Positions 1-54,351 of a DNA stretch of 54,351 nt are shown here, in pieces (the first letter of the stretch is position 1; each line of letters begins with the position of its first letter). Under the pieces are notes generated by a model. It worked only from the letters and a program-made list of their open reading frames with translations, was not told where the DNA came from and ran no database searches. The stretch covers positions 1 to 54,351 of the forward strand of contig CANQQE010000021.1 of NCBI GenBank assembly GCA_947625935.1, read 5' to 3'. A program made the position numbers and the translations under genes. The DNA is from an uncultured Muribaculaceae bacterium (GTDB taxonomy: Bacteria > Bacteroidota > Bacteroidia > Bacteroidales > Muribaculaceae).

Positions 1-77
1 TTAAAAAGTTATTCGGAGTTAATAAAACTGAAAACTTATAGAGAACGTTTATTATATTTAAGTCTTTCTGGTAAAGT
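1..77. repeat. Terminal direct repeat (copy 1) marking circular closure
   Basis: These 77 bases are identical to 54275-54351. An exact short overlap at both contig ends is what a k-mer assembler leaves on a circular or circularly permuted molecule. Removing one copy gives 54,274 bp. The HNH gene reads through the join without a break, which supports closure. It could instead be a true short terminal repeat, but 77 is a common assembly k-mer. Confidence 0.9.
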
Positions 78-411
78 TGGTGCTCCTACATTTGCGGGAC
101 ATCGGTATTTGAATCAGAAATTCTATCATTCTTCTGAATGGAGAAGATTTAAACGTTCAATAATTATTCGAGACAATGGTTGTGATTTAGCTTTACCGCA
201 ATTCGAAATTATTAACGGAGAACCAATTTACATTCATCATCTCAATCCGATTACTATCGACGATTTGGTACACGTAAGACCTTGTGTATTAGATCCAGAA
301 AATGCGGTTTGTGTTACGTTTACGACACATCAATTAATTCACTACGGAATACACGATTTTAACGACGAAATAGTTGAAAGAAAGAAAAACGACACTTGTC
401 CATGGAGGTAA
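1..411 (+). CDS. HNH endonuclease, 3' part (gene starts at 54266 across the join)
   Basis: Across the circular join the gene runs 54266-54274 then 1-411 and encodes about 139 residues. Seen: SSEWRRFKRSIIIRDNGC, then IYIHHLNPI, then LDPENAV and THQLIHYG, the His-His, Asn and His order of a betabetaalpha-metal HNH nuclease; the usual CxxC zinc knuckle is absent. Known: free-standing HNH proteins next to terminase genes assist terminase cutting in cos-packaging phages. It starts inside the end of the TerS-like gene (ATG at 54266, TerS stop at 54271-54273), so the two are translationally coupled. A TTG at 109 gives only a truncated form lacking the N-terminal helix. Inferred role: genome-end cleavage with the terminase. 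Confidence 0.85.
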   Translation, partial: LKSYSELIKLKTYRERLLYLSLSGKVGAPTFAGHRYLNQKFYHSSEWRRFKRSIIIRDNGCDLALPQFEIINGEPIYIHHLNPITIDDLVHVRPCVLDPENAVCVTFTTHQLIHYGIHDFNDEIVERKKNDTCPWR

Positions 412-416
412 TTGAA

Positions 417-1358
417 ATGAATAGTGTTTATGACGATTTTCTTGTTCATCATGGAGTAAAAGGTCAAAAATGGGGAGATAGAAACGGCCCTCCTTATCCG
501 TTATCTCCAGAGACTAAACAGCTTGTAAAAACGGCGAAAGAGTTTTCCACTAATAGAAAGAACATGTGTTACAATCTTCAGAAATGGGGAAAGAATCCTG
601 ATAACAATGTTCTTTATGTTATGGGAACAAGTGCTGATGATTGTGCTACGATGGCGTCTAAGTTTTATGGGCAACACAGACAATCAGAGCTTATTGGTTT
701 AGACCTGTTGTATGACAGTCCTCATACTGGAAGAGGTCTTCAACGTTCTGCTCTTCATTATATTGAAAAGAACGTTCCTGATTACAAGAAAATAGAAGAC
801 AACTTCGATCATTACAAGAAAGAACGCTTCAGCAATTCTGACGACGCCAAATTTTATTGGAAAACAATGAATGAAGTTTGCAATAAAATTCCAGACTATG
901 GAAAAGAACAATTCGACAAAGGAAAAAGAGTAATCGTTTCAGGAACACAATTAATGTCTAAAAATACTGTTACTAATAGAGACTCTCTTATTAAAGGAAG
1001 ACCAACAGTATTGATGGAAACTCGGATTAAAGATGCTGAAGTAATATACCAGAAACAAAAAGGTAATTACGAGAAAGCTATGGGATTAAAGAACATGAAC
1101 ATTTCTCTTAGAAAAATGAGAAATAAGTTTGCAAAAGAATTAGACGCAATGCAAGCCGCTGAATATTATGCTTTTGGCAATAGTCCTATGGTTGCTAATG
1201 CCGGACACAAACAATGGTATTATTCATACATAGCTCAAAATACTCAAAGGAATCTAATGAACCAAATGAACACAATGAATAGAATGAACTACATACATCA
1301 AATGAATACGATGAACCACATACATCAAATGAACATGCATACGATGCATCACATGTGA
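417..1358 (+). CDS. Putative virion-associated protein with N-terminal HHGVKGQKWG tag and Met/His/Asn-rich tail
   Basis: 313 residues. ATG 417 is chosen because GGAGGT at 404-409 sits just upstream; the upstream in-frame codons overlap that ribosome site. Residues 6-20 read DDFLVHHGVKGQKWG, a leader seen on many proteins in phages of Firmicutes and shared in form with the genes at 5440, 8238 and 50378 here. The middle, residues 30-270, is mixed and charged with no family I recognise. The C-terminus is a low-complexity run of Met, Asn, Gln and His, with DNA repeats at about 1255-1355. The gene lies between the HNH endonuclease and connector-type genes, so a virion role is inferred from context and tag. 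Confidence 0.65.
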   Translation: MNSVYDDFLVHHGVKGQKWGDRNGPPYPLSPETKQLVKTAKEFSTNRKNMCYNLQKWGKNPDNNVLYVMGTSADDCATMASKFYGQHRQSELIGLDLLYDSPHTGRGLQRSALHYIEKNVPDYKKIEDNFDHYKKERFSNSDDAKFYWKTMNEVCNKIPDYGKEQFDKGKRVIVSGTQLMSKNTVTNRDSLIKGRPTVLMETRIKDAEVIYQKQKGNYEKAMGLKNMNISLRKMRNKFAKELDAMQAAEYYAFGNSPMVANAGHKQWYYSYIAQNTQRNLMNQMNTMNRMNYIHQMNTMNHIHQMNMHTMHHM

Positions 1359-1377
1359 TGTTATTAAGGAGCTTCCT

Positions 1378-1614
1378 ATGATTACTGCTATAATTGCTAA
1401 TTGCGACGTTGCTTCGATTAGAAAATTTCCGAGTTTATCTCATATTCTTTACGATGAAAAAGCTGATGTAGTGGCAGAAATTTCTAAAGGAAGCAAAATC
1501 AAAATGGATTTAGAGAAATTCTGTTATGATTGGCAAGGAAATAAATATTTCTTTGTTTCAGACGCAATTTTAGGAGAAGGTTATTTAAGAGAAGGTACTT
1601 TTACAACGGATTGA
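1378..1614 (+). CDS. Small SH3-like protein, probably virion-associated
   Basis: 78 residues behind AAGGAG at 1366-1371. The sequence has the spacing of a bacterial SH3-like barrel: VASIRKFPS near residue 11, a VVAEISKGSKIKM strand pair around residues 31-43, a central W near 53 and GYLREGTF at the C-terminus. Bacterial SH3 folds commonly bind peptidoglycan or act as small capsid or tail adaptors. There is no signal peptide or membrane segment. It stands one gene upstream of a gp6-like connector, so a structural role is possible. The fold call rests on pattern only. Confidence 0.4.
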   Translation: MITAIIANCDVASIRKFPSLSHILYDEKADVVAEISKGSKIKMDLEKFCYDWQGNKYFFVSDAILGEGYLREGTFTTD

Positions 1615-1624
1615 GGCGATACAA

Positions 1625-1972
1625 ATGAACGAAAGCATTCTTAACGACATCAAAAAGTGTCTTGGTATAGCGAAAGATTACACACATTTCGATCAAGACA
1701 TCATTATTCATATCAATACTTTTTTGGAAGTTCTTTATCAAATAGGAGTCGGTAAGAAAGGCTTTATTATCACCGATTCGTCTTCTACATGGACAGATTT
1801 CTTAGGTTCTGATTCACAACGACTTCCCGCAGTTAGAACTTACATTTATCTTAGAGTAAGACTTTTGTTCGATCCGCCGTCTAATTCTTTTGTCACCGAT
1901 TCGTTAAAGAAAAATGCTGATGAATTGGAATGGAGATTGAACGTGGAAGTAGATCCTGGTGTGGAGGAATAA
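1625..1972 (+). CDS. gp6-like head-tail connector (adaptor)
   Basis: 115 residues. Seen: an N-terminal helical part with FDQDIIIHINTFLEVL and YQIGVGKKGFIITD, then TWTDFLGSD, an RTYIYLRVRLLFDPP stretch and SFVTDSLKKNADELEWRL. This order matches the short DNA-packaging/connector family of HK97- and SPP1-like siphophages, whose members form a ring under the portal. In those phages the gene normally follows the capsid gene. Here it is upstream of TerL and portal, about 8 kb before the capsid gene. The next gene starts 3 nt after its stop. Confidence 0.75.
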   Translation: MNESILNDIKKCLGIAKDYTHFDQDIIIHINTFLEVLYQIGVGKKGFIITDSSSTWTDFLGSDSQRLPAVRTYIYLRVRLLFDPPSNSFVTDSLKKNADELEWRLNVEVDPGVEE

Positions 1973-1974
1973 CA

Positions 1975-2358
1975 ATGGCATACGTTTATTACAATGCTAA
2001 TCCCAAACATCGTCAAATAGAAGATTGTACAATTCGAGCAATTTGTAAACTTCAAGGAACTGGCTGGCGTCAAACATTTATGGAGATTTCTCTCGAATGT
2101 ATAGAAAAATGCCAAATGCCAGAAAGTGATGCTGTTTGGGGCGATTATTTGTATAAACAAGGCTATTCTTGCCATATGCCACCGCATCAGTATCCTTATT
2201 CATACACCGTAAAAGACTTTTGTTACGACCATCCATATGGTAAATACTTGTTAAAAACCAATGGTCATGTCATTGCTGTAATTGACGGCGATTATTACGA
2301 CTGGTTCGATTCCGGCGATGGAATAGTGTTGTACTATTGGAAGAAGGAGGAAAATTAA
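1975..2358 (+). CDS. Putative papain-like cysteine peptidase
   Basis: 127 residues; ATG 1975 follows GGAGG, and the longer in-frame extension overlaps the previous gene and lacks its own ribosome site. Seen: EDCTIRAICKLQGTGW at residues 16-31, with a Cys near the start of a helix, and later GHVIAVIDGDYYDWFDSGD, a His followed by an Asp-containing strand. That Cys, His, Asp order is typical of papain-fold peptidases. Known relatives in gut phages are uncharacterised. Inferred: it may process virion proteins, perhaps the tagged ones, but the substrate is unknown. The stop codon abuts the ATG of the next gene. Confidence 0.5.
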   Translation: MAYVYYNANPKHRQIEDCTIRAICKLQGTGWRQTFMEISLECIEKCQMPESDAVWGDYLYKQGYSCHMPPHQYPYSYTVKDFCYDHPYGKYLLKTNGHVIAVIDGDYYDWFDSGDGIVLYYWKKEEN

Positions 2359-2790
2359 ATGCCTAACCAACCGACCTGGGGTAATCAGTATCCTATGAAT
2401 AATCAAAATGGTATGATTCAGAACAATCAACCAGTTCAGCAGTCTCAGCCTGCAATGCCGGTAAGACAGCAACAGGGAATTTCCTCAATTGCAGAAGTAT
2501 ATAGTCGCGACGGAGTTGAATTCTATCCCGTTGCCGCAGGTACTACAGCTCTGTTGATTCAATTCTTGTCTCAGTCCGAAGGAAAATTCTGGTTGAAAGC
2601 AACTGACATGTATGGTCGTCCTGCTCCTTTGATTGAATATTCTTTCAATCTTGTACAGGATCCGATGAATCAGTACCAGCAAGTTCAACAGCAATCGGTA
2701 CAATCTCAATCTTCTAACAATTATGTTACACATGAAGAAATTGATGAGATGAAAAAGATGATTGCTGATCTACACGCCGCATTAAAGTAA
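2359..2790 (+). CDS. Q/N/P-rich putative structural protein
   Basis: 143 residues, starting directly after the previous stop, with AAGGAGG at 2344-2350. Residues 1-40 are a Pro/Gln/Asn/Met-rich disordered segment. Residues 41-96 form a compact beta-like core (IAEVYSRDGVEFYPV, then a Trp strand, then APLIEYSF). Residues 97-120 are again Gln-rich, and the end is a short helix EEIDEMKKMIADL. No known family is recognised. Position between connector-type and coat-like genes suggests a small virion component. Confidence 0.5.
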   Translation: MPNQPTWGNQYPMNNQNGMIQNNQPVQQSQPAMPVRQQQGISSIAEVYSRDGVEFYPVAAGTTALLIQFLSQSEGKFWLKATDMYGRPAPLIEYSFNLVQDPMNQYQQVQQQSVQSQSSNNYVTHEEIDEMKKMIADLHAALK

Positions 2791-2803
2791 GGAGGAAATG
2801 ACT

Positions 2804-3055
2804 ATGTTTAATCCTATGGCTATGATTGGAGCTTTTCTTGGTGGATTGAACCCTCAGAACATGGCGTTTAACCAGTTTGGAGGATTTGGTAATTTTAATT
2901 CTCAGTTCCAGAATTTCGCTAATCAGATTCCTAATCCCCAGCAGTTCAATCCTCAGCAAATGGTTCAAAACATGCTCGATTCTGGGCAGATGACTCAGGA
3001 ACAGTTCAATCAGCTTAGAATGATGGCTAATCAAATTACTGGTCAAAATAGATAA
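2804..3055 (+). CDS. Small Q/N/F-rich protein
   Basis: 83 residues. ATG 2804 lies 8 nt after AGGAGG; the alternative ATG at 2798 is too close to it. The protein is rich in Asn, Gln, Phe, Met and Pro, with a hydrophobic start (MAMIGAFLGGL) and a helical end (MTQEQFNQLRMMANQI). Its composition matches the preceding gene, so the pair may assemble together. Function unknown. Confidence 0.5.
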   Translation: MFNPMAMIGAFLGGLNPQNMAFNQFGGFGNFNSQFQNFANQIPNPQQFNPQQMVQNMLDSGQMTQEQFNQLRMMANQITGQNR

Positions 3056-3080
3056 AATTGTTTTCTCCAATTACTTTTCG

Positions 3081-3110
3081 ATACTTTAAATCTTGCGCAA
3101 GATTAAGTAT
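3081..3110. promoter_or_regulatory. 30-bp near-perfect palindrome upstream of the Cys-rich coat-like gene
   Basis: The core 3089-3104 reads AATCTTGCGCAAGATT, a perfect 16-bp palindrome. The flanks ATACTT and AAGTAT extend the symmetry to about 30 bp with small offsets. It sits in a 107-nt gap, 53 nt before the ATG at 3163. There is no loop or T-run, so it is not an ordinary terminator. A dimeric protein operator is the likeliest use. Confidence 0.45.
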
Positions 3111-3162
3111 AAATTCTCGAAGTTCGTAAATCCAATCTTTCTCACAAAAGGAGGAAAAATGT

Positions 3163-4017
3163 ATGTCTCTTGTTGAAAACTGTGGCATGGTTCCGGTAGT
3201 TCCAGCAGTAATCAATGGTGGTACAGGTTATAACAACGGTAACGGCAATGGATACGGCGCTGATGGCGGTATGTGGTGCTGGTGGTTGCTGATTTTGTTC
3301 CTGTTTATCTTCAATGGTAACTGGGGCAGAACAGGTAACAATGGTAATGGTGGAGGTGACACAAGCTCTATGCTTCCTTGGCTTCTTAGCAACAATAGTT
3401 GCCAGAATTCTTCTAACGACGTTCAGAGAGGATTTGACCAGCAGGCTATTATCAGTGGCATTAATGGCATCACAAATGCTGTTAATACTGGCTTCTCTAA
3501 TGCAGAAGTATCTCGTTGCAATCAGCAGGCTAATATTCTCCAGACACTTAACAACATCGCGATGACTCAGCAGGAATGCTGCTGTGAGAACAGAGCCGCT
3601 ACTGCCGACGTTAAGTACGCCGTTGCCACTGAGGCTTGCAACAATCGTCAGACCGTTAACACAATTGGTCAGAACATTCTTACATCCAACGATGTTAACA
3701 CCCGCACAATTGTTGATGCTGTAAACGGTGGTACTCAGACTCTGATGAACAAGATTTGTCAGCTCGAGCTTAATGCTAAGGACGATAAGATCAATACTCT
3801 TACCGCTAAGGTTAATAGTCTCGAGAATGGTATCAACATTAGCAATCAGACTGCTCAGATTCTTGCTGGTCAGCAGGCTCAGGCAATTGCCGTTGAGAAT
3901 AATGTAAATCCGAGAGCCGTTCCTGCATACATTGTTCAGAACCCTAATGGTTGTGGTTGCCAGAACAATTGCGGATACGGTTACTACAATGCTAATTATG
4001 GAACTTGTTGCGGTTAA
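3163..4017 (+). CDS. Gly/Asn/Cys-rich virion protein with a Trp-rich hydrophobic segment and helical repeats
   Basis: 284 residues; AAAGGAGG at 3147-3154 decides the start. Residues 18-36 are Gly/Asn-rich; residues 37-54 are a very hydrophobic Trp-flanked segment (MWCWWLLILFLFIF); residues 55-72 are Gly-rich again. Residues 85-245 are helical, with Asn/Gln/Thr heptad-like repeats (FDQQAIISGINGITNAV). A QECCCENRA cluster and a Cys/Gly-rich C-terminus (GCGCQNNCGYGYY) are striking. Similar proteins occur in gut Firmicutes phages without known function. Cleaner codon choice (AAG, GAG, CTC rather than AAA) suggests high expression. Confidence 0.6.
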   Translation: MSLVENCGMVPVVPAVINGGTGYNNGNGNGYGADGGMWCWWLLILFLFIFNGNWGRTGNNGNGGGDTSSMLPWLLSNNSCQNSSNDVQRGFDQQAIISGINGITNAVNTGFSNAEVSRCNQQANILQTLNNIAMTQQECCCENRAATADVKYAVATEACNNRQTVNTIGQNILTSNDVNTRTIVDAVNGGTQTLMNKICQLELNAKDDKINTLTAKVNSLENGINISNQTAQILAGQQAQAIAVENNVNPRAVPAYIVQNPNGCGCQNNCGYGYYNANYGTCCG

Positions 4018-4030
4018 GGAGGTGTTGTAA

Positions 4031-4510
4031 ATGGCAGAATATAGTGCCAATGCCGTCCAGACAGTCCAGCCTGGTCAGGCGGTCGTGTTTACAACGATTA
4101 CAACGCCTTGCAACAGAGGGCTCGTCATTCCAAGATTGGATGCTGGCTCGTTTCTTCTCAGAGGATGGGTTCCGAACTTCATGACAAGGTCTTCGAAGTG
4201 TTGTTGCAACAATGTCAATTACGCTGATTACTTTGTCGATTTTGGAGCAAACATTGCCGTTCCTGATGGACAGACAGCCGGACCAATTTCTCTTACATTG
4301 ACTCAAAATGGAAGTCCTATTACAGGAAGTGCTATGATCGTTACTCCTACAGTAGCTGATGCGTACTTTAATGTAAGCAGGGCAATTTCTGTACTCGTGC
4401 CTACTGGCTGTTGCCAGAGCGTAACGGTACAGAATACTTCCACAATTCCGATTCTTGTTCAGAATGCTAATATTGTTATTACAAGACCTGATCTTGCAAT
4501 GTCCTATTGA
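4031..4510 (+). CDS. Jelly-roll (BclA C-terminal-like) surface protein
   Basis: 159 residues behind AAGGAGG. The sequence is nearly all beta: QPGQAVVFTT, RGLVIPRLDAGSFLLRGWV, YFVDFGANIAVPDGQTAGPIS, an AYFNVSRAISVLVP strand and VTVQNTSTIPILVQNANIV. This pattern matches TNF-like or BclA C-terminal trimeric jelly rolls on spores and on Firmicutes phages. A SKCCCNN cluster and a GCCQ pair are present, as in its upstream neighbour. Likely a surface decoration or receptor-contact protein; exact role unknown. Confidence 0.55.
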   Translation: MAEYSANAVQTVQPGQAVVFTTITTPCNRGLVIPRLDAGSFLLRGWVPNFMTRSSKCCCNNVNYADYFVDFGANIAVPDGQTAGPISLTLTQNGSPITGSAMIVTPTVADAYFNVSRAISVLVPTGCCQSVTVQNTSTIPILVQNANIVITRPDLAMSY

Positions 4511-4527
4511 GAAAGGAGGAATGTAAA

Positions 4528-5010
4528 ATGATGCATGTTCTTAACGATCTTTGCACACGTCTTACCACTTCAATTAGCGAAGTTAACGCAAAGAAAGGCG
4601 ACATTACTCCTGGAGAAGTAGACAGTCTTCATAAGGCAGTAGAGACAATTGAAGCAATTAAGAAAATCGAGAAAACGGATCTTGAAATTCGTATGCTTGA
4701 GTCTCAGATGTACGAACCTACTTCTGGACGATACAACGACGGACGTTCTTATGGCAACATGCGCGATTGGAATCCTATGAGTTGGGGTCGTGACGATTAT
4801 GACACAAGTGGTCGTAGAGGTCGCGGTTCTGACGGTCGTTATATGAGCATGGGAGATTCTTATCGAGGCGGAGACAATCGTAGTGGTGGCGAATCTATGG
4901 AGTATCGTCAGCGCACAATTGCTCGTCTGGAAAAGATGCTTGCTGAAACGTCTAACGAACGTGAGAGAATGGAAATTCGTGAGGAAATTAATCGCTTGAG
5001 AATGGGTTAA
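4528..5010 (+). CDS. Arg/Gly/Tyr/Ser-rich small protein with helical ends
   Basis: 160 residues. ATG 4528 is chosen, 8 nt after AAAGGAGG; the in-frame TTG at 4507 overlaps the previous gene. Residues 1-60 are helical and charged. Residues 65-122 are low-complexity Arg, Gly, Ser, Asp and Tyr (for example SGRRGRGSDGRYMSMGD). Residues 123-160 form a heptad helix (RQRTIARLEKMLAETSNERERMEI). Comparable RG-rich proteins with a C-terminal helix are common beside holins in Clostridia phages; function unknown. The disordered basic part could bind DNA. Confidence 0.5.
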   Translation: MMHVLNDLCTRLTTSISEVNAKKGDITPGEVDSLHKAVETIEAIKKIEKTDLEIRMLESQMYEPTSGRYNDGRSYGNMRDWNPMSWGRDDYDTSGRRGRGSDGRYMSMGDSYRGGDNRSGGESMEYRQRTIARLEKMLAETSNERERMEIREEINRLRMG

Positions 5011-5038
5011 TTTCTGCTTCAAGGAAAGGGAGATCTCA

Positions 5039-5443
5039 ATGGACGAAATTCATGAAATACTGAAAGAATTATCGTTTGCAGACGCCTATTGGGTTCTCCT
5101 GATTCCTTGCGCTTTGATGGCTCTTGATGTACTGACCGGCGTAATTCAGGCTTGGTCAAGTGGTCACATTAAGAGTTATCGAATGCGTGAGGGATTGGGA
5201 AGAAAGTTTGGAGAAGTAACCATTCTAATTATTGGCGGTTTGTTTACGATCGGGCTTAATATTCCATCTTACATCATGGCTGGCTTTTCTCTTTACATTA
5301 TTATAATGGAATTGATTAGTTTGTGTGAGAATTTGGATAAGATGGGAGTTAAGATTCCTAAATTCATCAAGAAAGCTCTTGGCGAAATCAATGAAGAAAT
5401 TCAAAATGGTAGTAAAGACGAAAAAGAGGGTGGCGATAAATGA
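5039..5443 (+). CDS. Phage holin (holin 4 / Cph1-type family)
   Basis: 134 residues. Hydrophobic segments lie around residues 17-36 (YWVLLIPCALMALDVLTGVI), 59-75 and 78-95, with the ALDVLTGVIQAW signature of this holin family, and a charged C-terminal tail rich in Lys and Glu. Holins form lesions in the inner membrane that release endolysin and set lysis time. It overlaps the next gene by 4 nt (ATGA). The endolysin is 11 kb downstream, so the lysis pair is split. Confidence 0.85.
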   Translation: MDEIHEILKELSFADAYWVLLIPCALMALDVLTGVIQAWSSGHIKSYRMREGLGRKFGEVTILIIGGLFTIGLNIPSYIMAGFSLYIIIMELISLCENLDKMGVKIPKFIKKALGEINEEIQNGSKDEKEGGDK

Positions 5444-6249
5444 AAAATTTTAAAGTAGTTGTCGTCAACGATTCTCTACCAATTAGTATAGAAGATGATA
5501 TCCTGTGCCATCATGGAATTCTTAACATGAAATGGGGCGTGAGAAGATATCAGAATGCCGACGGTTCTCTTACAGAAGCGGGCAAACGTCGATATGCTGC
5601 AAAACAAACTCGTAAAGAGATTAAAGTTGAAGCAAAAAGACAAAAAACAATTGCTAAGGCAGAAGAAAAACGGCAGAAAGCAATTGCTACAGCAGAACGA
5701 AAAGCTAAAGAAGAAAGGATTCGTTACGAAGAAAAACAAAAAGCAAAAATTGAGAAAAATAAAATTCGTATAATTGAAAAAGCAAAAAAGAAAGAATTAA
5801 AGGCTGAAGAAAAAGAGAGAAAAAAGCAGGAAGCATATCAGGCTAAAAAGGAAAATCTAATTGCAAAAGGAAATCCAAGCCAGCTTTATAAAAATCGAGA
5901 AATGTTTACGCAAGAGGAATTTAATAGAGCGGTTGCACGTGCTCAAGCCACTGAAAGACTTAAAGATGAGATCAGAGCTTCTAAACAGAAAGCGGCGGAT
6001 GAAAGTCATCAGAAGGTTGCAAACGTCTTGAGAAACGCTAAAACGGCCACGGCAATTTACGAAAACTATAATGCCATTATGACCGGAGTAAATGCCGTTG
6101 CTGGAACAAACGTGCCAACATTTCCGAAGATTGATGACATGCGTAAAGCAAATTATTATGAGTGGGCTGCTAAACACAACAAGCCTGTTGTTCCTCAGAA
6201 AGTTAATGAATCTAAATACAAGAAAAAGAATAAAAGCGTTTGGAAATAA
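5440..6249 (+). CDS. Tagged coiled-coil virion protein (HHG...MKWGVRRYQ leader)
   Basis: 269 residues. Residues 19-34 read DDILCHHGILNMKWGV, followed by RRYQNADGSLTEAGKRRY, the classic form of this leader in Firmicutes phages. Residues 55-150 are a very Lys/Glu/Arg-rich coiled coil; the rest is helical with a less charged patch at 195-225. It overlaps the holin gene by 4 nt and precedes TerL by two genes. The relation to the tagged proteins at 417, 8238 and 50378 suggests a shared localisation or processing signal. Scaffold- or core-like function is inferred only. Confidence 0.6.
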   Translation: MKNFKVVVVNDSLPISIEDDILCHHGILNMKWGVRRYQNADGSLTEAGKRRYAAKQTRKEIKVEAKRQKTIAKAEEKRQKAIATAERKAKEERIRYEEKQKAKIEKNKIRIIEKAKKKELKAEEKERKKQEAYQAKKENLIAKGNPSQLYKNREMFTQEEFNRAVARAQATERLKDEIRASKQKAADESHQKVANVLRNAKTATAIYENYNAIMTGVNAVAGTNVPTFPKIDDMRKANYYEWAAKHNKPVVPQKVNESKYKKKNKSVWK

Positions 6250-6261
6250 GGAGGAATTGAA

Positions 6262-6465
6262 ATGGCGGACGTTGTTAAAAAAACTTCCAATTCTGATTCT
6301 TCCGATTTACTTTCTAAGTTTTCAATTGTGATTAAAGAATTGGAAAAAGATCTTGGCGTAGAAAAAACTTATAATTCAATAATTTCTTCAATTATTGGTA
6401 AAAAAGAATTAGACGATTCTTTTTATAAGAAAATGGACGAACCAATTGTTTGGTGGATTAAGTAA
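6262..6465 (+). CDS. Small protein directly upstream of TerL
   Basis: 67 residues behind AAGGAGG at 6249-6255. The sequence has a Ser/Asp/Lys-rich start, one amphipathic helix (SKFSIVIKELEKDLG) and a Trp-Trp end (VWWIK). No family is recognised. Position immediately before TerL is where small terminase subunits usually lie, but length and composition do not support that call; the TerS-like gene is at 53947. Confidence 0.45.
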   Translation: MADVVKKTSNSDSSDLLSKFSIVIKELEKDLGVEKTYNSIISSIIGKKELDDSFYKKMDEPIVWWIK

Positions 6466-6478
6466 GCGGTGATGAAGA

Positions 6479-8224
6479 ATGGCTCTAAGTAATACTGCTG
6501 TTCCAAGGTATTACGGAGAATTCAGAGATAAAGTTCTTCGTGGAGAAATTCCTGTTAACAGAGAAATTTCCATGGAGATGAATAGAATCGACGCGTTAAT
6601 TGAAAATCCTAATATTTACTATGATGAAAGTAAAATTGATGGGTTTATTGCTTTTTGTGAAAACGAATTGACATTAACGGATGGTTCTGATTTAAAATTA
6701 ATGGATTCTTTTAAACTTTGGGCGGAACAATTGTTTTGTTGGTATTACTTTGTGGAGCGTTCTATATACCAACCAAACGAAAACGGAATTGGCGGTAAAT
6801 TAATTAAGAAAAGAATTAAGAAACGTTTAATCAATAAACAATATTTAATTGTTGCACGAGGAGCTGCAAAAACAATGTATGCTTCTTGTTTGCAAAACTA
6901 TTTTCTCAATTGTAATACCGCCACAACACATCAAATTACAGTGGCTCCTGTTATGGCAATGGCAGACGAAGTTCTTTCTCCAATTAGAACTGCAATTGCA
7001 CGAGCAAGAGGTCCGTTGTATAAGTTTTTGACAGAAGGAAGTTTACAAAACACAACTGGTTCCAAAGCCAATCGTGTTAAGTTAGCTTCCACAAAGAAAG
7101 GAATTCAGAACTTTCTTACCAATTCAGACATTGTAGTAAAACCCATGGCGATTGACAAGCTTCAAGGTTTACAACCGTATTTTGCTTCTATTGATGAATG
7201 GTTGTCTGGTGTAGTTAGAGAAGATGTTGTTGGAGCAATCGAGCAAGGCTCTTCGAAACTCGACGATTACATCATTCTTGCAATTAGTTCAGAAGGTACG
7301 ATTCGTAACGGTAGTGGCGATACAATCAAAATGGAATTAACCGACATTCTTAAAGGAACTTATCAGAACCCTCATGTCTCTATTTGGTGGTATAAACTTG
7401 ATGACATTTCAGAAGTCTCGGATCCATCAATGTGGTTGAAAGCAAATCCGAACTTAGGGCAAACCGTTAGTTATGAAACGTATCAATTGGATGTGGAACG
7501 AGCCGAAAAAGCACCATCTTCAAGAAACGATATCTTAGCTAAACGCTTTGGATTACCAATGGAAGGGTTTACTTACTTCTTTACTTACGAAGAAATACTT
7601 CCACATAGACGTAGGGAATTCTGGCAATTACCTTGTTCTCTTGGTATTGACTTATCTCAAGGCGACGACTTCTGTGCATTTACATTTCTATTTCCTCTTA
7701 AACGAGAAGAATTTGGAATTAAGACAAGATGTTATATTACAGAAAGAACGTTATCGCAATTGGGTTTATCGTTAAGACAGAAATACCAAGAATTTATCGA
7801 GGAAGGTAGCCTTGTTATTATGGAAGGCTCCATTCTCGATTTAGACGAAGTTTATGACGATGTGGATAAATACATTCAAGATAACGAGTATGATGTAAGA
7901 ACTCTTGGTTATGACCCTTATGGAGCAAAAGAATTCATAACTCGTTGGTCACAAGAAAATTCTCCATTTGGAATAGAAAAAGTTCCACAAGGTGCTAAAA
8001 CCGAATCTGTTCCGCTTGGCGAATTAAAAAGTTTATCAGAAGATAGACGTTTAATATTCGATCAATCGTTGTTTAGCTTTTGTATGGGAAATTGTGTTAC
8101 TCTTGAAGACACAAATGGTAACAGAAAACTCATGAAAAAGCGTAGAGAAGAAAAAATTGACTCGGTTGCGGCTCTACTTGATGCGTACGTTGCTTATAAA
8201 GCAAATAAAGATCAATTCGAATAA
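6479..8224 (+). CDS. terL: Terminase large subunit (TerL)
   Basis: 581 residues. The ATPase part has Walker A ARGAAKT at residues 126-132 (the usual Gly before Lys is Ala, as in related gut-phage terminases) and Walker B FASIDEW with D239/E240. The C-terminal RNase H-like nuclease shows LGIDLSQGDD (D391), LGYDPYGAKEF and a final KIDSVAALLDA acidic motif. TerL packages DNA into the prohead and cuts it. It stands just before portal and capsid genes, but about 6.5 kb after the TerS-like gene. The ribosome site is weak (GGTGATGA). Confidence 0.93.
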   Translation: MALSNTAVPRYYGEFRDKVLRGEIPVNREISMEMNRIDALIENPNIYYDESKIDGFIAFCENELTLTDGSDLKLMDSFKLWAEQLFCWYYFVERSIYQPNENGIGGKLIKKRIKKRLINKQYLIVARGAAKTMYASCLQNYFLNCNTATTHQITVAPVMAMADEVLSPIRTAIARARGPLYKFLTEGSLQNTTGSKANRVKLASTKKGIQNFLTNSDIVVKPMAIDKLQGLQPYFASIDEWLSGVVREDVVGAIEQGSSKLDDYIILAISSEGTIRNGSGDTIKMELTDILKGTYQNPHVSIWWYKLDDISEVSDPSMWLKANPNLGQTVSYETYQLDVERAEKAPSSRNDILAKRFGLPMEGFTYFFTYEEILPHRRREFWQLPCSLGIDLSQGDDFCAFTFLFPLKREEFGIKTRCYITERTLSQLGLSLRQKYQEFIEEGSLVIMEGSILDLDEVYDDVDKYIQDNEYDVRTLGYDPYGAKEFITRWSQENSPFGIEKVPQGAKTESVPLGELKSLSEDRRLIFDQSLFSFCMGNCVTLEDTNGNRKLMKKRREEKIDSVAALLDAYVAYKANKDQFE

Positions 8225-8237
8225 GGAGGTAATTAGT

Positions 8238-8390
8238 ATGGAAGATTTCTTGTGTCATTATATTACTTCTGAAGAAGAAAAGATTGAACGTGCAAAACAA
8301 CGTAGAGAAGAGTTGATTAAGAAAATGTCTGAAAAACAACGACTTGAGAGAGAAAGACGCAGAAAAGCTAATTCTTACAATAAGGAGTAG
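8238..8390 (+). CDS. 50-residue charged protein with DFLCHY start
   Basis: ATG 8238 follows AAGGAGGT with 8 nt spacing; upstream in-frame codons lie inside TerL. Residues 2-8 are EDFLCHY, like the first part of the HHG/HYG tags at 417, 5440 and 50378. The rest is one long Glu/Lys/Arg helix (EEEKIERAKQRREELIKKMS). It lies between TerL and portal. Function unknown; possibly a mini-core or scaffolding peptide. Confidence 0.55.
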   Translation: MEDFLCHYITSEEEKIERAKQRREELIKKMSEKQRLERERRRKANSYNKE

Positions 8391-8395
8391 CAAAT

Positions 8396-9691
8396 ATGTC
8401 AATTATATCACGATTCCAAAAGGGTTGGAATACTTTTATTGGCAGAGACCCGACGAAGTACAGACCCGATTATTCTTACGGCTCTACTTATTATTACAGA
8501 CCTGATAGACCGGTTCTCACAATGGGAAATGAACGTTCTATCATCAATGCTGTTTACAACCGAATTGCTGTTGACGTTGCCTCTGTAAAAATTCTTCATG
8601 TAAACGTTGATGAAAACGGTAAATTTCTTAGTGAACGTTCTTCTGGTCTTAACAATTGTCTTTCCGTTGAAGCAAATCTGGACCAAACCGGTAGAGATTT
8701 TATCATGGACATTGTTCTTTCAATGATTGACGAAGGAACTGTGGCCGTTGTACCAATTGATACCGATTTAAATCCTGATATGACTTCTGGTTATGATATT
8801 TTGACAATGAGGACTGGAAGAATTCTTGAATGGCTTCCTGATAAGGTTAAAGTCAGGCTGTATAATGAAAAAGATAGCCGTAAGTATGAACTCTATGTTC
8901 CAAAACATACGTGTGCAATTATTACCAATCCGTTTTACTCTGTCATGAACGAACCGAATTCAACGCTTCAACGTCTGATTCGTAAATTAAATCTTCTTGA
9001 TTCAATTGATGAACAGAATAGTAGTGGTAAATTGGATTTGATTATTCAGCTTCCTTACGTTATTAAAACAGCAGCAAGGAGAGTAGAAGCGGAAAAACGT
9101 AGGTCTGAAATCGAACAACAGCTTACGAATGGTAAATACGGCATTGCGTATACTGATGGAACAGAGCGAATTACTCAATTGAATCGTCCTGTTGAGAATA
9201 ATCTGCAAGCACAGATTGAATCGTTAACGAATCTTTTGTATAGCCAACTTGGTATTACGCAAGCAATTCTTGATGGTTCAGCAGACGAAAACGTTATGCA
9301 GAATTATTACACCAGAACGATTGAACCAATTCTGTCTGCGATTACTGATGAGTTTAAACGTAAATTCCTTACAAAAACTGCTCGATCGCAGAATCAATCT
9401 ATAATGTTCTTTAGAGATCCGTTCAAACTTGTTCCAGTTACTAAGATTGCCGATATTGCTGATAAGTTTACTCGTAATGAAATTCTTTCTTCGAATGAGC
9501 TTAGAGGTATTATTGGATACAAACCGTCTTCTGATCCTCGTGCTGATGAACTTAGAAATAAGAACATCAACCAATCTGCTGATGCAGAAGCTCCTCCGAA
9601 AGTTGGTGCTAATGCTGAATCAGAAGAAGGTCTCACGGATGATGAGCTTAAGGAATTGGACGATTTGGACAAACTTCTTGATGAACAATAA
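8396..9691 (+). CDS. Portal protein (HK97-like)
   Basis: 431 residues. Seen: an N-terminal region rich in Tyr and Arg, NERSIINAVYNRIAVDVASV (helix typical of portals), MIDEGTVAVVPID, PDKVKVRLYN, the ITNPFYSVMNEPNSTLQRLIRKL region, then SQLGITQAILDGSADE, and a C-terminal acidic tail (DDELKELDDLDKL). This order is that of siphophage portals, the dodecameric ring at the capsid vertex through which TerL moves DNA. Followed 21 nt later by the protease-capsid gene. Confidence 0.9.
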   Translation: MSIISRFQKGWNTFIGRDPTKYRPDYSYGSTYYYRPDRPVLTMGNERSIINAVYNRIAVDVASVKILHVNVDENGKFLSERSSGLNNCLSVEANLDQTGRDFIMDIVLSMIDEGTVAVVPIDTDLNPDMTSGYDILTMRTGRILEWLPDKVKVRLYNEKDSRKYELYVPKHTCAIITNPFYSVMNEPNSTLQRLIRKLNLLDSIDEQNSSGKLDLIIQLPYVIKTAARRVEAEKRRSEIEQQLTNGKYGIAYTDGTERITQLNRPVENNLQAQIESLTNLLYSQLGITQAILDGSADENVMQNYYTRTIEPILSAITDEFKRKFLTKTARSQNQSIMFFRDPFKLVPVTKIADIADKFTRNEILSSNELRGIIGYKPSSDPRADELRNKNINQSADAEAPPKVGANAESEEGLTDDELKELDDLDKLLDEQ

Positions 9692-9712
9692 TTTATTAAA
9701 GGAGGAATCAAA

Positions 9713-11524
9713 ATGGCATCTAAACGAAAGATCTTTGACTTTACTGGCTGGGCTACTCGGCACAATATTCGTTGCTCCGATGGTCGAACCATTAAGAAAG
9801 ATGCGTTCAAGGACGATGACGGTTCTGTAGTACCGCTTATTTGGCAGCACAACCATGACGATCCTGCCGCTGTAATTGGTCATGCTCTTCTTGAGAACAG
9901 AGACGAAGGCGTTTATGCATACTGTGCTCTTAATTCTTCTGAAAAGGGTCTTGCCGCTAAGGAAGCAGTAAAGCATGGCGACATTACTGCGCTTTCTATC
10001 TTTGCAAACCATCTTCAGCAGAGTGGAGGCGATGTGCTTCATGGCGAAATCAGAGAAGTAAGTTTGGTTCACCATGGTGCTAATCCTGGCGCGTTTATCG
10101 ATAACGTTATGATTCATGGCGATATGAATGTTTACCAGGAGGAAGGCTTCATCTACAATGGTGAACTGCTTGATACTGAGACCCAGTACGAACTTGTTCA
10201 TGCAGACGATGACACTGATGATGAAGACGACGAAGATGTAGAGACTTCTGAGAAGACCGTTCAGGAGGTTTACGACGAGATGACCGATGAACAGAAAGCA
10301 GTAGCAGTTTATATTGCCAATCAGGTTGCTGAGAACCTTAAAGGCGAAAAGAAAGAAACAAAAACAGAAGAAAACGATTCCGCTGAACACTCTGATATCG
10401 AAGGAGGTAATAACGATATGAGACAGAATGTGTTTGACAAGACTATGGATTCGAACGATGAGAGCATTAAACATGCTGAATTCATTCGTACTGAATTCCC
10501 CAAGATTATTGAGGATGCTAAGAATCATCGTTATCCTACACTGAAGGATTCTTTCCTTGCTCACCAGAAGGATTATGGTATTAAGGATAATGTCTCTTGG
10601 CTGTTTCCGGATTATAAAACTGACGATCTTCCGCCGCAGTTTATTAAGAGAGATGATGATTGGGTAAGCGTATTCCTCAATGCTGCTCGTAAGTCTCCGT
10701 TCTCTCGTATTAAGAGCATCTTTGCCGATATTACAAAGGAAGAAGCAAGAGCTAAGGGTTATGTAACTGCCGCTAAGAAGGTAGACGAAGTAATTGAGCT
10801 TGCTCAGAGAACTACTGAACCTACCACAATTTATAAGAAACAGAAGCTTGATCGTGACGATATCATTGATATTACTGATTTCGATGTTCTGCGTTGGCTG
10901 AAGATGGAAATGGACATGCTGCTCAAGGAGGAACTTGCGAGAGCATGTCTGATTTCTGATGGCAGATCTTCCATTTCTGCTGATAAGATTAAGGAAACGA
11001 ACATTCGTCCGATTTCTAAGGATGATGAACTCTACACAATTAAGGTTGAGTTCAAGCCTACTGCAGAAATGAAGGATAAGAATGAAGTGATTTACAGCAC
11101 TCTTATTGACGAGATTCTTCGTGGTAGAAAGGGTTATAAGGGCACCGGCAATCCGATCTTCTTCACCACCGAAGACGTTCTTACTGAGATGCTTCTGCTG
11201 AAGGATGGCGTCGGTCGTCGTCTTTATAAGGACCAGAACGAGCTTGCTACTGCACTTCGTGTTAGCAGGATCGTAACTGTTGAGCCGATGGAGAATACCT
11301 TTACTGATCCTGATACAAACAAGAAGCGTCTGGTTGGTGTAATCGTTAACCCGGTAGACTATCAGATCGGCGCTACTCGTGGTGGTCAGACTACTTTCTT
11401 TGAGGATTTCGATATCGACTTCAACCAGCAGAAGTACCTGCTTGAGACTCGTTGCTCTGGCGCTCTTATTCGTGCTAAGTCTGCTATTGCTGTAATCATT
11501 GACGAAACCGATATTACAGACTAA
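9713..11524 (+). CDS. Prohead protease fused to major capsid protein, with an internal in-frame start
   Basis: 603 residues. Residues 1-135 are an HK97-type (S78) prohead protease: LIWQHNHDD with H46, ITALSIFANH with S95 and EIREVSLVHHGANPGA with E115 as the likely catalytic triad. Residues 150-230 are an acidic linker like a delta scaffold (DDTDDEDDEDVETSE). From residue 236 the sequence is an HK97-fold major capsid protein. A perfect AAGGAGGT at 10401-10408 stands 9 nt before an in-frame ATG at 10418, so a 368-residue capsid protein can be made separately. Codon choice favours AAG, GAG and CGT, as in highly expressed genes. The stop overlaps the next start (TAATG). Confidence 0.9.
   Translation: MASKRKIFDFTGWATRHNIRCSDGRTIKKDAFKDDDGSVVPLIWQHNHDDPAAVIGHALLENRDEGVYAYCALNSSEKGLAAKEAVKHGDITALSIFANHLQQSGGDVLHGEIREVSLVHHGANPGAFIDNVMIHGDMNVYQEEGFIYNGELLDTETQYELVHADDDTDDEDDEDVETSEKTVQEVYDEMTDEQKAVAVYIANQVAENLKGEKKETKTEENDSAEHSDIEGGNNDMRQNVFDKTMDSNDESIKHAEFIRTEFPKIIEDAKNHRYPTLKDSFLAHQKDYGIKDNVSWLFPDYKTDDLPPQFIKRDDDWVSVFLNAARKSPFSRIKSIFADITKEEARAKGYVTAAKKVDEVIELAQRTTEPTTIYKKQKLDRDDIIDITDFDVLRWLKMEMDMLLKEELARACLISDGRSSISADKIKETNIRPISKDDELYTIKVEFKPTAEMKDKNEVIYSTLIDEILRGRKGYKGTGNPIFFTTEDVLTEMLLLKDGVGRRLYKDQNELATALRVSRIVTVEPMENTFTDPDTNKKRLVGVIVNPVDYQIGATRGGQTTFFEDFDIDFNQQKYLLETRCSGALIRAKSAIAVIIDETDITD
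10401..10420 (+). promoter_or_regulatory. Internal ribosome binding site and start for separate capsid protein
   Basis: AAGGAGGT, 9 nt, then ATG AGA CAG in the same frame as the protease-capsid fusion. It encodes Glu-Gly-Gly-Asn-Asn-Asp before Met236, so the site also works as a linker. It would give capsid in large excess over protease. Confidence 0.85.
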
Positions 11525-11871
11525 TGGCTGGCAAATACTACGGCTCGATTATATTTGCTGAGGAACAGGAAACATCTCCTGGTGTTTGGACTGAAGTGCT
11601 TATTCAGCGTCAATACTACGGAGATTTCCTGTCCAATGTGCGAAGATGGTCGACCGAAGACAAAGTTAACGACGATTTGACTATCAATACTCGTATCAGT
11701 ATTGTTGAGGATGCTTACATTAAAGATAACTTCCACAAAATTCGTTATGCTGAATACATGGGAGTTTGGTGGAAAGTTACTTCTGTAGAGCCTCAATACC
11801 CAAGACTTATTCTGACTCTTGGCGGAGTAGCGAATCAAGACAAGCCGGATCCGCCAGTTAGCAGTAGTTAG
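11524..11871 (+). CDS. Head-tail joining protein
   Basis: 115 residues, start overlapping the capsid stop (TAATG). The sequence is beta-rich: SIIFAEEQETSPGVW, VLIQRQYYGDFLSNVRRW, then TINTRISIVEDAYIKDN, AEYMGVWWKVTSVEPQYPRLILTLGG. Position after the capsid gene and this pattern match head-closure proteins that seal the connector in siphophages. Which ring it forms cannot be told from sequence alone. Confidence 0.65.
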   Translation: MAGKYYGSIIFAEEQETSPGVWTEVLIQRQYYGDFLSNVRRWSTEDKVNDDLTINTRISIVEDAYIKDNFHKIRYAEYMGVWWKVTSVEPQYPRLILTLGGVANQDKPDPPVSSS

Positions 11872-11920
11872 CTGGTGTTATATTCTCAATACAACTTGGC
11901 ACAAAGGAGGTTGGTTTACA

Positions 11921-12229
11921 ATGGCAAGCAGGCTTAAACTGCATGAAGAATTGAAAGAGATTCTCGGTAATGATAATGTGTATTTTCAACCTCCTGCGTC
12001 CGTCAGGTTGAAGTATCCGTGTATTGTTTACAAATTCACAACCGGAAATACTGATTACGCCGATGATAATCCTTATATTTTCAGTCGTCGTTATCAAATC
12101 ACATTAATTGATAGAGATCCAGACAATTTGTTTGCTGATAAGATTGCTATGGCATTTAAAACAATAAGAATGTCTACCAATTTTTCAACAGACGGTCTGA
12201 ATCATTACGTTTATGAATTATATTATTGA
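11921..12229 (+). CDS. Tail completion / tail terminator-like protein
   Basis: 102 residues with AAAGGAGG at 11904-11911. Seen: an N-terminal helix (KLHEELKEILG), YPCIVYKF, a YQITLIDRDPDNLFADKIAMAF unit and a C-terminal strand YVYELYY. This alpha-beta pattern matches the short tail-terminator/completion family encoded just before the tail tube. It would cap the tail at the head end. Confidence 0.6.
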   Translation: MASRLKLHEELKEILGNDNVYFQPPASVRLKYPCIVYKFTTGNTDYADDNPYIFSRRYQITLIDRDPDNLFADKIAMAFKTIRMSTNFSTDGLNHYVYELYY

Positions 12230-12243
12230 AAGGAGAAATACCT

Positions 12244-12942
12244 ATGGCTGCTCTTAAATGGGACGAAACCGGTAAGCACCTGTATGAGACTGGTGTCAGC
12301 AAGGGCGTTCTCTGGGTTATGAATGACAAGGGGGAATATGGTAACGGCGTAGCATGGAATGGTCTGACGTCTGTTTCCGATACTCCTTCTGGCGCCGAAG
12401 AGTCCGCGTTCTATGCTGACGACATTAAGTATCTGTCTCTGTATTCCCTGGAAGAGTATGGCGGCACAATTAACGCTTATACTTATCCTGATGAATTTGC
12501 ACAGTGCGATGGCTCTGGTACTCTTACAGAAGGCGTTACAATTCGTCAGCAGAAGCGTCGTAGATTTGCATTCTGCTATCAGACTCGTATCGGTAATGAT
12601 ATTGTTGGTAGCGATTATAGTTATAAGATTCATATTGTTTATGGTGCTATGGCTTCTCCGTCTGATAGAGAGTACACCACCATCAACGATTCTCCGGAAC
12701 CGATCGAGATGAGCTGGGAATTCACCACGCTTCCGATTGAGGTTGGCGTTGGCGATTTCAAGCCTACTTCTCATCTGGAGATCGATGCTTCCGCATTTAC
12801 TGGAGATTCTCTGCCAGATAAGAAGTCTTATCTCGAAGCTCTTGAGAAGTATATTTATGGCGATACTTCTACAGAAAGTAAGTGTCCTCTTCCGGCAGTT
12901 GTTCATTCGTTCCTTACTACAGGATCTGCCCCAGAGGAATAA
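12244..12942 (+). CDS. Major tail (tube) protein
   Basis: 232 residues; ATG 12244 follows AAAGGAG, and the in-frame TTG at 12226 overlaps the previous stop. Seen: GVAWNGLTSVSDTPSGAEES, IKYLSLYSLEEYGGTINAYTYPDEF, QKRRRFAFCYQTRIG, then IHIVYGAMASPSD, and a strand PIEMSWEFTTLPIEV. These are typical of Firmicutes siphophage tail-tube proteins that stack in rings. Codon use matches the capsid gene, as expected for an abundant protein. Confidence 0.85.
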   Translation: MAALKWDETGKHLYETGVSKGVLWVMNDKGEYGNGVAWNGLTSVSDTPSGAEESAFYADDIKYLSLYSLEEYGGTINAYTYPDEFAQCDGSGTLTEGVTIRQQKRRRFAFCYQTRIGNDIVGSDYSYKIHIVYGAMASPSDREYTTINDSPEPIEMSWEFTTLPIEVGVGDFKPTSHLEIDASAFTGDSLPDKKSYLEALEKYIYGDTSTESKCPLPAVVHSFLTTGSAPEE

Positions 12943-13050
12943 TTCACAATCCCAAAATGGTGTCGAGAATGGTCGAATAAATGTCCGTAAACCCGGAAAC
13001 AGCCATTACCTCTCCATTTGACTCAGTCAATTTTCGAAAGGAGTTCTTAT

Positions 13051-14313
13051 ATGTCTCGTGTTGAGAAGATTCTGAAAGTTATGTTGGGTCGAGAAACTAA
13101 GTTGCCAACCCCACAGTCCAGGGTAGAGGAACTCCTTATCGACCTTAAAACCACTTATGACAGTAGTAGTGGTGCTATTTCTGGTCTTGATTCAAGACTG
13201 ACGACTGCCGAAACAGAAATCGAAGGTTTGAAAGACGACCTCGACGAAGAAGTCGCAAACCTCGCTGGCGATATTTCTGACAACCAGGATAGTATTAAAG
13301 CTAACGGTACAGCAATTCAGACTCTACAGGAACAAGTTGCAAGAATTCAGAATCCGTTGATTATTAAAGACATCGTTGATGATGTAAACGATCTTCCCGT
13401 TATTGCAGAACCAGGTTGGGTGTATTTCGTACAATTGTCCGAAGAAGGTTCTGAACATGACAGTTACGAGGAATTCGTCTATACAACCGATAGCCAATGG
13501 GAATCCCTCGGTCCTATGAAAGTCGATCTCGTTCCTTATGTGAAGTTTACGGATTATGCGACTAATGATAAAGCAGGCGTTGTAAAAGTTCTTTATGGAA
13601 ATAACGATAACGGGGTTGTAATGCTTGACGATGGAGTAATAGCATTAGAGGCTACTACCGAAACAGAAGTTAATGACGAAAAAGAGACACGTACAGCTCT
13701 CCATCCGAACAACATCCCAATGTTCATGAAAAACTACGGCATCGAGTCTAAGACGTTTATCGCAGATAATTTTGTGAAGAGGATTGTTAGTAAAAAAACC
13801 GGACCAGGAGAGAAAGCATACATTAAAATTGCAGAAATAAAAACGGGAAACAATTATACAGAAAGAATAACTTTTATAATAACCGGATTAAACAATTATG
13901 GCAGTTCGGATATTCCTGTAATTCTTGTAACAATAAATGAACGGGAAGCAGCGGGACAACATAGTTATGCTCGTATGCTTTCAGCAGCTTCTACAAATTC
14001 GTATAAAATAGGTCTTGTGCGCCGTAGCGATAATGTAACAGAAGTTTGGTGTGGCTCAGAAGATAGTTTTAACGGAAAAGCAGACGTATTAATATTAAAT
14101 TCTGGATCTGAAACAACTCTGTTTTACGACGTACAACGAGAAACACAGCCAGAAGGCTTTACAGAAATCCCCATCGAAACCGTAACCACATCATCCGACT
14201 TCGCAACATCTGACGAAGTAACCAATATGCTCAACGAAGTATTCGACACATCAGCAACCGCCGTTTCAGACGAAGAAGCTTCCGATATGGAAGTTCTTAG
14301 CTATGAAGAATAA
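13051..14313 (+). CDS. Head or tail fibre protein with N-terminal coiled coil
   Basis: 420 residues; ATG 13051 follows AAAGGAG, and the in-frame TTG at 13018 has no ribosome site. Residues 1-110 include heptads (LDSRLTTAETEIEGLKDDLDE written in parts), typical of a trimeric shaft. Residues 115-160 hold a small beta unit (PGWVYFVQL, YEEFVYTTDSQWESLG) often found in fibres. The C-terminal half is beta-rich with an acidic end. Its placement after the tail tube and before shorter fibre genes supports a host-contact or fibre role. Confidence 0.6.
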   Translation: MSRVEKILKVMLGRETKLPTPQSRVEELLIDLKTTYDSSSGAISGLDSRLTTAETEIEGLKDDLDEEVANLAGDISDNQDSIKANGTAIQTLQEQVARIQNPLIIKDIVDDVNDLPVIAEPGWVYFVQLSEEGSEHDSYEEFVYTTDSQWESLGPMKVDLVPYVKFTDYATNDKAGVVKVLYGNNDNGVVMLDDGVIALEATTETEVNDEKETRTALHPNNIPMFMKNYGIESKTFIADNFVKRIVSKKTGPGEKAYIKIAEIKTGNNYTERITFIITGLNNYGSSDIPVILVTINEREAAGQHSYARMLSAASTNSYKIGLVRRSDNVTEVWCGSEDSFNGKADVLILNSGSETTLFYDVQRETQPEGFTEIPIETVTTSSDFATSDEVTNMLNEVFDTSATAVSDEEASDMEVLSYEE

Positions 14314-14327
14314 GGAGGCGAATCAAA

Positions 14328-14903
14328 ATGGCAGATAAAATTCTCTCCTTAGAGAGTATTAAGAAGTGCTTGGAGAAGATTAAGGAGCTGTTGTCGACCA
14401 AAGTTTCTGTTGTCGAACAGCCAAAAGAAAATAATTCTGTAAAATTGCAACTTGGAGATAATGGTACAGAGCTCTATTTCCACGGTTCCACAAGCCCTAA
14501 AATTCCGGTGTTGAAGAAGAAAACTGTTACTGGGGAAACCTCTGAAAACGGGAATTTGCTGCTTTCGCCATTAACAACAGCAAACGCTATAGTATTAGCA
14601 GTAATCGATGTAAATGGCATAGATACTCATGCATTATTTTGTTCGCCTTATACTATTATCACGGGTGCTTGGATTGCGCATATCGTATCCGATAATAGCC
14701 CTTGGAATGCCGTTATTAAACGAACAGTTAATTGTGTAGTCTATTACCTCGAAATCCCATCAGGTTACTCAATTCCAGAAGACACAGCTCCAGCATCATC
14801 AGATGAACCAGAAGATGACGAAGGGCTTTCTCCACAATCTTATACCGCCTACGAAAAACCGTCCGAAACAAAACAATTCCATGGAGAAAGCTTATACGAA
14901 TAA
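14328..14903 (+). CDS. Fibre-like protein
   Basis: 191 residues. Residues 1-25 form a short helix (SLESIKKCLEKIKELL) of the same type as the start of the broken gene at 15123 (SFDDIKTCLQNVKTYI). A beta-rich body follows (NNSVKLQLGDNGTELYFHG) and the tail is acidic and Pro/Ser-rich. The shared N-terminal helix suggests duplicated attachment domains. Exact role unknown. Confidence 0.5.
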   Translation: MADKILSLESIKKCLEKIKELLSTKVSVVEQPKENNSVKLQLGDNGTELYFHGSTSPKIPVLKKKTVTGETSENGNLLLSPLTTANAIVLAVIDVNGIDTHALFCSPYTIITGAWIAHIVSDNSPWNAVIKRTVNCVVYYLEIPSGYSIPEDTAPASSDEPEDDEGLSPQSYTAYEKPSETKQFHGESLYE

Positions 14904-15105
14904 TGAATCTTTTGAAGAAATTACATCTTTAATAAAAGAATTTTGTGAAAATAACGATCCTAAAGACGAATCAATTAGTGGTTTTATAACTATGATACTA
15001 ATGTTTATTTTCATGCAGAATAAAGATTTTATCGATTCGTTAGAAGACGAGGACGAAATTGAACAATTTAAAGATGTGATTACAACTGATAAATTACAAG
15101 AATAA
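14881..15105 (+). CDS. Small acidic protein overlapping a fibre gene
   Basis: 74 residues from ATG 14881, overlapping the end of the fibre gene by 23 nt in another frame. No clear ribosome site, so coupling to the upstream gene is likely. One hydrophobic stretch (FITMILMFIFMQN) lies in the middle between acidic segments. No family recognised. Confidence 0.4.
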   Translation: MEKAYTNNESFEEITSLIKEFCENNDPKDESISGFITMILMFIFMQNKDFIDSLEDEDEIEQFKDVITTDKLQE

Positions 15106-15107
15106 CT

Positions 15108-15116
15108 GGGGGGGGG
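15108..15116 (+). repeat. G9 homopolymer at the ribosome site of a broken gene
   Basis: Nine consecutive G residues end 6 nt before the ATG at 15123. Long G runs slip during replication; here length changes would alter ribosome-site spacing. It may equally be a decay product. Confidence 0.6.
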
Positions 15117-15122
15117 TAGGAA

Positions 15123-15502
15123 ATGAGTAAACTTATTTCTTTTGACGATATTAAAACGTGTTTACAAAATGTTAAGACCTATATCGACACAAAATACGCA
15201 GAATTAAAAAGCTGGTATCGATACGAGAGTCCCTCAAACACAGATCTGCAAGCAAAATGGCGGACAAGGATTAGTAAAAATTAAAGATCTGTCTGGTATA
15301 AAAGTGTCAAGTGATGGCACAATTAGCATCGATCCAGCTACTACGGATGATATTACTCGACAAGTAGACAACTGCAAACCTATCACCCCCCAAATATCTC
15401 TCAGAAACATTTAAAGCTTACGGAATTGAAGATGAAAATTATATTTCTTCAATTAACGACCGTCTGACCGCTTTGGAAGAAGCAATAAAAGGAGGAACTT
15501 AA
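15123..15502 (+). pseudogene. Frameshifted fibre-like gene remnant
   Basis: No single frame is open. Frame 1 gives MSKLISFDDIKTCLQNV and more, ending at a TAA near 15283-15285. A second frame continues with NGGQGLVKIKDLSGIKVSS and IDPATTDDI until about 15414. After a C6 run at 15386-15391 a third frame reads YLSETFKAYGIEDENY and ends DRLTALEEAIKGGT at 15502. Each piece looks like fibre sequence and the start matches the helix of the gene at 14328, so this is one ancestral gene with at least two shifts. It fills the gap between 15105 and 15506. Phase variation or programmed slippage is less likely than decay. Confidence 0.65.
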
Positions 15503-15505
15503 TTA

Positions 15506-15739
15506 ATGAATGAAAACAAGAATCTTGAAGAACTTATGAAAGCTCTTAATTCCGATAATAAAGAAAAGTGCTGTTGTAAGAAAGAAGATAATGATTTCTT
15601 TAAAACAGATTCAAACTTTTCTTGGGTTTGTTTTGTTCTTTGTATGATGTTTATGACCGACAATTCTAAATATTACAAAGGAAAGGCAGAAGCATACAAA
15701 GAAATTCTCGACGTATTTCTTTCCGAAGAGGATGATTAG
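15506..15739 (+). CDS. Small membrane protein with CCC motif
   Basis: 77 residues after GGAGGAACT. Acidic and basic ends flank one hydrophobic segment, WVCFVLCMMFM. A KEKCCCKKED cluster lies just before it. It precedes the ferritin-like and endolysin genes, so a role in lysis (for example as an accessory membrane protein) is possible but unproven. Confidence 0.5.
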   Translation: MNENKNLEELMKALNSDNKEKCCCKKEDNDFFKTDSNFSWVCFVLCMMFMTDNSKYYKGKAEAYKEILDVFLSEEDD

Positions 15740-15741
15740 GA

Positions 15742-16266
15742 ATGACTCTTGATACGATTTATTCAGAAATTTCTGCTCACTTTCTTGAAGGTCTTATGAT
15801 CCATAATAAACTTATGGAAACGTTCTATTTCTTAGGATGCTATGGTTATGGCGATTTTCATAAGAAGCAATACATTGATGAGAGTAAAAATTATGCTAAA
15901 TTAGCTAAGTATTTCATTTCAAGAAATGAAAAATTGATACATACCAATCAAGTATCAGATCCGTATGTAGATTCTTATGCAAAAATTTATCCTTTCAATT
16001 ATGACCAATTCTCAACAGAACAAATTAAATCCTTAATCGCTCGTTCTGTTGACGAATGGGTTAAATGGGAGACTTCTACGAAATATTTTCTTAATGATAA
16101 AATTTCTGAATTAATCAAAATGGGAGAAAATGCTGACGCTGAGTTCATATCAATTTTCTTAAAAGATGTTGATAAAGAACTCGATAAAGCAACAAAATTA
16201 CGTCGTATGCTTATTAACACCGATTACGATATGACTTATATTATGGAAAATCAAAAGGAGGAGTAA
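15742..16266 (+). CDS. Ferritin-like four-helix protein (tentative)
   Basis: 174 residues. Long helices can be drawn at about 4-60 (LEGLMIHNKLMETFYFLG with spaced Glu and His) and 95-165 (VDEWVKWETSTKYFLNDKI, then AEFISIFLKDVDKELDK). The latter resembles ferritin helices C and D, including the FL..F..dv.kE pattern. Known: ferritin-like proteins of unknown role occur near lysis genes of some gut phages. It starts 3 nt after the previous gene and ends 4 nt before the endolysin. Iron-binding residues cannot be confirmed by eye. Confidence 0.4.
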   Translation: MTLDTIYSEISAHFLEGLMIHNKLMETFYFLGCYGYGDFHKKQYIDESKNYAKLAKYFISRNEKLIHTNQVSDPYVDSYAKIYPFNYDQFSTEQIKSLIARSVDEWVKWETSTKYFLNDKISELIKMGENADAEFISIFLKDVDKELDKATKLRRMLINTDYDMTYIMENQKEE

Positions 16267-16269
16267 ATT

Positions 16270-17235
16270 ATGTCTGCAATTACTGGTATTGACGTATCGA
16301 AACACCAGGGCGCCATTAACTGGAAGTCAGTTAAAGAATCTGGTGTTAACTTTGCAATCCTCAGAGCTGGTTATGGTCGAGTAATTACACAGAAAGACCC
16401 CACTTTCGAAACGAATTACAAAGACGCAAAGGCTGCTGGATTACCTGTAGGCGCTTATTGGTATTCCTATGCTAAAAACAAAACCGAAGCAATTGAGGAA
16501 GCAAAAGTTTGTCTCGAAGTTATTAAGGGTAAGCAATTCGAGTATCCTATTTACTTCGACATTGAGGAAAATGACGTTCTGAGACTTGGTATGGACACAG
16601 TTTCTACAATTACTAAAGCGTTTCTTGAGACAGTGGAAAAAGCTGGGTATTTTGTAGGAATTTACAGTTCTAAATCACATCTTGAGAATTACATCGAAAA
16701 GTCTCTCAGAACTCGTTATACAGTCTGGGTTGCTCATTATGGCGTTTCTAAGACGACTTATAAAGACCCATATGATATGTGGCAGAGGTCGAGTGTAGGA
16801 AAGGTTAGAGGTGTTAATGGGGCTGTCGATATGGATGAATGCTATGTCGATTTCCCAACCAGAATTAAAAACAAAGGTCTTAATGGCTTCTCTAAACCTA
16901 TTACAAAGCAGCCTGAGAATAAAATCCCCACAATTACGAAAACTATCGATGAGCTTGCACAGGAAGTAATTGATGGTAAGTGGGGGAATGGTTCTGATAG
17001 GAAAGCTAATCTGACCAATGCTGGTTATGATTACAAGAAAGTACAGGAACGAGTTAATCAGCTTGTATATCCTAAAACAGAACCTCGTTATCACACAGTA
17101 GTAAAAGGCGATAATCTTACTACAATTGCTAATAAATACGGAACTACTGTTGATACAATTGTTTCAGAAAACAGAGCTACTTATCCGAGAATTACTGGAA
17201 ATTATATTCAGGTCGGATGGAAGCTTAAAGTTTAA
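16270..17235 (+). CDS. Endolysin: GH25 muramidase with CW_7 and LysM modules
   Basis: 321 residues, AAGGAGGAG site. Residues 1-200 are a glycoside hydrolase family 25 domain: GIDVSKHQG with D8, YFDIEEND with D97 and E99 as likely catalytic acids, and MWQRSSVGKV near 170. Residues 226-266 are a CW_7 wall-binding motif (ELAQEVIDGKWGNGSDRK, then LTNAGYDYKKVQERVN). Residues 274-320 are a LysM (YHTVVKGDNLTTIANKYG). It hydrolyses the beta-1,4 bond between N-acetylmuramic acid and N-acetylglucosamine. No signal peptide, so holin-dependent release. It lies unusually, between fibre genes and tail chaperones. Confidence 0.93.
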   Translation: MSAITGIDVSKHQGAINWKSVKESGVNFAILRAGYGRVITQKDPTFETNYKDAKAAGLPVGAYWYSYAKNKTEAIEEAKVCLEVIKGKQFEYPIYFDIEENDVLRLGMDTVSTITKAFLETVEKAGYFVGIYSSKSHLENYIEKSLRTRYTVWVAHYGVSKTTYKDPYDMWQRSSVGKVRGVNGAVDMDECYVDFPTRIKNKGLNGFSKPITKQPENKIPTITKTIDELAQEVIDGKWGNGSDRKANLTNAGYDYKKVQERVNQLVYPKTEPRYHTVVKGDNLTTIANKYGTTVDTIVSENRATYPRITGNYIQVGWKLKV

Positions 17236-17264
17236 ATCACAAAAACCTAAAGGAGGAACTTATT

Positions 17265-17726
17265 ATGCTTAAGAAGACAATTACTTACACGGATTACAAT
17301 GGTGTAACAAGAACGGAGGATTTCTATTTCAACCTTAATAAGGCCGAATTGTTCCAGATGGAGTTTGGAACAGAAGGAACTTTCACCAATGTTATTAAGA
17401 AAATCGCTCAGACAAAAGACGTACCTACAATGGTATCTCTGATGAAGGACGTTATTCTAAAGTCTTATGGTGAAAAGAGTCCTGATGGTAGAAGGTTTAT
17501 TAAGTCTGAGGAACTTTCTAACAATTTCTCTCAGACAGAAGCATTTTCTGAGTTGTATCTCGAACTTGCTCTCGACGATCAGAAAGCATCAGAATTCCTG
17601 AATGGTCTTATGCCTGCTGATCTGGCAAAGAAGGCTTCTTCGCTTTCTAATGAGGAAAAGGCTAATCTTCTCGGCGTATCTGTAGAAGAGATTGCTGATA
17701 CTGGCAATGCTAACGATTCACATTGA
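17265..17726 (+). CDS. Tail assembly chaperone (gpG-like)
   Basis: 153 residues behind AAAGGAGG. Seen: FYFNLNKAELFQMEFGTEGTF near the start, then KDVILKSYGEKSPDGRRFIKS and a helical acidic end, a pattern shared by tail assembly chaperones encoded before tape measures. It overlaps the next gene in a different frame, the usual G/GT arrangement. Helps polymerise the tail tube on the tape measure. Confidence 0.7.
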   Translation: MLKKTITYTDYNGVTRTEDFYFNLNKAELFQMEFGTEGTFTNVIKKIAQTKDVPTMVSLMKDVILKSYGEKSPDGRRFIKSEELSNNFSQTEAFSELYLELALDDQKASEFLNGLMPADLAKKASSLSNEEKANLLGVSVEEIADTGNANDSH

Positions 17727-18258
17727 TTCGAAGTCTTTTTGGAATGAGGAGAAAGAAGAGTTTGTTACAATAGATGGAACTGACATTTCTTTTGAACATT
17801 CTCTTCTTTCAATTTCTCAATGGGAATCAAAATGGAAGAAACCGTTCTTAGCTTCTAACGATAAAAGTGTAGAAGAGATCATGGATTACATTAAAATCAT
17901 GACGCTTACACCAGTTGATGATTCGATTTATGCTTTATTAAGCGAAGAAAACATTAGAGCAATCTTTGAGTATATGAACGACCCAATGACTGCTACTACG
18001 TTTAAAGAAAGCGAATTGCAACAAACACGATCTAATTCGAAAGGTAGATTTGTAACGTCTGAATTGGTGTATTTCTGGATGGCTAACTTCAGAATTCCTA
18101 TTGAGTGCGAGAGATGGCATTTCAATCGACTTATGACGTTAATACGTATTTGTGCGATTGAGAACTCTCCACCTAAAAAGATGAATAAACGTGATGTAAT
18201 GAACAGAAACAGAGCGTTAAATAAAGCGAGAAGAGCCAAAACAGGGTCAAGAGGGTGA
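17707..18258 (+). CDS. Second tail assembly chaperone (gpT-like)
   Basis: 183 residues from ATG 17707; the frame is open back to 17686, inside the previous gene. Seen: ISFEHSLLSISQWESKWKKPF, YIKIMTLTPVDD, YMNDPMTATTF, a pattern of the downstream chaperone ORF in actinophages and Firmicutes phages. Moving from the first ORF to this one needs a +1 or -2 shift, not the lambda-type -1, and I see no strong slippery heptamer, so re-initiation at 17707 is equally possible. The C-terminus is basic. Confidence 0.65.
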   Translation: MLTIHIDSKSFWNEEKEEFVTIDGTDISFEHSLLSISQWESKWKKPFLASNDKSVEEIMDYIKIMTLTPVDDSIYALLSEENIRAIFEYMNDPMTATTFKESELQQTRSNSKGRFVTSELVYFWMANFRIPIECERWHFNRLMTLIRICAIENSPPKKMNKRDVMNRNRALNKARRAKTGSRG

Positions 18259-18300
18259 TTATGTATTGCCCTCTTACTTGTTTTAAACAATTCTTATTTT
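18249..18300 (+). terminator. Hairpin terminator after tail chaperones
   Basis: AAGAGGG (18249-18255) pairs with CCCTCTT (18269-18275), overlapping the chaperone stop; T-rich sequence follows to 18304. Loop of 13 nt. Probably a weak or partial terminator between tail genes. Confidence 0.5.
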
Positions 18301-18321
18301 TTTAATTTGGAGAGATTTCAT

Positions 18322-18705
18322 ATGGGATTTAAAATGTCTTCACGTGGAAATTTCGAAAACACAGAACGCTTTTGCAAAGGAATTAAACAGAAAAAATATT
18401 TAAACGCATTAGAACCTTATGCAAAACAATGTGTCGAAGCATTAAGACAAGCGACTCCAAAAGATACTGGAGAAACCGCTATGTCTTGGTGGTATGAAAT
18501 TTCTTCGGATAAAGGTAACTATAAAATCACTCTTCACAACGATAAAGTCACGAAAACGAACATTCCAATCGTCATTCTGCTTACCGTCGGACATGCTACT
18601 GGCAATGGTGGTTATGTACAAGGTATAGAGTTTATAGAACCAACTCTCAAACCGATTTTCGACAAGATAGCGGATACAGCATGGAAGAATGTTCAAGATC
18701 TATAA
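18322..18705 (+). CDS. HK97 gp10-like tail/joining protein
   Basis: 127 residues; ATG 18322 follows GGAGAG. Seen: ALRQATPKDTGETAMSWWYEI, then VILLTVGHATGNGGYVQGIEFIEP and a C-terminal helix. These are the signature parts of the HK97 gp10 family, which normally sits among the head-tail joining genes. Here it lies 6 kb later, after the chaperones, and directly before the putative receptor-binding gene. Confidence 0.7.
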   Translation: MGFKMSSRGNFENTERFCKGIKQKKYLNALEPYAKQCVEALRQATPKDTGETAMSWWYEISSDKGNYKITLHNDKVTKTNIPIVILLTVGHATGNGGYVQGIEFIEPTLKPIFDKIADTAWKNVQDL

Positions 18706-18720
18706 GGAGGCGTAATCAAA

Positions 18721-21453
18721 ATGGCAGTTTCTCTTACTCGAATGGAGAACGACTACTACGTATACGAAGTAAAATCTTTAGCAGAAATTATTGCTGTTCT
18801 CAAAGCGAATAATGATGAAAATGTTAAAAAATTTCTTATAGATCTTGTAGAAGACGATGATGGTAATGGAGCAGAAATTACTCCCAGCATGAGCGTTACG
18901 TCATTATTATATTCTTCGTCTCCAGTAAAGAATGCTGTTTTAGCTGTTAACGATAGATTTAAAATTATTTCCAGAAAAAATAAATCGATCAAGAATTATG
19001 TCATAAAATTGGAAAGTCCATCAGACGCCTTTATTTGTTTTAGAACGGATACCGTAACAGACATTAGTGGATTGATAGAAAACATAAAATTTTCAAATAT
19101 TACAATAAAAGGTCCTGGAATTGTTTTTGGCGGAACTAATTACAATTCTACTTATCCCTTCATGCCAGTACAATTTTCTGACTGTCTTTTCGATTTTAAA
19201 ATTGTAACTGAAGAAGGACAAAATTATGAAATGGGTCCTTTTTGGTGTTATTCTATGCTTAGATGCAATCTTTCTATAGATTTGAAAGATTGTTATTCAG
19301 ATTTTGCACATGACGCATTGTTCAATTATACAATTTGGATTAAAGAATGTCTTATAACTGTTAAAAACCTGGATTCAACTCGCCCTGGTGGATTTCCGTC
19401 AATGTTTTGGTATATTTATAACAAAAATGAAAATAGTCCTTTTTCAAATTGTGTTGGTGGCTGGCATTCTCATAACATGATTGTATATGAAAACTTAAAA
19501 CTTCCAGCAGAAGACATTACGCATAAGGTATTAAATACGATTGCTCTTACTTACAGAAAACTTTGGGATGTAAAAATAGTTTTTAATTCGATTGATGTGT
19601 CAAATGGTGGGCGTCTTACAATAAACGACAATGCCACGTCAGAAAACAAAGATAAAAACTTTTCAGAATTCAATTGTTTTATATTTGTAGAAGATTCTGT
19701 AAAAGATTATATAAAAATTAAAGCTGGTTCTGGAGCTACCGAGGACCAACTAAGACCAATTTATCCAGCAAGCTATCTTAAAGACGTTGAAAAATTAAAA
19801 GAAATCGATTTCTTTAAAGATATTAATACGGGAACTGTATATTATGAAAACGATACCGATCTCGACGTTAATGCTATTTGGCACGTTATACCGGAAGTAA
19901 ATCACGGATATCCTACACCGAATGTTCCTCCGCACGACAAGCCCACCGATAATATAAGAGACGTTTATATAGGCGGAGATTATATTTATGAAATTTATCT
20001 CGGAGATACTTGTCTTTGGAGAAAAAGAGACACGCTAAAGCAATTTGGGCTTGAACGATTGCAATATTATAGAATGTGGAAAGTGTCAAATCAAGAATAT
20101 TATAATCCCCCGTGTCACAATACTTTAAATGGTCCAGAAGAAGTTATTGTTGAAGTAACGCCATATCCTCTTAATACAAGATTAAACCAGCCTTCTTCTA
20201 CAACTTGTTATCCTTTCTGGATGGGTCCTGTGGCTGGCATATGGGCTAATACTAAAGACAAATATGTATATTTTAAAACAGGAAATGTAAATACCAATTT
20301 TCATATGAACAGCGGCACAGGAGGTTCGTGGGGAGATACCATAGTTGACAAATATAGGATGTGTTTACACGATCCAAGAATGAGTTATCCATTTACCTGT
20401 AGATCAAGCGGAAATCCTACGAGAGCTGGGTTGAATAACACAGGACGTATGAATACATATTCTTCAACTTGTTCTTATGAATTAGGCTCGCAAAATGATT
20501 ATACAAGATACGGTTCTGACGTATCAATGTTATATTTTGGTTTTAAAATATACGATTATAATACATTGGTGTGTGATTTAGTTCCTGCGTATAGAAAAAA
20601 AGACAATAAAACCGGATTCTTCGATTATGCAAGCTATAAATTTTATGAATGGCAATGCGATAGTTCTTTAAACCAAAAAGGTCTTGATTTTGCCGGTCCA
20701 TATATAGGTTCGGAATTATATAATGAAATTCCAGAACAATATATTCCTCCTACATATGATTTACCAGACGGTTATCATATATGTAGTAAAATTTGGAATC
20801 CGTTGAGCTCAAGCATTTCTGGGTTTTGTATAGGTTCTGACTATATTACAAGAAATTCGCATATTGCTATTATAGGAGAATTTCTTTGTTCTGGAGGCAC
20901 TGGTTATCCATATTCGACATATTCTCTTTTGGGTATAAACGGAGATAGTACAGGAACTTCTTATTATGTTTTAAGTTTGAAGGAAGGCGGAACCGGTGGC
21001 GGGTATGGACATTCTTATACAACAGTGTGTAGATCTACGTCTTCAAATTCTTCGTCTCAAGAAAGCGTGTTTGATAAAGACAAACAATCTGGATACTTGA
21101 TCAAAATTGATATAGAATGTTCTAATAATAAAATCAAAACTACAATTACTGAACTCGGCACTCCTACTGGTGGTGGCGGACAAAACATTATAATTCATAC
21201 CGAGCCAAAAGTAATGGAAATTGACAATTTACTTCCAGAAGTTTTAGAGCCGTTTTCAGGAAACCTTGCTTCTAATCCACGAGACGGTTTATATATTGCT
21301 AACAAAAGCTATGTAATACACGAAATAACTATAGACAGCGTTAAATATATTCCAGTTTGGAATAAGACACAAAATACATATTTGCTTTACGGCGTTGGCA
21401 ATAATTTAGAAATAACTACTGACAGAGATGGAAAAACATTTCTTGGTCAATAA
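18721..21453 (+). CDS. Large receptor-binding / tail fibre protein
   Basis: 910 residues, AAGGAGG site. Residues 60-320 show rows of short beta strands with Asn/Asp turns (NIKFSNITIKGPGIVFGG) like a parallel beta-helix. Around 415-435, RDVYIGGDYIYEIYLGD is a small repeat unit common in gut-phage fibres. The rest is Gly/Ser/Tyr/Cys-rich and beta, compatible with a lectin-like head. It is inserted between a gp10-like gene and the tape measure, and its composition is more AT-rich than the neighbouring structural genes, which suggests a swapped-in host-recognition module. No catalytic residues are evident. Confidence 0.6.
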   Translation: MAVSLTRMENDYYVYEVKSLAEIIAVLKANNDENVKKFLIDLVEDDDGNGAEITPSMSVTSLLYSSSPVKNAVLAVNDRFKIISRKNKSIKNYVIKLESPSDAFICFRTDTVTDISGLIENIKFSNITIKGPGIVFGGTNYNSTYPFMPVQFSDCLFDFKIVTEEGQNYEMGPFWCYSMLRCNLSIDLKDCYSDFAHDALFNYTIWIKECLITVKNLDSTRPGGFPSMFWYIYNKNENSPFSNCVGGWHSHNMIVYENLKLPAEDITHKVLNTIALTYRKLWDVKIVFNSIDVSNGGRLTINDNATSENKDKNFSEFNCFIFVEDSVKDYIKIKAGSGATEDQLRPIYPASYLKDVEKLKEIDFFKDINTGTVYYENDTDLDVNAIWHVIPEVNHGYPTPNVPPHDKPTDNIRDVYIGGDYIYEIYLGDTCLWRKRDTLKQFGLERLQYYRMWKVSNQEYYNPPCHNTLNGPEEVIVEVTPYPLNTRLNQPSSTTCYPFWMGPVAGIWANTKDKYVYFKTGNVNTNFHMNSGTGGSWGDTIVDKYRMCLHDPRMSYPFTCRSSGNPTRAGLNNTGRMNTYSSTCSYELGSQNDYTRYGSDVSMLYFGFKIYDYNTLVCDLVPAYRKKDNKTGFFDYASYKFYEWQCDSSLNQKGLDFAGPYIGSELYNEIPEQYIPPTYDLPDGYHICSKIWNPLSSSISGFCIGSDYITRNSHIAIIGEFLCSGGTGYPYSTYSLLGINGDSTGTSYYVLSLKEGGTGGGYGHSYTTVCRSTSSNSSSQESVFDKDKQSGYLIKIDIECSNNKIKTTITELGTPTGGGGQNIIIHTEPKVMEIDNLLPEVLEPFSGNLASNPRDGLYIANKSYVIHEITIDSVKYIPVWNKTQNTYLLYGVGNNLEITTDRDGKTFLGQ

Positions 21454-21477
21454 AAAATACAATAAGGAGGAATTGAC

Positions 21478-24400
21478 GTGAGCAGAAATCGAGATACCAG
21501 AATTGTCGAGATGCAATTCGACAACGTGCGTTTCGAACAGAATGCTTCAAGAACGTTATCAACCCTCGATAAGCTTAAACAAGCTATGAAATTCGAGGGA
21601 ATTACTGACGGATTCAAGAAGATAGAAAAAGCGTCTGGAACGTTGACATTCAAAACGTTATCCGATGGCGTTCAAACCGTATCGAATAAGTTTTCTGCTC
21701 TTAACGCCGTAGCATTCTCCGTATTAAACAACATCACTAATCAAGCAGTTAATGCTGGTAGAAACTTAGTAAACTCCTTAACTCTTGAACCAGTAACTAC
21801 AGGCTTCCAAGAGTACGAAATCAAAATGGGATCTGTACAGGTCCTTGCGGCAAACTTAGGAGCTCTTACTGAAGATACTGCAAATAACTTGAAACTTACG
21901 GCTTCTGAAATGCAGGCGGTTGAAGATGCAATCAACGGCGTGTATGGTTCAGGAGCCAATAGGATCAAAGCATTAGCAGAAGCTGGTTACGATTATGAAC
22001 GTATTCAGCAGGGAATAAACAAAGAAACGGCAAAAAATTCTTCCACGAATAAAGAAAACAAAGCTTCGATGGAAGAAATTAACCAAACGCTGGAACGGAT
22101 GAACACATTTGCGGATAAAACCATCTACAATTATGCTCAGATGACCAGCAATCTTGGTAAGTTCGTAGCCGCTGGTGTAGATCTTGATCGTTCAGAAAAA
22201 GCTATTACAGGTCTTGCTGCATTGGCGGCTATGTCTGGTGCTACGGCTCAGGATATGTCAAGAGCGTCGTATCAGATGTCTCAGGCAATGGGAACTGGTT
22301 TCATTAAGTTGATGGACTGGAACTCGTTGGTAAACGCCAATATGGGCACGAAAGGCTTCCAAGACCAAATCATGGATGTTGCGAGGTCTCATGGCGTTGC
22401 TGTAGACGAAATCATTAAAGCAAACGGTTCATTCAGAGATTCTTTGGCTGAAGGATGGTTGACAACTGACATTTTCCTGGAGACATTACAGCGATACACT
22501 GACGAATCAACTGAATTAGGACAGACAGCAATGAAGGCTGCTACAGAGGTTAAGTCCGTATCAATGTTACTTGATACACTTAAGGAGTCTGTGCAGTCTG
22601 GATGGACACAATCTTGGGAACTTATCATTGGTGACTACTTTGAAGCAAAAACAATTTTAACGCAGATAAACGACGAAATCAACGCAATTCTCAAACCAAT
22701 GGAGGATTGGCGTAATTTACAGCTTCAGGTTTGGCACGATGCTTCCAATGGACGAGACGAATTTATCGAAGATATGGGTAAGTTCTTCAAATTCATTGGA
22801 AAAGTATTAGAGCCAATTAAAGATGCGTTTGTTGAAGTATTTGATTTAGACAATGGAGATGCTGTTTTAATTAAATTAACATCTCGTTTCACACAATTTG
22901 TTAATAAACTTGAAATTACTGATGAAACAGCAGATAAATTAAAACGAACTTTTAAAGGCGTTTTCTCAATCTTTAAAATTGTTGGAAATTCTATAAGAGC
23001 AGTCCTTAATGTTATTGGAAAACAAATCGGAGGAGTAGATTTTGCCAATTCCGGAGCGTTCTCTACAATGGCAGATTGGGGCGATCAGTTAGAAGAATTG
23101 TCCAATACGACGTTCTCAGTAGAAAATATTGAGCAATCTCTTTACGATTTGGGAGATGCTATTAAAGAGTTTATTTCGACATTATCTGAACAAATTCAAA
23201 ATAGCAGTATTGTTAAGTTTATTAAAAACCTTTTCGGTTCGAAAGAAGAAACAGACGAACTTACTGGTACTATCGATACTGTTTCTGATGGTTTTACCAA
23301 AACAAAAAGCATCGTCGATCAAATAAGAGATCTTAAGAAATCATTAGGTTCTTCAAAAGAAAAAGAAGGCTCGTCAGATGATTCGTCTGTTTCTTGGCTC
23401 AATACATTCACTTCAAAACTTGGAGAATCTCTTTCAAAAATCGATGTTGTAGACACAATTCAAACAGTTGGTGCTATTGCTGCTATTATTCAGATCTTAC
23501 ACACCGTTTTTTCAAGCACAAAGAAAGTCGAAGCGGCTGCCGAAGCAATTAAGAAATTTCCTGAAACAATTGTACATTTCTTCGATAAATTAGGCGACGC
23601 ATTAGTTGCAAAATCCAGATACGAATCCATGGCTGCTATTGCCGCCGCAATTGGTATAACGGCTACTTCGATTTATCTTCTTGGTAACATGGACACAGGA
23701 AAATTATGGCAAGGCATTGCAGTAGTTTCTGTTGTCGGAGTTGCTTTACTGGTAATGAACGGTATTACAACGCACATTGGTAAGATGAAAGAAGGAACTA
23801 AATTCGAGAAAGTTTATTATTCCTATGTAGCATTTGCATCAGCACTCGGCATTATTGTGTTATCTCTTTGGGCATTGACAAAAATAATAGACTCGACAAA
23901 TGCTGAAACCTTAGCTATTTCTTTAACCATGCTTGCCGATATTATAGTTACATTAGTTGGCGTAGTTGCTGTTACATCTAAATTAGTTAAAAACGGAGAC
24001 GATGTTGTAAAGGCAGGCGCTGGACTACTTATATTCTCAATTGGTATTGCGACAATTGTTACTTCATTAATCGGCCTCGAATTAGTAATGAAGAATGCTA
24101 ATTCCGATGCGATTTGGGGTCTTGTAGGACTTGTTGCAGTTCTTGTTGGTGGTATGGCTTTGTTAGTTGCCGTCGTAGGAGCTGTTAAACCGGAAAAGAT
24201 GGCTTCAATCGGTTTTGGCTTAGCGGAAATGTCTGCCGGGTTGTCAGTTCTCATAAACTCTTTGGTACTGCTTCAGCTGTCAATGCGTGGCGCCAGTGGA
24301 GATGCTATTGCCGGACTTGTTTTAGCAATTGTTGGAACGATAAGTGCTCTTGCATTGTTAGTTGCGGTTATCGGCGCTCTTAAACCAGAACAAATGCTAT

Positions 24401-26697
24401 CAACAGGCGCTGGTATAGCAGTAATAGCAATTGGTATTGGTTCAATGTTCAAAGCCGTTGCAAAACTTAAAGGTATGGACGAAAACCAATTGATGTCGGC
24501 AATCGGTCTTATCATGGCAACAGGCCTTGTCGTAGTAGCTATCATGGAATTCTCTAAGAAATTAGAGCAAGGACAAGCAAAAGAAATTAAAAAGCTCATT
24601 ACGTCAATTAGTGCCGGTATTGTCGCAGTTATAGCCATGATCTATCTGCTGACAAAAGTTCCACAAGAAGATCTTACTAATGCGTTGAAAACTTTCGAAG
24701 CTGTATCGAAGACTATGATTATATTAGTTTCGATAATTGCAGTATTTGCTATAGTGATTAAGGCCATTGACACATTTTCGGCTAAAAGCGGCGCAATTGT
24801 TAAAGCAGGGTCTCAGATGGGATCACAGAAGATTTACACTGGAATTATTAAATTCGGTATCGCTTTACAAACCGTAACCATGGCAATCCTCGAGTTCGGA
24901 GAAGGCGTTTATTTGTTTAACGAAGGCATTAAAACAATGCTTGAGAATCTCGAAAAGCTTGCTACAACGGATATATCAACCATTTCTGATGGTTTTGGCA
25001 ATTTGTTTAAAGGCATTACATCAGACGAAAACAGGCAATCTTTAGGCGATTTCATTATTAAATCACTTACAGAAGCCGGAGAACGAATTCCAGAACTTAT
25101 CGGCGTATTAACACAAGGTTTTGTCAATACATTGAATCAGATTTCCGAAAGCATTGGCGAAGTTGGTGAGGCATGGCTTGGTGTGTTCGAATCAGCTACT
25201 GGTTTCGTATCAGACAATGCAGAACGACTTGGTGAAGACATTAGAGACTTGTTGATTGGCATGTTTACTGTAGCAAAAACAATCTTTGGTACTACTGCCG
25301 AAGAAGAATCTAAGGGCGTTACAGGAAGTCCTCTTGTCGATTCTATTGTTGATGCACTTGTTGCAATGCTTACTGCTGTTGGCACTACGTTGTCTACAAG
25401 AGCTGAAGATATTTCCAGCGCGGCAGGATCTCTCGGTAAAGGTATCTGGGACGTTCTTTCTTATGCCGTTGACGGAGCTGTTGGCACAATTTCCAGCGAT
25501 AAATACCAAATGGACATGTGGGATCAATGGTGGGATGGTTTGACGGTTATTACTGGCAACGACGCTCCTAAGACAATGCAGAAAAATCTCGAATATGGTC
25601 TTGGAAATATGATGGACGCCATATCAAAAAGCGACAATATATTTGACGCGGCTACAGAAATCGGTGCAAACTGGTTGGTTACTGCTCTTGGTAATAATAT
25701 GGGCTTTGATGTTCAAGCATTATTCGACGAATGGCATAAAAAGAACCCGAGTGGAAAAATGTCTGATTTTGTAATGCATTTGTTAACCAAAATGATAGAC
25801 CAAACCTTTGTTGGTACAATTGCCCATACGATTAAGAAGATTGACGAAGCCGTAGCATCTTTCGTTGGAGAATTAATTAAGAAATTCAAAGACAAAGTTG
25901 ATGAAATTAAAGGAATCGGTACAGATATTATTGAGACTATTGTAAAAGGCTTTAAGCTTATTACACAAAACCCAATTGACACAATTAAAGACATGATCAC
26001 AGGAAGTTGGCAGGATAAATGGGGAGAAGTTGGCGGAGATATCTATAATATTGGTCAAAAAATCATAAATGCAATTAAGAACGGCATTCTTAATTTCAAT
26101 CCCATTTCAATAATGGGAGAATTGGCTGCAAAACTTAAAGGCGCGTTTGAAGATGAGAACAACATCAATTCCCCATCTAAAGATTATGAAGAGATCGCCA
26201 AGTATATTCCTATGGGTATTGCAGAAGGGATTAAGAAAGGCGCTCAAAAACCAGAAAGAGAAACCGTTAACTTGGCTGAAAAATGTAAAAATGCATTCAA
26301 TCAGAATATCAAAAAATCAATGAATCTTTCTGAAATTGTTGAAGATACGGTTTCAGACCCTGTTATCAGACCTCGAGTTGATCTTTCTGATGTAAACGCT
26401 GGGGCAAATGCCGTTAATAGCATGTTCGGTAATTACTCAGTAGGTCTTGCAAGCAGAACAGCTAACTCAATTGACACAAACATGATGGAGAAAGCAAGAC
26501 AGGCTTATACGAAATCAAGCAATAACAAAACACTTGTTGATAGCGTTAATGGTCTGCGTGAGGACATGCGTTATTATGCAGACGCTCAGTCTAAAACTAA
26601 TATTGTTCTTGATACCGGCGTTCTTGTTGGTTCTACTGCTTCCAAAATGGACAGACAGTTAGGAATAAGAGCCGCAAGAGCAAAGAGGGGGAATTAA
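21478..26697 (+). CDS. Tape measure protein with embedded CW_7-like motif
   Basis: 1739 residues from GTG 21478 after AAGGAGG. The length would predict a tail of roughly 250 nm at 0.15 nm per residue. Residues 200-330 hold the classic TMP core (FADKTIYNYAQMTSNLGKFVAAGVDL, given here in part). Several hydrophobic segments lie around residues 715-1110. Residues 147-181 match CW_7: MQAVEDAINGVYGSGANR followed by AGYDYERIQQGIN, like the endolysin module. The tape measure sets tail length and enters the host envelope during DNA ejection; the CW_7 part may contact peptidoglycan then. Confidence 0.92.
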   Translation: MSRNRDTRIVEMQFDNVRFEQNASRTLSTLDKLKQAMKFEGITDGFKKIEKASGTLTFKTLSDGVQTVSNKFSALNAVAFSVLNNITNQAVNAGRNLVNSLTLEPVTTGFQEYEIKMGSVQVLAANLGALTEDTANNLKLTASEMQAVEDAINGVYGSGANRIKALAEAGYDYERIQQGINKETAKNSSTNKENKASMEEINQTLERMNTFADKTIYNYAQMTSNLGKFVAAGVDLDRSEKAITGLAALAAMSGATAQDMSRASYQMSQAMGTGFIKLMDWNSLVNANMGTKGFQDQIMDVARSHGVAVDEIIKANGSFRDSLAEGWLTTDIFLETLQRYTDESTELGQTAMKAATEVKSVSMLLDTLKESVQSGWTQSWELIIGDYFEAKTILTQINDEINAILKPMEDWRNLQLQVWHDASNGRDEFIEDMGKFFKFIGKVLEPIKDAFVEVFDLDNGDAVLIKLTSRFTQFVNKLEITDETADKLKRTFKGVFSIFKIVGNSIRAVLNVIGKQIGGVDFANSGAFSTMADWGDQLEELSNTTFSVENIEQSLYDLGDAIKEFISTLSEQIQNSSIVKFIKNLFGSKEETDELTGTIDTVSDGFTKTKSIVDQIRDLKKSLGSSKEKEGSSDDSSVSWLNTFTSKLGESLSKIDVVDTIQTVGAIAAIIQILHTVFSSTKKVEAAAEAIKKFPETIVHFFDKLGDALVAKSRYESMAAIAAAIGITATSIYLLGNMDTGKLWQGIAVVSVVGVALLVMNGITTHIGKMKEGTKFEKVYYSYVAFASALGIIVLSLWALTKIIDSTNAETLAISLTMLADIIVTLVGVVAVTSKLVKNGDDVVKAGAGLLIFSIGIATIVTSLIGLELVMKNANSDAIWGLVGLVAVLVGGMALLVAVVGAVKPEKMASIGFGLAEMSAGLSVLINSLVLLQLSMRGASGDAIAGLVLAIVGTISALALLVAVIGALKPEQMLSTGAGIAVIAIGIGSMFKAVAKLKGMDENQLMSAIGLIMATGLVVVAIMEFSKKLEQGQAKEIKKLITSISAGIVAVIAMIYLLTKVPQEDLTNALKTFEAVSKTMIILVSIIAVFAIVIKAIDTFSAKSGAIVKAGSQMGSQKIYTGIIKFGIALQTVTMAILEFGEGVYLFNEGIKTMLENLEKLATTDISTISDGFGNLFKGITSDENRQSLGDFIIKSLTEAGERIPELIGVLTQGFVNTLNQISESIGEVGEAWLGVFESATGFVSDNAERLGEDIRDLLIGMFTVAKTIFGTTAEEESKGVTGSPLVDSIVDALVAMLTAVGTTLSTRAEDISSAAGSLGKGIWDVLSYAVDGAVGTISSDKYQMDMWDQWWDGLTVITGNDAPKTMQKNLEYGLGNMMDAISKSDNIFDAATEIGANWLVTALGNNMGFDVQALFDEWHKKNPSGKMSDFVMHLLTKMIDQTFVGTIAHTIKKIDEAVASFVGELIKKFKDKVDEIKGIGTDIIETIVKGFKLITQNPIDTIKDMITGSWQDKWGEVGGDIYNIGQKIINAIKNGILNFNPISIMGELAAKLKGAFEDENNINSPSKDYEEIAKYIPMGIAEGIKKGAQKPERETVNLAEKCKNAFNQNIKKSMNLSEIVEDTVSDPVIRPRVDLSDVNAGANAVNSMFGNYSVGLASRTANSIDTNMMEKARQAYTKSSNNKTLVDSVNGLREDMRYYADAQSKTNIVLDTGVLVGSTASKMDRQLGIRAARAKRGN

Positions 26698-26698
26698 T

Positions 26699-27502
26699 TT
26701 GTATCATTCTATAACATTCAAAATAGCAGAAAGTTATGTGACAGATGGAGAAGAACGTAACACTTGGGATGATTGGCATTTGGTTCCTACCTCAAGACCT
26801 GTTGTGAATCCTCCATCAGTCAAAACTAAGTATGTGGATATTCCGGGGGGCAATGGCTCCCTGGATTTAACCACAGTATTAACAAAGCAACCTCTGTACG
26901 GACAGAGAACTGGTTCGTGGGAATTCTTGGTCATGAATGATTATGAACCATGGGATGTAATTTATAGGAAAATTATGGATTATATTCATGGTATGAGAGT
27001 TCAAGTTTTCCCAGAAGACGAACCAGGATACTATTACGAAGGACGTATCTCAGTCAATAACTGGAAATCCGATGTCCACAATTCTTACATCACTCTCGAT
27101 TACACATTAGACCCTTATAAGAAATGGGCATTAACGAGCTCCGATGAGAATTGGCTGTGGGATCCGTTGGATCTTGAAGACGGTATTATATTGCCAGTAG
27201 CGTTTAATGTAGTTCTTGATAGTGAAAATGATTATCAAACATTTCAATTTCGTTATAGAGAAACTGGTAGGCAACAAGTTATTCCAACATTTATCTTTGA
27301 TAATGTTATTGGAGACGTTTCTCTTACTTTCAGAAATCCAGAATTGAGCATATTTTCTCAATTTGATCCGTTAGAAATTGTAGGAAACAAATTTTATAGC
27401 GACGAAATTATATTCTCAGCGGCGGATACTTCAAACGTTTGTACGCTTAGAATTAAAGGAAAATGTAATATAAAAATTGATTTCAGAGGAGGAAATTTGT
27501 AA
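26699..27502 (+). CDS. Distal tail protein (Dit)
   Basis: 267 residues, TTG start after AGAGGGGG. Seen: SITFKIAESYVTDGEERNTW, the strand KYVDIPGGNGSLDLTTVL, YGQRTGSWEFLVMN, YYEGRISVNNWKSD and ITLDYTLDPYKKW, the conserved Dit N-terminal ring domain. A C-terminal beta domain follows. Dit joins the tail tube to the tip complex. It overlaps the Tal gene by 1 nt (TAATG). Confidence 0.85.
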   Translation: MYHSITFKIAESYVTDGEERNTWDDWHLVPTSRPVVNPPSVKTKYVDIPGGNGSLDLTTVLTKQPLYGQRTGSWEFLVMNDYEPWDVIYRKIMDYIHGMRVQVFPEDEPGYYYEGRISVNNWKSDVHNSYITLDYTLDPYKKWALTSSDENWLWDPLDLEDGIILPVAFNVVLDSENDYQTFQFRYRETGRQQVIPTFIFDNVIGDVSLTFRNPELSIFSQFDPLEIVGNKFYSDEIIFSAADTSNVCTLRIKGKCNIKIDFRGGNL

Positions 27503-29481
27503 TGTATAAAGTTTATATGGACGACTTTCTATTTTACAACGATGAAGTTCCTCTTGAAGAATACAAATTAATTTCTCCTACAGTAAAATTTGAAGCAAGC
27601 GCTGCTGGTTCATTTGAATTTACAATGATTCCAAGCAATAGAGCCTATGATAAAATAACTTTTATGAAAGGCGAAGTAAAAGTTTATAGAAATGATAAAC
27701 TTTTCTGGGTAGGAAGGGCGGTATCACAAACTGTAGACTTTTATAAACAGAAAACTATTTATTGTGAAGGAATTTTATCATATTTAAATGACGTATTACA
27801 TCCGGCATATGTTTATAGAGACCAAACCGTATTATTTTATTTAAATAGATTAATAAGTTTTTACAACGAAAAAGTTCAAGAAAATTATAGAAAAGTACAT
27901 TCAATTAAATATCCTCACGAAGATGCAGAAACATTAGATCAAGTATGGAAAATTAATAAAGATGTAGAATTGGTATCTTTTCTTGATGAAATTAGCGAAT
28001 TTGCAGAAAATTATAATTTACAATATAGAATGACAAGGGCTGGAACTTATGAAAATAAATTGGAATTCATAAACGCTCCTGATTATTCTGGCCAAACAAT
28101 TGTGTTTGGAACTAACATGTTATCATATTCTGCAAACACGGATTTAACCGATTTCGCATCCGTTATTTACCCAATTGGAGCTCAAGTAACTGATGATGAA
28201 GGAACTGGAAAGGTACAAACCGAATGGGGCGGAATAGAAGATCTTACCGGAAGTCTTACTTTCTACGATAACAAAAGCATAAAAATACATTCCGCACTTG
28301 AATCTTCTGAACATAACAAGCCTTATGTTGAAATGATAGACGACGAAGGTCATTTTGTTGCTACATATAAAGGAAATTTCTTTTCAAACAGAAGAGATGT
28401 AACTTTATTTGTTACGGCAAAAGAACATGGCGGCCGTGGAGTATACGCGGCGTTGGACGATTCAGAAACTAAAGAAATTCATAAAAGTAAATCAACCAAA
28501 GAATTTTCAGCAAATGACGAATATGCTTTTGATAATGAAATTATATTTCCAAGTGGGTATGAAACAACTTTTCCTAATCCTGAAATATGGATTGGAGGAT
28601 ATGGAGACCATTCTACTGTATCGCTCTGGAAAGACAGAGAAACTTGGGAAACTAACGGACATTTCTCAAAAAACGTAACGGTTTCTGAAGTAAACATGTC
28701 TGCGCACGTTATAGGAAAATCGTCAAATCTCTTTATTACCACTCTTGAACAAGGCGATATTGATCATGAAACTGGAGAAAACATTGACGACGAAACTACT
28801 TATGAATTTGTAGTTCGAACAAAAGAACCAATAACGATGCCAGGACAAATTAATCCATATTATCTAAAAGTATTTGAATTGAAAGGCTTGCATATTGAAA
28901 TAATTGCTACTGATCCAGATACTGAAGAAGTCATTAGTGTTACTAATAACCAAGACGACGATGCGTATTTTGCTCGAGTAGGTTATAGCAATCATACTAA
29001 AAAGACACAGAATTTAAGATTTACTTTTAAATATAAAAAAGAAAATACTCCAATACTTGCTAATGATGTTCAAACAAACACAATGTTGACTGATGGAATA
29101 ATAGACCCTCAAAAATACGAACAACCTTATGATCTTTTAAAAGCCGTTGGTTGGATTGAGAAAACTGTAGATTTTCAAGACGTTACAGACCCTGCTCAAT
29201 TATTGGAAGCGGCTAAAGCATATCTGTTAAAGCATCAATATTCAGATTTAACTCTCGAACTTACAGCGATTGATATGACATTACTGGGGGTAGAAACTGA
29301 TTCGATTGAGATTCTTAAATCTGTAAGAGTTATTGCTCCTCCATTTGGTTTGGATGAGTATTTTATAGTCACGTCAATAGAAGTTCCCTTAGATTCTCCT
29401 GAAAATACTGTTTACACGCTTGGTATTAACAAACACAAAACATTAAGCCAAACTGTAAGTTCTAATTCGAAAAGGAAGTGA
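27502..29481 (+). CDS. Tail-associated protein (Tal / tail tip)
   Basis: 659 residues. The N-terminal 380 residues follow the gp27-like tip fold: FEASAAGSFEFTMIPSN, KVYRNDKLFWVGRAV, IYCEGILSYLNDVLHP, FLDEISEFAENYNLQY, LTDFASVIYPIGAQV. Residues about 390-560 are an inserted carbohydrate-binding-like beta region, and the last 100 residues return to the tip domain (YLLKHQYSDLTLELTAIDM). No lysozyme or peptidase motif is seen. Forms the tail tip trimer and probably carries a receptor-contact insert. Confidence 0.85.
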   Translation: MYKVYMDDFLFYNDEVPLEEYKLISPTVKFEASAAGSFEFTMIPSNRAYDKITFMKGEVKVYRNDKLFWVGRAVSQTVDFYKQKTIYCEGILSYLNDVLHPAYVYRDQTVLFYLNRLISFYNEKVQENYRKVHSIKYPHEDAETLDQVWKINKDVELVSFLDEISEFAENYNLQYRMTRAGTYENKLEFINAPDYSGQTIVFGTNMLSYSANTDLTDFASVIYPIGAQVTDDEGTGKVQTEWGGIEDLTGSLTFYDNKSIKIHSALESSEHNKPYVEMIDDEGHFVATYKGNFFSNRRDVTLFVTAKEHGGRGVYAALDDSETKEIHKSKSTKEFSANDEYAFDNEIIFPSGYETTFPNPEIWIGGYGDHSTVSLWKDRETWETNGHFSKNVTVSEVNMSAHVIGKSSNLFITTLEQGDIDHETGENIDDETTYEFVVRTKEPITMPGQINPYYLKVFELKGLHIEIIATDPDTEEVISVTNNQDDDAYFARVGYSNHTKKTQNLRFTFKYKKENTPILANDVQTNTMLTDGIIDPQKYEQPYDLLKAVGWIEKTVDFQDVTDPAQLLEAAKAYLLKHQYSDLTLELTAIDMTLLGVETDSIEILKSVRVIAPPFGLDEYFIVTSIEVPLDSPENTVYTLGINKHKTLSQTVSSNSKRK

Positions 29482-29486
29482 TTTTT

Positions 29487-29798
29487 ATGGCTGACATTTC
29501 AAGCGAACTTATCACAATTAGTGATGATATTTATGGTAAGAACGTGAAAGAAGCAATTCATGACGGATTACGTAAAGTAAACGAAGATCAATCCGGTTTT
29601 GACGCTCGTATTTCAGATCTTGAAGAACAAGTAAAAGAATTGGCAGGAGAAGGTCTTGGAATTACTGTTTGGGCTGGAACAAAAGCAGAATACGACGCAA
29701 TCGATCCTCACGATCCTAACACGTTATATTGTATAAAAGATCCGTCTATAGAAGAAGCAGAAAATTATAGAAAAGAGGCGATTGCTCGAAATGGCTAA
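29487..29798 (+). CDS. Small baseplate / fibre-base protein
   Basis: 103 residues; ATG 29487 follows AAAAGGAAG. A helical half with a coiled-coil stretch (DARISDLEEQVKELAGEG) leads to TVWAGTKAEYDAIDPHDPNTLY, a frequent C-terminal motif of Firmicutes phage fibres. Probably anchors or completes the tail tip. Confidence 0.6.
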   Translation: MADISSELITISDDIYGKNVKEAIHDGLRKVNEDQSGFDARISDLEEQVKELAGEGLGITVWAGTKAEYDAIDPHDPNTLYCIKDPSIEEAENYRKEAIARNG

Positions 29799-30075
29799 TA
29801 TTACAAATGACTTAAACGCTCTTTCTAAAAGCGCTGTCGGAAAAGAAGCAAGAGCCCCGATGAAAAATTCTCTTTCTGCAATTAATAATGGTAATGAAAA
29901 CATAAAAAGTGAATTAACTTCTATGGAAGATGTTCTTTCAAGGATTTCTGTTCCGTATAAGGTTAAAATGGGCGGTCCGTTTGAATTATATTTAGCAGAA
30001 TATGGTTATAGAGCAAGAAACAGTTCGTATCCAAACACCTACCTTTCTGATACTGACATTTTCATCGAATTCTAA
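29791..30075 (+). CDS. Small tail-tip protein
   Basis: 94 residues; ATG overlaps the previous gene by 8 nt. The N-terminal part (ITNDLNALSKSAVGKEARAP) resembles the start of the previous gene (ISSELITISDDIYGKNVKEA), suggesting duplicated attachment domains. The C-terminal half is beta-rich and Tyr-rich. Last gene of the late block. Confidence 0.5.
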   Translation: MANITNDLNALSKSAVGKEARAPMKNSLSAINNGNENIKSELTSMEDVLSRISVPYKVKMGGPFELYLAEYGYRARNSSYPNTYLSDTDIFIEF

Positions 30076-30077
30076 AT

Positions 30078-30101
30078 CGCACCGCAGTCAGTTGTTATAA
30101 T
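30078..30101 (+). promoter_or_regulatory. Promoter P1, CGCA-14-TATAAT
   Basis: CGCA 30078-30081, 14 nt, TATAAT 30096-30101, within 10 nt of the ribosome site for the gene at 30118. First member of the promoter family that fills the early block. Confidence 0.75.
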
Positions 30102-30117
30102 GAAAGGAGGAGGTTAT

Positions 30118-30408
30118 ATGGCTAAAAAAGTAAAACTCGTAGATGCTATTGACGAACGTATCTTGGAGTTGCTTGAGGAGCAGAAAAAATATGAACCTAC
30201 CGAAGACAAATCAAAGGCAATCGGTTTCGAGATCGAGAGGCTAACTAAGGCTCGTTCTGAATTAGAACGGAACAGAGCAAAACTTAGTCCCGATACGATT
30301 CTGACGTGTTTGGTGTCGCTCGGTTCGACTATGTTGGTTCTGCACTATGAGGAACTTCATTGCGTAACGACAAAGGCGTTTCAGTTTATGCTGAAGCCTA
30401 AGCTCTAA
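30118..30408 (+). CDS. Small phage membrane protein
   Basis: 96 residues; ATG 30118 follows AAAGGAGGAGG. Residues 1-55 are a charged helical domain (DERILELLEEQKKYE; AIGFEIERLTKARSELERN). A hydrophobic helix TILTCLVSLGSTMLVLHY follows, then EELHCVTTKAFQFMLKPKL. This layout matches a small-protein family common in gut Firmicutes phages, of unknown function. Confidence 0.6.
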   Translation: MAKKVKLVDAIDERILELLEEQKKYEPTEDKSKAIGFEIERLTKARSELERNRAKLSPDTILTCLVSLGSTMLVLHYEELHCVTTKAFQFMLKPKL

Positions 30409-30416
30409 CTAACAAG

Positions 30417-30452
30417 AAATTAGGGGGATTGCAAACAATTCCTCTAATTTTT
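30417..30452 (+). terminator. Terminator with GCAAAC loop
   Basis: 14-bp stem 30417-30430 with 30437-30450 (two G-U pairs), loop GCAAAC, then a T run. Next promoter follows at once. Confidence 0.8.
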
Positions 30453-30460
30453 CGTCACCC

Positions 30461-30528
30461 CTCGCATTTTTTACAACCCATATTATGAAGAGGAAACTCT
30501 ATCATATTTTATGGAGGTATTTATTATG
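30461..30528 (+). repeat. 68-bp promoter-leader repeat, copy 1 (promoter P2)
   Basis: Identical to 30927-30994 over 68 bp. It holds CGCA 30463-30466, ACA, a -10 TATTAT 30481-30486, the 5' hairpin AGAG-GAAA-CTCT, the ribosome site ATGGAGG and the start ATG 30526. A 48-bp part recurs at 32935-32982. Confidence 0.9.
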
Positions 30529-30753
30529 TTTACAAACAAATTTAACATGAATGAGGAAGCTAATACTGAGGTTAAAACGGTAGATTCTTCTGCTATTGAA
30601 GACACATTAAGATACGTTCTTCATACGCTGGAGACCTGCCCGAAAGGCGCAACGTATAGCGGATACAGAATCAATGTTGATGATTTGACGTATGACACAA
30701 TGATTAGCAAATTAAAAGATGCTTTGACGTTACTCGAAAGGGTTGAGGACTGA
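30526..30753 (+). CDS. Small acidic protein, cassette gene
   Basis: 75 residues. The in-frame ATG at 30511 belongs to the ATGGAGG ribosome site; 30526 is the start. Helical, acidic, with TLRYVLHTLETCPKG in the middle. Own promoter P2 and terminator. Function unknown. Confidence 0.6.
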   Translation: MFTNKFNMNEEANTEVKTVDSSAIEDTLRYVLHTLETCPKGATYSGYRINVDDLTYDTMISKLKDALTLLERVED

Positions 30754-30775
30754 AACAAGTCCTCTCTCTTTTTTT
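30745..30775 (+). terminator. Terminator with GAAACA loop
   Basis: GAGGACT (30745-30751) pairs with AGTCCTC (30758-30764), loop GAAACA, T run to 30775. The same hairpin recurs at 31566 and 32883. Confidence 0.85.
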
Positions 30776-30782
30776 CTCCATT

Positions 30783-30806
30783 CGCAGCTCAGACAGTTCT
30801 TATGAT
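30783..30806 (+). promoter_or_regulatory. Promoter P3 for the tRNA-like small RNA
   Basis: CGCA 30783-30786, 14 nt including ACA, TATGAT 30801-30806. No ribosome site or supported ORF follows; a structured region does. Confidence 0.7.
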
Positions 30807-30810
30807 GAAG

Positions 30811-30920
30811 AAATGGGACTGGAGATATACCAGAAACAAAATAGCATAATGGTAATGCGCCTTATATTAGATGAATATAAGGAGACGCGGGTTCGACGAC
30901 CGCAAACCATTTCTTTATTT
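30811..30920 (+). ncRNA. tRNA-like small RNA
   Basis: About 105 nt with its own promoter and a T-rich end. A closing stem AAATGG (30811-30816) pairs with CCATTT (30907-30912). Inside are: hairpin CTGG/CCAG (30819-30833); a D-arm-like hairpin GCAT-AATGGTA-ATGC (30844-30858) with the A14, A15, GG and A21 features of a tRNA; a long hairpin with 8-bp stem 30860-30867/30875-30882 and 7-nt loop TAGATGA; and a T-arm-like hairpin with TTCGA in the loop (30887-30903). The extra hairpin between acceptor and D arm, the lack of U33 and the A-rich acceptor junction mean it is not a normal tRNA. It may be a decayed tRNA or a tRNA mimic. Any reading of it as protein has no ribosome site. Confidence 0.6.
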
Positions 30921-30926
30921 TTTCTT

Positions 30927-30994
30927 CTCGCATTTTTTACAACCCATATTATGAAGAGGAAACTCTATCATATTTTATGGAGGTATTTATTATG
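30927..30994 (+). repeat. 68-bp promoter-leader repeat, copy 2 (promoter P4)
   Basis: Exact copy of 30461-30528: CGCA 30929-30932, TATTAT 30947-30952, GNRA-type 5' hairpin, ATGGAGG and start ATG 30992. Confidence 0.9.
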
Positions 30995-31195
30995 AAAAAG
31001 GAAACTTTTAAGATTTTTTGGATTATGTACACTATGGTAATTAGTTTTTTGACACTGGTAGAACTTTTGATTGCCACGCTTTTTATAGGTGGTAATTGGT
31101 GGATTCTGCCGACGGCATATATAGTTATCTATGTGGTCTTAGCCATTATAATCGCGAAAGAACTTGTTGATGAACAAACTTCTAATAAAAATTGA
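30992..31195 (+). CDS. Small two-helix membrane protein (GxWW family)
   Basis: 67 residues from ATG 30992. Two membrane segments: IFWIMYTMVISFLTLVELLI and WWILPTAYIVIYVVLAIIIA, joined by FIGGNWW. The GxWW turn and topology are shared with the proteins at 31317 and 32607, so they are paralogues. Cytoplasmic tail is short and charged. Function unknown. Confidence 0.65.
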   Translation: MKKETFKIFWIMYTMVISFLTLVELLIATLFIGGNWWILPTAYIVIYVVLAIIIAKELVDEQTSNKN

Positions 31196-31208
31196 AGAGC
31201 ATTCACAA

Positions 31209-31245
31209 AAATATAGCAGTCAGAACGGTTGCTATATTTTTTCTT
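31209..31245 (+). terminator. Terminator with GTCAGAACG loop
   Basis: AAATATAGCA (31209-31218) pairs with TGCTATATTT (31230-31239), then T-rich. The loop contains GTCAGAACG, as in the terminator at 33210. Confidence 0.8.
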
Positions 31246-31250
31246 CAATT

Positions 31251-31274
31251 CGTCATACAAACAACATCTATAAT
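31251..31274 (+). promoter_or_regulatory. Promoter P5 (CGTC variant) with 5' hairpin
   Basis: CGTC 31251-31254 at the CGCA position, ACA, TATAAT 31269-31274, then a 5' hairpin AGGA-GAAA-TCCT, ATGGAGG and ATG 31317. Confidence 0.65.
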
Positions 31275-31316
31275 GAAGGAGAAATCCTATCAATTATATT
31301 TATGGAGGTTTACATT

Positions 31317-31574
31317 ATGAAAGCTAAGGTATATAAGGTGCTGGCAAATGTATGTGCTGCTATCAACATGGTTGGAGAAGTAGCGCTTCTCGCAATAGCC
31401 GTTTTAAACGGTTATTGGTGGGTTGCGTTGCTTACACCAGCGTTTAGTATCAGTTACGTGCTTTTGCTTGCAAAATTTGAAAAGCTCAAAGCTGAAGAAG
31501 AAATTAAAGAAATGGAAGACTACACAAATAAATTGAAAAGGTTAAATTCCGTACTTATGGGGGACGAGGACTGA
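31317..31574 (+). CDS. Small two-helix membrane protein (GxWW family)
   Basis: 85 residues from ATG 31317. Segments AAINMVGEVALLAIAVL and WWVALLTPAFSISYVLLLA are joined by NGYWW. A charged helical tail (KLKAEEEIKEMEDYTNKLKR) follows. Paralogue of 30992 and 32607. Stop lies in the following terminator stem. Confidence 0.65.
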   Translation: MKAKVYKVLANVCAAINMVGEVALLAIAVLNGYWWVALLTPAFSISYVLLLAKFEKLKAEEEIKEMEDYTNKLKRLNSVLMGDED

Positions 31575-31594
31575 AACAAGTCCTCTCCTTTTTC
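31566..31594 (+). terminator. Terminator with GAAACA loop
   Basis: GAGGACT/AGTCCTC stem 31566-31585 with loop GAAACA and T run. Confidence 0.85.
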
Positions 31595-31601
31595 TTCAAT
31601 T

Positions 31602-31625
31602 CGCAGCAGAAACCGTTTTTATAAT
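31602..31625 (+). promoter_or_regulatory. Promoter P6, CGCA-14-TATAAT
   Basis: CGCA 31602-31605 and TATAAT 31620-31625, upstream of GAAAGGATG and the gene at 31644. Confidence 0.75.
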
Positions 31626-31643
31626 AGAAAGGATGTGATATGT

Positions 31644-31778
31644 ATGACATATTATTATGAAAGATGGTTCGACTTATGGACCGAGGAGGTAGATCATTTG
31701 ATTTATAATCTTGATCTCCGTAATCGTGACTACAAGGTTGAGACCATTAACCATAAAACTGTTGTACGTTGGAACTAA
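31644..31778 (+). CDS. 44-residue protein
   Basis: ATG 31644 after GAAAGGATG. Sequence begins MTYYYERWFDLWTEEVDHL and ends TVVRWN; acidic and aromatic, no membrane segment. It has its own promoter and terminator, which supports a real gene. Function unknown. Confidence 0.55.
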   Translation: MTYYYERWFDLWTEEVDHLIYNLDLRNRDYKVETINHKTVVRWN

Positions 31779-31782
31779 GTCA

Positions 31783-31823
31783 AAAGGACTGTAGGAGTTG
31801 GTAACAATTCCTATGGTCTTTCG
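31783..31823 (+). terminator. Terminator after the 44-residue gene
   Basis: AAAGGACTGTAGGA pairs with TCCTATGGTCTTT allowing G-U pairs; loop contains AACAA. Short T run. Confidence 0.7.
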
Positions 31824-31852
31824 CTTTCATCAATCTTAAAGGAGGAGCTTTT

Positions 31853-32110
31853 ATGTTTAAGAGTATGGGACCGTATTATTACGCAAAGGAAATGTCTGAG
31901 AAGTGGATGGAAATGCACAACAAGATTGCTGTACTGAAGGATGAGTATGAGCAATTACTAAAGGAGTCGTTCGGAAATAAGTACATCGATCCAGAAGTAG
32001 AGGAGTATTTCGATAATCTTATGGACAAAGCAAGTTCTGAGATTACCGGATACGAGCAAACTATGGATTATGAAATTAGAAGCCCGTTTAATTACAAAGG
32101 AGGAGAATAA
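31853..32110 (+). CDS. Small helical protein
   Basis: 85 residues after AAGGAGGAG. Predicted long helix EKWMEMHNKIAVLKDEYEQLL then EVEEYFDNLMDKASS, acidic. Followed 1 nt later by the next gene, so co-translated. No family recognised. Confidence 0.55.
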   Translation: MFKSMGPYYYAKEMSEKWMEMHNKIAVLKDEYEQLLKESFGNKYIDPEVEEYFDNLMDKASSEITGYEQTMDYEIRSPFNYKGGE

Positions 32111-32111
32111 T

Positions 32112-32300
32112 ATGATTATTACTAACGTCGATCGTATCAAGAAGCTGAGTGTTCTGTTGGCTAAAGCAGTTGATCTTCAGAAGGAAATCGAGGAAGTATT
32201 CTCAGAGGTTCCTATAAATCAAAACATTAATGATTGTTGTGTATCTCTCGACGATTTTGTAGACGAAATCGTTTTGCTTATTGAAAAGGAGTGTGGTTGA
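32112..32300 (+). CDS. Small helical protein
   Basis: 62 residues; ATG 32112 after AAAGGAGGAG. Two helices (VDRIKKLSVLLAKAVDLQKE and DDFVDEIVLLIEKE). Unknown function; operon with 31853 and 32302. Confidence 0.55.
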   Translation: MIITNVDRIKKLSVLLAKAVDLQKEIEEVFSEVPINQNINDCCVSLDDFVDEIVLLIEKECG

Positions 32301-32301
32301 T

Positions 32302-32550
32302 ATGGTATCAACAAGGCAAATGGAGATTAAAGATGAACGATATGGCTTTAAAACCTATGAAGATGCTTATGAGTGGGCAATTAATGAGATAAAAGCTCAA
32401 AACTTCGTCACAGAAGAACTTTGTGCTATGGATATTAAAGTAGAAAAACTTGCTCACATGTGTTGTTGTGACGATGAAGAACCCGAAGAAGATTTTTGCG
32501 CTAAACTTTTCTTTAGCTATCTACACTGTGAGGAAGACGAATCGCAGTAA
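32302..32550 (+). CDS. Small acidic protein with CCC motif
   Basis: 82 residues; ATG 32302 after AAAAGGAG. A helix TYEDAYEWAINEIKAQN leads to HMCCCDDEEPEEDFC and LHCEEDESQ. The stop codon lies inside promoter P7 (CGCAG TAA). The Cys/Asp/Glu cluster might bind metal; unproven. Confidence 0.55.
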   Translation: MVSTRQMEIKDERYGFKTYEDAYEWAINEIKAQNFVTEELCAMDIKVEKLAHMCCCDDEEPEEDFCAKLFFSYLHCEEDESQ

Positions 32551-32566
32551 GAACGTTCCATATAAT
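32543..32566 (+). promoter_or_regulatory. Promoter P7 with 5' hairpin
   Basis: CGCA 32543-32546, ACG at the ACA position, TATAAT 32561-32566. Then TAGAGA/TCTCTA hairpin and ATGGAGG before ATG 32607. Confidence 0.75.
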
Positions 32567-32606
32567 AGAGATATTTCTCTAATGCAATTTTATGGAGGTT
32601 TTAACT

Positions 32607-32891
32607 ATGAAGAAAGGCGTTTACAAATGGTGGGACCGAATCGTGTTATTTATAACCTGGATGGCTGAAATGGTAATAATGGTATCTGCTATAGCACATG
32701 GCTATTGGTGGGCGGTTATAATTTGGTTGATCGGTTCTATTTTACACGTAATGGTTTTATCGCCTAAGAGACGTGCTTTTAGAGAAGAAATGGACACAAG
32801 ATCTCTTGTAAAAGAAATGAGAGAATCAAACGAAAGGATGGCGGATTTGTTGCGGTACATTAAAGAATCTGAAGAGGGTTCTGAGGACTGA
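32607..32891 (+). CDS. Small two-helix membrane protein (GxWW family)
   Basis: 94 residues from ATG 32607. Segments RIVLFITWMAEMVIMVSAIA and WWAVIIWLIGSILHVMVL joined by HGYWW, then a charged helical tail. Paralogue of 30992 and 31317. Own promoter and terminator. Confidence 0.65.
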   Translation: MKKGVYKWWDRIVLFITWMAEMVIMVSAIAHGYWWAVIIWLIGSILHVMVLSPKRRAFREEMDTRSLVKEMRESNERMADLLRYIKESEEGSED

Positions 32892-32912
32892 AACAAGTCC
32901 TCTCCCTTTTCT
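32883..32912 (+). terminator. Terminator with GAAACA loop
   Basis: GAGGACT (32883-32889) pairs with AGTCCTC (32896-32902), then C/T-rich run. Confidence 0.85.
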
Positions 32913-32916
32913 CAAT

Positions 32917-32982
32917 CGCAGTAAGAGCAGGTTATATTATGAAGAGGAAACTCTATCATATTTTATGGAGGTATTTATTATG
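32917..32982 (+). promoter_or_regulatory. Promoter P8 and shared leader
   Basis: CGCA 32917-32920, TATTAT 32935-32940. From 32935 to 32982 it is identical to the 68-bp repeats at 30461 and 30927 (5' hairpin, ATGGAGG, ATG). Confidence 0.8.
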
Positions 32983-33201
32983 ATGACAAAGATTGGTAGT
33001 GTTGCAAAGGTTCTTGGTATCGGAACTGTTGGCATGGTAATCGGAGTGGTCGTTGCTGGGGCGGAGATGATATTAGACCCAGTATACGCAGCGACTTTAG
33101 CCGATTGGGCAGAGGTCTTGGATGCAAGAACGAATGGAAAGAACTTATCGATCACGATCAATCGTAAAGTTCCGAATAAGAATGAGGAGGAAGAATCTTA
33201 A
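32980..33201 (+). CDS. Small membrane protein
   Basis: 73 residues from ATG 32980. Residues 7-28 form one membrane helix (VAKVLGIGTVGMVIGVVVAG), then an acidic and finally Lys/Asn/Glu-rich tail. Unknown function. Confidence 0.55.
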   Translation: MMTKIGSVAKVLGIGTVGMVIGVVVAGAEMILDPVYAATLADWAEVLDARTNGKNLSITINRKVPNKNEEEES

Positions 33202-33209
33202 GTAAAAAC

Positions 33210-33247
33210 AAAAGCATAGCAGTCAGAACGATTGTTATGCTTTTCTC
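33210..33247 (+). terminator. Terminator with GTCAGAACG loop
   Basis: AAAAGCATAGCA pairs with TGTTATGCTTTT; loop GTCAGAACG shared with 31209. Confidence 0.8.
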
Positions 33248-33252
33248 TTTTC

Positions 33253-33276
33253 CGCACTCAGAACATCTTCTATAAT
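33253..33276 (+). promoter_or_regulatory. Promoter P9, CGCA-14-TATAAT
   Basis: CGCA 33253-33256, ACA, TATAAT 33271-33276. Its leader contains a ribosome site followed by a minimal start-stop ATGTAA at 33293-33298 before the gene at 33322. Confidence 0.75.
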
Positions 33277-33321
33277 AGAAAGGAGAATATTTATGTAAAA
33301 ATTAAAAAGGAGGTATGTAAA

Positions 33322-33594
33322 ATGATTACAAGATCGATTGAAGACCTTAGTTATGAAATAACTATATTGATCGATCAGCTTAAAAGGAGGCTTAAAGAAG
33401 CGCCTACTACTCGAACGGTGTCTATTTTGACAACGAAGAGCAAACAGGACATGGTAAAAATGCTTGAGGATGAGAGCAATCAACTGTTTTCTAACAAAGA
33501 AAACGTGCTGTTTCCTGATGAATTTCGAGTGAAATTAGAGGTGCTTCTCGAGTGTACCAACGAGTTTATTGACTTGTGGGATAATCAAGGCTGA
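33322..33594 (+). CDS. Small helical protein
   Basis: 90 residues; ATG 33322 after AAAAAGGAGG. Helical, charged (DLSYEITILIDQLKRRLKEA; VKLEVLLECTNEFIDLW). No family recognised. An ATGTAA start-stop lies in its leader. Confidence 0.55.
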   Translation: MITRSIEDLSYEITILIDQLKRRLKEAPTTRTVSILTTKSKQDMVKMLEDESNQLFSNKENVLFPDEFRVKLEVLLECTNEFIDLWDNQG

Positions 33595-33600
33595 TTCTGA

Positions 33601-33633
33601 CGCATGGGACTTACACAAGTTCCATGTGTTTTC
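33601..33633 (+). terminator. Terminator with ACAC loop
   Basis: CGCATGGGACTT pairs with AAGTTCCATGTG, loop ACAC, then TTTTC. Confidence 0.75.
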
Positions 33634-33668
33634 TCTTTGCTTGATTTATATTTAAGGAGGACCCTTTT

Positions 33669-34331
33669 ATGAAAGAAAATATAGTGGTACCAGAAGATGA
33701 ATGGCAAACAGATTATCTCAATTCATATACGAATGCTTCAGAAACACTTAGAAAAATTGTGTCAATGCTTAAGGAAGAACCGGTTATGAGAGAAGTAACG
33801 TTTGAGGGTGGAGCAAAAAGAATCATGGAAAACAAAGGACGTTTCGATTTGCTACCAGAATCGCAGATTGCTGATATTTACCAGACCAAGCTCCTTATCA
33901 GCATAGACCCTAAGCATTTTCAACCCGAGGAAGCGACAGAAGAAGAACTAACATATGAGATTACTCAATTGTTATATAGTTTTTCTGTAAAAGATTATGA
34001 GAATCATGTTAACGTAGCAGAAACATATAACTCTTTGAGACTTTTGGTTCTTTATATTTCTTATGCGCAATATAACACAGAACCCGGAGACGATTATGTT
34101 TCTAAAATGGTTAAACAACTCGCAATTCACGTTCAGAAAGGCGCTGAAAAGTACGGAGAGCGTAATTGCGAAAAAGGGATTCCGTTCTGGTCGTTTATTG
34201 ACAGCGGAAGAAGACATATCACTCAGTGGTTACTGCATGAGACTGATGAGAATCATGCTATCAGTGCGATTTGGAATTTCCTGTATGCAATGTGGACGAT
34301 AGATAATTCGCAGTCCACACAATCGCTATAA
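33669..34331 (+). CDS. dATP/dGTP diphosphohydrolase-like (MazG-type) protein
   Basis: 220 residues after AAGGAGG. Seen: AKRIMENKGRFDLLPESQIAD near residue 48 and, in the C-terminal half, GAEKYGERNCEKGIPFWSFI, DSGRRHITQWLLHETDENHA and ISAIWNFLYAMW. These are the hallmark pieces of the phage dATP/dGTP diphosphohydrolase family (formerly DUF5664), helical NTP pyrophosphohydrolases. It could adjust dNTP pools together with ThyX. No PurZ is present, so there is no sign of a 2-aminoadenine genome. The stop overlaps the -10 of promoter P10. Confidence 0.7.
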   Translation: MKENIVVPEDEWQTDYLNSYTNASETLRKIVSMLKEEPVMREVTFEGGAKRIMENKGRFDLLPESQIADIYQTKLLISIDPKHFQPEEATEEELTYEITQLLYSFSVKDYENHVNVAETYNSLRLLVLYISYAQYNTEPGDDYVSKMVKQLAIHVQKGAEKYGERNCEKGIPFWSFIDSGRRHITQWLLHETDENHAISAIWNFLYAMWTIDNSQSTQSL

Positions 34332-34332
34332 T
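34309..34332 (+). promoter_or_regulatory. Promoter P10, inside the 3' end of the upstream gene
   Basis: CGCA 34309-34312, ACA, TATAAT 34327-34332 overlapping the stop TAA. A 5' hairpin GAGGGT-GTT-ACTCTC follows. Very similar to P15 at 44556. Confidence 0.75.
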
Positions 34333-34375
34333 GAGGGTGTTACTCTCAAAATTATATTCTATGGAGGTATTTATT

Positions 34376-34624
34376 ATGGAAAAAGGTACAATGGCTCAGA
34401 TGGGTACGAACTTGGCTACTCAGGTTCTGTCAGCGCTGGTAATTGGCGTAGTGAATCTTGCCGTCGTAGGAGTTGTTAATAAGGTTAATGGCTCTCTACA
34501 GGCAAACGCTATGGCAAAGAAAGCGCTGGCAGAGTCTAAGGGAGCAATTCCGACTCAGCCTGAAACACCAGCGCCGGAAGTTATTCCTACTGAAAACCCC
34601 GGAGAAGTAGTTAAGAAGATGTAA
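34376..34624 (+). CDS. Small membrane protein with Pro-rich tail
   Basis: 82 residues from ATG 34376 in the ATGGAGGTATTTATTATG leader. Hydrophobic helix TQVLSALVIGVVNLAVVGVV, an Ala/Lys-rich part, then a Pro/Glu/Thr-rich tail (PTQPETPAPEVIPTENPGE). Unknown function. Confidence 0.55.
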   Translation: MEKGTMAQMGTNLATQVLSALVIGVVNLAVVGVVNKVNGSLQANAMAKKALAESKGAIPTQPETPAPEVIPTENPGEVVKKM

Positions 34625-34632
34625 CCGGAATT

Positions 34633-34660
34633 GAGAGCTCTATCAAGGGCTCTCTTTTTT
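34633..34660 (+). terminator. Terminator
   Basis: GAGAGCTC pairs with GGGCTCTC, loop TATCAA, T6 run. Confidence 0.85.
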
Positions 34661-34664
34661 CTCT

Positions 34665-34688
34665 CGCATTTATTACAATGCATATAAT
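34665..34688 (+). promoter_or_regulatory. Promoter P11, CGCA-14-TATAAT
   Basis: CGCA 34665-34668, ACA, TATAAT 34683-34688, just before AAGGAGG and the gene at 34705. Confidence 0.75.
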
Positions 34689-34704
34689 GAAGGAGGTGCC
34701 CTAT

Positions 34705-34824
34705 ATGAAAAACTTATTTGTTATGATTCGTAACTTCTTTACCAAGAAAAAATGGGAAAGAACAGTTGGTAAAGATTGTGAAGTCGAAGTTGTTGACAAA
34801 GACAATGTTATCATTAGGTTCTAA
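34705..34824 (+). CDS. 39-residue basic protein
   Basis: ATG 34705 after GAAGGAGGTG. Starts MKNLFVMIRNFFTKKKWER and ends DNVIIRF. Amphipathic and basic at first, then a small beta-like end. Own promoter and terminator support it. Confidence 0.55.
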   Translation: MKNLFVMIRNFFTKKKWERTVGKDCEVEVVDKDNVIIRF

Positions 34825-34830
34825 TTTAAG

Positions 34831-34866
34831 AATGCATGGGACTTATACAAGTTCTATGCATTTTTC
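34831..34866 (+). terminator. Terminator with ATAC loop
   Basis: AATGCATGGGACTT pairs with AAGTTCTATGCATT, loop ATAC, T run. Confidence 0.85.
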
Positions 34867-34892
34867 TTTTTCACAATTAAGGAGGAGATTTT

Positions 34893-35246
34893 ATGAACAA
34901 AAATTCTGAAATGACTGATCTGTCTTTCATGGGTAAAGTGTTTGATTGGATTTCTGAACGAGAATTTACTACGGGAGAGATTACATCAATTCGTTTTCCT
35001 AAAGGACTTTCTCGTATGTCAGATCATGTAGTTCTCATTGACTATACTCTTCTTAGAAAACATAAGAAGATAGCAATTCTTACATGGGACTATGAAAACG
35101 ATGAAATCAGAGCGGAACATATAGATGCCAATATTATTGAAGGATATTCACAATTGAAGAAGTTGCATCCTTATATTACATATAGGGAATCTGCTAATGT
35201 GTTCGGTTGTAGTGTTTCTAAGATAAACAAAACTATCTTTCAATAA
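34893..35246 (+). CDS. Putative DNA-binding protein with C-terminal HTH (paralogue A)
   Basis: 117 residues after AAGGAGGAG. A beta-rich N-terminal domain (SIRFPKGLSRMSDHVVLIDY; IAILTWDYENDEIRAEHID) leads to an HTH-like end YRESANVFGCSVSKINKTI. The next gene (35262) has the same two parts in the same order, and 48539 has a similar C-terminal HTH. A candidate regulator of the repeated promoters; inference only. Confidence 0.6.
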   Translation: MNKNSEMTDLSFMGKVFDWISEREFTTGEITSIRFPKGLSRMSDHVVLIDYTLLRKHKKIAILTWDYENDEIRAEHIDANIIEGYSQLKKLHPYITYRESANVFGCSVSKINKTIFQ

Positions 35247-35261
35247 TAAGGAGGAGTAAAA

Positions 35262-35714
35262 ATGAGTAAACTTGTGCCAATTATTATGAACGATTCCAAG
35301 TTTATGACCGCAGTTATCACTAATATCCGTAAACACATGCTTGAGGACGAAAAGGCTGGTATAATTTTAAAAGGAATTCGGTTTCCTAAAACGTTAAAGG
35401 ATTTTGCAGACCATGTTATTCTCGCTGATTACGACGTTGCTGGAACAAAAACAGTAGCGATGTTTACATGGAATTATGAAAAACAAGATGTTGATGTGGA
35501 TTATATTTCCATCAACGATCTTGGACAAGGATACCATCGTTTGAGACATCTTTATCCCGATATTAAACAGAAAGAAGCGGCAGAAATTCTCGGTTATACA
35601 CAAGGTTATATTTCCAAGCAAGCAAAGAAATATATCGAAGAAAGAAGAAAAATGCATAAAATGGGAATTGATGTGTATCTGAAAGCCAAAGACAAAAAGG
35701 AGGAATCGAAATGA
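35262..35714 (+). CDS. Putative DNA-binding protein with C-terminal HTH (paralogue B)
   Basis: 150 residues. IRFPKTLKDFADHVILADYD, then VAMFTWNYEKQDVDVDYISI, then RLRHLYPDIKQKEAAEILGY with TQGYISKQAKKYIEER. Clear duplicate of 34893 with an added basic tail. The HTH (KEAAEILGYTQGYISKQA) is well formed. Stop overlaps the next start (ATGA). Confidence 0.65.
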   Translation: MSKLVPIIMNDSKFMTAVITNIRKHMLEDEKAGIILKGIRFPKTLKDFADHVILADYDVAGTKTVAMFTWNYEKQDVDVDYISINDLGQGYHRLRHLYPDIKQKEAAEILGYTQGYISKQAKKYIEERRKMHKMGIDVYLKAKDKKEESK

Positions 35715-35914
35715 TTACACTTGCTTTAATGACACAATTTAAATTGATATTCATGCTTGTATGTGCTGTTTTGTGTGGCGTGTTTGCAGGAGGAACTATT
35801 GTGTTTCTGATTTACGATAAGTGGGCTGCAAAACGTTTCGATAAAATCATGAAAGATTTTAACCGTGTTCTTTCTGAATTTGAAGAACAAAAAGACAAGG
35901 AGGAATCGAAATGA
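35711..35914 (+). CDS. Small membrane protein
   Basis: 67 residues. One membrane helix (LIFMLVCAVLCGVFAGGTIV) and a charged cytoplasmic helix. Starts inside the stop of 35262 and ends inside the start of 35911. The ribosome site AAGGAGGAATCGAAATG is repeated identically before 35911 and 36109. Confidence 0.55.
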   Translation: MITLALMTQFKLIFMLVCAVLCGVFAGGTIVFLIYDKWAAKRFDKIMKDFNRVLSEFEEQKDKEESK

Positions 35915-36096
35915 GTAATAATTTCAAAGAAAAAGCCGTTAATTTTTATAATAACCATAAGTTTGAAATTGGTTTTATTGCTGGTATGGTCGTTAATAAT
36001 GTAATTAATAGTATCGTTAGCAATTCTATGCCGCAAAAAGAACCAATCATTCTTGAGAGAAAAATCGATAATGACACAACCGTTTATTATCTATAA
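35911..36096 (+). CDS. Small protein with hydrophobic segment
   Basis: 61 residues. IGFIAGMVVNNVINSIVSN is weakly hydrophobic; the end is charged (LERKIDNDTTVYYL). Coupled to 35711. Function unknown. Confidence 0.5.
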   Translation: MSNNFKEKAVNFYNNHKFEIGFIAGMVVNNVINSIVSNSMPQKEPIILERKIDNDTTVYYL

Positions 36097-36108
36097 GGAG
36101 GAATCGAA

Positions 36109-36816
36109 ATGAATGTAGTTCTTCTAACGCCTGAACAGGATTTCGAGGCAATCGTAGCCACAGCCGCAAGAACGTGTTATTCATCAGAAAAACCGGAAGA
36201 TATTTTTGATTCTTTTCGATTTATACAAGACACGAAGAAAGCGGAAATTATCAGAACTCTTAAAAAGAGACATCACGAAACACCTTTCGAGCATGTTTCT
36301 TTTACTTTCGCGATTTCTGGTATTTCCAGAGTTACTTTAGCACAATTGACACGTCATAGATTGGCAAGCTTCTCTGTTCAGAGTCAGAGATATTCCGATT
36401 TCTCTAATAACGAACCAGTAATCCCTGAGTTTTTTGAGACGTTTGAAGAAACCAGAGAATTGATATTTAGAGATTACCAAGCCGCTAAAGATTTTGTAAA
36501 AACTTACTATGTTAAAGAACTTCATATGTCAGAAAAGGATGCCGAAAAGAAAGCACAAGAAGACGCTCGTTATATTTTGCCACAATGTGAATCTACAAAC
36601 GTTGTAATGACTATGAATGCACGTGAATTAATGCATTTCTTCAATCTTAGATGCTGTAATCGTGCGCAATGGGAAATCAGACAGCTTGCTAATGAGATTC
36701 TTAGGATTTGCAAGAAAGTCGCTCCTATTATATTTGAAGACGCTGGTCCATCTTGTGTTAGAGGCGCTTGCCCAGAAGGAGAATATGGTTGTGGCAATCC
36801 AGTAAATCGCAGTTGA
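36109..36816 (+). CDS. thyX: Flavin-dependent thymidylate synthase (ThyX)
   Basis: 235 residues. RHRLASFSVQSQR at residues 82-94 is an exact ThyX motif (RHRxxSxxxxSxR). HHETPFEHVSFTFAISGISR before it and MNARELMHFFNLRCCNRAQWEIR after it are also typical. It makes dTMP from dUMP using methylene-THF, NADPH and FAD, supplying phage DNA synthesis. Coupled to small genes upstream; its last codons hold promoter P12. Confidence 0.95.
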   Translation: MNVVLLTPEQDFEAIVATAARTCYSSEKPEDIFDSFRFIQDTKKAEIIRTLKKRHHETPFEHVSFTFAISGISRVTLAQLTRHRLASFSVQSQRYSDFSNNEPVIPEFFETFEETRELIFRDYQAAKDFVKTYYVKELHMSEKDAEKKAQEDARYILPQCESTNVVMTMNARELMHFFNLRCCNRAQWEIRQLANEILRICKKVAPIIFEDAGPSCVRGACPEGEYGCGNPVNRS

Positions 36817-36831
36817 GACAGCTCCTATAAT
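36808..36831 (+). promoter_or_regulatory. Promoter P12, overlapping the thyX stop
   Basis: CGCA 36808-36811, ACA, TATAAT 36826-36831. Confidence 0.75.
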
Positions 36832-36848
36832 GAAAGGGGTGTATAATT

Positions 36849-36914
36849 ATGATGGATATTATCTTTATCTTGGTTATTCTGTATTTTTTAATGAAAATCG
36901 GAAAAGACAATTAA
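36849..36914 (+). CDS. 21-residue membrane peptide
   Basis: ATG 36849 after AAAGGGGTG; MMDIIFILVILYFLMKIG and a short charged end. Own promoter P12 and a terminator downstream. A ribosome site (AAGGAGGTG) follows without an ORF, so this unit may be eroded. Confidence 0.45.
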   Translation: MMDIIFILVILYFLMKIGKDN

Positions 36915-36942
36915 GGAGGTGAACAAATAATTAACCGCTAAG

Positions 36943-36978
36943 AATAATAGGATTTGGAAATCAAATCCTATTATTTTT
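36943..36978 (+). terminator. Terminator
   Basis: AATAATAGGATTT pairs perfectly with AAATCCTATTATT, loop GGAAATC, T run. Confidence 0.85.
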
Positions 36979-36996
36979 CATCTATTATATTTTTAC

Positions 36997-37020
36997 CGCA
37001 TCTTGAACAATCTATATAAT
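36997..37020 (+). promoter_or_regulatory. Promoter P13, CGCA-14-TATAAT
   Basis: CGCA 36997-37000, ACA, TATAAT 37015-37020, reading into the micro-ORFs and the gene at 37117. Confidence 0.75.
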
Positions 37021-37038
37021 AGAAAGGAGGTATAATTA

Positions 37039-37101
37039 ATGAAAGGAGATGAAAATTATGGTTTATGTTAATTTTATTTAATGAAAAACAACAAAATTTA
37101 A
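37039..37101 (+). other. Run of three micro-ORFs in a leader
   Basis: ATG 37039 (10 codons, MKGDENYGLC), ATG 37058 (7 codons, MVYVNFI) and ATG 37081 (6 codons, MKNNKI); the first two have their own AAAGGAG-type site and the second and third overlap as TAATG. They precede the 267-residue membrane protein. Either translation-coupling leader peptides or remains of a gene. Confidence 0.4.
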
Positions 37102-37116
37102 GGAGGAGATGATATT

Positions 37117-37920
37117 ATGACTGTATCAACTATGTTACAGACAGCAGGGCAAATGACAAAAGAAAATGCTCCGCACATCTTCACAGCGTTAGGAATGGCG
37201 GGATTCGTAACATCGATTGGTTTTGCTATTAAGGCAACTCCAAAGGCGAAGCTTCTCATAGACGAAGCAATTCGTGAGAAGGCTATTGAATCCGATACGC
37301 CAGAAGAAGACGTTAAACTTACACCGCTTGAGATGATCAAAACGACGGCTGTAGTTTACGCACCAACGGTAATTATGGCATTTATATCTGCGGCATTGAT
37401 TGTGAGCGCTGATCACATTTCAACACGTAGGTATACTGCTACTGCGGCTGCGTATGAACTCGGAAGACAGTCTCTTGAGTTGTTCCAAGAGAAAGCTCTT
37501 GAGCAAATCGGAGAGGAGAAAGTCGAGGAAATTCATAAGGCAATCGCGCAGGAGCGGATGAAAACAGCCGAGCCAATTCCTGAACAGACAGTAATTGTCG
37601 CAGGAGATGCTGGGAAAGTATTGTGTTTCGACGGAACATTCGGACACTACTTCCACAGCGATATGGCATCAATTAAGACCGCAATAGCAGAGATTAACAA
37701 CATCATTAACGATCAGCAGTTTGCAAGCGTTAATGAGTTCTATGGACTTATCGGTTCTCCAGAATTGCCTGAGATGGCAGTTGCTGATGATATTGGATGG
37801 ACAGATAGGTTCAAGGTTAAGATTACAACAATGCTTGCGGATAATGACGCTTATAGGAATATTCCGTGTATTGCGTTGAATTACGACGTAGAGCCGTATT
37901 ACAATCGGCAATATAGATAG
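37117..37920 (+). CDS. Membrane protein, DUF6353-like (first of trio)
   Basis: 267 residues after AAGGAGGAG. Two membrane segments near residues 20-40 (APHIFTALGMAGFVTSIGFA) and 75-97 (VVYAPTVIMAFISAALIVSA) around an acidic loop, then a soluble domain with FYGLIGSPELPEMA and the IALNYDVEPYYNRQYR end. Layout parallels 38516. These proteins are abundant in gut Firmicutes phages and have no known function. Confidence 0.6.
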   Translation: MTVSTMLQTAGQMTKENAPHIFTALGMAGFVTSIGFAIKATPKAKLLIDEAIREKAIESDTPEEDVKLTPLEMIKTTAVVYAPTVIMAFISAALIVSADHISTRRYTATAAAYELGRQSLELFQEKALEQIGEEKVEEIHKAIAQERMKTAEPIPEQTVIVAGDAGKVLCFDGTFGHYFHSDMASIKTAIAEINNIINDQQFASVNEFYGLIGSPELPEMAVADDIGWTDRFKVKITTMLADNDAYRNIPCIALNYDVEPYYNRQYR

Positions 37921-37931
37921 GAGGTGGTTTT

Positions 37932-38501
37932 ATGGCTGATAACAATTCCGCAAAACCTGTTAAAGTATCTGGGAATGAAGTAAAAACAAAACGGATAGCA
38001 GACCAAGTGTTTGACACAGTAGTAGTGCCAGCGGTACAGGATCTGGTTACCAATTTGTTTCAGACAGCAACAGATATTTTAATGGAGACCGTAAAGACGT
38101 ATGTCTACGGAGATCCGAAGTATGCGCCGAGAAATACTGGTGGTATTGTGATGTCTGGAGAAAAAGACTATACTAAATTTAGTAAAATTAAGACAAGCAA
38201 TACACCAAAGCATCTTGGGTATACGATAAAAAGCGGTTTTACCAATTATGCATTGACAAGTCGTTATGCGGTTGATAAACTGCAAGAAAAAATGATGATG
38301 TTTGTAAAGCAGTATGGATTCGTATCGGTTAGCGACTTCTACGGTTCAATTGAGGAAATTGACACTGGAATGCCGCCGATTGATATCTCGTTCACAGACA
38401 ATAAATGGGGTTGGTATGATGACGACGTTAGTCATTCGAAGATTAGACGTATTCGTGATGGCTGGATTCTTGATTTGCCAGACCCAGTACCGCTTGATTA
38501 A
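37932..38501 (+). CDS. Soluble partner protein of the DUF6353-like trio
   Basis: 189 residues after AGGAGGTGG. An amphipathic N-terminal part (VFDTVVVPAVQDLVTNLF), a Gly/Tyr/Lys middle and VSVSDFYGSIEEIDTGMPPI, then TDNKWGWYDDDVSHSKIRRI. The SVxDFYG phrase and WGW strand echo the soluble domain of 37117 (ASVNEFYGLIG), so the two domains are related. Lies between two membrane proteins and is likely their partner. Confidence 0.55.
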   Translation: MADNNSAKPVKVSGNEVKTKRIADQVFDTVVVPAVQDLVTNLFQTATDILMETVKTYVYGDPKYAPRNTGGIVMSGEKDYTKFSKIKTSNTPKHLGYTIKSGFTNYALTSRYAVDKLQEKMMMFVKQYGFVSVSDFYGSIEEIDTGMPPIDISFTDNKWGWYDDDVSHSKIRRIRDGWILDLPDPVPLD

Positions 38502-38515
38502 GGAGGAAAATTATT

Positions 38516-39601
38516 ATGTTTGAGAACTTTATCGCTAATGTTAAGGGCGTTGCATTTAACGCAAAGACGCAGTTGGTTGCGCACTCGCCTGAAATCCTGC
38601 TTGGTGCAGGACTCGTATCAATTTGTGTTGGTACGGTTATGGCTTGCAAGGCTACTTTGAAGCTTGACGAGCTTAAGGAGAAGGCAGAAAACGACCTTAA
38701 TCGTATTGAGGAAGGCGTAGTTGATGCTGGTATTGACTATTCTGAAGCAGAAGCAGACCAGGATAGAGACACAGTAACGAAGAGATATATTGGTGGAGTT
38801 ATTGCCAATTATGCTCCGTCTGTAGGAATGATTGCCCTTGGTCTTACGCTCACATTGTTGAGTCACAAGATTCTTAAGGATAGGAATGCCACACTTCTGT
38901 CTGCATACACTGCTCTCCAGACTGCTTATACAGCATATCGGGAGAGAAACATTGCCAGAAACGGCGAGGAATCCGACCTGTATTGCCAGTATGGAGCTGA
39001 GAAGCAACTCGTACAGCGTAAAGTAGTCAATCCTGAAACCGGCGAAGAGGAAGTAGTCGAGAGAGAAGAAATGGTTCTTGATCGAGAGTTCCTTGGTGAA
39101 AATGGATATTTGCTTGGCAATCCGTACGCAAGAGTGTTTGACGCCGATCACACGACTGAGTATGAGAAAAATGATCCCGATAATTGCGTGACATTCTCGA
39201 AACTTCAGATCAGAGAGCGTCAGTGGAATGAAGTGCTCAAGCTTCGTGCAAAATGCGCTGGTCCTGGTGGATATGGCGTAGTATTCGGTAATGAAGTTTA
39301 TCACGATCTCGGATTTGACAAGTGTGCACTCGGTCAGGTAGATGGCTGGGTTCTTGGTTATGATCAGTATAAGAAGGATGCAGAAGCAGGTAAGGACGAT
39401 ATGTACATTAAGTTCAATATGTTCTCCTGCTATTCCAGACCTGAACTTGCTAATCTGTGGGACGAAGACGAAACAGGACGTAGAGTAGTAGTTCTGGACT
39501 TCAATATGCAGCCTGGAGTAATTAAGCACTTCGGTTCTGGTCTTCCGAACGAGCTTTCTGAAGAGGATTGCAATAAAATCTACTATCTTCAGAACAAATA
39601 A
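38516..39601 (+). CDS. DUF6353-like membrane protein
   Basis: 361 residues after AAGGAGG. HSPEILLGAGLVSICVGTVM with ACKATLKLDEL is the hallmark start; a second membrane region APSVGMIALGLTLTLLSHKIL follows a charged loop, then AYTALQTAYTAYRERNI and a soluble domain of some 220 residues. Codons favour AAG and CTT/CTC, hinting at strong expression. Function unknown; possibly a membrane-remodelling or host-envelope factor. Confidence 0.65.
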   Translation: MFENFIANVKGVAFNAKTQLVAHSPEILLGAGLVSICVGTVMACKATLKLDELKEKAENDLNRIEEGVVDAGIDYSEAEADQDRDTVTKRYIGGVIANYAPSVGMIALGLTLTLLSHKILKDRNATLLSAYTALQTAYTAYRERNIARNGEESDLYCQYGAEKQLVQRKVVNPETGEEEVVEREEMVLDREFLGENGYLLGNPYARVFDADHTTEYEKNDPDNCVTFSKLQIRERQWNEVLKLRAKCAGPGGYGVVFGNEVYHDLGFDKCALGQVDGWVLGYDQYKKDAEAGKDDMYIKFNMFSCYSRPELANLWDEDETGRRVVVLDFNMQPGVIKHFGSGLPNELSEEDCNKIYYLQNK

Positions 39602-39602
39602 T

Positions 39603-39626
39603 CGCACACGAAACAGTTCATATAAT
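39603..39626 (+). promoter_or_regulatory. Promoter P14, CGCA-14-TATAAT
   Basis: CGCA 39603-39606, ACA, TATAAT 39621-39626, upstream of AAAGGAGG and the gene at 39654. Confidence 0.75.
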
Positions 39627-39653
39627 GAATACTAACAAAAGGAGGAGTCGTTT

Positions 39654-39836
39654 ATGAACGATTTCATGTTTTTCTTGGTAGGCTGTATGGCTGGTACGGG
39701 GGTTTGTCTCGCGTTATTCACCTATGAGTATAATAGACTCGTAGATGAATTTAATCGCGAAATTGACAAAATCTCCAAGACCATCCGAGGCTATAGTCCA
39801 AGAGTAGAGATCGTAGAAGACAAACTTGGTAAGTAA
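39654..39836 (+). CDS. Small membrane protein
   Basis: 60 residues. One membrane helix (FMFFLVGCMAGTGVCLALFT) and a charged helix (VDEFNREIDKISKTIRGYS). Unknown function. Confidence 0.5.
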   Translation: MNDFMFFLVGCMAGTGVCLALFTYEYNRLVDEFNREIDKISKTIRGYSPRVEIVEDKLGK

Positions 39837-39840
39837 AAGG

Positions 39841-39874
39841 AACTTAGAGGGTTGAACAAACCCTCTGTTCTTTG
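39841..39874 (+). terminator. Terminator with GAACA loop
   Basis: AGAGGGTT pairs with AACCCTCT, loop GAACA, then TTCTTTG. Confidence 0.75.
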
Positions 39875-39896
39875 CTCATGAAAAGGAGGAACTTTT

Positions 39897-40481
39897 ATGA
39901 ACGCAATTGGAAAAACAGTGTTTACCTTGTTGGTAGGAACCGTGATCGGGTTTGTATCTGGTTATATTTACTCCAATAAGGTAAACTCAGACAAATTCGA
40001 ACAGGAATTGAAGGATTATAAGGAAGAATACGAACGTGACCATAATCCCAATCCTGAAGAAAAGCCAGAAGAAAAAGATATTCCGGAATCTGTCATCAAT
40101 TCTGTAAAAGAAATGCAGTCCGTAGTGTCTCAGAAAAGAGAAAAAGCACAAAAAGCTTATAACAACATTTTAAAGAAAGAAGGATATTCTGATATGAACC
40201 TCGAAGAAAGCAACAATCCCAATCCGTTCATCATTCCGCCCGAAAAATTCTTTACCGACGAACCTCCTAAGGGATACCATCGATTGACTGTGTTCTACGA
40301 TAGCGAATCAGGAGCTGTTTATGACGAAGGCGGCGATTATGCATGGGAAGACGATGATGAATTCGGCATGGATAATCTGCACAAGTTCGACGAAGCGCCA
40401 ATTACGGAGCTGTACGTACAGAATGATGTGTCAAAAACACAGTATGAAATCGTGTTGGAAGACCCAAGTACAATTTCCTAA
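39897..40481 (+). CDS. Membrane-anchored acidic protein
   Basis: 194 residues. N-terminal anchor VFTLLVGTVIGFVSGYIYS, an acidic Pro/Glu linker and coiled-coil (INSVKEMQSVVSQKREKAQK), then a C-terminal domain YHRLTVFYDSESGAVYDEGG, FGMDNLHKFDEAPITELYVQN and YEIVLEDPSTI. That C-terminal domain recurs in gut phage proteins of unknown role. Sits just before the replication fusion. Confidence 0.55.
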   Translation: MNAIGKTVFTLLVGTVIGFVSGYIYSNKVNSDKFEQELKDYKEEYERDHNPNPEEKPEEKDIPESVINSVKEMQSVVSQKREKAQKAYNNILKKEGYSDMNLEESNNPNPFIIPPEKFFTDEPPKGYHRLTVFYDSESGAVYDEGGDYAWEDDDEFGMDNLHKFDEAPITELYVQNDVSKTQYEIVLEDPSTIS

Positions 40482-40494
40482 AGAGGTGAGATAA

Positions 40495-40590
40495 ATGTTG
40501 TGGTTTATTCTTGGTTATATTTCAGGAATTGTAACTCTTATCGTACTCTCGGCGCTTGTTGCGGCAGGAAAAGATGATTATGACGATTAA
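40495..40590 (+). CDS. 31-residue membrane peptide
   Basis: ATG 40495 after AGAGGTGAG. MLWFILGYISGIVTLIVL and ALVAAGKDDYDD: one membrane helix with acidic tail. Immediately upstream of the replication fusion. Confidence 0.5.
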   Translation: MLWFILGYISGIVTLIVLSALVAAGKDDYDD

Positions 40591-40617
40591 AAATATTTGA
40601 TAAGAGAGGTGTTCGTC

Positions 40618-43600
40618 GTGGACTTCATGACGCCAGATGCACGACAAGGACCTCGGGGAAGAACCGAGATATTTCCCGTATTTCGTACAACTAAGTCTAA
40701 GGATTTAATGATACGAGGCGGAGAATTCTATGCAATTTGGGACGAAGAGAATCAAAGATGGTCAAAAGACCAAGATGATGTGATAAAAATTGTTGATAAA
40801 GCATTGTATGACTATTCGGTTGAATATGCAAAACAACATCCTGAGTCTTGGGTTAAAGTGATGTACATGTCTCGATCGAACACTAAAACGATTGATTCAT
40901 GGAACCATTATGTTCATCATCAAATGGTTGATAATTTCGTTCCATTGGATAGTAAACTTGTCTTTGCAAACACCAAACCAGACAAAAAGAATTACTCGAG
41001 CCAATGCCTGCCGTTTTCAATCGAAGAAGAGAATACTGACGCTTATGACGAACTAATGTCTACTTTATATTCTCCAATTGAACGAAAGAAAATTGAGTGG
41101 GCAATTGGCTGCATTGTATCTGGCGATTCTGTTAGGGTACAGAAGTTCTTGGTTCTAATCGGAGCTCCTGGAACAGGAAAATCAACCGTTCTCGATATTA
41201 TCAGAATGATATTTGGCAATTACGTTGCTACAATTGATGTAAAAGCGTTAACTAATGGTTCTGCGTTTGGTTTGGAGCCATTAAGTAATAATCCATTAGT
41301 AGCAATTCAGGACGATGCGGATTTATCACGAATTGAGGATAATACTAAACTTAATAGTCTTGTGTCTCATGCTAAGATGAATGTTAATGAAAAATTCAAA
41401 AAGCAATATGACATGGCTTATAAATGTTTTATATTTCTCGGTTCAAATAAAGACGTGGACATTACTGATGCTCAATCTGGTATATTGAGACGATTGATTG
41501 ACGTAGAACCAACTGGTAAAAAAGTGTCTCCGAGACGTTATAGAGAATTAATGGACCAAATTAAATTTGAATTAGGAGGCATTGCATATAAGTGTTTGCA
41601 AGTGTATTTAAATTCTAAGTATGAATACGAACGTTATATTCCTATTAAATGTTTTAGAGCAACAAATATTGTTTATAACTGTATTGAAGAAAATCTGGAA
41701 TTGTTCACTAAAGACGAAGGTATCACATTGACAGAAGCGTGGAAAACCTATGGACATTTCTGTGAAGATGCTAACGTTAAGTATAAAATGGATAGAACCA
41801 GATTTAAGACAGAATTAAAAGCATATTATGAAGATTTTGTTGTTCAAGAAAACTTTGATGGAAAACGATATTACAATTTGTACAAAGGGTTTAAATACGA
41901 TAAATTAGGAATGTTCGATAAACTCGAACAGGAAATGCGACCAACCGAAGGATGGCTGGAATTATATTCTGGACTTAAGTCTAAGCTTGATTCTTATTGT
42001 AGCGATTGTGATGCGCAATATGCTAATGATGAGGGAACGCCGAAGTATGCGTGGTCTAATGTTAAGACAAAGTTAAAAGATATCTCTTCCAATCGATTAC
42101 ATTATGTCAAATTGCCAATTAATCACATCGTAATTGACTTTGATATTTGTGATGAAAATGGAGAAAAATCTTTGGAAATGAATTTGTTAGAAGCAAATAA
42201 ATTTCCTAAAACTTATGCTGAAGTTAGTAAAAGCGGAAAAGGCATCCATCTTCATTATATTTACACTGGAGATCCTGAAAAACTTGAAAATATTTATAAA
42301 GACCATGTCGAAATTAAAGTTTTTAAAGGAAATAGTTCTCTTAGAAGAAAATTAACTAAGTGTAATGACATTGATATTGCTACAATTAATTCTGGTCTTC
42401 CTACAAAAAAGGAGGTAACCAGAATGATTAATCAAACAAGTCTCGGAAACGAAAGAGTTATTCGAACTTGTATTGAACGAAATCTTAAAAAAGAAATACA
42501 TCATAATACCAAACCAAGTATCGATTTGATATTTAAAACTCTTAATGATGCATATAATAATGGTATTCATTATGACGTTTCTGATATGAGACCAAGAATA
42601 ATTGCGTTTGCGGCTTCTTCTACTAACAATTCTAAATATTGTTTAGAAAAAGTATCAGAAATGAAATGGAAAAGTGATGAACCAACTGAAATGACTGACA
42701 AAATGGGAGTAGATTCACAACCAATTCGTTTCTTTGACGTTGAAGTATTTAAAAATCTTTTTGTTGTTGTTTATAAAAACAAAGGCGATCATCCATGTGT
42801 TACAATGATTAATCCATCTCCAAGTGAATTGGAAGAAATTTTTGTAGCAAAAATGGTAGGATTCAACAACAGAAGTTATGACAATCATATTTGTTATGCG
42901 AGAATGATGGGTTATAATAATAAACAGTTGTATGATTTGAGTCAAAAAATAATTGAAGGTGATAGGAATGCTAAATTTTCTGAAGCTTTCAATCTCTCAT
43001 TCACTGATATTTATGATTTCTCATCGGCCGCTAACAAAAAATCTCTTAAAAAATGGGAGATCGAACTTGATATCCATCACCACGAGTTAGGTTTGCGTTG
43101 GGATGAAGAAGTTCCTGAAGAATTGTGGGAAAAGGTAGCAGAATATTGTTGTGACGATGTTCTTGCAACCGAAGCAGTCTTCAATCATCTCGAAGAGGAT
43201 TGGTTGGCACGACAGATCCTGGCAGACTTAGCAGAAGCATCTGTTAATGATACGACAAACACGTTAACTGGTAAGATTATATTTGGAAATGACAGAAAAC
43301 CTCAATCCGAATTTATCTACCGCGATTTGTCCAAGCCAATTGACGAAATTCCTGATGATGAGAGAGAATTCTTGGAATTTGCTTGTCCTGATATGATGAA
43401 CCAGAATCTTCATCCGTTTGATAGCGTTCTTCCTTATTTTGATGGCTATGAGTTTATTAACGGCGTTTCGACTTATCGAGGATTTGAAGTTGGAGAAGGA
43501 GGTTTTGCGTGGTCGTGTCCTGGAGCTTATGCGAATGTAGCTTTGTTGGATATTGAATCACAGCATCCTCACTCTGCAATTGCCGAATGTATATTTGGTC

Positions 43601-44553
43601 CGAGATATACGAGACGATTTAAGGAACTTGTAGATGGTAGATTAGCTATTAAACATGAGGATTGGAACAAAATTAATGATATTCTGGAAGGAAAATTACA
43701 GAAATTCATAGCAAAAGTTGAGAGCGGAGAATTGACATCAAAGAGTTTGGCAAACGCATTAAAGACCGCAATCAACAGTGTTTATGGATTGACATCAGCG
43801 AAATTTCCCAATTTATTTAGAGACCCGAGAAATGTTGACAATATAGTAGCAAAACGGGGCGCTTTGTTCATGATCGATCTTAAGTATATGGTAGAATCTC
43901 ATGGTTATAGAGTTGTTCATATTAAGACAGATTCCATAAAGATTGCCGATGCAGATGAGAAAATTATTGATCTTGTTTGCAAATTCGGCAAAGTATATGG
44001 CTACAATTTCGACCACGAAGCAACCTATGAACGTATGGTGATTGTGGATAAGGCACAGTATATTGCTCGTTATGACAAACCAAAAGTTGACAAAAAGACA
44101 GGAAAAGAAATATGGTGGACGGCAACTGGTTTAATGTTCCAGATTCCTTATGTGTTTAAAACCATGTTTACTCATGACGAAATCGAGTTTAAAGACTTGA
44201 GGGAAATTAAATCTGTAAAAACCTCAATGTATTTGGACATGAATGAGGGTCTTGGTGATGAACACAATTATAGGTTTGTAGGACGCGTTGGTTGTTTCTG
44301 TCCAATTAAAGAAGGATGCGGTGGTGGAGAACTATTGAGAGAAAACAATACCGGCAAGTTTGGAGCTGTTGTAGGCTCCAAAGGTTATCGGTGGTTGGAG
44401 TCCGAAATAGTTAAAGAATTGGGTAAAGAAGACGATATTGATACTGGATATTTTGACCAGAAGGTTCTTGATGCAAAAACCGAAATGGAAAAATTCTGTC
44501 CATATTCAATGTTCGTCGACACAAGCAAACCGTTCGAAACCATACCGTTTTAA
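40618..44553 (+). CDS. SF3 helicase - AEP-like primase - family B DNA polymerase fusion
   Basis: 1311 residues from GTG 40618 (AGAGGTG upstream; the in-frame TTG at 40597 overlaps the ribosome site). Residues 120-400: D5/P4-type SF3 helicase with Walker A GAPGTGKST 182-190, IQDDAD near 230, GSN 275-277 and ILRRLIDVEP. Residues 450-590: archaeo-eukaryotic primase-like part, VIDFDI with D507 and D509, SKSGKGIHLH 537-546, then EIKVF and a basic strand. Residues 700-850: DnaQ-type 3'-5' exonuclease with D707/E709, D755 and YCCDD ending at D847. Residues 970-1150: polymerase motif A D978 in DIESQHPHS, motif B K1049...NSVYG 1053-1057, motif C KTDS around D1105 (first Asp replaced by Lys), and DKAQYIARY. 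So unwinding, priming and synthesis are on one chain. Confidence 0.85.
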   Translation: MDFMTPDARQGPRGRTEIFPVFRTTKSKDLMIRGGEFYAIWDEENQRWSKDQDDVIKIVDKALYDYSVEYAKQHPESWVKVMYMSRSNTKTIDSWNHYVHHQMVDNFVPLDSKLVFANTKPDKKNYSSQCLPFSIEEENTDAYDELMSTLYSPIERKKIEWAIGCIVSGDSVRVQKFLVLIGAPGTGKSTVLDIIRMIFGNYVATIDVKALTNGSAFGLEPLSNNPLVAIQDDADLSRIEDNTKLNSLVSHAKMNVNEKFKKQYDMAYKCFIFLGSNKDVDITDAQSGILRRLIDVEPTGKKVSPRRYRELMDQIKFELGGIAYKCLQVYLNSKYEYERYIPIKCFRATNIVYNCIEENLELFTKDEGITLTEAWKTYGHFCEDANVKYKMDRTRFKTELKAYYEDFVVQENFDGKRYYNLYKGFKYDKLGMFDKLEQEMRPTEGWLELYSGLKSKLDSYCSDCDAQYANDEGTPKYAWSNVKTKLKDISSNRLHYVKLPINHIVIDFDICDENGEKSLEMNLLEANKFPKTYAEVSKSGKGIHLHYIYTGDPEKLENIYKDHVEIKVFKGNSSLRRKLTKCNDIDIATINSGLPTKKEVTRMINQTSLGNERVIRTCIERNLKKEIHHNTKPSIDLIFKTLNDAYNNGIHYDVSDMRPRIIAFAASSTNNSKYCLEKVSEMKWKSDEPTEMTDKMGVDSQPIRFFDVEVFKNLFVVVYKNKGDHPCVTMINPSPSELEEIFVAKMVGFNNRSYDNHICYARMMGYNNKQLYDLSQKIIEGDRNAKFSEAFNLSFTDIYDFSSAANKKSLKKWEIELDIHHHELGLRWDEEVPEELWEKVAEYCCDDVLATEAVFNHLEEDWLARQILADLAEASVNDTTNTLTGKIIFGNDRKPQSEFIYRDLSKPIDEIPDDEREFLEFACPDMMNQNLHPFDSVLPYFDGYEFINGVSTYRGFEVGEGGFAWSCPGAYANVALLDIESQHPHSAIAECIFGPRYTRRFKELVDGRLAIKHEDWNKINDILEGKLQKFIAKVESGELTSKSLANALKTAINSVYGLTSAKFPNLFRDPRNVDNIVAKRGALFMIDLKYMVESHGYRVVHIKTDSIKIADADEKIIDLVCKFGKVYGYNFDHEATYERMVIVDKAQYIARYDKPKVDKKTGKEIWWTATGLMFQIPYVFKTMFTHDEIEFKDLREIKSVKTSMYLDMNEGLGDEHNYRFVGRVGCFCPIKEGCGGGELLRENNTGKFGAVVGSKGYRWLESEIVKELGKEDDIDTGYFDQKVLDAKTEMEKFCPYSMFVDTSKPFETIPF

Positions 44554-44555
44554 AT

Positions 44556-44579
44556 CGCAGTCCACACAATCGCTATAAT
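44556..44579 (+). promoter_or_regulatory. Promoter P15 with 5' hairpin
   Basis: CGCA 44556-44559, ACA, TATAAT 44574-44579. Nearly the same as P10. Leader hairpin GAGGG...CTCTC, then ATGGAGG. Confidence 0.75.
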
Positions 44580-44623
44580 GAGGGGGAAACTCTCAGAATT
44601 TATATTTTATGGAGGTAATTATT

Positions 44624-44860
44624 ATGAACGGAAGGAATACTGTGTTTAATATCGTTTCGGGTGTTGCAGGAGCTTTTGCTACAGCAGCGGTTGCAGAAAT
44701 GTATTATGACTATGTCGTCAAGAAAATGACCACTGACGACAGGCGTGTTAATAACAAATTTCAAACTGCTGTGTATACAGGAAAGCTCTGTGCAATATGC
44801 GCAGCTACGTTAGGACTCAGTACTTTCGGAACATGGGCATTGCTGACTGATATGTGCTGA
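44624..44860 (+). CDS. Small membrane protein
   Basis: 78 residues from ATG 44624; the ATG at 44609 is part of ATGGAGG. Hydrophobic parts VFNIVSGVAGAFATAAVAE and AICAATLGLSTFGTWALL; MYYDYVVKKM between. Similar MYYD phrase in the next protein (44931), so likely related. Confidence 0.55.
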   Translation: MNGRNTVFNIVSGVAGAFATAAVAEMYYDYVVKKMTTDDRRVNNKFQTAVYTGKLCAICAATLGLSTFGTWALLTDMC

Positions 44861-44870
44861 AGTAAACCCA

Positions 44871-44916
44871 AAAGAACTATAGGAACTTTAATCAGTTCCT
44901 ATAGTCTTTGCTTTTT
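44871..44916 (+). terminator. Terminator
   Basis: ACTATAGGAACT pairs perfectly with AGTTCCTATAGT, loop TTAATC, then CTTTGCTTTTT. Confidence 0.85.
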
Positions 44917-44930
44917 AAGGAGGTAAATTC

Positions 44931-45131
44931 TTGATTAAAAACATTATCATTGGTATTATAGCAGTAATTGTTGGTCTTTTATCTGGTAGAGCAATGGGAG
45001 ATATGTATTACGATATTATTCCCTCTGATGCCGACACAAAATCCTACTTTGTAAAATGGATTGCACTCCAGTTTGCAGCCACATGCGTTTATATTCTTGG
45101 GGTGTATGAATTGCTACAATGGGTATTCTGA
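44931..45131 (+). CDS. Small two-helix membrane protein, TTG start
   Basis: 66 residues from TTG 44931, 6 nt after AAGGAGGT. IIIGIIAVIVGLLSGRAMGD with MYYDII, then WIALQFAATCVYILGVYELL. Shares layout with 44624. Unknown function. Confidence 0.55.
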   Translation: MIKNIIIGIIAVIVGLLSGRAMGDMYYDIIPSDADTKSYFVKWIALQFAATCVYILGVYELLQWVF

Positions 45132-45139
45132 CATAAAAT

Positions 45140-45163
45140 TGCATTTTTTACAACCTCAGAAGT
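45140..45163 (+). promoter_or_regulatory. Decayed copy of the CGCA promoter
   Basis: GCATTTTTTACAACC (45141-45155) is identical to the upstream half of P2 and P4, but no TATAAT follows at the right place. Probably inactive. Confidence 0.4.
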
Positions 45164-45165
45164 TT

Positions 45166-45193
45166 AGAGGCTTGAACAAAGCCTCTGAGCTTT
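45166..45193 (+). terminator. Terminator with GAACA loop
   Basis: AGAGGCTT pairs with AAGCCTCT, loop GAACA, short T run. Confidence 0.75.
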
Positions 45194-45220
45194 CGACGAC
45201 CAAAAGGAGGAATTGATATT

Positions 45221-45481
45221 ATGGCAAAGATCAACAGAGAGAATTGTGAGCTTGTTATCAACAAGGCAGAGGCGTTCCGTTACACCGATGAAGACGGAGC
45301 AAAGGGTTCTTTCGAAAAACTCAAAGTGGAATCCACAAATCCGTTTTGTTGGTTCGATTGGAGAACTCACATCCGATTCACTAACGAGTCTTTGATAGAT
45401 ATTCTGATGAAAATGACAGAAATCGAAGTTGTTAAGTGGGTTAAAGACGACAAGCCCGTTCCGATGATTATTAGAAAGTAA
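45221..45481 (+). CDS. Conserved small protein upstream of SSB
   Basis: 86 residues after AAAAGGAGG. Beta-alpha pattern: CELVINKAEAFRYTDEDG, FEKLKVESTNPFCWFDW, then ESLIDILMKMTEIEVVKWV. No family recognised. Co-transcribed with the SSB candidate 16 nt later. Confidence 0.5.
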   Translation: MAKINRENCELVINKAEAFRYTDEDGAKGSFEKLKVESTNPFCWFDWRTHIRFTNESLIDILMKMTEIEVVKWVKDDKPVPMIIRK

Positions 45482-45497
45482 TAAGGAGGAAATTATC

Positions 45498-45962
45498 ATG
45501 AGTAAAGTTAGTAGTGTTGTTAACATTGAAAATGCAAAAATCGTGCTGAGGAATTTCTCTGGCGAAGAGGGTCCTTATAACAAAGCAGGAGTTCGTAGCT
45601 TTGGCATTCTGCTCGATGAGGAAATGGCAGAAACGCTCCAGGCAGAAGGATGGAACGTTAAGAGGTTTAAAGTAAAAGAAGAAGGCGATGTTCCTCAGGC
45701 ATTCCTTAAAGTAATGGTACGTTACGATAAGATTCCTCCGAAGATTTATATTGTGACAAATCGGAAGAAGACGCTTCTTACAAAGGACACTGTAGGTGCT
45801 CTTGATTATGCGGATATTAAGTATGTTGACGCGGTAATAACTCCTTACAATTGGACTGTAAGAGGAGAATCTGGTGTTTCGGCATACGTTAAGAATATGT
45901 ATGTCACAATCGAAGAAGACGAATTCTCAGAGAAATATGCCGATTTGGAAGAAGAGGATTAA
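45498..45962 (+). CDS. Single-stranded DNA-binding protein candidate
   Basis: 154 residues after AAGGAGG. Beta-rich: NIENAKIVLRNFSGEEGPYN, RSFGILLDEEMAETLQAEGW, PPKIYIVTNRKK, then DAVITPYNWTVRGESGVSAY and an acidic end (EEDEFSEKYADLEEED). An OB-like core with an acidic C-terminal tail is the layout of phage SSBs such as T7 gp2.5. It lies between the polymerase fusion and an SF2 helicase. Binding residues cannot be fixed by eye. Confidence 0.6.
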   Translation: MSKVSSVVNIENAKIVLRNFSGEEGPYNKAGVRSFGILLDEEMAETLQAEGWNVKRFKVKEEGDVPQAFLKVMVRYDKIPPKIYIVTNRKKTLLTKDTVGALDYADIKYVDAVITPYNWTVRGESGVSAYVKNMYVTIEEDEFSEKYADLEEED

Positions 45963-45972
45963 GATATTTTAT

Positions 45973-46018
45973 AAGACTATAGGGATTGGAAACGGTTCCT
46001 ATAGTCTTTTGTTTTTTT
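45973..46018 (+). terminator. Terminator
   Basis: AAGACTATAGGGAT pairs with GTTCCTATAGTCTT allowing G-U; then a long T run. Confidence 0.85.
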
Positions 46019-46047
46019 TATGTTGATATTTAAAAGGAGGAGCTTTT

Positions 46048-47058
46048 ATGATTATTGATAGATACAATTTCGAAGAGGGTCGTTCTTACATTATTGTGAA
46101 TAAAGGCGCTAATGAAGAAAAGACGTGGAAGTTTGTTTGCAAAGTAGGAGAGACTGAAGACGATTTTGAGACTTATGCAAACTATAAAGCCGGACTTATT
46201 AAGAACGTTTTCAGAGATCCGAAAACTAATCATTGTATAGAAATTGCGTCAAATAAGATGGATGATTATATTTTCATGGACGCAGAAACAAAGGAAACAA
46301 TCCCTCAATCTTCTGGTAGATATCCGTGGGGGAATTCTGAAAATGATAACACAGTTAATATTAATAAAGAAATGATTTCCAAATTAATGGAAATTGTTAA
46401 AAAGAATTCTAAATCAACACCTAACAATCTTACGCCGTTTAAACGAGTCAATATTTGTCAGAACAATCATTCTTACGCTTTTATAAACAAAAAAGATAAT
46501 AACGAATATATTATTGTTCAGAAATATCTTTCCGATAAAACTTTAAACATTAATCTTTCCGAATATGATATTTACGATTTAGGAATTCATGATTATGTAA
46601 GAAACGCTCTTTATAAAATTGATACGAATTTTATTTGTTATGAAAAAATGCATCCTTATCTATGCCTTCTTGGAATTTATCAAGGAATCGTAAAAACTAA
46701 TTGCGTTAGTGGTTATGCTCTTAGATTTTTGTGTAAAATTCCTGATGCTTTTAATGAAAATAAAAAGAATTGTTTTCTCGACGTTGATATTGATCTTTTA
46801 AATAAAGCAATGAACGGAACAATTGCTCAATACTTTTATGCTGAATTAATCGCAAAACCTTTGGACGAAATTAATCCATCAGAAATTATGAGAGAAGATT
46901 TGGTTCCTACAGGATTGACAAAAGCGGTTTATTATCATTATGAAGTATTGGATTTCAAAGATTGTAAGAAGCTTAGACTTTGTTTTCTTACTGATAATTA
47001 TGAGGGAACTTGTGCAAATAGCGCTTTCATAATTGAATACAAAAAGAAGCCTGTATAA
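46048..47058 (+). CDS. Unknown protein with internal GRYPWG motif
   Basis: 336 residues after AAAAGGAGGAG. Residues 1-85 are a small beta/alpha domain. Around residue 90, IPQSSGRYPWGNSENDN repeats the SGRYPWG phrase found near the start of the RNA polymerase-like protein. The rest is mixed alpha/beta with YLCLLGIYQGIVKTNC and a CFLTDNYEGTCANSAF end. No family recognised. It is not tagged at its N-terminus, so the motif may mark a domain boundary. Confidence 0.5.
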   Translation: MIIDRYNFEEGRSYIIVNKGANEEKTWKFVCKVGETEDDFETYANYKAGLIKNVFRDPKTNHCIEIASNKMDDYIFMDAETKETIPQSSGRYPWGNSENDNTVNINKEMISKLMEIVKKNSKSTPNNLTPFKRVNICQNNHSYAFINKKDNNEYIIVQKYLSDKTLNINLSEYDIYDLGIHDYVRNALYKIDTNFICYEKMHPYLCLLGIYQGIVKTNCVSGYALRFLCKIPDAFNENKKNCFLDVDIDLLNKAMNGTIAQYFYAELIAKPLDEINPSEIMREDLVPTGLTKAVYYHYEVLDFKDCKKLRLCFLTDNYEGTCANSAFIIEYKKKPV

Positions 47059-47072
47059 AAGGAGTGGTTTGT

Positions 47073-48314
47073 ATGGCTGGTATTACAAATCCCAACTTTC
47101 TCAATAGTTTTCAGAAGTCTGCAATTGAGCGTCTTGATAGTGGTAATATTCTTGTAGGTCAGGTTGGTTCTGGTAAATCCAGGACCGCCTTGGCTTATTA
47201 TTTCTTCAAAATTGGTAAAGGAGACATTACCAATAAAGATGGTTATGTTCCAATGCTAGAAGAAATAGACCTTTATATTATCACTACTGCTAAAAAGCGT
47301 GATAGTTTTGAATGGGAAGATGAAATGTGTCCATTTTTATTGAGCACACATAAAGACGTTTGTATGTATGATATTAATATTGTAGTTGATTCTTGGAATA
47401 ATATTAAAAAATACAAAGACATTAAGAACGCGTTCTTTATATTTGATGAACAACGATTAATTGGAAATGGAACGTGGGTTAAAACTTTTCTCCAAATTGC
47501 TAAAAATAATAAATGGATATTGTTAACAGCTACTCCTGGAGACACTTGGATGGACTATATCCCTGTGTTTTTAGCAAATGGTTTTTATAAAAATAGAACA
47601 GAATTTATTGCCGAACATGTAATTTATTCTCCTTTTACTACAAAATTTAGAAAAGTTCAACGTTTTGTAGGAATTAAAAAGTTAGTACGATTAAAAGATC
47701 TAATCGTAGTTAATTTAGAAAAAACAGAAAAAAATATTAAACGAAACAAAATTTTTAAAAAAGTTAATTACAATAAAGAAATGTATAAAAAAATACAAAA
47801 GAATCGTTGGAATTATGAAAAAAACGAACCGATTAATGATATTTCTGAATTATTTATGCTATTAAGAAAAGAAATTAATACATCAGAAGATAGAATTAAC
47901 GAATTAAAAACCATTTTACTTAATTGTGATAAAAGTATTATATTCTATAACTTCAATTGCGAACTCGAATTGTTAAGAAATGTTTGCGACGAATTGGGAA
48001 TAAATTATTCTGAATGGAATGGACATAATCACGATCCATTACCAGAAGGAGAAAAATGGGTTTATTTGGTTCAATACAATGCCGGAGCTGAAGGATGGAA
48101 TTGTATCACTACAAACAATTTGATATTCTATTCTCCTAATTATAGTTATAAAATGATGGTACAAGCAGCCGGACGAATTGATAGAATGAATACCCCGTTT
48201 GATGAATTGAACTATTATATTTTAAAATCTGATGCGCCAATTGAACGAGCAATTTGGCACGCATTAGATAATAAGAAAAACTTTAATGAGTCAAAATATT
48301 ATAAAGGACTATAG
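47073..48314 (+). CDS. Superfamily 2 helicase
   Basis: 413 residues; ATG 47073 is 8 nt after AAAAGGAG, the GTG at 47064 lies in that site. Motif I GQVGSGKS at residues 29-36, a DEQR (DExx) motif II, LLTATPG motif III, and in the second lobe VQYNAGAEGWN and MVQAAGRIDRMN (motifs V and VI). Helicase of the DEAD/SNF2 type acting on DNA replication or repair intermediates. Lies between SSB and nuclease genes. Confidence 0.8.
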   Translation: MAGITNPNFLNSFQKSAIERLDSGNILVGQVGSGKSRTALAYYFFKIGKGDITNKDGYVPMLEEIDLYIITTAKKRDSFEWEDEMCPFLLSTHKDVCMYDINIVVDSWNNIKKYKDIKNAFFIFDEQRLIGNGTWVKTFLQIAKNNKWILLTATPGDTWMDYIPVFLANGFYKNRTEFIAEHVIYSPFTTKFRKVQRFVGIKKLVRLKDLIVVNLEKTEKNIKRNKIFKKVNYNKEMYKKIQKNRWNYEKNEPINDISELFMLLRKEINTSEDRINELKTILLNCDKSIIFYNFNCELELLRNVCDELGINYSEWNGHNHDPLPEGEKWVYLVQYNAGAEGWNCITTNNLIFYSPNYSYKMMVQAAGRIDRMNTPFDELNYYILKSDAPIERAIWHALDNKKNFNESKYYKGL

Positions 48315-48331
48315 GAGTGAGGTGATGTCAT

Positions 48332-48523
48332 ATGAAAAAACATGAACCATACCACTACAATCATCCAAAAATCAGAATTAAAGAAACTGGAGAAGAATTT
48401 AGAACCTATGGGGATGTAGCAAAACGTATAAATGGTAATAAAGGATGTGTATATCTTTGTTTGCAAGGAATGAGAAAAAAGCATAGAGGGTTTTCGTTCG
48501 AGTACGTGAGAAGAAAGAAATAG
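48332..48523 (+). CDS. Free-standing NUMOD1-like DNA-binding module
   Basis: 63 residues after AGTGAGGTG. RIKETGEEFRTYGDVAKRI, then GCVYLCLQGMRKKHRGFSFE: the layout of the small HTH module usually fused to HNH homing endonucleases. Basic overall. No nuclease domain follows, so it may be a leftover or a small regulator. Confidence 0.5.
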   Translation: MKKHEPYHYNHPKIRIKETGEEFRTYGDVAKRINGNKGCVYLCLQGMRKKHRGFSFEYVRRKK

Positions 48524-48538
48524 TGGGGGTTGATATTT

Positions 48539-48943
48539 ATGAAAATGCCTGAAACACTTATGGATTTTGTTAGTTTTTATGACGACGAGACGGTCGATTC
48601 GTTTGTTAGTTGTAAACTAATAAAATCAAAAACAAGAGTAATCGGTTTTGTTGCGTTTTCTATCTTTTTCGAATATGTAATAGTTCTTGATCATGATAAT
48701 GGCGATTATACATCTCTCGAGTTTTACAGACCCTTTATTCCGGAAGAAACTAATAGACTAATTGGAACATTAAAAGAAAAATACGCTTTTACCGATTATG
48801 TAATTGCTGAAATTTGTAACGTATCAGCTCCTCATGTCAACAAAAAACTAAAACTCTGGAACAAACAAAAACTTTTATTAAAAGAAGTTAATCGTGAAAT
48901 GCCAACTTATAAAATTAATAAGGAGGATAGGCATCATGGATAA
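48539..48943 (+). CDS. Putative DNA-binding protein with C-terminal HTH (paralogue C)
   Basis: 134 residues; ATG 48539 after GTGGGGG. N-terminal beta part (VIGFVAFSIFFEYVIVLDHD) then LKEKYAFTDYVIAEICNVSA and PHVNKKLKLWNKQ, an HTH in the same place as in 34893 and 35262. Likely a diverged member of that group. Confidence 0.5.
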   Translation: MKMPETLMDFVSFYDDETVDSFVSCKLIKSKTRVIGFVAFSIFFEYVIVLDHDNGDYTSLEFYRPFIPEETNRLIGTLKEKYAFTDYVIAEICNVSAPHVNKKLKLWNKQKLLLKEVNREMPTYKINKEDRHHG

Positions 48944-49022
48944 TATTTCTGTTAAGGAATTGAATGAATTTTTCAAAGACTTAATTAAAAAGTATATTGA
49001 CCACGAGGAGGATAAGAAATGA
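48936..49022 (+). CDS. 28-residue charged peptide
   Basis: ATG 48936 after AAGGAGGATAGG. MDNISVKELNEFFKDLIKK and YIDHEEDKK. Overlaps both neighbours by a few nt, so part of a coupled run. Confidence 0.45.
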   Translation: MDNISVKELNEFFKDLIKKYIDHEEDKK

Positions 49023-49201
49023 GCGTTTATATTTCTATAATTTTAATTCTTATGGCTGTAATTTTTATTACAAAATGTACTATTTCAATTGTAGGCGGTA
49101 TTCTTAAGTTCTTTTTAACAATTCTTTTATGGATGTTATTAATTTCTTTAATACTTTTATGTCCAATATTTATAATTTTCTTACTATTTAGAAAGAAATA
49201 A
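49019..49201 (+). CDS. Small very hydrophobic membrane protein
   Basis: 60 residues. Almost wholly membrane helix: YISIILILMAVIFITKC, then FFLTILLWMLLISLILLCPI and FRKK at the end. Starts in the previous stop (ATGA). Function unknown. Confidence 0.55.
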   Translation: MSVYISIILILMAVIFITKCTISIVGGILKFFLTILLWMLLISLILLCPIFIIFLLFRKK

Positions 49202-49234
49202 ATAAAAATATGAATTAATTGATAAAATTTTTAA

Positions 49235-49390
49235 TTTTTTCAAATCGATTTAATTTTTTAATTTTTTTTCAAAACTAATTTAATTTTTTTAATTTTTTTC
49301 AAATCGATTTAATTTTTTTAAATTTTTTTCAAAACTAATTTAAAAATTTATTATTTTTTCAAACCGATTTAAAAGTTTTAATTTTTTCTG
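49235..49390 (+). repeat. 30-bp tandem AT-rich array, candidate replication origin
   Basis: T6-8 followed by CAAA recurs with its C at 49241, 49270, 49300, 49330 and 49360, so the period is 29-30 bp. Units alternate between CAAATCGATTTAA and CAAAACTAATTTAA. The stretch is almost pure A/T, would melt easily and has phased T tracts. It lies in a 317-nt gap between membrane and nuclease genes, in the replication block. Iteron-like origin is inferred. Confidence 0.55.
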
Positions 49391-49392
49391 CC

Positions 49393-49428
49393 AAACCATA
49401 GGAATTCAAACAATTCTTATGGTTTTTC
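49393..49428 (+). terminator. Terminator with CAAAC loop
   Basis: AAACCATAGGAATT pairs with AATTCTTATGGTTT, loop CAAAC, T run. Confidence 0.85.
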
Positions 49429-49441
49429 GACGATAAAGTTT

Positions 49442-49465
49442 CGGTTTTTATGCTACCCCTATAAT
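49442..49465 (+). promoter_or_regulatory. Promoter P16 (weak match)
   Basis: TATAAT 49460-49465 followed by a 5' GAGGGATATTCTC hairpin, as at other promoters; CGGT replaces CGCA. Serves the nuclease genes and probably the RNA polymerase-like gene. Confidence 0.55.
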
Positions 49466-49518
49466 GGAGGGATATTCTCAACTATTCTTTTATTTTTTAA
49501 TGAAAGGAGGGTTATAAA

Positions 49519-49815
49519 ATGGCAAAGGAATCAGAATTTCAAAAAAGATTTATTAAAAAAGTTGAAAATCTATTTCCTGATTGCGTCATTTTAAAAAACG
49601 ATTCTTCCTATAAACAAGGAATTCCTGATTTAAGCATTTTCTATAAATCGAAATATGCTTTTATAGAATGCAAGAAATCAGAAAAAGAACACCGCCAACC
49701 AAACCAAGAGCATTATATTAATAAATTTAATCAAAACGCTTTTGGCTCTTTTGTTTATCCGGAAAATGAAAGAGAAGTCCTTCAAATGTTAAAATTATAT
49801 TTTGAGGAGGAGTAA
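49519..49815 (+). CDS. VRR-NUC-like nuclease (PD-(D/E)XK)
   Basis: 98 residues after AAAGGAGGG. GIPDL with D37 and FIECKK with E50 and K52 give the PD-(D/E)XK catalytic set; a basic helix and HRQPNQEHYINKF follow. Stand-alone VRR-NUC proteins act as structure-specific or junction-resolving nucleases in phages. It precedes a second nuclease by 3 nt. Confidence 0.8.
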   Translation: MAKESEFQKRFIKKVENLFPDCVILKNDSSYKQGIPDLSIFYKSKYAFIECKKSEKEHRQPNQEHYINKFNQNAFGSFVYPENEREVLQMLKLYFEEE

Positions 49816-49817
49816 AT

Positions 49818-50372
49818 ATGAATTTTAACAAACACGCAAACCTATCCGGTACTCATGCTTTTTTGTCAGCTTCGAAACATCATTGGGTCAATTACGATGA
49901 TAAACGGCTCAAACAAGCTTACGTCAATTTCTTAGCCGCACAAAAAGGAACCGAATTGCACGAATTTGCCGCCAAGTGTATCGAGTTAGGAATTCGTATC
50001 AAATCGAACAATAAAACTTTAAATTCTTACGTCAATGATGCTATTGGATTTAAGATGACGCCAGAGCAGCCATTATACTATAGCGATAATTGCTACGGAA
50101 CATGTGATTCTATCGCCTTCCGCAATGATATTCTGCGAATCCATGATTTGAAGACTGGAAAACTTCCTACTTCCATGGACCAGCTTTATATCTATGTAGC
50201 GTTGTTTTGTTTAGAATATGGCATTAAACCTGGCGAGATCCAAATAGAGACGAGAATTTATCAGAACGGTGACGTGGCTACAGAGAATCCTACGGCAAGT
50301 GATATTCTGCCAATTATGGATAAGATTAAACGTTTCGACAAAATAATTGAACGAATAAAAGAAAAGGGGTAA
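49818..50372 (+). CDS. Cas4/RecB-like exonuclease (PD-(D/E)XK)
   Basis: 184 residues after GAGGAGGAG. H48 in KGTELHEFAAKC, D97 in GTCDSIAF, then LRIHDLKTGK with D110 and K112, and QLYIYVALF, the order of RecB-family nucleases. No Cys cluster for an iron-sulfur centre, so it is closer to RecB-type than classic Cas4. Likely processes DNA ends in replication or recombination. Confidence 0.7.
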   Translation: MNFNKHANLSGTHAFLSASKHHWVNYDDKRLKQAYVNFLAAQKGTELHEFAAKCIELGIRIKSNNKTLNSYVNDAIGFKMTPEQPLYYSDNCYGTCDSIAFRNDILRIHDLKTGKLPTSMDQLYIYVALFCLEYGIKPGEIQIETRIYQNGDVATENPTASDILPIMDKIKRFDKIIERIKEKG

Positions 50373-50377
50373 TTCCT

Positions 50378-53065
50378 ATGAAAGACGATTTTCTCGCTCA
50401 TTACGGAACGCCAAGACATTCTGGTAGATATCCTTGGGGATCTGGTAAAAAACCGCAGAGAAGCAGAGATTTTCTTTCTCGATATGACGATCTCAAAAGT
50501 AAAGGATTTACAGAAGCCCAGATCGCTGAAGGATTAGGTCTTCGCTCGACAACAGAGCTTAGAAATCTCAAAACAAACGCTATCGAAGAAGGAAGGGCAT
50601 ATAGAGACCACATGGTTCGTAAGCTTAAAGATAAAGGCATGTCCAACGTAGCAATTGGTCAACGTTTAGGCATTAACGAATCGGTAGTAAGGCGTGTTCT
50701 CGATCCTAAGTATGCTCCGAAACAGACAACTCTTACCATGGCTAAAGACCTCCTTAAGAAAGAAGTTGGTACTGATGGGCTCATTGATGTTGGCAAGGGC
50801 GTCGAGAAGAATCTCGGCATGTCTGATAATACTCTTAAGTCCGCCATTGCTGGTTTAAAACAAGAGGGATACTCCGTTGTAAACCTCCAAGTTAAACAAG
50901 CGTTCGGTAAGGGATACACCACTGTCCAAGTTCTTGCCCCTCCTGGAACTACGTATAAAGACGTTAGTTCTAATATGGAAAAGGTGCGTTTGCCTTATTC
51001 CTACATGGTTGAGAATGGAACACAAGTTAACAAATTGCATCCTCCTGTCAACATTAGCAGCGATAGAATTCAAGTTCGTTATGCTGAAGATGGCGGCACA
51101 CAAAAGGATGGCGTCATTGAGCTTAGACGTGGTGTTCCCGAGCTGGATATGGGCAATTCCAAATACGCTCAGGTTCGTGTTGCCGTAGACGGTACTCATT
51201 ATCTTAAAGGAATGGCTGTTTACAACGACGATATGCCTGATGGTGTAGACATTATCTTCAATTCCAATAAAGCTAAGGGTACTCCGAAAGAAAAAGTCTT
51301 TAAGAAACAGAAAGCAGAACCAGACAATCCTTTTGGTTCTACAATCGACCGTCAGAACGATTACGTTGATGCAGACGGTAATAAACACGAAGGAGCTCTT
51401 AATATTGTAAGAGAAGAAGGAGCTTGGGGTCAGTGGAAGAAGTCTCTTGCCGCTCAGATGCTTTCCAAACAGTCTCCCGAGCTTGCTAAGAAACAACTCG
51501 GACTTGCTTCTGCTCAGAAAGACGAGGAATTCGAGGAGCTTCTCACAATTACTAACCCCACCGTTAAGAAGAACGCCCTTATCGATTTCGCTGATGAGTG
51601 TGATAGGTCTGCTGTAGACCTTAAAGCCGCCGCATTACCGAGACAGGCATCAAGAGTTATCTTGCCAATTACGTCGTTGAAAGAGAATGAGATCTTTGCT
51701 CCTGATTTGGAGAATGGTGAAGAAGTGGCTCTTATCAGATACCCTCATGGTGGAATCTTCGAAATACCCAAACTTAGAGTAAATAACAAGAACCAAGAAG
51801 CTAAATCTGTTATTGGTACTGATGCTAAAGACGCTGTTGGTATCCATTTTAAAGCCGCAGAACAGCTTTCTGGTGCAGACTTCGATGGAGATACCGTTCT
51901 TGTCATTCCTACTAAGAATATTAAACTCAAAAACATGGCACCTCTGGAACAATTGAAAGACTTCGATCCTAAAGCCGCTTATCCAGAGCGTGAAGGAATG
52001 AAATATCTTGGTAAGAGTAATGGCGGTGTTTCTAAGGGAATCGAAATGGGTAAGATTTCCAACCTCATTACTGACATGACAATTCAGATGGGCGATAATC
52101 TCAATACTGAAGAACTTGCTCGTGCTGTTAGACATTCTATGGTAGTAATCGATGCTGAGAAACACAAGCTGGATTACAAGCAGTCCTATATCGATAATGG
52201 TATTGCAGAACTTGTCAAAAAGTATCAACCTAAAGACGAAGAAGGACAAGGGGGTACTTCGACATTATTATCCCGTGCTAAACACAAAGAGCCTATTCGT
52301 AAGCGTTCTGATCAGTATGGAATTGACCCAATTACTGGCGAAAAGGTTTATCGTGATGCTAAGGATACAGAATACCAAGTTGCTATTAAAGACGATAAAG
52401 GCAATGTAATTGCTACCGAGACTCGTACAAAACATCAGAAAGTATACTCTATGTCTGTAGTAAAGGATGCTCATGAACTTTCTTCTGGTACAGAAATGGA
52501 GTCTATCTATGCTGATTATGCCAATTACATGAAAGCTCTTGGTAATCGCGCAAGACTGGAGTCTACTAAAATTGTAGAACCCGCTAAAAACAAATCTGCT
52601 GAGAAAGTGTATAGTAAGGAAGTAGATTCTCTTAAATCTAAGCTCGATCTTGCAGAAGCTAATGCTCCTCGTGAACGGCAGGCTCAGATACTTCAGAACG
52701 TACTCTATGCCCAGAGAGAACAAGACAATCCCTTTATGGACGACGATGAAAAGAAGAAGGCTAAGAATCAATGTCTACGTATTGCAAGAGAACGTACGGG
52801 GGCTAAGGGGTACAATATCCAGTTCTCAGATAAGGAGTGGGAGGCTATCCAAGCAGGGGCGGTATCCAAAACTATGTTGGACTCCCTCATAAAGAAATCC
52901 GATAAAGATAGGGTAATGGAACTGGCCCTACCCCACCAGAAGGTAACCATGTCCCCTGCAAAAGTAGCTCTTGCCGAAGCCATGCTTTCTTCAGGTCACA
53001 CAATTAAAGAAGTTGCTGACAGACTTGGTGTTTCTACGTCCTTGGTTACGGATAGTATTAAATAA
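50378..53065 (+). CDS. Single-chain RNA polymerase-like protein (double-psi barrel, DFDGD) with virion-type tag
   Basis: 895 residues after AAAAGGGG. Residues 3-23 are DDFLAHYGTPRHSG then RYPWGSG, the tag seen on proteins of the virion block. Residues 44-64 and 87-108 look like HTH units (TEAQIAEGLGL; SNVAIGQRLGINESVVRRV). Residues 276-293, LKGMAVYNDDMPDGVDII, resemble the beta-subunit barrel motif (KG...EDMP...VDI). Residues 446-460 (GEEVALIRYPHGG) and SGADFDGDTVLV with D501, D503 and D505 match the beta' barrel whose three Asp hold the catalytic metal. A third HTH ends the protein (TIKEVADRLGVSTSLVTDS). YonO and crAss-like phage polymerases have this one-chain layout. Inferred: a phage transcriptase, perhaps packaged. 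No experimental data can be read here. Confidence 0.7.
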   Translation: MKDDFLAHYGTPRHSGRYPWGSGKKPQRSRDFLSRYDDLKSKGFTEAQIAEGLGLRSTTELRNLKTNAIEEGRAYRDHMVRKLKDKGMSNVAIGQRLGINESVVRRVLDPKYAPKQTTLTMAKDLLKKEVGTDGLIDVGKGVEKNLGMSDNTLKSAIAGLKQEGYSVVNLQVKQAFGKGYTTVQVLAPPGTTYKDVSSNMEKVRLPYSYMVENGTQVNKLHPPVNISSDRIQVRYAEDGGTQKDGVIELRRGVPELDMGNSKYAQVRVAVDGTHYLKGMAVYNDDMPDGVDIIFNSNKAKGTPKEKVFKKQKAEPDNPFGSTIDRQNDYVDADGNKHEGALNIVREEGAWGQWKKSLAAQMLSKQSPELAKKQLGLASAQKDEEFEELLTITNPTVKKNALIDFADECDRSAVDLKAAALPRQASRVILPITSLKENEIFAPDLENGEEVALIRYPHGGIFEIPKLRVNNKNQEAKSVIGTDAKDAVGIHFKAAEQLSGADFDGDTVLVIPTKNIKLKNMAPLEQLKDFDPKAAYPEREGMKYLGKSNGGVSKGIEMGKISNLITDMTIQMGDNLNTEELARAVRHSMVVIDAEKHKLDYKQSYIDNGIAELVKKYQPKDEEGQGGTSTLLSRAKHKEPIRKRSDQYGIDPITGEKVYRDAKDTEYQVAIKDDKGNVIATETRTKHQKVYSMSVVKDAHELSSGTEMESIYADYANYMKALGNRARLESTKIVEPAKNKSAEKVYSKEVDSLKSKLDLAEANAPRERQAQILQNVLYAQREQDNPFMDDDEKKKAKNQCLRIARERTGAKGYNIQFSDKEWEAIQAGAVSKTMLDSLIKKSDKDRVMELALPHQKVTMSPAKVALAEAMLSSGHTIKEVADRLGVSTSLVTDSIK

Positions 53066-53098
53066 TATTATTAACCCATAAGAAAGGAGGTGCGGTTC

Positions 53099-53341
53099 TT
53101 GTCTAAACGAGTAGTATCCATTACAACAATTGACAACCCTTTTGACCCTATTGATGACTTCGATAAATGGAACCAGTACGATGTTGGAAAAGGATACAAT
53201 ACATGTTCTTACCTTGCACGTCTCGCTAAAACTTCTTTTGACATGAGCGATTTAGATAATGAACTTGAAGAAGAAAGAGCAATTGATTCGATTTGTTATT
53301 GGAATCCAATGATTTATCGAAAAGTTGTTCGACAAATTTAA
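53099..53341 (+). CDS. Conserved small phage protein upstream of TerS
   Basis: 80 residues from TTG 53099, 8 nt after AAAGGAGG. TTIDNPFDPIDDFDKWNQYD, GYNTCSYLARLAKTSFDMSD and YWNPMIYRKVV. Related proteins are common just before terminase genes in Firmicutes phages; function unknown. Confidence 0.6.
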   Translation: MSKRVVSITTIDNPFDPIDDFDKWNQYDVGKGYNTCSYLARLAKTSFDMSDLDNELEEERAIDSICYWNPMIYRKVVRQI

Positions 53342-53680
53342 TTAATTTTTGAAAAAGTTTTGCGAAAGTTTTAGTTTTTAATCGGTCAAAACAAATAAAA
53401 TAATACTGTATCTCCTGTTTCATACTTTTTGGCCCAGTCAATTTTAAATTGGCTTTGGTTTTAAGCTTTAACTTTCGCAAACTTTTAATAAAAATTTAAA
53501 AATTAATTTAAAAATTGTAAAAAGTTTTTACAATTACTATAAAGTTTAAAAAATTTTTTGAAAAATTTAAATCGGTTTTAAATTTTTTAATTTTTTTTCA
53601 AAACGTTTTTAATTTTTTAAAAATTTTTTCAAAACTTTTTAAAATCTTTTCAATTTTTTAAAACTTTTTTCTCAATTTTA
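53342..53680 (+). repeat. AT-rich repeat region with palindromes
   Basis: No gene. It holds an inverted repeat (AAAGTTTTGCGAAAGTTTTAG near 53351 facing CTTTAACTTTCGCAAACTTT near 53465), a perfect 23-bp palindrome at 53513-53535, and several T-tract plus CAAAAC units like those at 49.2 kb. Could be a second origin element or the flank of the packaging site. Confidence 0.5.
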
Positions 53681-53760
53681 CCACCCTCCCGGGGGGTCTG
53701 AAATCACGCCCCACCCCTCCACATCGCCGACTCTCTTCAGAAATTCTCCGGGGGTAAAAT
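53681..53760 (+). other. GC-rich candidate cos/packaging region
   Basis: After 340 nt of AT-rich DNA the sequence becomes C/G-rich, with CCCTCCCGGGGGGTC at 53685-53699, CCCCACCCCTCC near 53710 and CTCCGGGGG at 53747-53755. It lies between replication genes and TerS-HNH, where cos sites of HNH-type phages lie. Inferred only. Confidence 0.45.
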
Positions 53761-53786
53761 TTCATTGATATTTTTCAAACTTAGAG

Positions 53787-53905
53787 CCTCTTTCCAGCTC
53801 TTATAGGTGAGTGCAAACTGCGGTGTGTTTGCTTGCTCCTCCTTTCGGTCGGTTGGTCGCCTCCATAAAATTGTCATAAAGTTCCCTATAAGAGCTGGAA
53901 AGAGG
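53787..53905. repeat. 21-bp perfect inverted repeat around a 77-nt loop with anti-SD sequence
   Basis: 53787-53807 and 53885-53905 are exact reverse complements (CCTCTTTCCAGCTCTTATAG plus G). The 77-nt loop contains a hairpin GCAAAC...GTTTGC, then CTCCTCCTTTC and CCTCCATAAAA, which are complementary to the ribosome sites GAAAGGAGGAG and TTTTATGGAGG used throughout this genome. It lies 41 nt before TerS. Confidence 0.75.
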
Positions 53906-53946
53906 TCCTAAAGTCGCCGCAATCTATAGAAAAGGACTGATATTCT

Positions 53947-54273
53947 ATGGCTGACCGAAAGAAAACTACTACCAATAGACGCATTCCCCCTGCTCGAACA
54001 ATTGAAGAACGAGAGAATCAGATGATCAATCTTGCAATTGACCGTGCATATGAGCAACTTCGAGATGGAACAGCATCTTCTCAGGTAATTACACATTACT
54101 TGAAGCTTGGTTCGACACAACAAAAACTCGAAAAAGAACTTTTGTTGAAACAAATCGAACATCTAAACGCAAAAATTGACGCAATTCATTCCTCTGAGCT
54201 TAAAGGTGAGTTGTATGAGGAAGCAATTAAGGCAATGCGTAAGTATACTGGTACATTAGACGATGATGAATGA
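53947..54273 (+). CDS. Terminase small subunit-like protein
   Basis: 108 residues; ATG 53947 follows AAAGGA. Basic start (MADRKKTTTNRRIPPARTIE), then helices ERENQMINLAIDRAYEQL and VITHYLKLGSTQQKLEKELL, an HTH-plus-coiled-coil layout. Related proteins precede HNH genes in many Firmicutes phages and are taken as TerS or TerS-like. It would recognise the packaging site just upstream. Its stop overlaps the HNH start. Confidence 0.6.
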   Translation: MADRKKTTTNRRIPPARTIEERENQMINLAIDRAYEQLRDGTASSQVITHYLKLGSTQQKLEKELLLKQIEHLNAKIDAIHSSELKGELYEEAIKAMRKYTGTLDDDE

Positions 54274-54351
54274 GTTAAAAAGTTATTCGGAGTTAATAAA
54301 ACTGAAAACTTATAGAGAACGTTTATTATATTTAAGTCTTTCTGGTAAAGT
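54266..54351 (+). CDS. HNH endonuclease, 5' part (continues at position 1)
   Basis: ATG 54266 begins MNELKSYSELIKLKTYRER and the frame runs off the end of the window; bases 54275-54351 equal 1-77, where it continues. See the entry at 1-411. The start overlaps the TerS-like stop by 8 nt. Confidence 0.85.
   Translation, partial: MNELKSYSELIKLKTYRERLLYLSLSGK
54275..54351. repeat. Terminal direct repeat (copy 2)
   Basis: Exact copy of 1-77; see that entry. Confidence 0.9.

Follow-up and report, generated by a model that had tools for sequence, protein, structure and literature searches.

A tagged, putatively virion-borne single-chain RNA polymerase family linked to a promoter-like motif in siphophages

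The window, that is, the whole 54,351-nt stretch of DNA analysed here, contains a genuine ORF for a candidate RNA polymerase, preceded in the same operon by a VRR-Nuc domain gene and an exonuclease gene and followed directly by a small conserved companion gene (Table 1). The gene order of the VRR-Nuc gene was kept in relatives, and an ORF of 50–130 amino acids lay just 3' of the polymerase in 151 of 171 loci, as judged by a mechanical search in which some picks were off-frame. The downstream protein of the window (83 amino acids) was modelled by AlphaFold2 with a pLDDT of 96.5, and comparison of its fold with the PDB gave no match (best E 4.5).

Table 1. Positions of the polymerase operon, tagged proteins, and promoter-like sites in the window
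Feature	Coordinates	Strand	Basis
Polymerase gene	50378..53065	+	ATG start, 895 aa; phrog_4291 match; Foldseek matches QDE-1, P74 gp62
N-terminal tag DDFLAHYGTPRHSGRYPWGSG, within residues 1–28	50378..50461	+	Sequence, conservation, model disorder
Catalytic DFDGD, residues 501–505	51878..51892	+	Sequence; pairs with YonO DNDGD in alignment
VRR-Nuc domain gene of polymerase operon	49519..49815	+	PF08774 E 8e-4 (below cut-off); phrog_93
Exonuclease gene of polymerase operon	49818..50372	+	phrog_3953 E 3.1e-77
Small conserved companion gene directly downstream of polymerase	53090..53341	+	phrog_4303
Second tagged protein, DDFLVHHGVKGQKWG	396..1358	+	PF23847 over cut-off
Third tagged protein, DDILCHHGILNMKWGVRRYQ	5440..6249	+	PF23847 over cut-off; directly before terminase large subunit (6479)
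Promoter-like site	30077..30109	+	PWM score 30.7
Promoter-like site	30462..30494	+	PWM score 37.8
Promoter-like site	30782..30814	+	PWM score 35.7
Promoter-like site	30928..30960	+	PWM score 38.9
Promoter-like site	31250..31282	+	PWM score 29.6
Promoter-like site	31601..31633	+	PWM score 33.5
Promoter-like site	32542..32574	+	PWM score 29.3
Promoter-like site	32916..32948	+	PWM score 34.8
Promoter-like site	33252..33284	+	PWM score 32.3
Promoter-like site	34308..34340	+	PWM score 37.7
Promoter-like site	34664..34696	+	PWM score 35.1
Promoter-like site	36807..36839	+	PWM score 39.9
Promoter-like site	36996..37028	+	PWM score 33.5
Promoter-like site	39602..39634	+	PWM score 27.6
Promoter-like site	44555..44587	+	PWM score 41.8
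Promoter-like site before VRR-Nuc/exonuclease/polymerase operon	49441..49473	+	PWM score 25.0

The polymerase matched the PHROG 4291 profile over its full length (E = 0, 1146.7 bits, residues 2–895 on 8–906 of 909). This family is named 'RNA-dependent RNA polymerase', as are several RefSeq records. Among 50,697 phage records, 250 contained homologues, with 'HTH DNA-binding protein' the commonest label among the homologue rows listed. The labels seen on phrog_4291 records ranged from RdRP and HTH protein to structural protein, tail fiber protein, and transcription factor, and none of the records seen named promoters or packaging. Scap1 gp55, Qui gp246, the 'putative RNA polymerase' of FP_oengus, and orf75 of Lactococcus phage 1706 (labelled 'structural protein' in its sequence record) belonged to the same family end to end, and the window protein did not differ in kind from the phrog_4291 phage proteins. 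A set-up in which the phage carries its own polymerase and has promoters for it is probably common to phages of very different bacteria and masked by labels such as 'DNA-binding protein'. An alignment-based search of IMG/VR returned 506 relatives, of which the best 80 were kept; an IMG/VR scan with a single protein returned zero, because the peptides used were non-conserved.

The first-pass annotation had proposed a one-chain two-barrel RNA polymerase from three sequence elements, all of which were recovered. SGADFDGD, with D501, D503, and D505, is present and conserved in the ORF, the beta'-like strand GEEVALIRYPHGG lies upstream of it, and the beta-like KG...NDDMPDGVDII segment lies further upstream still. 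In an alignment of the window protein with 12 phage homologues from whole-protein tblastn and the phage 1706 protein fetched by accession, residues S498–D505, K277, G278, P287, R454, P456, and H457 were invariant in all 14 sequences. These members were picked without any motif, so that the conservation of the Asp residues among them is independent evidence. Conservation in the related-locus scans is not independent, since these relied on GADFDGD/SGADFDGD and HSMVVI-type patterns and the ORFs for the tag counts were picked by DFDGD. Loss of the Asp residues in homologues, one of the observations named beforehand as speaking against a polymerase, was not seen, the triad being intact in 14 of 14 unselected homologues.

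The Foldseek matches of the AlphaFold model of the polymerase (pLDDT 86) included QDE-1 (926 columns, E 9.9e-11) as well as the P74-26 phage polymerase, P74 gp62 (E 6.4e-8), and the predicted fold therefore supports the single-chain two-barrel reading. Superposition of the whole chains was poor (TM about 0.3, rmsd about 20 Å). The strand pattern, on our reading of the model, was compatible with double-psi barrels at about residues 225–346 and 424–511, and there were weak matches (E 0.22–0.43) to rare lipoprotein A, a double-psi barrel protein. Phmmer and profile sequence searches of the PDB yielded no convincing polymerase match; what they returned was HTH sequences, designed repeats, and, at E about 0.9, a beta' chain from a phage. 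Since QDE-1 and RDR2 were among the nearest folds and Pfam RdRP matched 11 of the 14 aligned members (best 7.1e-5), it has to be considered that the PHROG and RefSeq names are literally correct and the enzyme is an RNA-dependent RNA polymerase. We regard this as very improbable, given that the genomes encoding it are those of dsDNA tailed phages, that the gene is linked to the DNA promoter-like motif described below, and that QDE-1 itself was solved on a DNA template (7y7r title).

Three HTH-like units, also proposed from the sequence alone, were supported by profile matches together with helix groups in the model. HTH profiles matched residues 82–108 and about 864–892 and a PHROG profile matched residues 31–65, and the modelled helix groups spanned residues 32–85, 90–133, and 860–894.

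The leader described in the first-pass annotation as HYG...GRYPWG is present at the N terminus as HYGTPRHSGRYPWGSG, and residues 1–28 were disordered in the model (pLDDT <50). Entries with a DFDGD ORF numbered 178, a total that includes the window twice, one gene twice, and near-duplicates; in 163 of them a regular expression for the tag found an N-terminal peptide of the H.G..SGRYPWGSG type. The tag resembles Pfam PF23847 (DUF7211; HHGVKGMKWG), which these phages carry on many proteins that are otherwise unrelated. Of 100 tagged representatives, drawn from 123 eligible ones with some short sequences dropped by hand, 98 had the DUF7211 peptide, H-H/Y-G...WG, in most cases close to the N terminus. 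A second alignment was picked among 145 tag-bearing sequences, so that tag conservation in it is by selection, and the comparison of the two tags used 264 polymerase tags, part of which came from a GRYPWGS pattern search, with the H and G of both tags fixed by the regular expression. The polymerase form differs from DUF7211 in being longer (SGRYPWGSG) and in falling below the Pfam cut-off: the DUF7211 profile had no match at E ≤ 1 in the window polymerase, and that of D_HF4_2 gave one weak match (E 6.5e-4, 15.8 bits against a cut-off of 27). DUF7211 was found in 13 of 13 named polymerase phages, and its host tallies were close to those of the polymerase; one contig, G031, carried the polymerase with no DUF7211 match. 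In phage 1706, orf7 and orf75, the two tagged proteins seen there, are both labelled 'structural protein'. A GRYPWG string at 46315 was rejected as a second polymerase-type tag, as it lies at residue 90 of a 336-aa ORF and the HYG part is absent. A literature search on the tag peptides, DUF7211, and the motif strings found no relevant paper, the only match being an unrelated paper on coilin.

The earlier suggestion that the polymerase may be packaged gains from the likeness of its tag to DUF7211, from the company of DUF7211 proteins, and from the label of the 1706 homologue. At slightly less than even odds, we tentatively extend this to a joint reading: the H-[HY]-G...WG peptide, in its DUF7211 and SGRYPWGSG forms, would be a general signal for capsid entry and ejection, through which a large lineage of siphophages loads its heads with a variable set of proteins, the polymerase included. 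These phages would therefore bring a self-contained kit for early transcription, the enzyme and its dedicated promoters, able to work across host phyla without host sigma factors.

A promoter-like motif, TCGCA-N6-ACA-N5-TATAATG, is new here. It was first spotted by eye in the window and tested afterwards. A position weight matrix (PWM) detected 16 window sites, scored against a matrix trained on those same sites; all were on the + strand and in the early region, with none at positions 1–30,000. The site before the polymerase operon was the weakest of the 16, having TCGGT and lacking ACA. With a PWM from five seeds, 15 + and 0 − window sites passed, and with the window left out of the PWM, 9 + and 0 − sites passed. 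A sigma-70 scan of positions 27,500–47,000 gave 70 sites against 66.4 expected, and k-mer counts in the intergenic gaps were at or near chance. A first, loose pattern (26 matches against 11.05 expected; 0 of 100 shuffles) was dropped because it mixed real and chance sites.

The motif recurred across the 17 phages tested (33–61% GC, window included), weakly in FP_oengus. Leave-one-out PWMs matched the + strand in 17 of 17, with 186 + against 6 − matches, totals in which two oengus sites are counted twice. FP_oengus had no match with the window PWM and none at −19, its weak variant matches appearing only with the leave-one-out PWM. Three pieces had no + match to the window PWM alone: that of oengus, the initial 20 kb of C19 (one − match), and the ReqiPepy6 structural part (one − match). 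A pattern of the exact type was present in only 5 of the 13 named phages. In the host assembly (3.69 Mb), all 13 matches with ≤1 mismatch fell on the three polymerase-bearing contigs, which make up 4.7% of the bases, and the backward pattern matched once. In IMG/VR, the forward pattern occurred in at least 120 stretches and the same pattern read backwards in one. Among the matches listed, 30 of 33 motif-bearing contigs of ≥35 kb encoded a full-length or nearly full-length polymerase; one motif contig, G020, had neither polymerase nor DUF7211. Among 107 further loci, 71 had the motif at a distance of 0.7–1.4 kb upstream of the polymerase (0 on the − strand and 0 in shuffles), and the operon promoter was absent from the other 36 at the threshold used. 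The proposal that the protein transcribes phage DNA gains from this promoter-like motif, which is specific to the family.

TATAAT is also the sigma-70 −10 consensus box, so initiation at these sites could be the work of the host RNA polymerase, helped by an activator from the phage bound at TCGCA and ACA, while the phage enzyme acts later or elsewhere. Host polymerase usually acts first in early regions, which is where the motif sites lie. We rate this as the main rival and as unlikely: the 19 nt from the start of TCGCA to TATAAT do not fit the spacing of a −35 element, the other 95% of the host assembly held no match with ≤1 mismatch, and the motif tracks the polymerase across phages of widely differing GC content, often preceding its operon.

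A second alternative, which could hold together with the first so that their odds overlap, is a non-virion polymerase like YonO or P23-45 gp64. Such an enzyme would be produced early, from host-driven transcripts, and would go on to transcribe further genes, and the N-terminal peptide would serve a different purpose, for instance the binding of replication or assembly proteins. The gene indeed sits among nuclease genes, outside the head module; YonO is responsible for transcribing an operon of late genes in SPbeta (PMC5467207), and gp64 was undetectable in P23-45 virions (PMC10770324). We consider this alternative unlikely too, because the tag resembles one carried by proteins whose genes lie close to terminase and portal, the record of the 1706 homologue calls it structural, and in many loci the operon promoter is of the same class, so that first synthesis would seem to need enzyme that is already there.

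We therefore favor, with a probability of roughly 0.7, a virion-delivered, single-chain two-barrel, DNA-dependent early RNA polymerase with its own promoters. The enzyme made during infection would enter the virion by means of its disordered HYG..SGRYPWGSG peptide and leave it again when the DNA is ejected. Once inside the next cell, it would recognise the TCGCA-N6-ACA-N5-TATAATG sites through its HTH domains and core and begin with transcription of the early genes, followed by that of its own operon. The tag score below the DUF7211 cut-off, the poor whole-chain superposition, and the weakness of the window's operon site count against this, as do the 36 loci with no operon promoter at the threshold used, the weak FP_oengus matches, the low yield of the exact-type pattern, and the exceptional contigs G020 and G031. 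If it is true, gut siphophages and many actinophages with good sequences, among them phages of Arthrobacter, Gordonia, and Streptomyces, start infection with a polymerase that they carry rather than with that of the host, and the presence of the gene in so many phage records is explained. These phages would also have a readable early promoter and, in the tag, a short peptide with a possible role in loading phage heads with proteins, and the sigma-free enzyme–promoter pair could serve as a tool.

Among known enzymes, YonO of Bacillus phage SPbeta is likewise a single chain. BLASTP aligned residues 450–595 to it, with DFDGD on DNDGD, at 28% over only 152 columns (E 1e-4 for one pair), and an hhalign profile comparison indicated no homology (probability 1.9); a sequence relationship to the YonO family over most of the chain was not found. 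The virion and non-virion RNA polymerases of AR9 and phiKZ are reported to use phage-specific early and late promoters, the AR9 late motif being AACA-N6-TA/G; these enzymes are multi-subunit, come from jumbo phages, and have motifs different from that of the window. The crAss-like phage phi14:2 gp66 is similar by description, as a single-chain virion enzyme with QDE-1-like elements (PMC10770324). A further parallel is found in the long-tailed phages P23-45 and P74-26, whose enzymes are likewise single-chain two-barrel polymerases and include P74 gp62, a top fold match of the window polymerase and presumably the counterpart of P23-45 gp64. There too, according to PMC10770324, phage-specific promoter motifs track the enzyme among relatives, and P23-45 has both a virion RNA polymerase, gp96, fused to the tape measure protein, and the non-virion gp64. 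Whereas the P23-45 virion enzyme is fused to the tape measure, the window polymerase stands on its own and carries a peptide tag, and HTH profiles matched 14 of 14 aligned members of its family.

The motifs that the first-pass annotation had claimed were found in the 895-aa product of the polymerase gene, which belongs over its full length to phrog_4291, "RNA-dependent RNA polymerase" (profile match, E = 0). Homologues were detected with tblastn in 250 of 50,697 phage records, covering at least 80% of the query in 249 of them and with <60% identity in all (Arthrobacter, 95; Gordonia, 55; Streptomyces, 54; Lactococcus, 13; "Siphovirus" contigs, 12; and others). Their names, among the matches listed, included "helix-turn-helix DNA-binding domain protein", "RNA-dependent RNA polymerase", "hypothetical protein", "putative RNA polymerase", and "structural protein". 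The host assembly was the only one of 149 same-order genomes with the polymerase at E ≤ 1e-50. The AlphaFold2 model, based on the window sequence and 70 homologues, had a mean pLDDT of 86.1 and a pTM of 0.77, with residues 1–28 below a pLDDT of 50. The top PDB match in Foldseek was QDE-1 (E = 9.9e-11, 926 columns, 13% identity), followed by P74 gp62 (6.4e-8) and plant RDR2, with RNA polymerase large subunits lower in the list (E of about 0.003–0.03); matches among viral models included the P23-45 protein A7XX94 as well as phage proteins annotated as RdRPs. Superposition of whole chains, not single barrels, gave a TM of only about 0.3 and an rmsd near 20 Å, and the domain positions therefore differ. 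In an alignment of 14 members (the window polymerase, 12 tblastn homologues, and phage 1706), Pfam RdRP matched 11 (best, 7.1e-5) and HTH_23 matched all. YonO was alignable just around the catalytic loop.

The gene order VRR-Nuc (or endonuclease), exonuclease, polymerase, and small gene was found in most of the annotated relatives inspected, of which FP_oengus, D_HF4_2, and contig89 were annotated only in part; in Lactococcus phages P162 and 1706, the exonuclease and the polymerase are separated by several genes, those for lysis among them. The small phrog_4303 protein, a candidate polymerase partner, had a confident predicted fold without relatives in the PDB. The non-coding stretch after the operon is possibly a cos site or a late control region. 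The first and last 77 bp of the window (1–77 and 54275–54351) overlap exactly, and the contig apparently represents a complete phage genome of ~54.27 kb in a closed assembly.

Features of the window discussed in the text
Feature	Position	Strand	Remarks
Second tagged protein	396–1358		related peptide
Third tagged protein	5440–6249		related peptide; immediately ahead of terminase
Terminator-like hairpins	30745–30764, 31566–31585, 32883–32902		three identical, GAGGACTGAAACAAGTCCTC
Further terminator-like hairpins	33210–33244, 34633–34654, 36940–36978		
Polymerase ORF	50378–53065	+	895 aa
Small protein, phrog_4303	53090–53341		directly after polymerase; AlphaFold2 pLDDT 96.5
Non-coding stretch	53342–53946		605 nt, after polymerase operon; A/T-rich repeats and GC-rich patch
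27-nt inverted repeat	53781–53807/53885–53911		within non-coding stretch; 93% complementary

The N-terminal tag of the polymerase (H.G..SGRYPWGSG type) was matched by a regular expression within the first 150 residues of 163 of 178 DFDGD-bearing entries. Among the other 15, the N terminus was cut or fragmentary in four (L009, L024, L070, and L167), nine carried variant tags (L066, L084, L118, L130, L139, L153, L160, L168, and L177), L056 had the tag deeper inside the chain, and no tag was visible in L137. In L056, the polymerase frame continues upstream into a stretch that we take to be 2H-phosphoesterase-like, with the tag between the two; this is either a fusion or just an open frame. Contigs C13 and C19 of the host assembly represent two more phages with divergent polymerase copies (43–45% identity), with the tag forms HVGV..PPGRGSGRFGYGTG and HSGV..PPGRGSGRYAWGSG. 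The peptide form on the two other tagged window proteins is Pfam DUF7211, which matched 98 of 100 representative tagged proteins. The bodies of such proteins share little: after tag removal, 340 proteins formed 131 clusters (largest, 146), one of which, with 11 members, consisted of polymerase fragments, and only H, G, W, and G were invariant among the 100 representatives (mean column identity, 5%). Leucine at −2 was common to both tag forms (84% of 264 polymerase tags and 91% of 320 others), and an acidic residue at −4 was more frequent in polymerase tags (61% vs 36%). The SGRYP[WF]GSG form also occurred on a few non-polymerase proteins (L201, three times; L232; L394). In L201, the three are adjacent on one 4.7-kb contig, some with ends that by eye resemble acetyltransferases. 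A 336-aa ORF of the window has GRYPWG in frame at residue 90 (46315–46331), without the HYG part.

A promoter-like motif was first spotted by eye, as a repeated unit in the gaps between early-region genes, and an iterated position weight matrix (PWM) was then derived from five seed sites. It located 16 sites with the consensus TCGCA-N6-ACA-N5-TATAAT[GA], all on the + strand within 30096–49460 (scores of 25.0–41.8 vs a shuffle threshold of 11.3), and none on the − strand or at 1–30,000. Several small early genes look like terminator–promoter units, because the terminator-like hairpins stop 8–18 nt ahead of promoter-like sites. The same matrix found no site at the late genes, and late transcription therefore needs another route.

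When 17 phages (the window, the two sister phages, and 14 named phages) were aligned on −10-like words, YCGC at exactly −19 was the commonest + strand offset in 14 (per word: Yotsuba, 9/11; Bing, 9/13; Poco6, 12/30; Qui, 24/80; window, 11/193), with one each in 1706 and P162, none in FP_oengus, and a − strand total of three over all 17. Leave-one-out PWMs gave + matches over the shuffle maximum in all 17 (186 + vs 6 −, two FP_oengus sites being counted twice; window, nine), with variant forms in P162 (TTTAAG..TTTTACA..TATAATG), 1706, and, weakly, FP_oengus. The C13 and C19 phages have their own variants. Phage 1706 (1–50,000 scanned) had 12 + matches at 24,045–42,919, beyond the structural genes. 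An exact-type pattern (≤1 mismatch) matched five of 13 named phages (21 + and 0 −). The 13 matches in the host assembly (at most one mismatch) were confined to the three polymerase contigs, and the backward pattern matched once; a stricter exact pattern matched once overall in the 149 same-order genomes, a weak control since the host was also without a match. In IMG/VR, the motif pattern occurred in at least 120 stretches and the reversed pattern in one. Of 33 distinct contigs of ≥35 kb among the matches listed, 31 had a polymerase match, full-length or nearly so in 30; the G018 polymerase was cut at residue 787 and G017 had a 28% partial match. No polymerase match was found in G011 or G020; DUF7211 was present in G017 and G011 and absent from G020. 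At 71 of 107 further loci (tag present, ≥4 kb upstream; PWM score over 13, a cut-off set by hand), related ones among which are not independent, the motif occurred 0.7–1.4 kb upstream of the polymerase, about the operon start; that region had none on the − strand and none in shuffles.

A 39-aa DUF7211 query (E ≤ 10, many matches being weak) detected 238 phage records, and its host tallies were close to those of the polymerase when compared tally against tally (DUF7211/polymerase: Arthrobacter, 95/95; Gordonia, 55/55; Streptomyces, 53/54; Lactococcus, 11/13; Curtobacterium, 4/7; Microbacterium, 3/4; Rhodococcus, 4/4); the 12 "Siphovirus" contigs were absent from the DUF7211 tally among the matches listed. 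All 13 named polymerase phages had DUF7211, as did 31 of the 33 motif contigs; the 14 control genomes had none. The host assembly had 12 matches, on C13, C19, C21, and C105; four were on C105, where the polymerase search found none and which is perhaps a piece of one more phage. In the phage 1706 record (EU081845), 11 of 76 ORFs are called either structural protein or major structural protein, orf7 (DILQHRGVIGMRWG) and orf75 among them, a label that suggests virion analysis.

These observations fit together best with a virion-delivered early polymerase: the family-specific promoter-like motif occurs in early regions and often also ahead of the polymerase operon, the tag resembles that of proteins encoded near the terminase and portal, and one homologue bears a virion label. 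The virion would deliver the polymerase, and early genes would be transcribed from the family-specific promoter-like sites. In the open-access literature searched, we found no published account of this promoter family, of its tie to the polymerase across phages of different phyla, or of the likeness of the polymerase tag to DUF7211. The enzyme class is already known from QDE-1, YonO, phi14:2 gp66, and P23-45, and in the P23-45 study, promoter motifs likewise track the enzyme among relatives, as the motif and polymerase do here.
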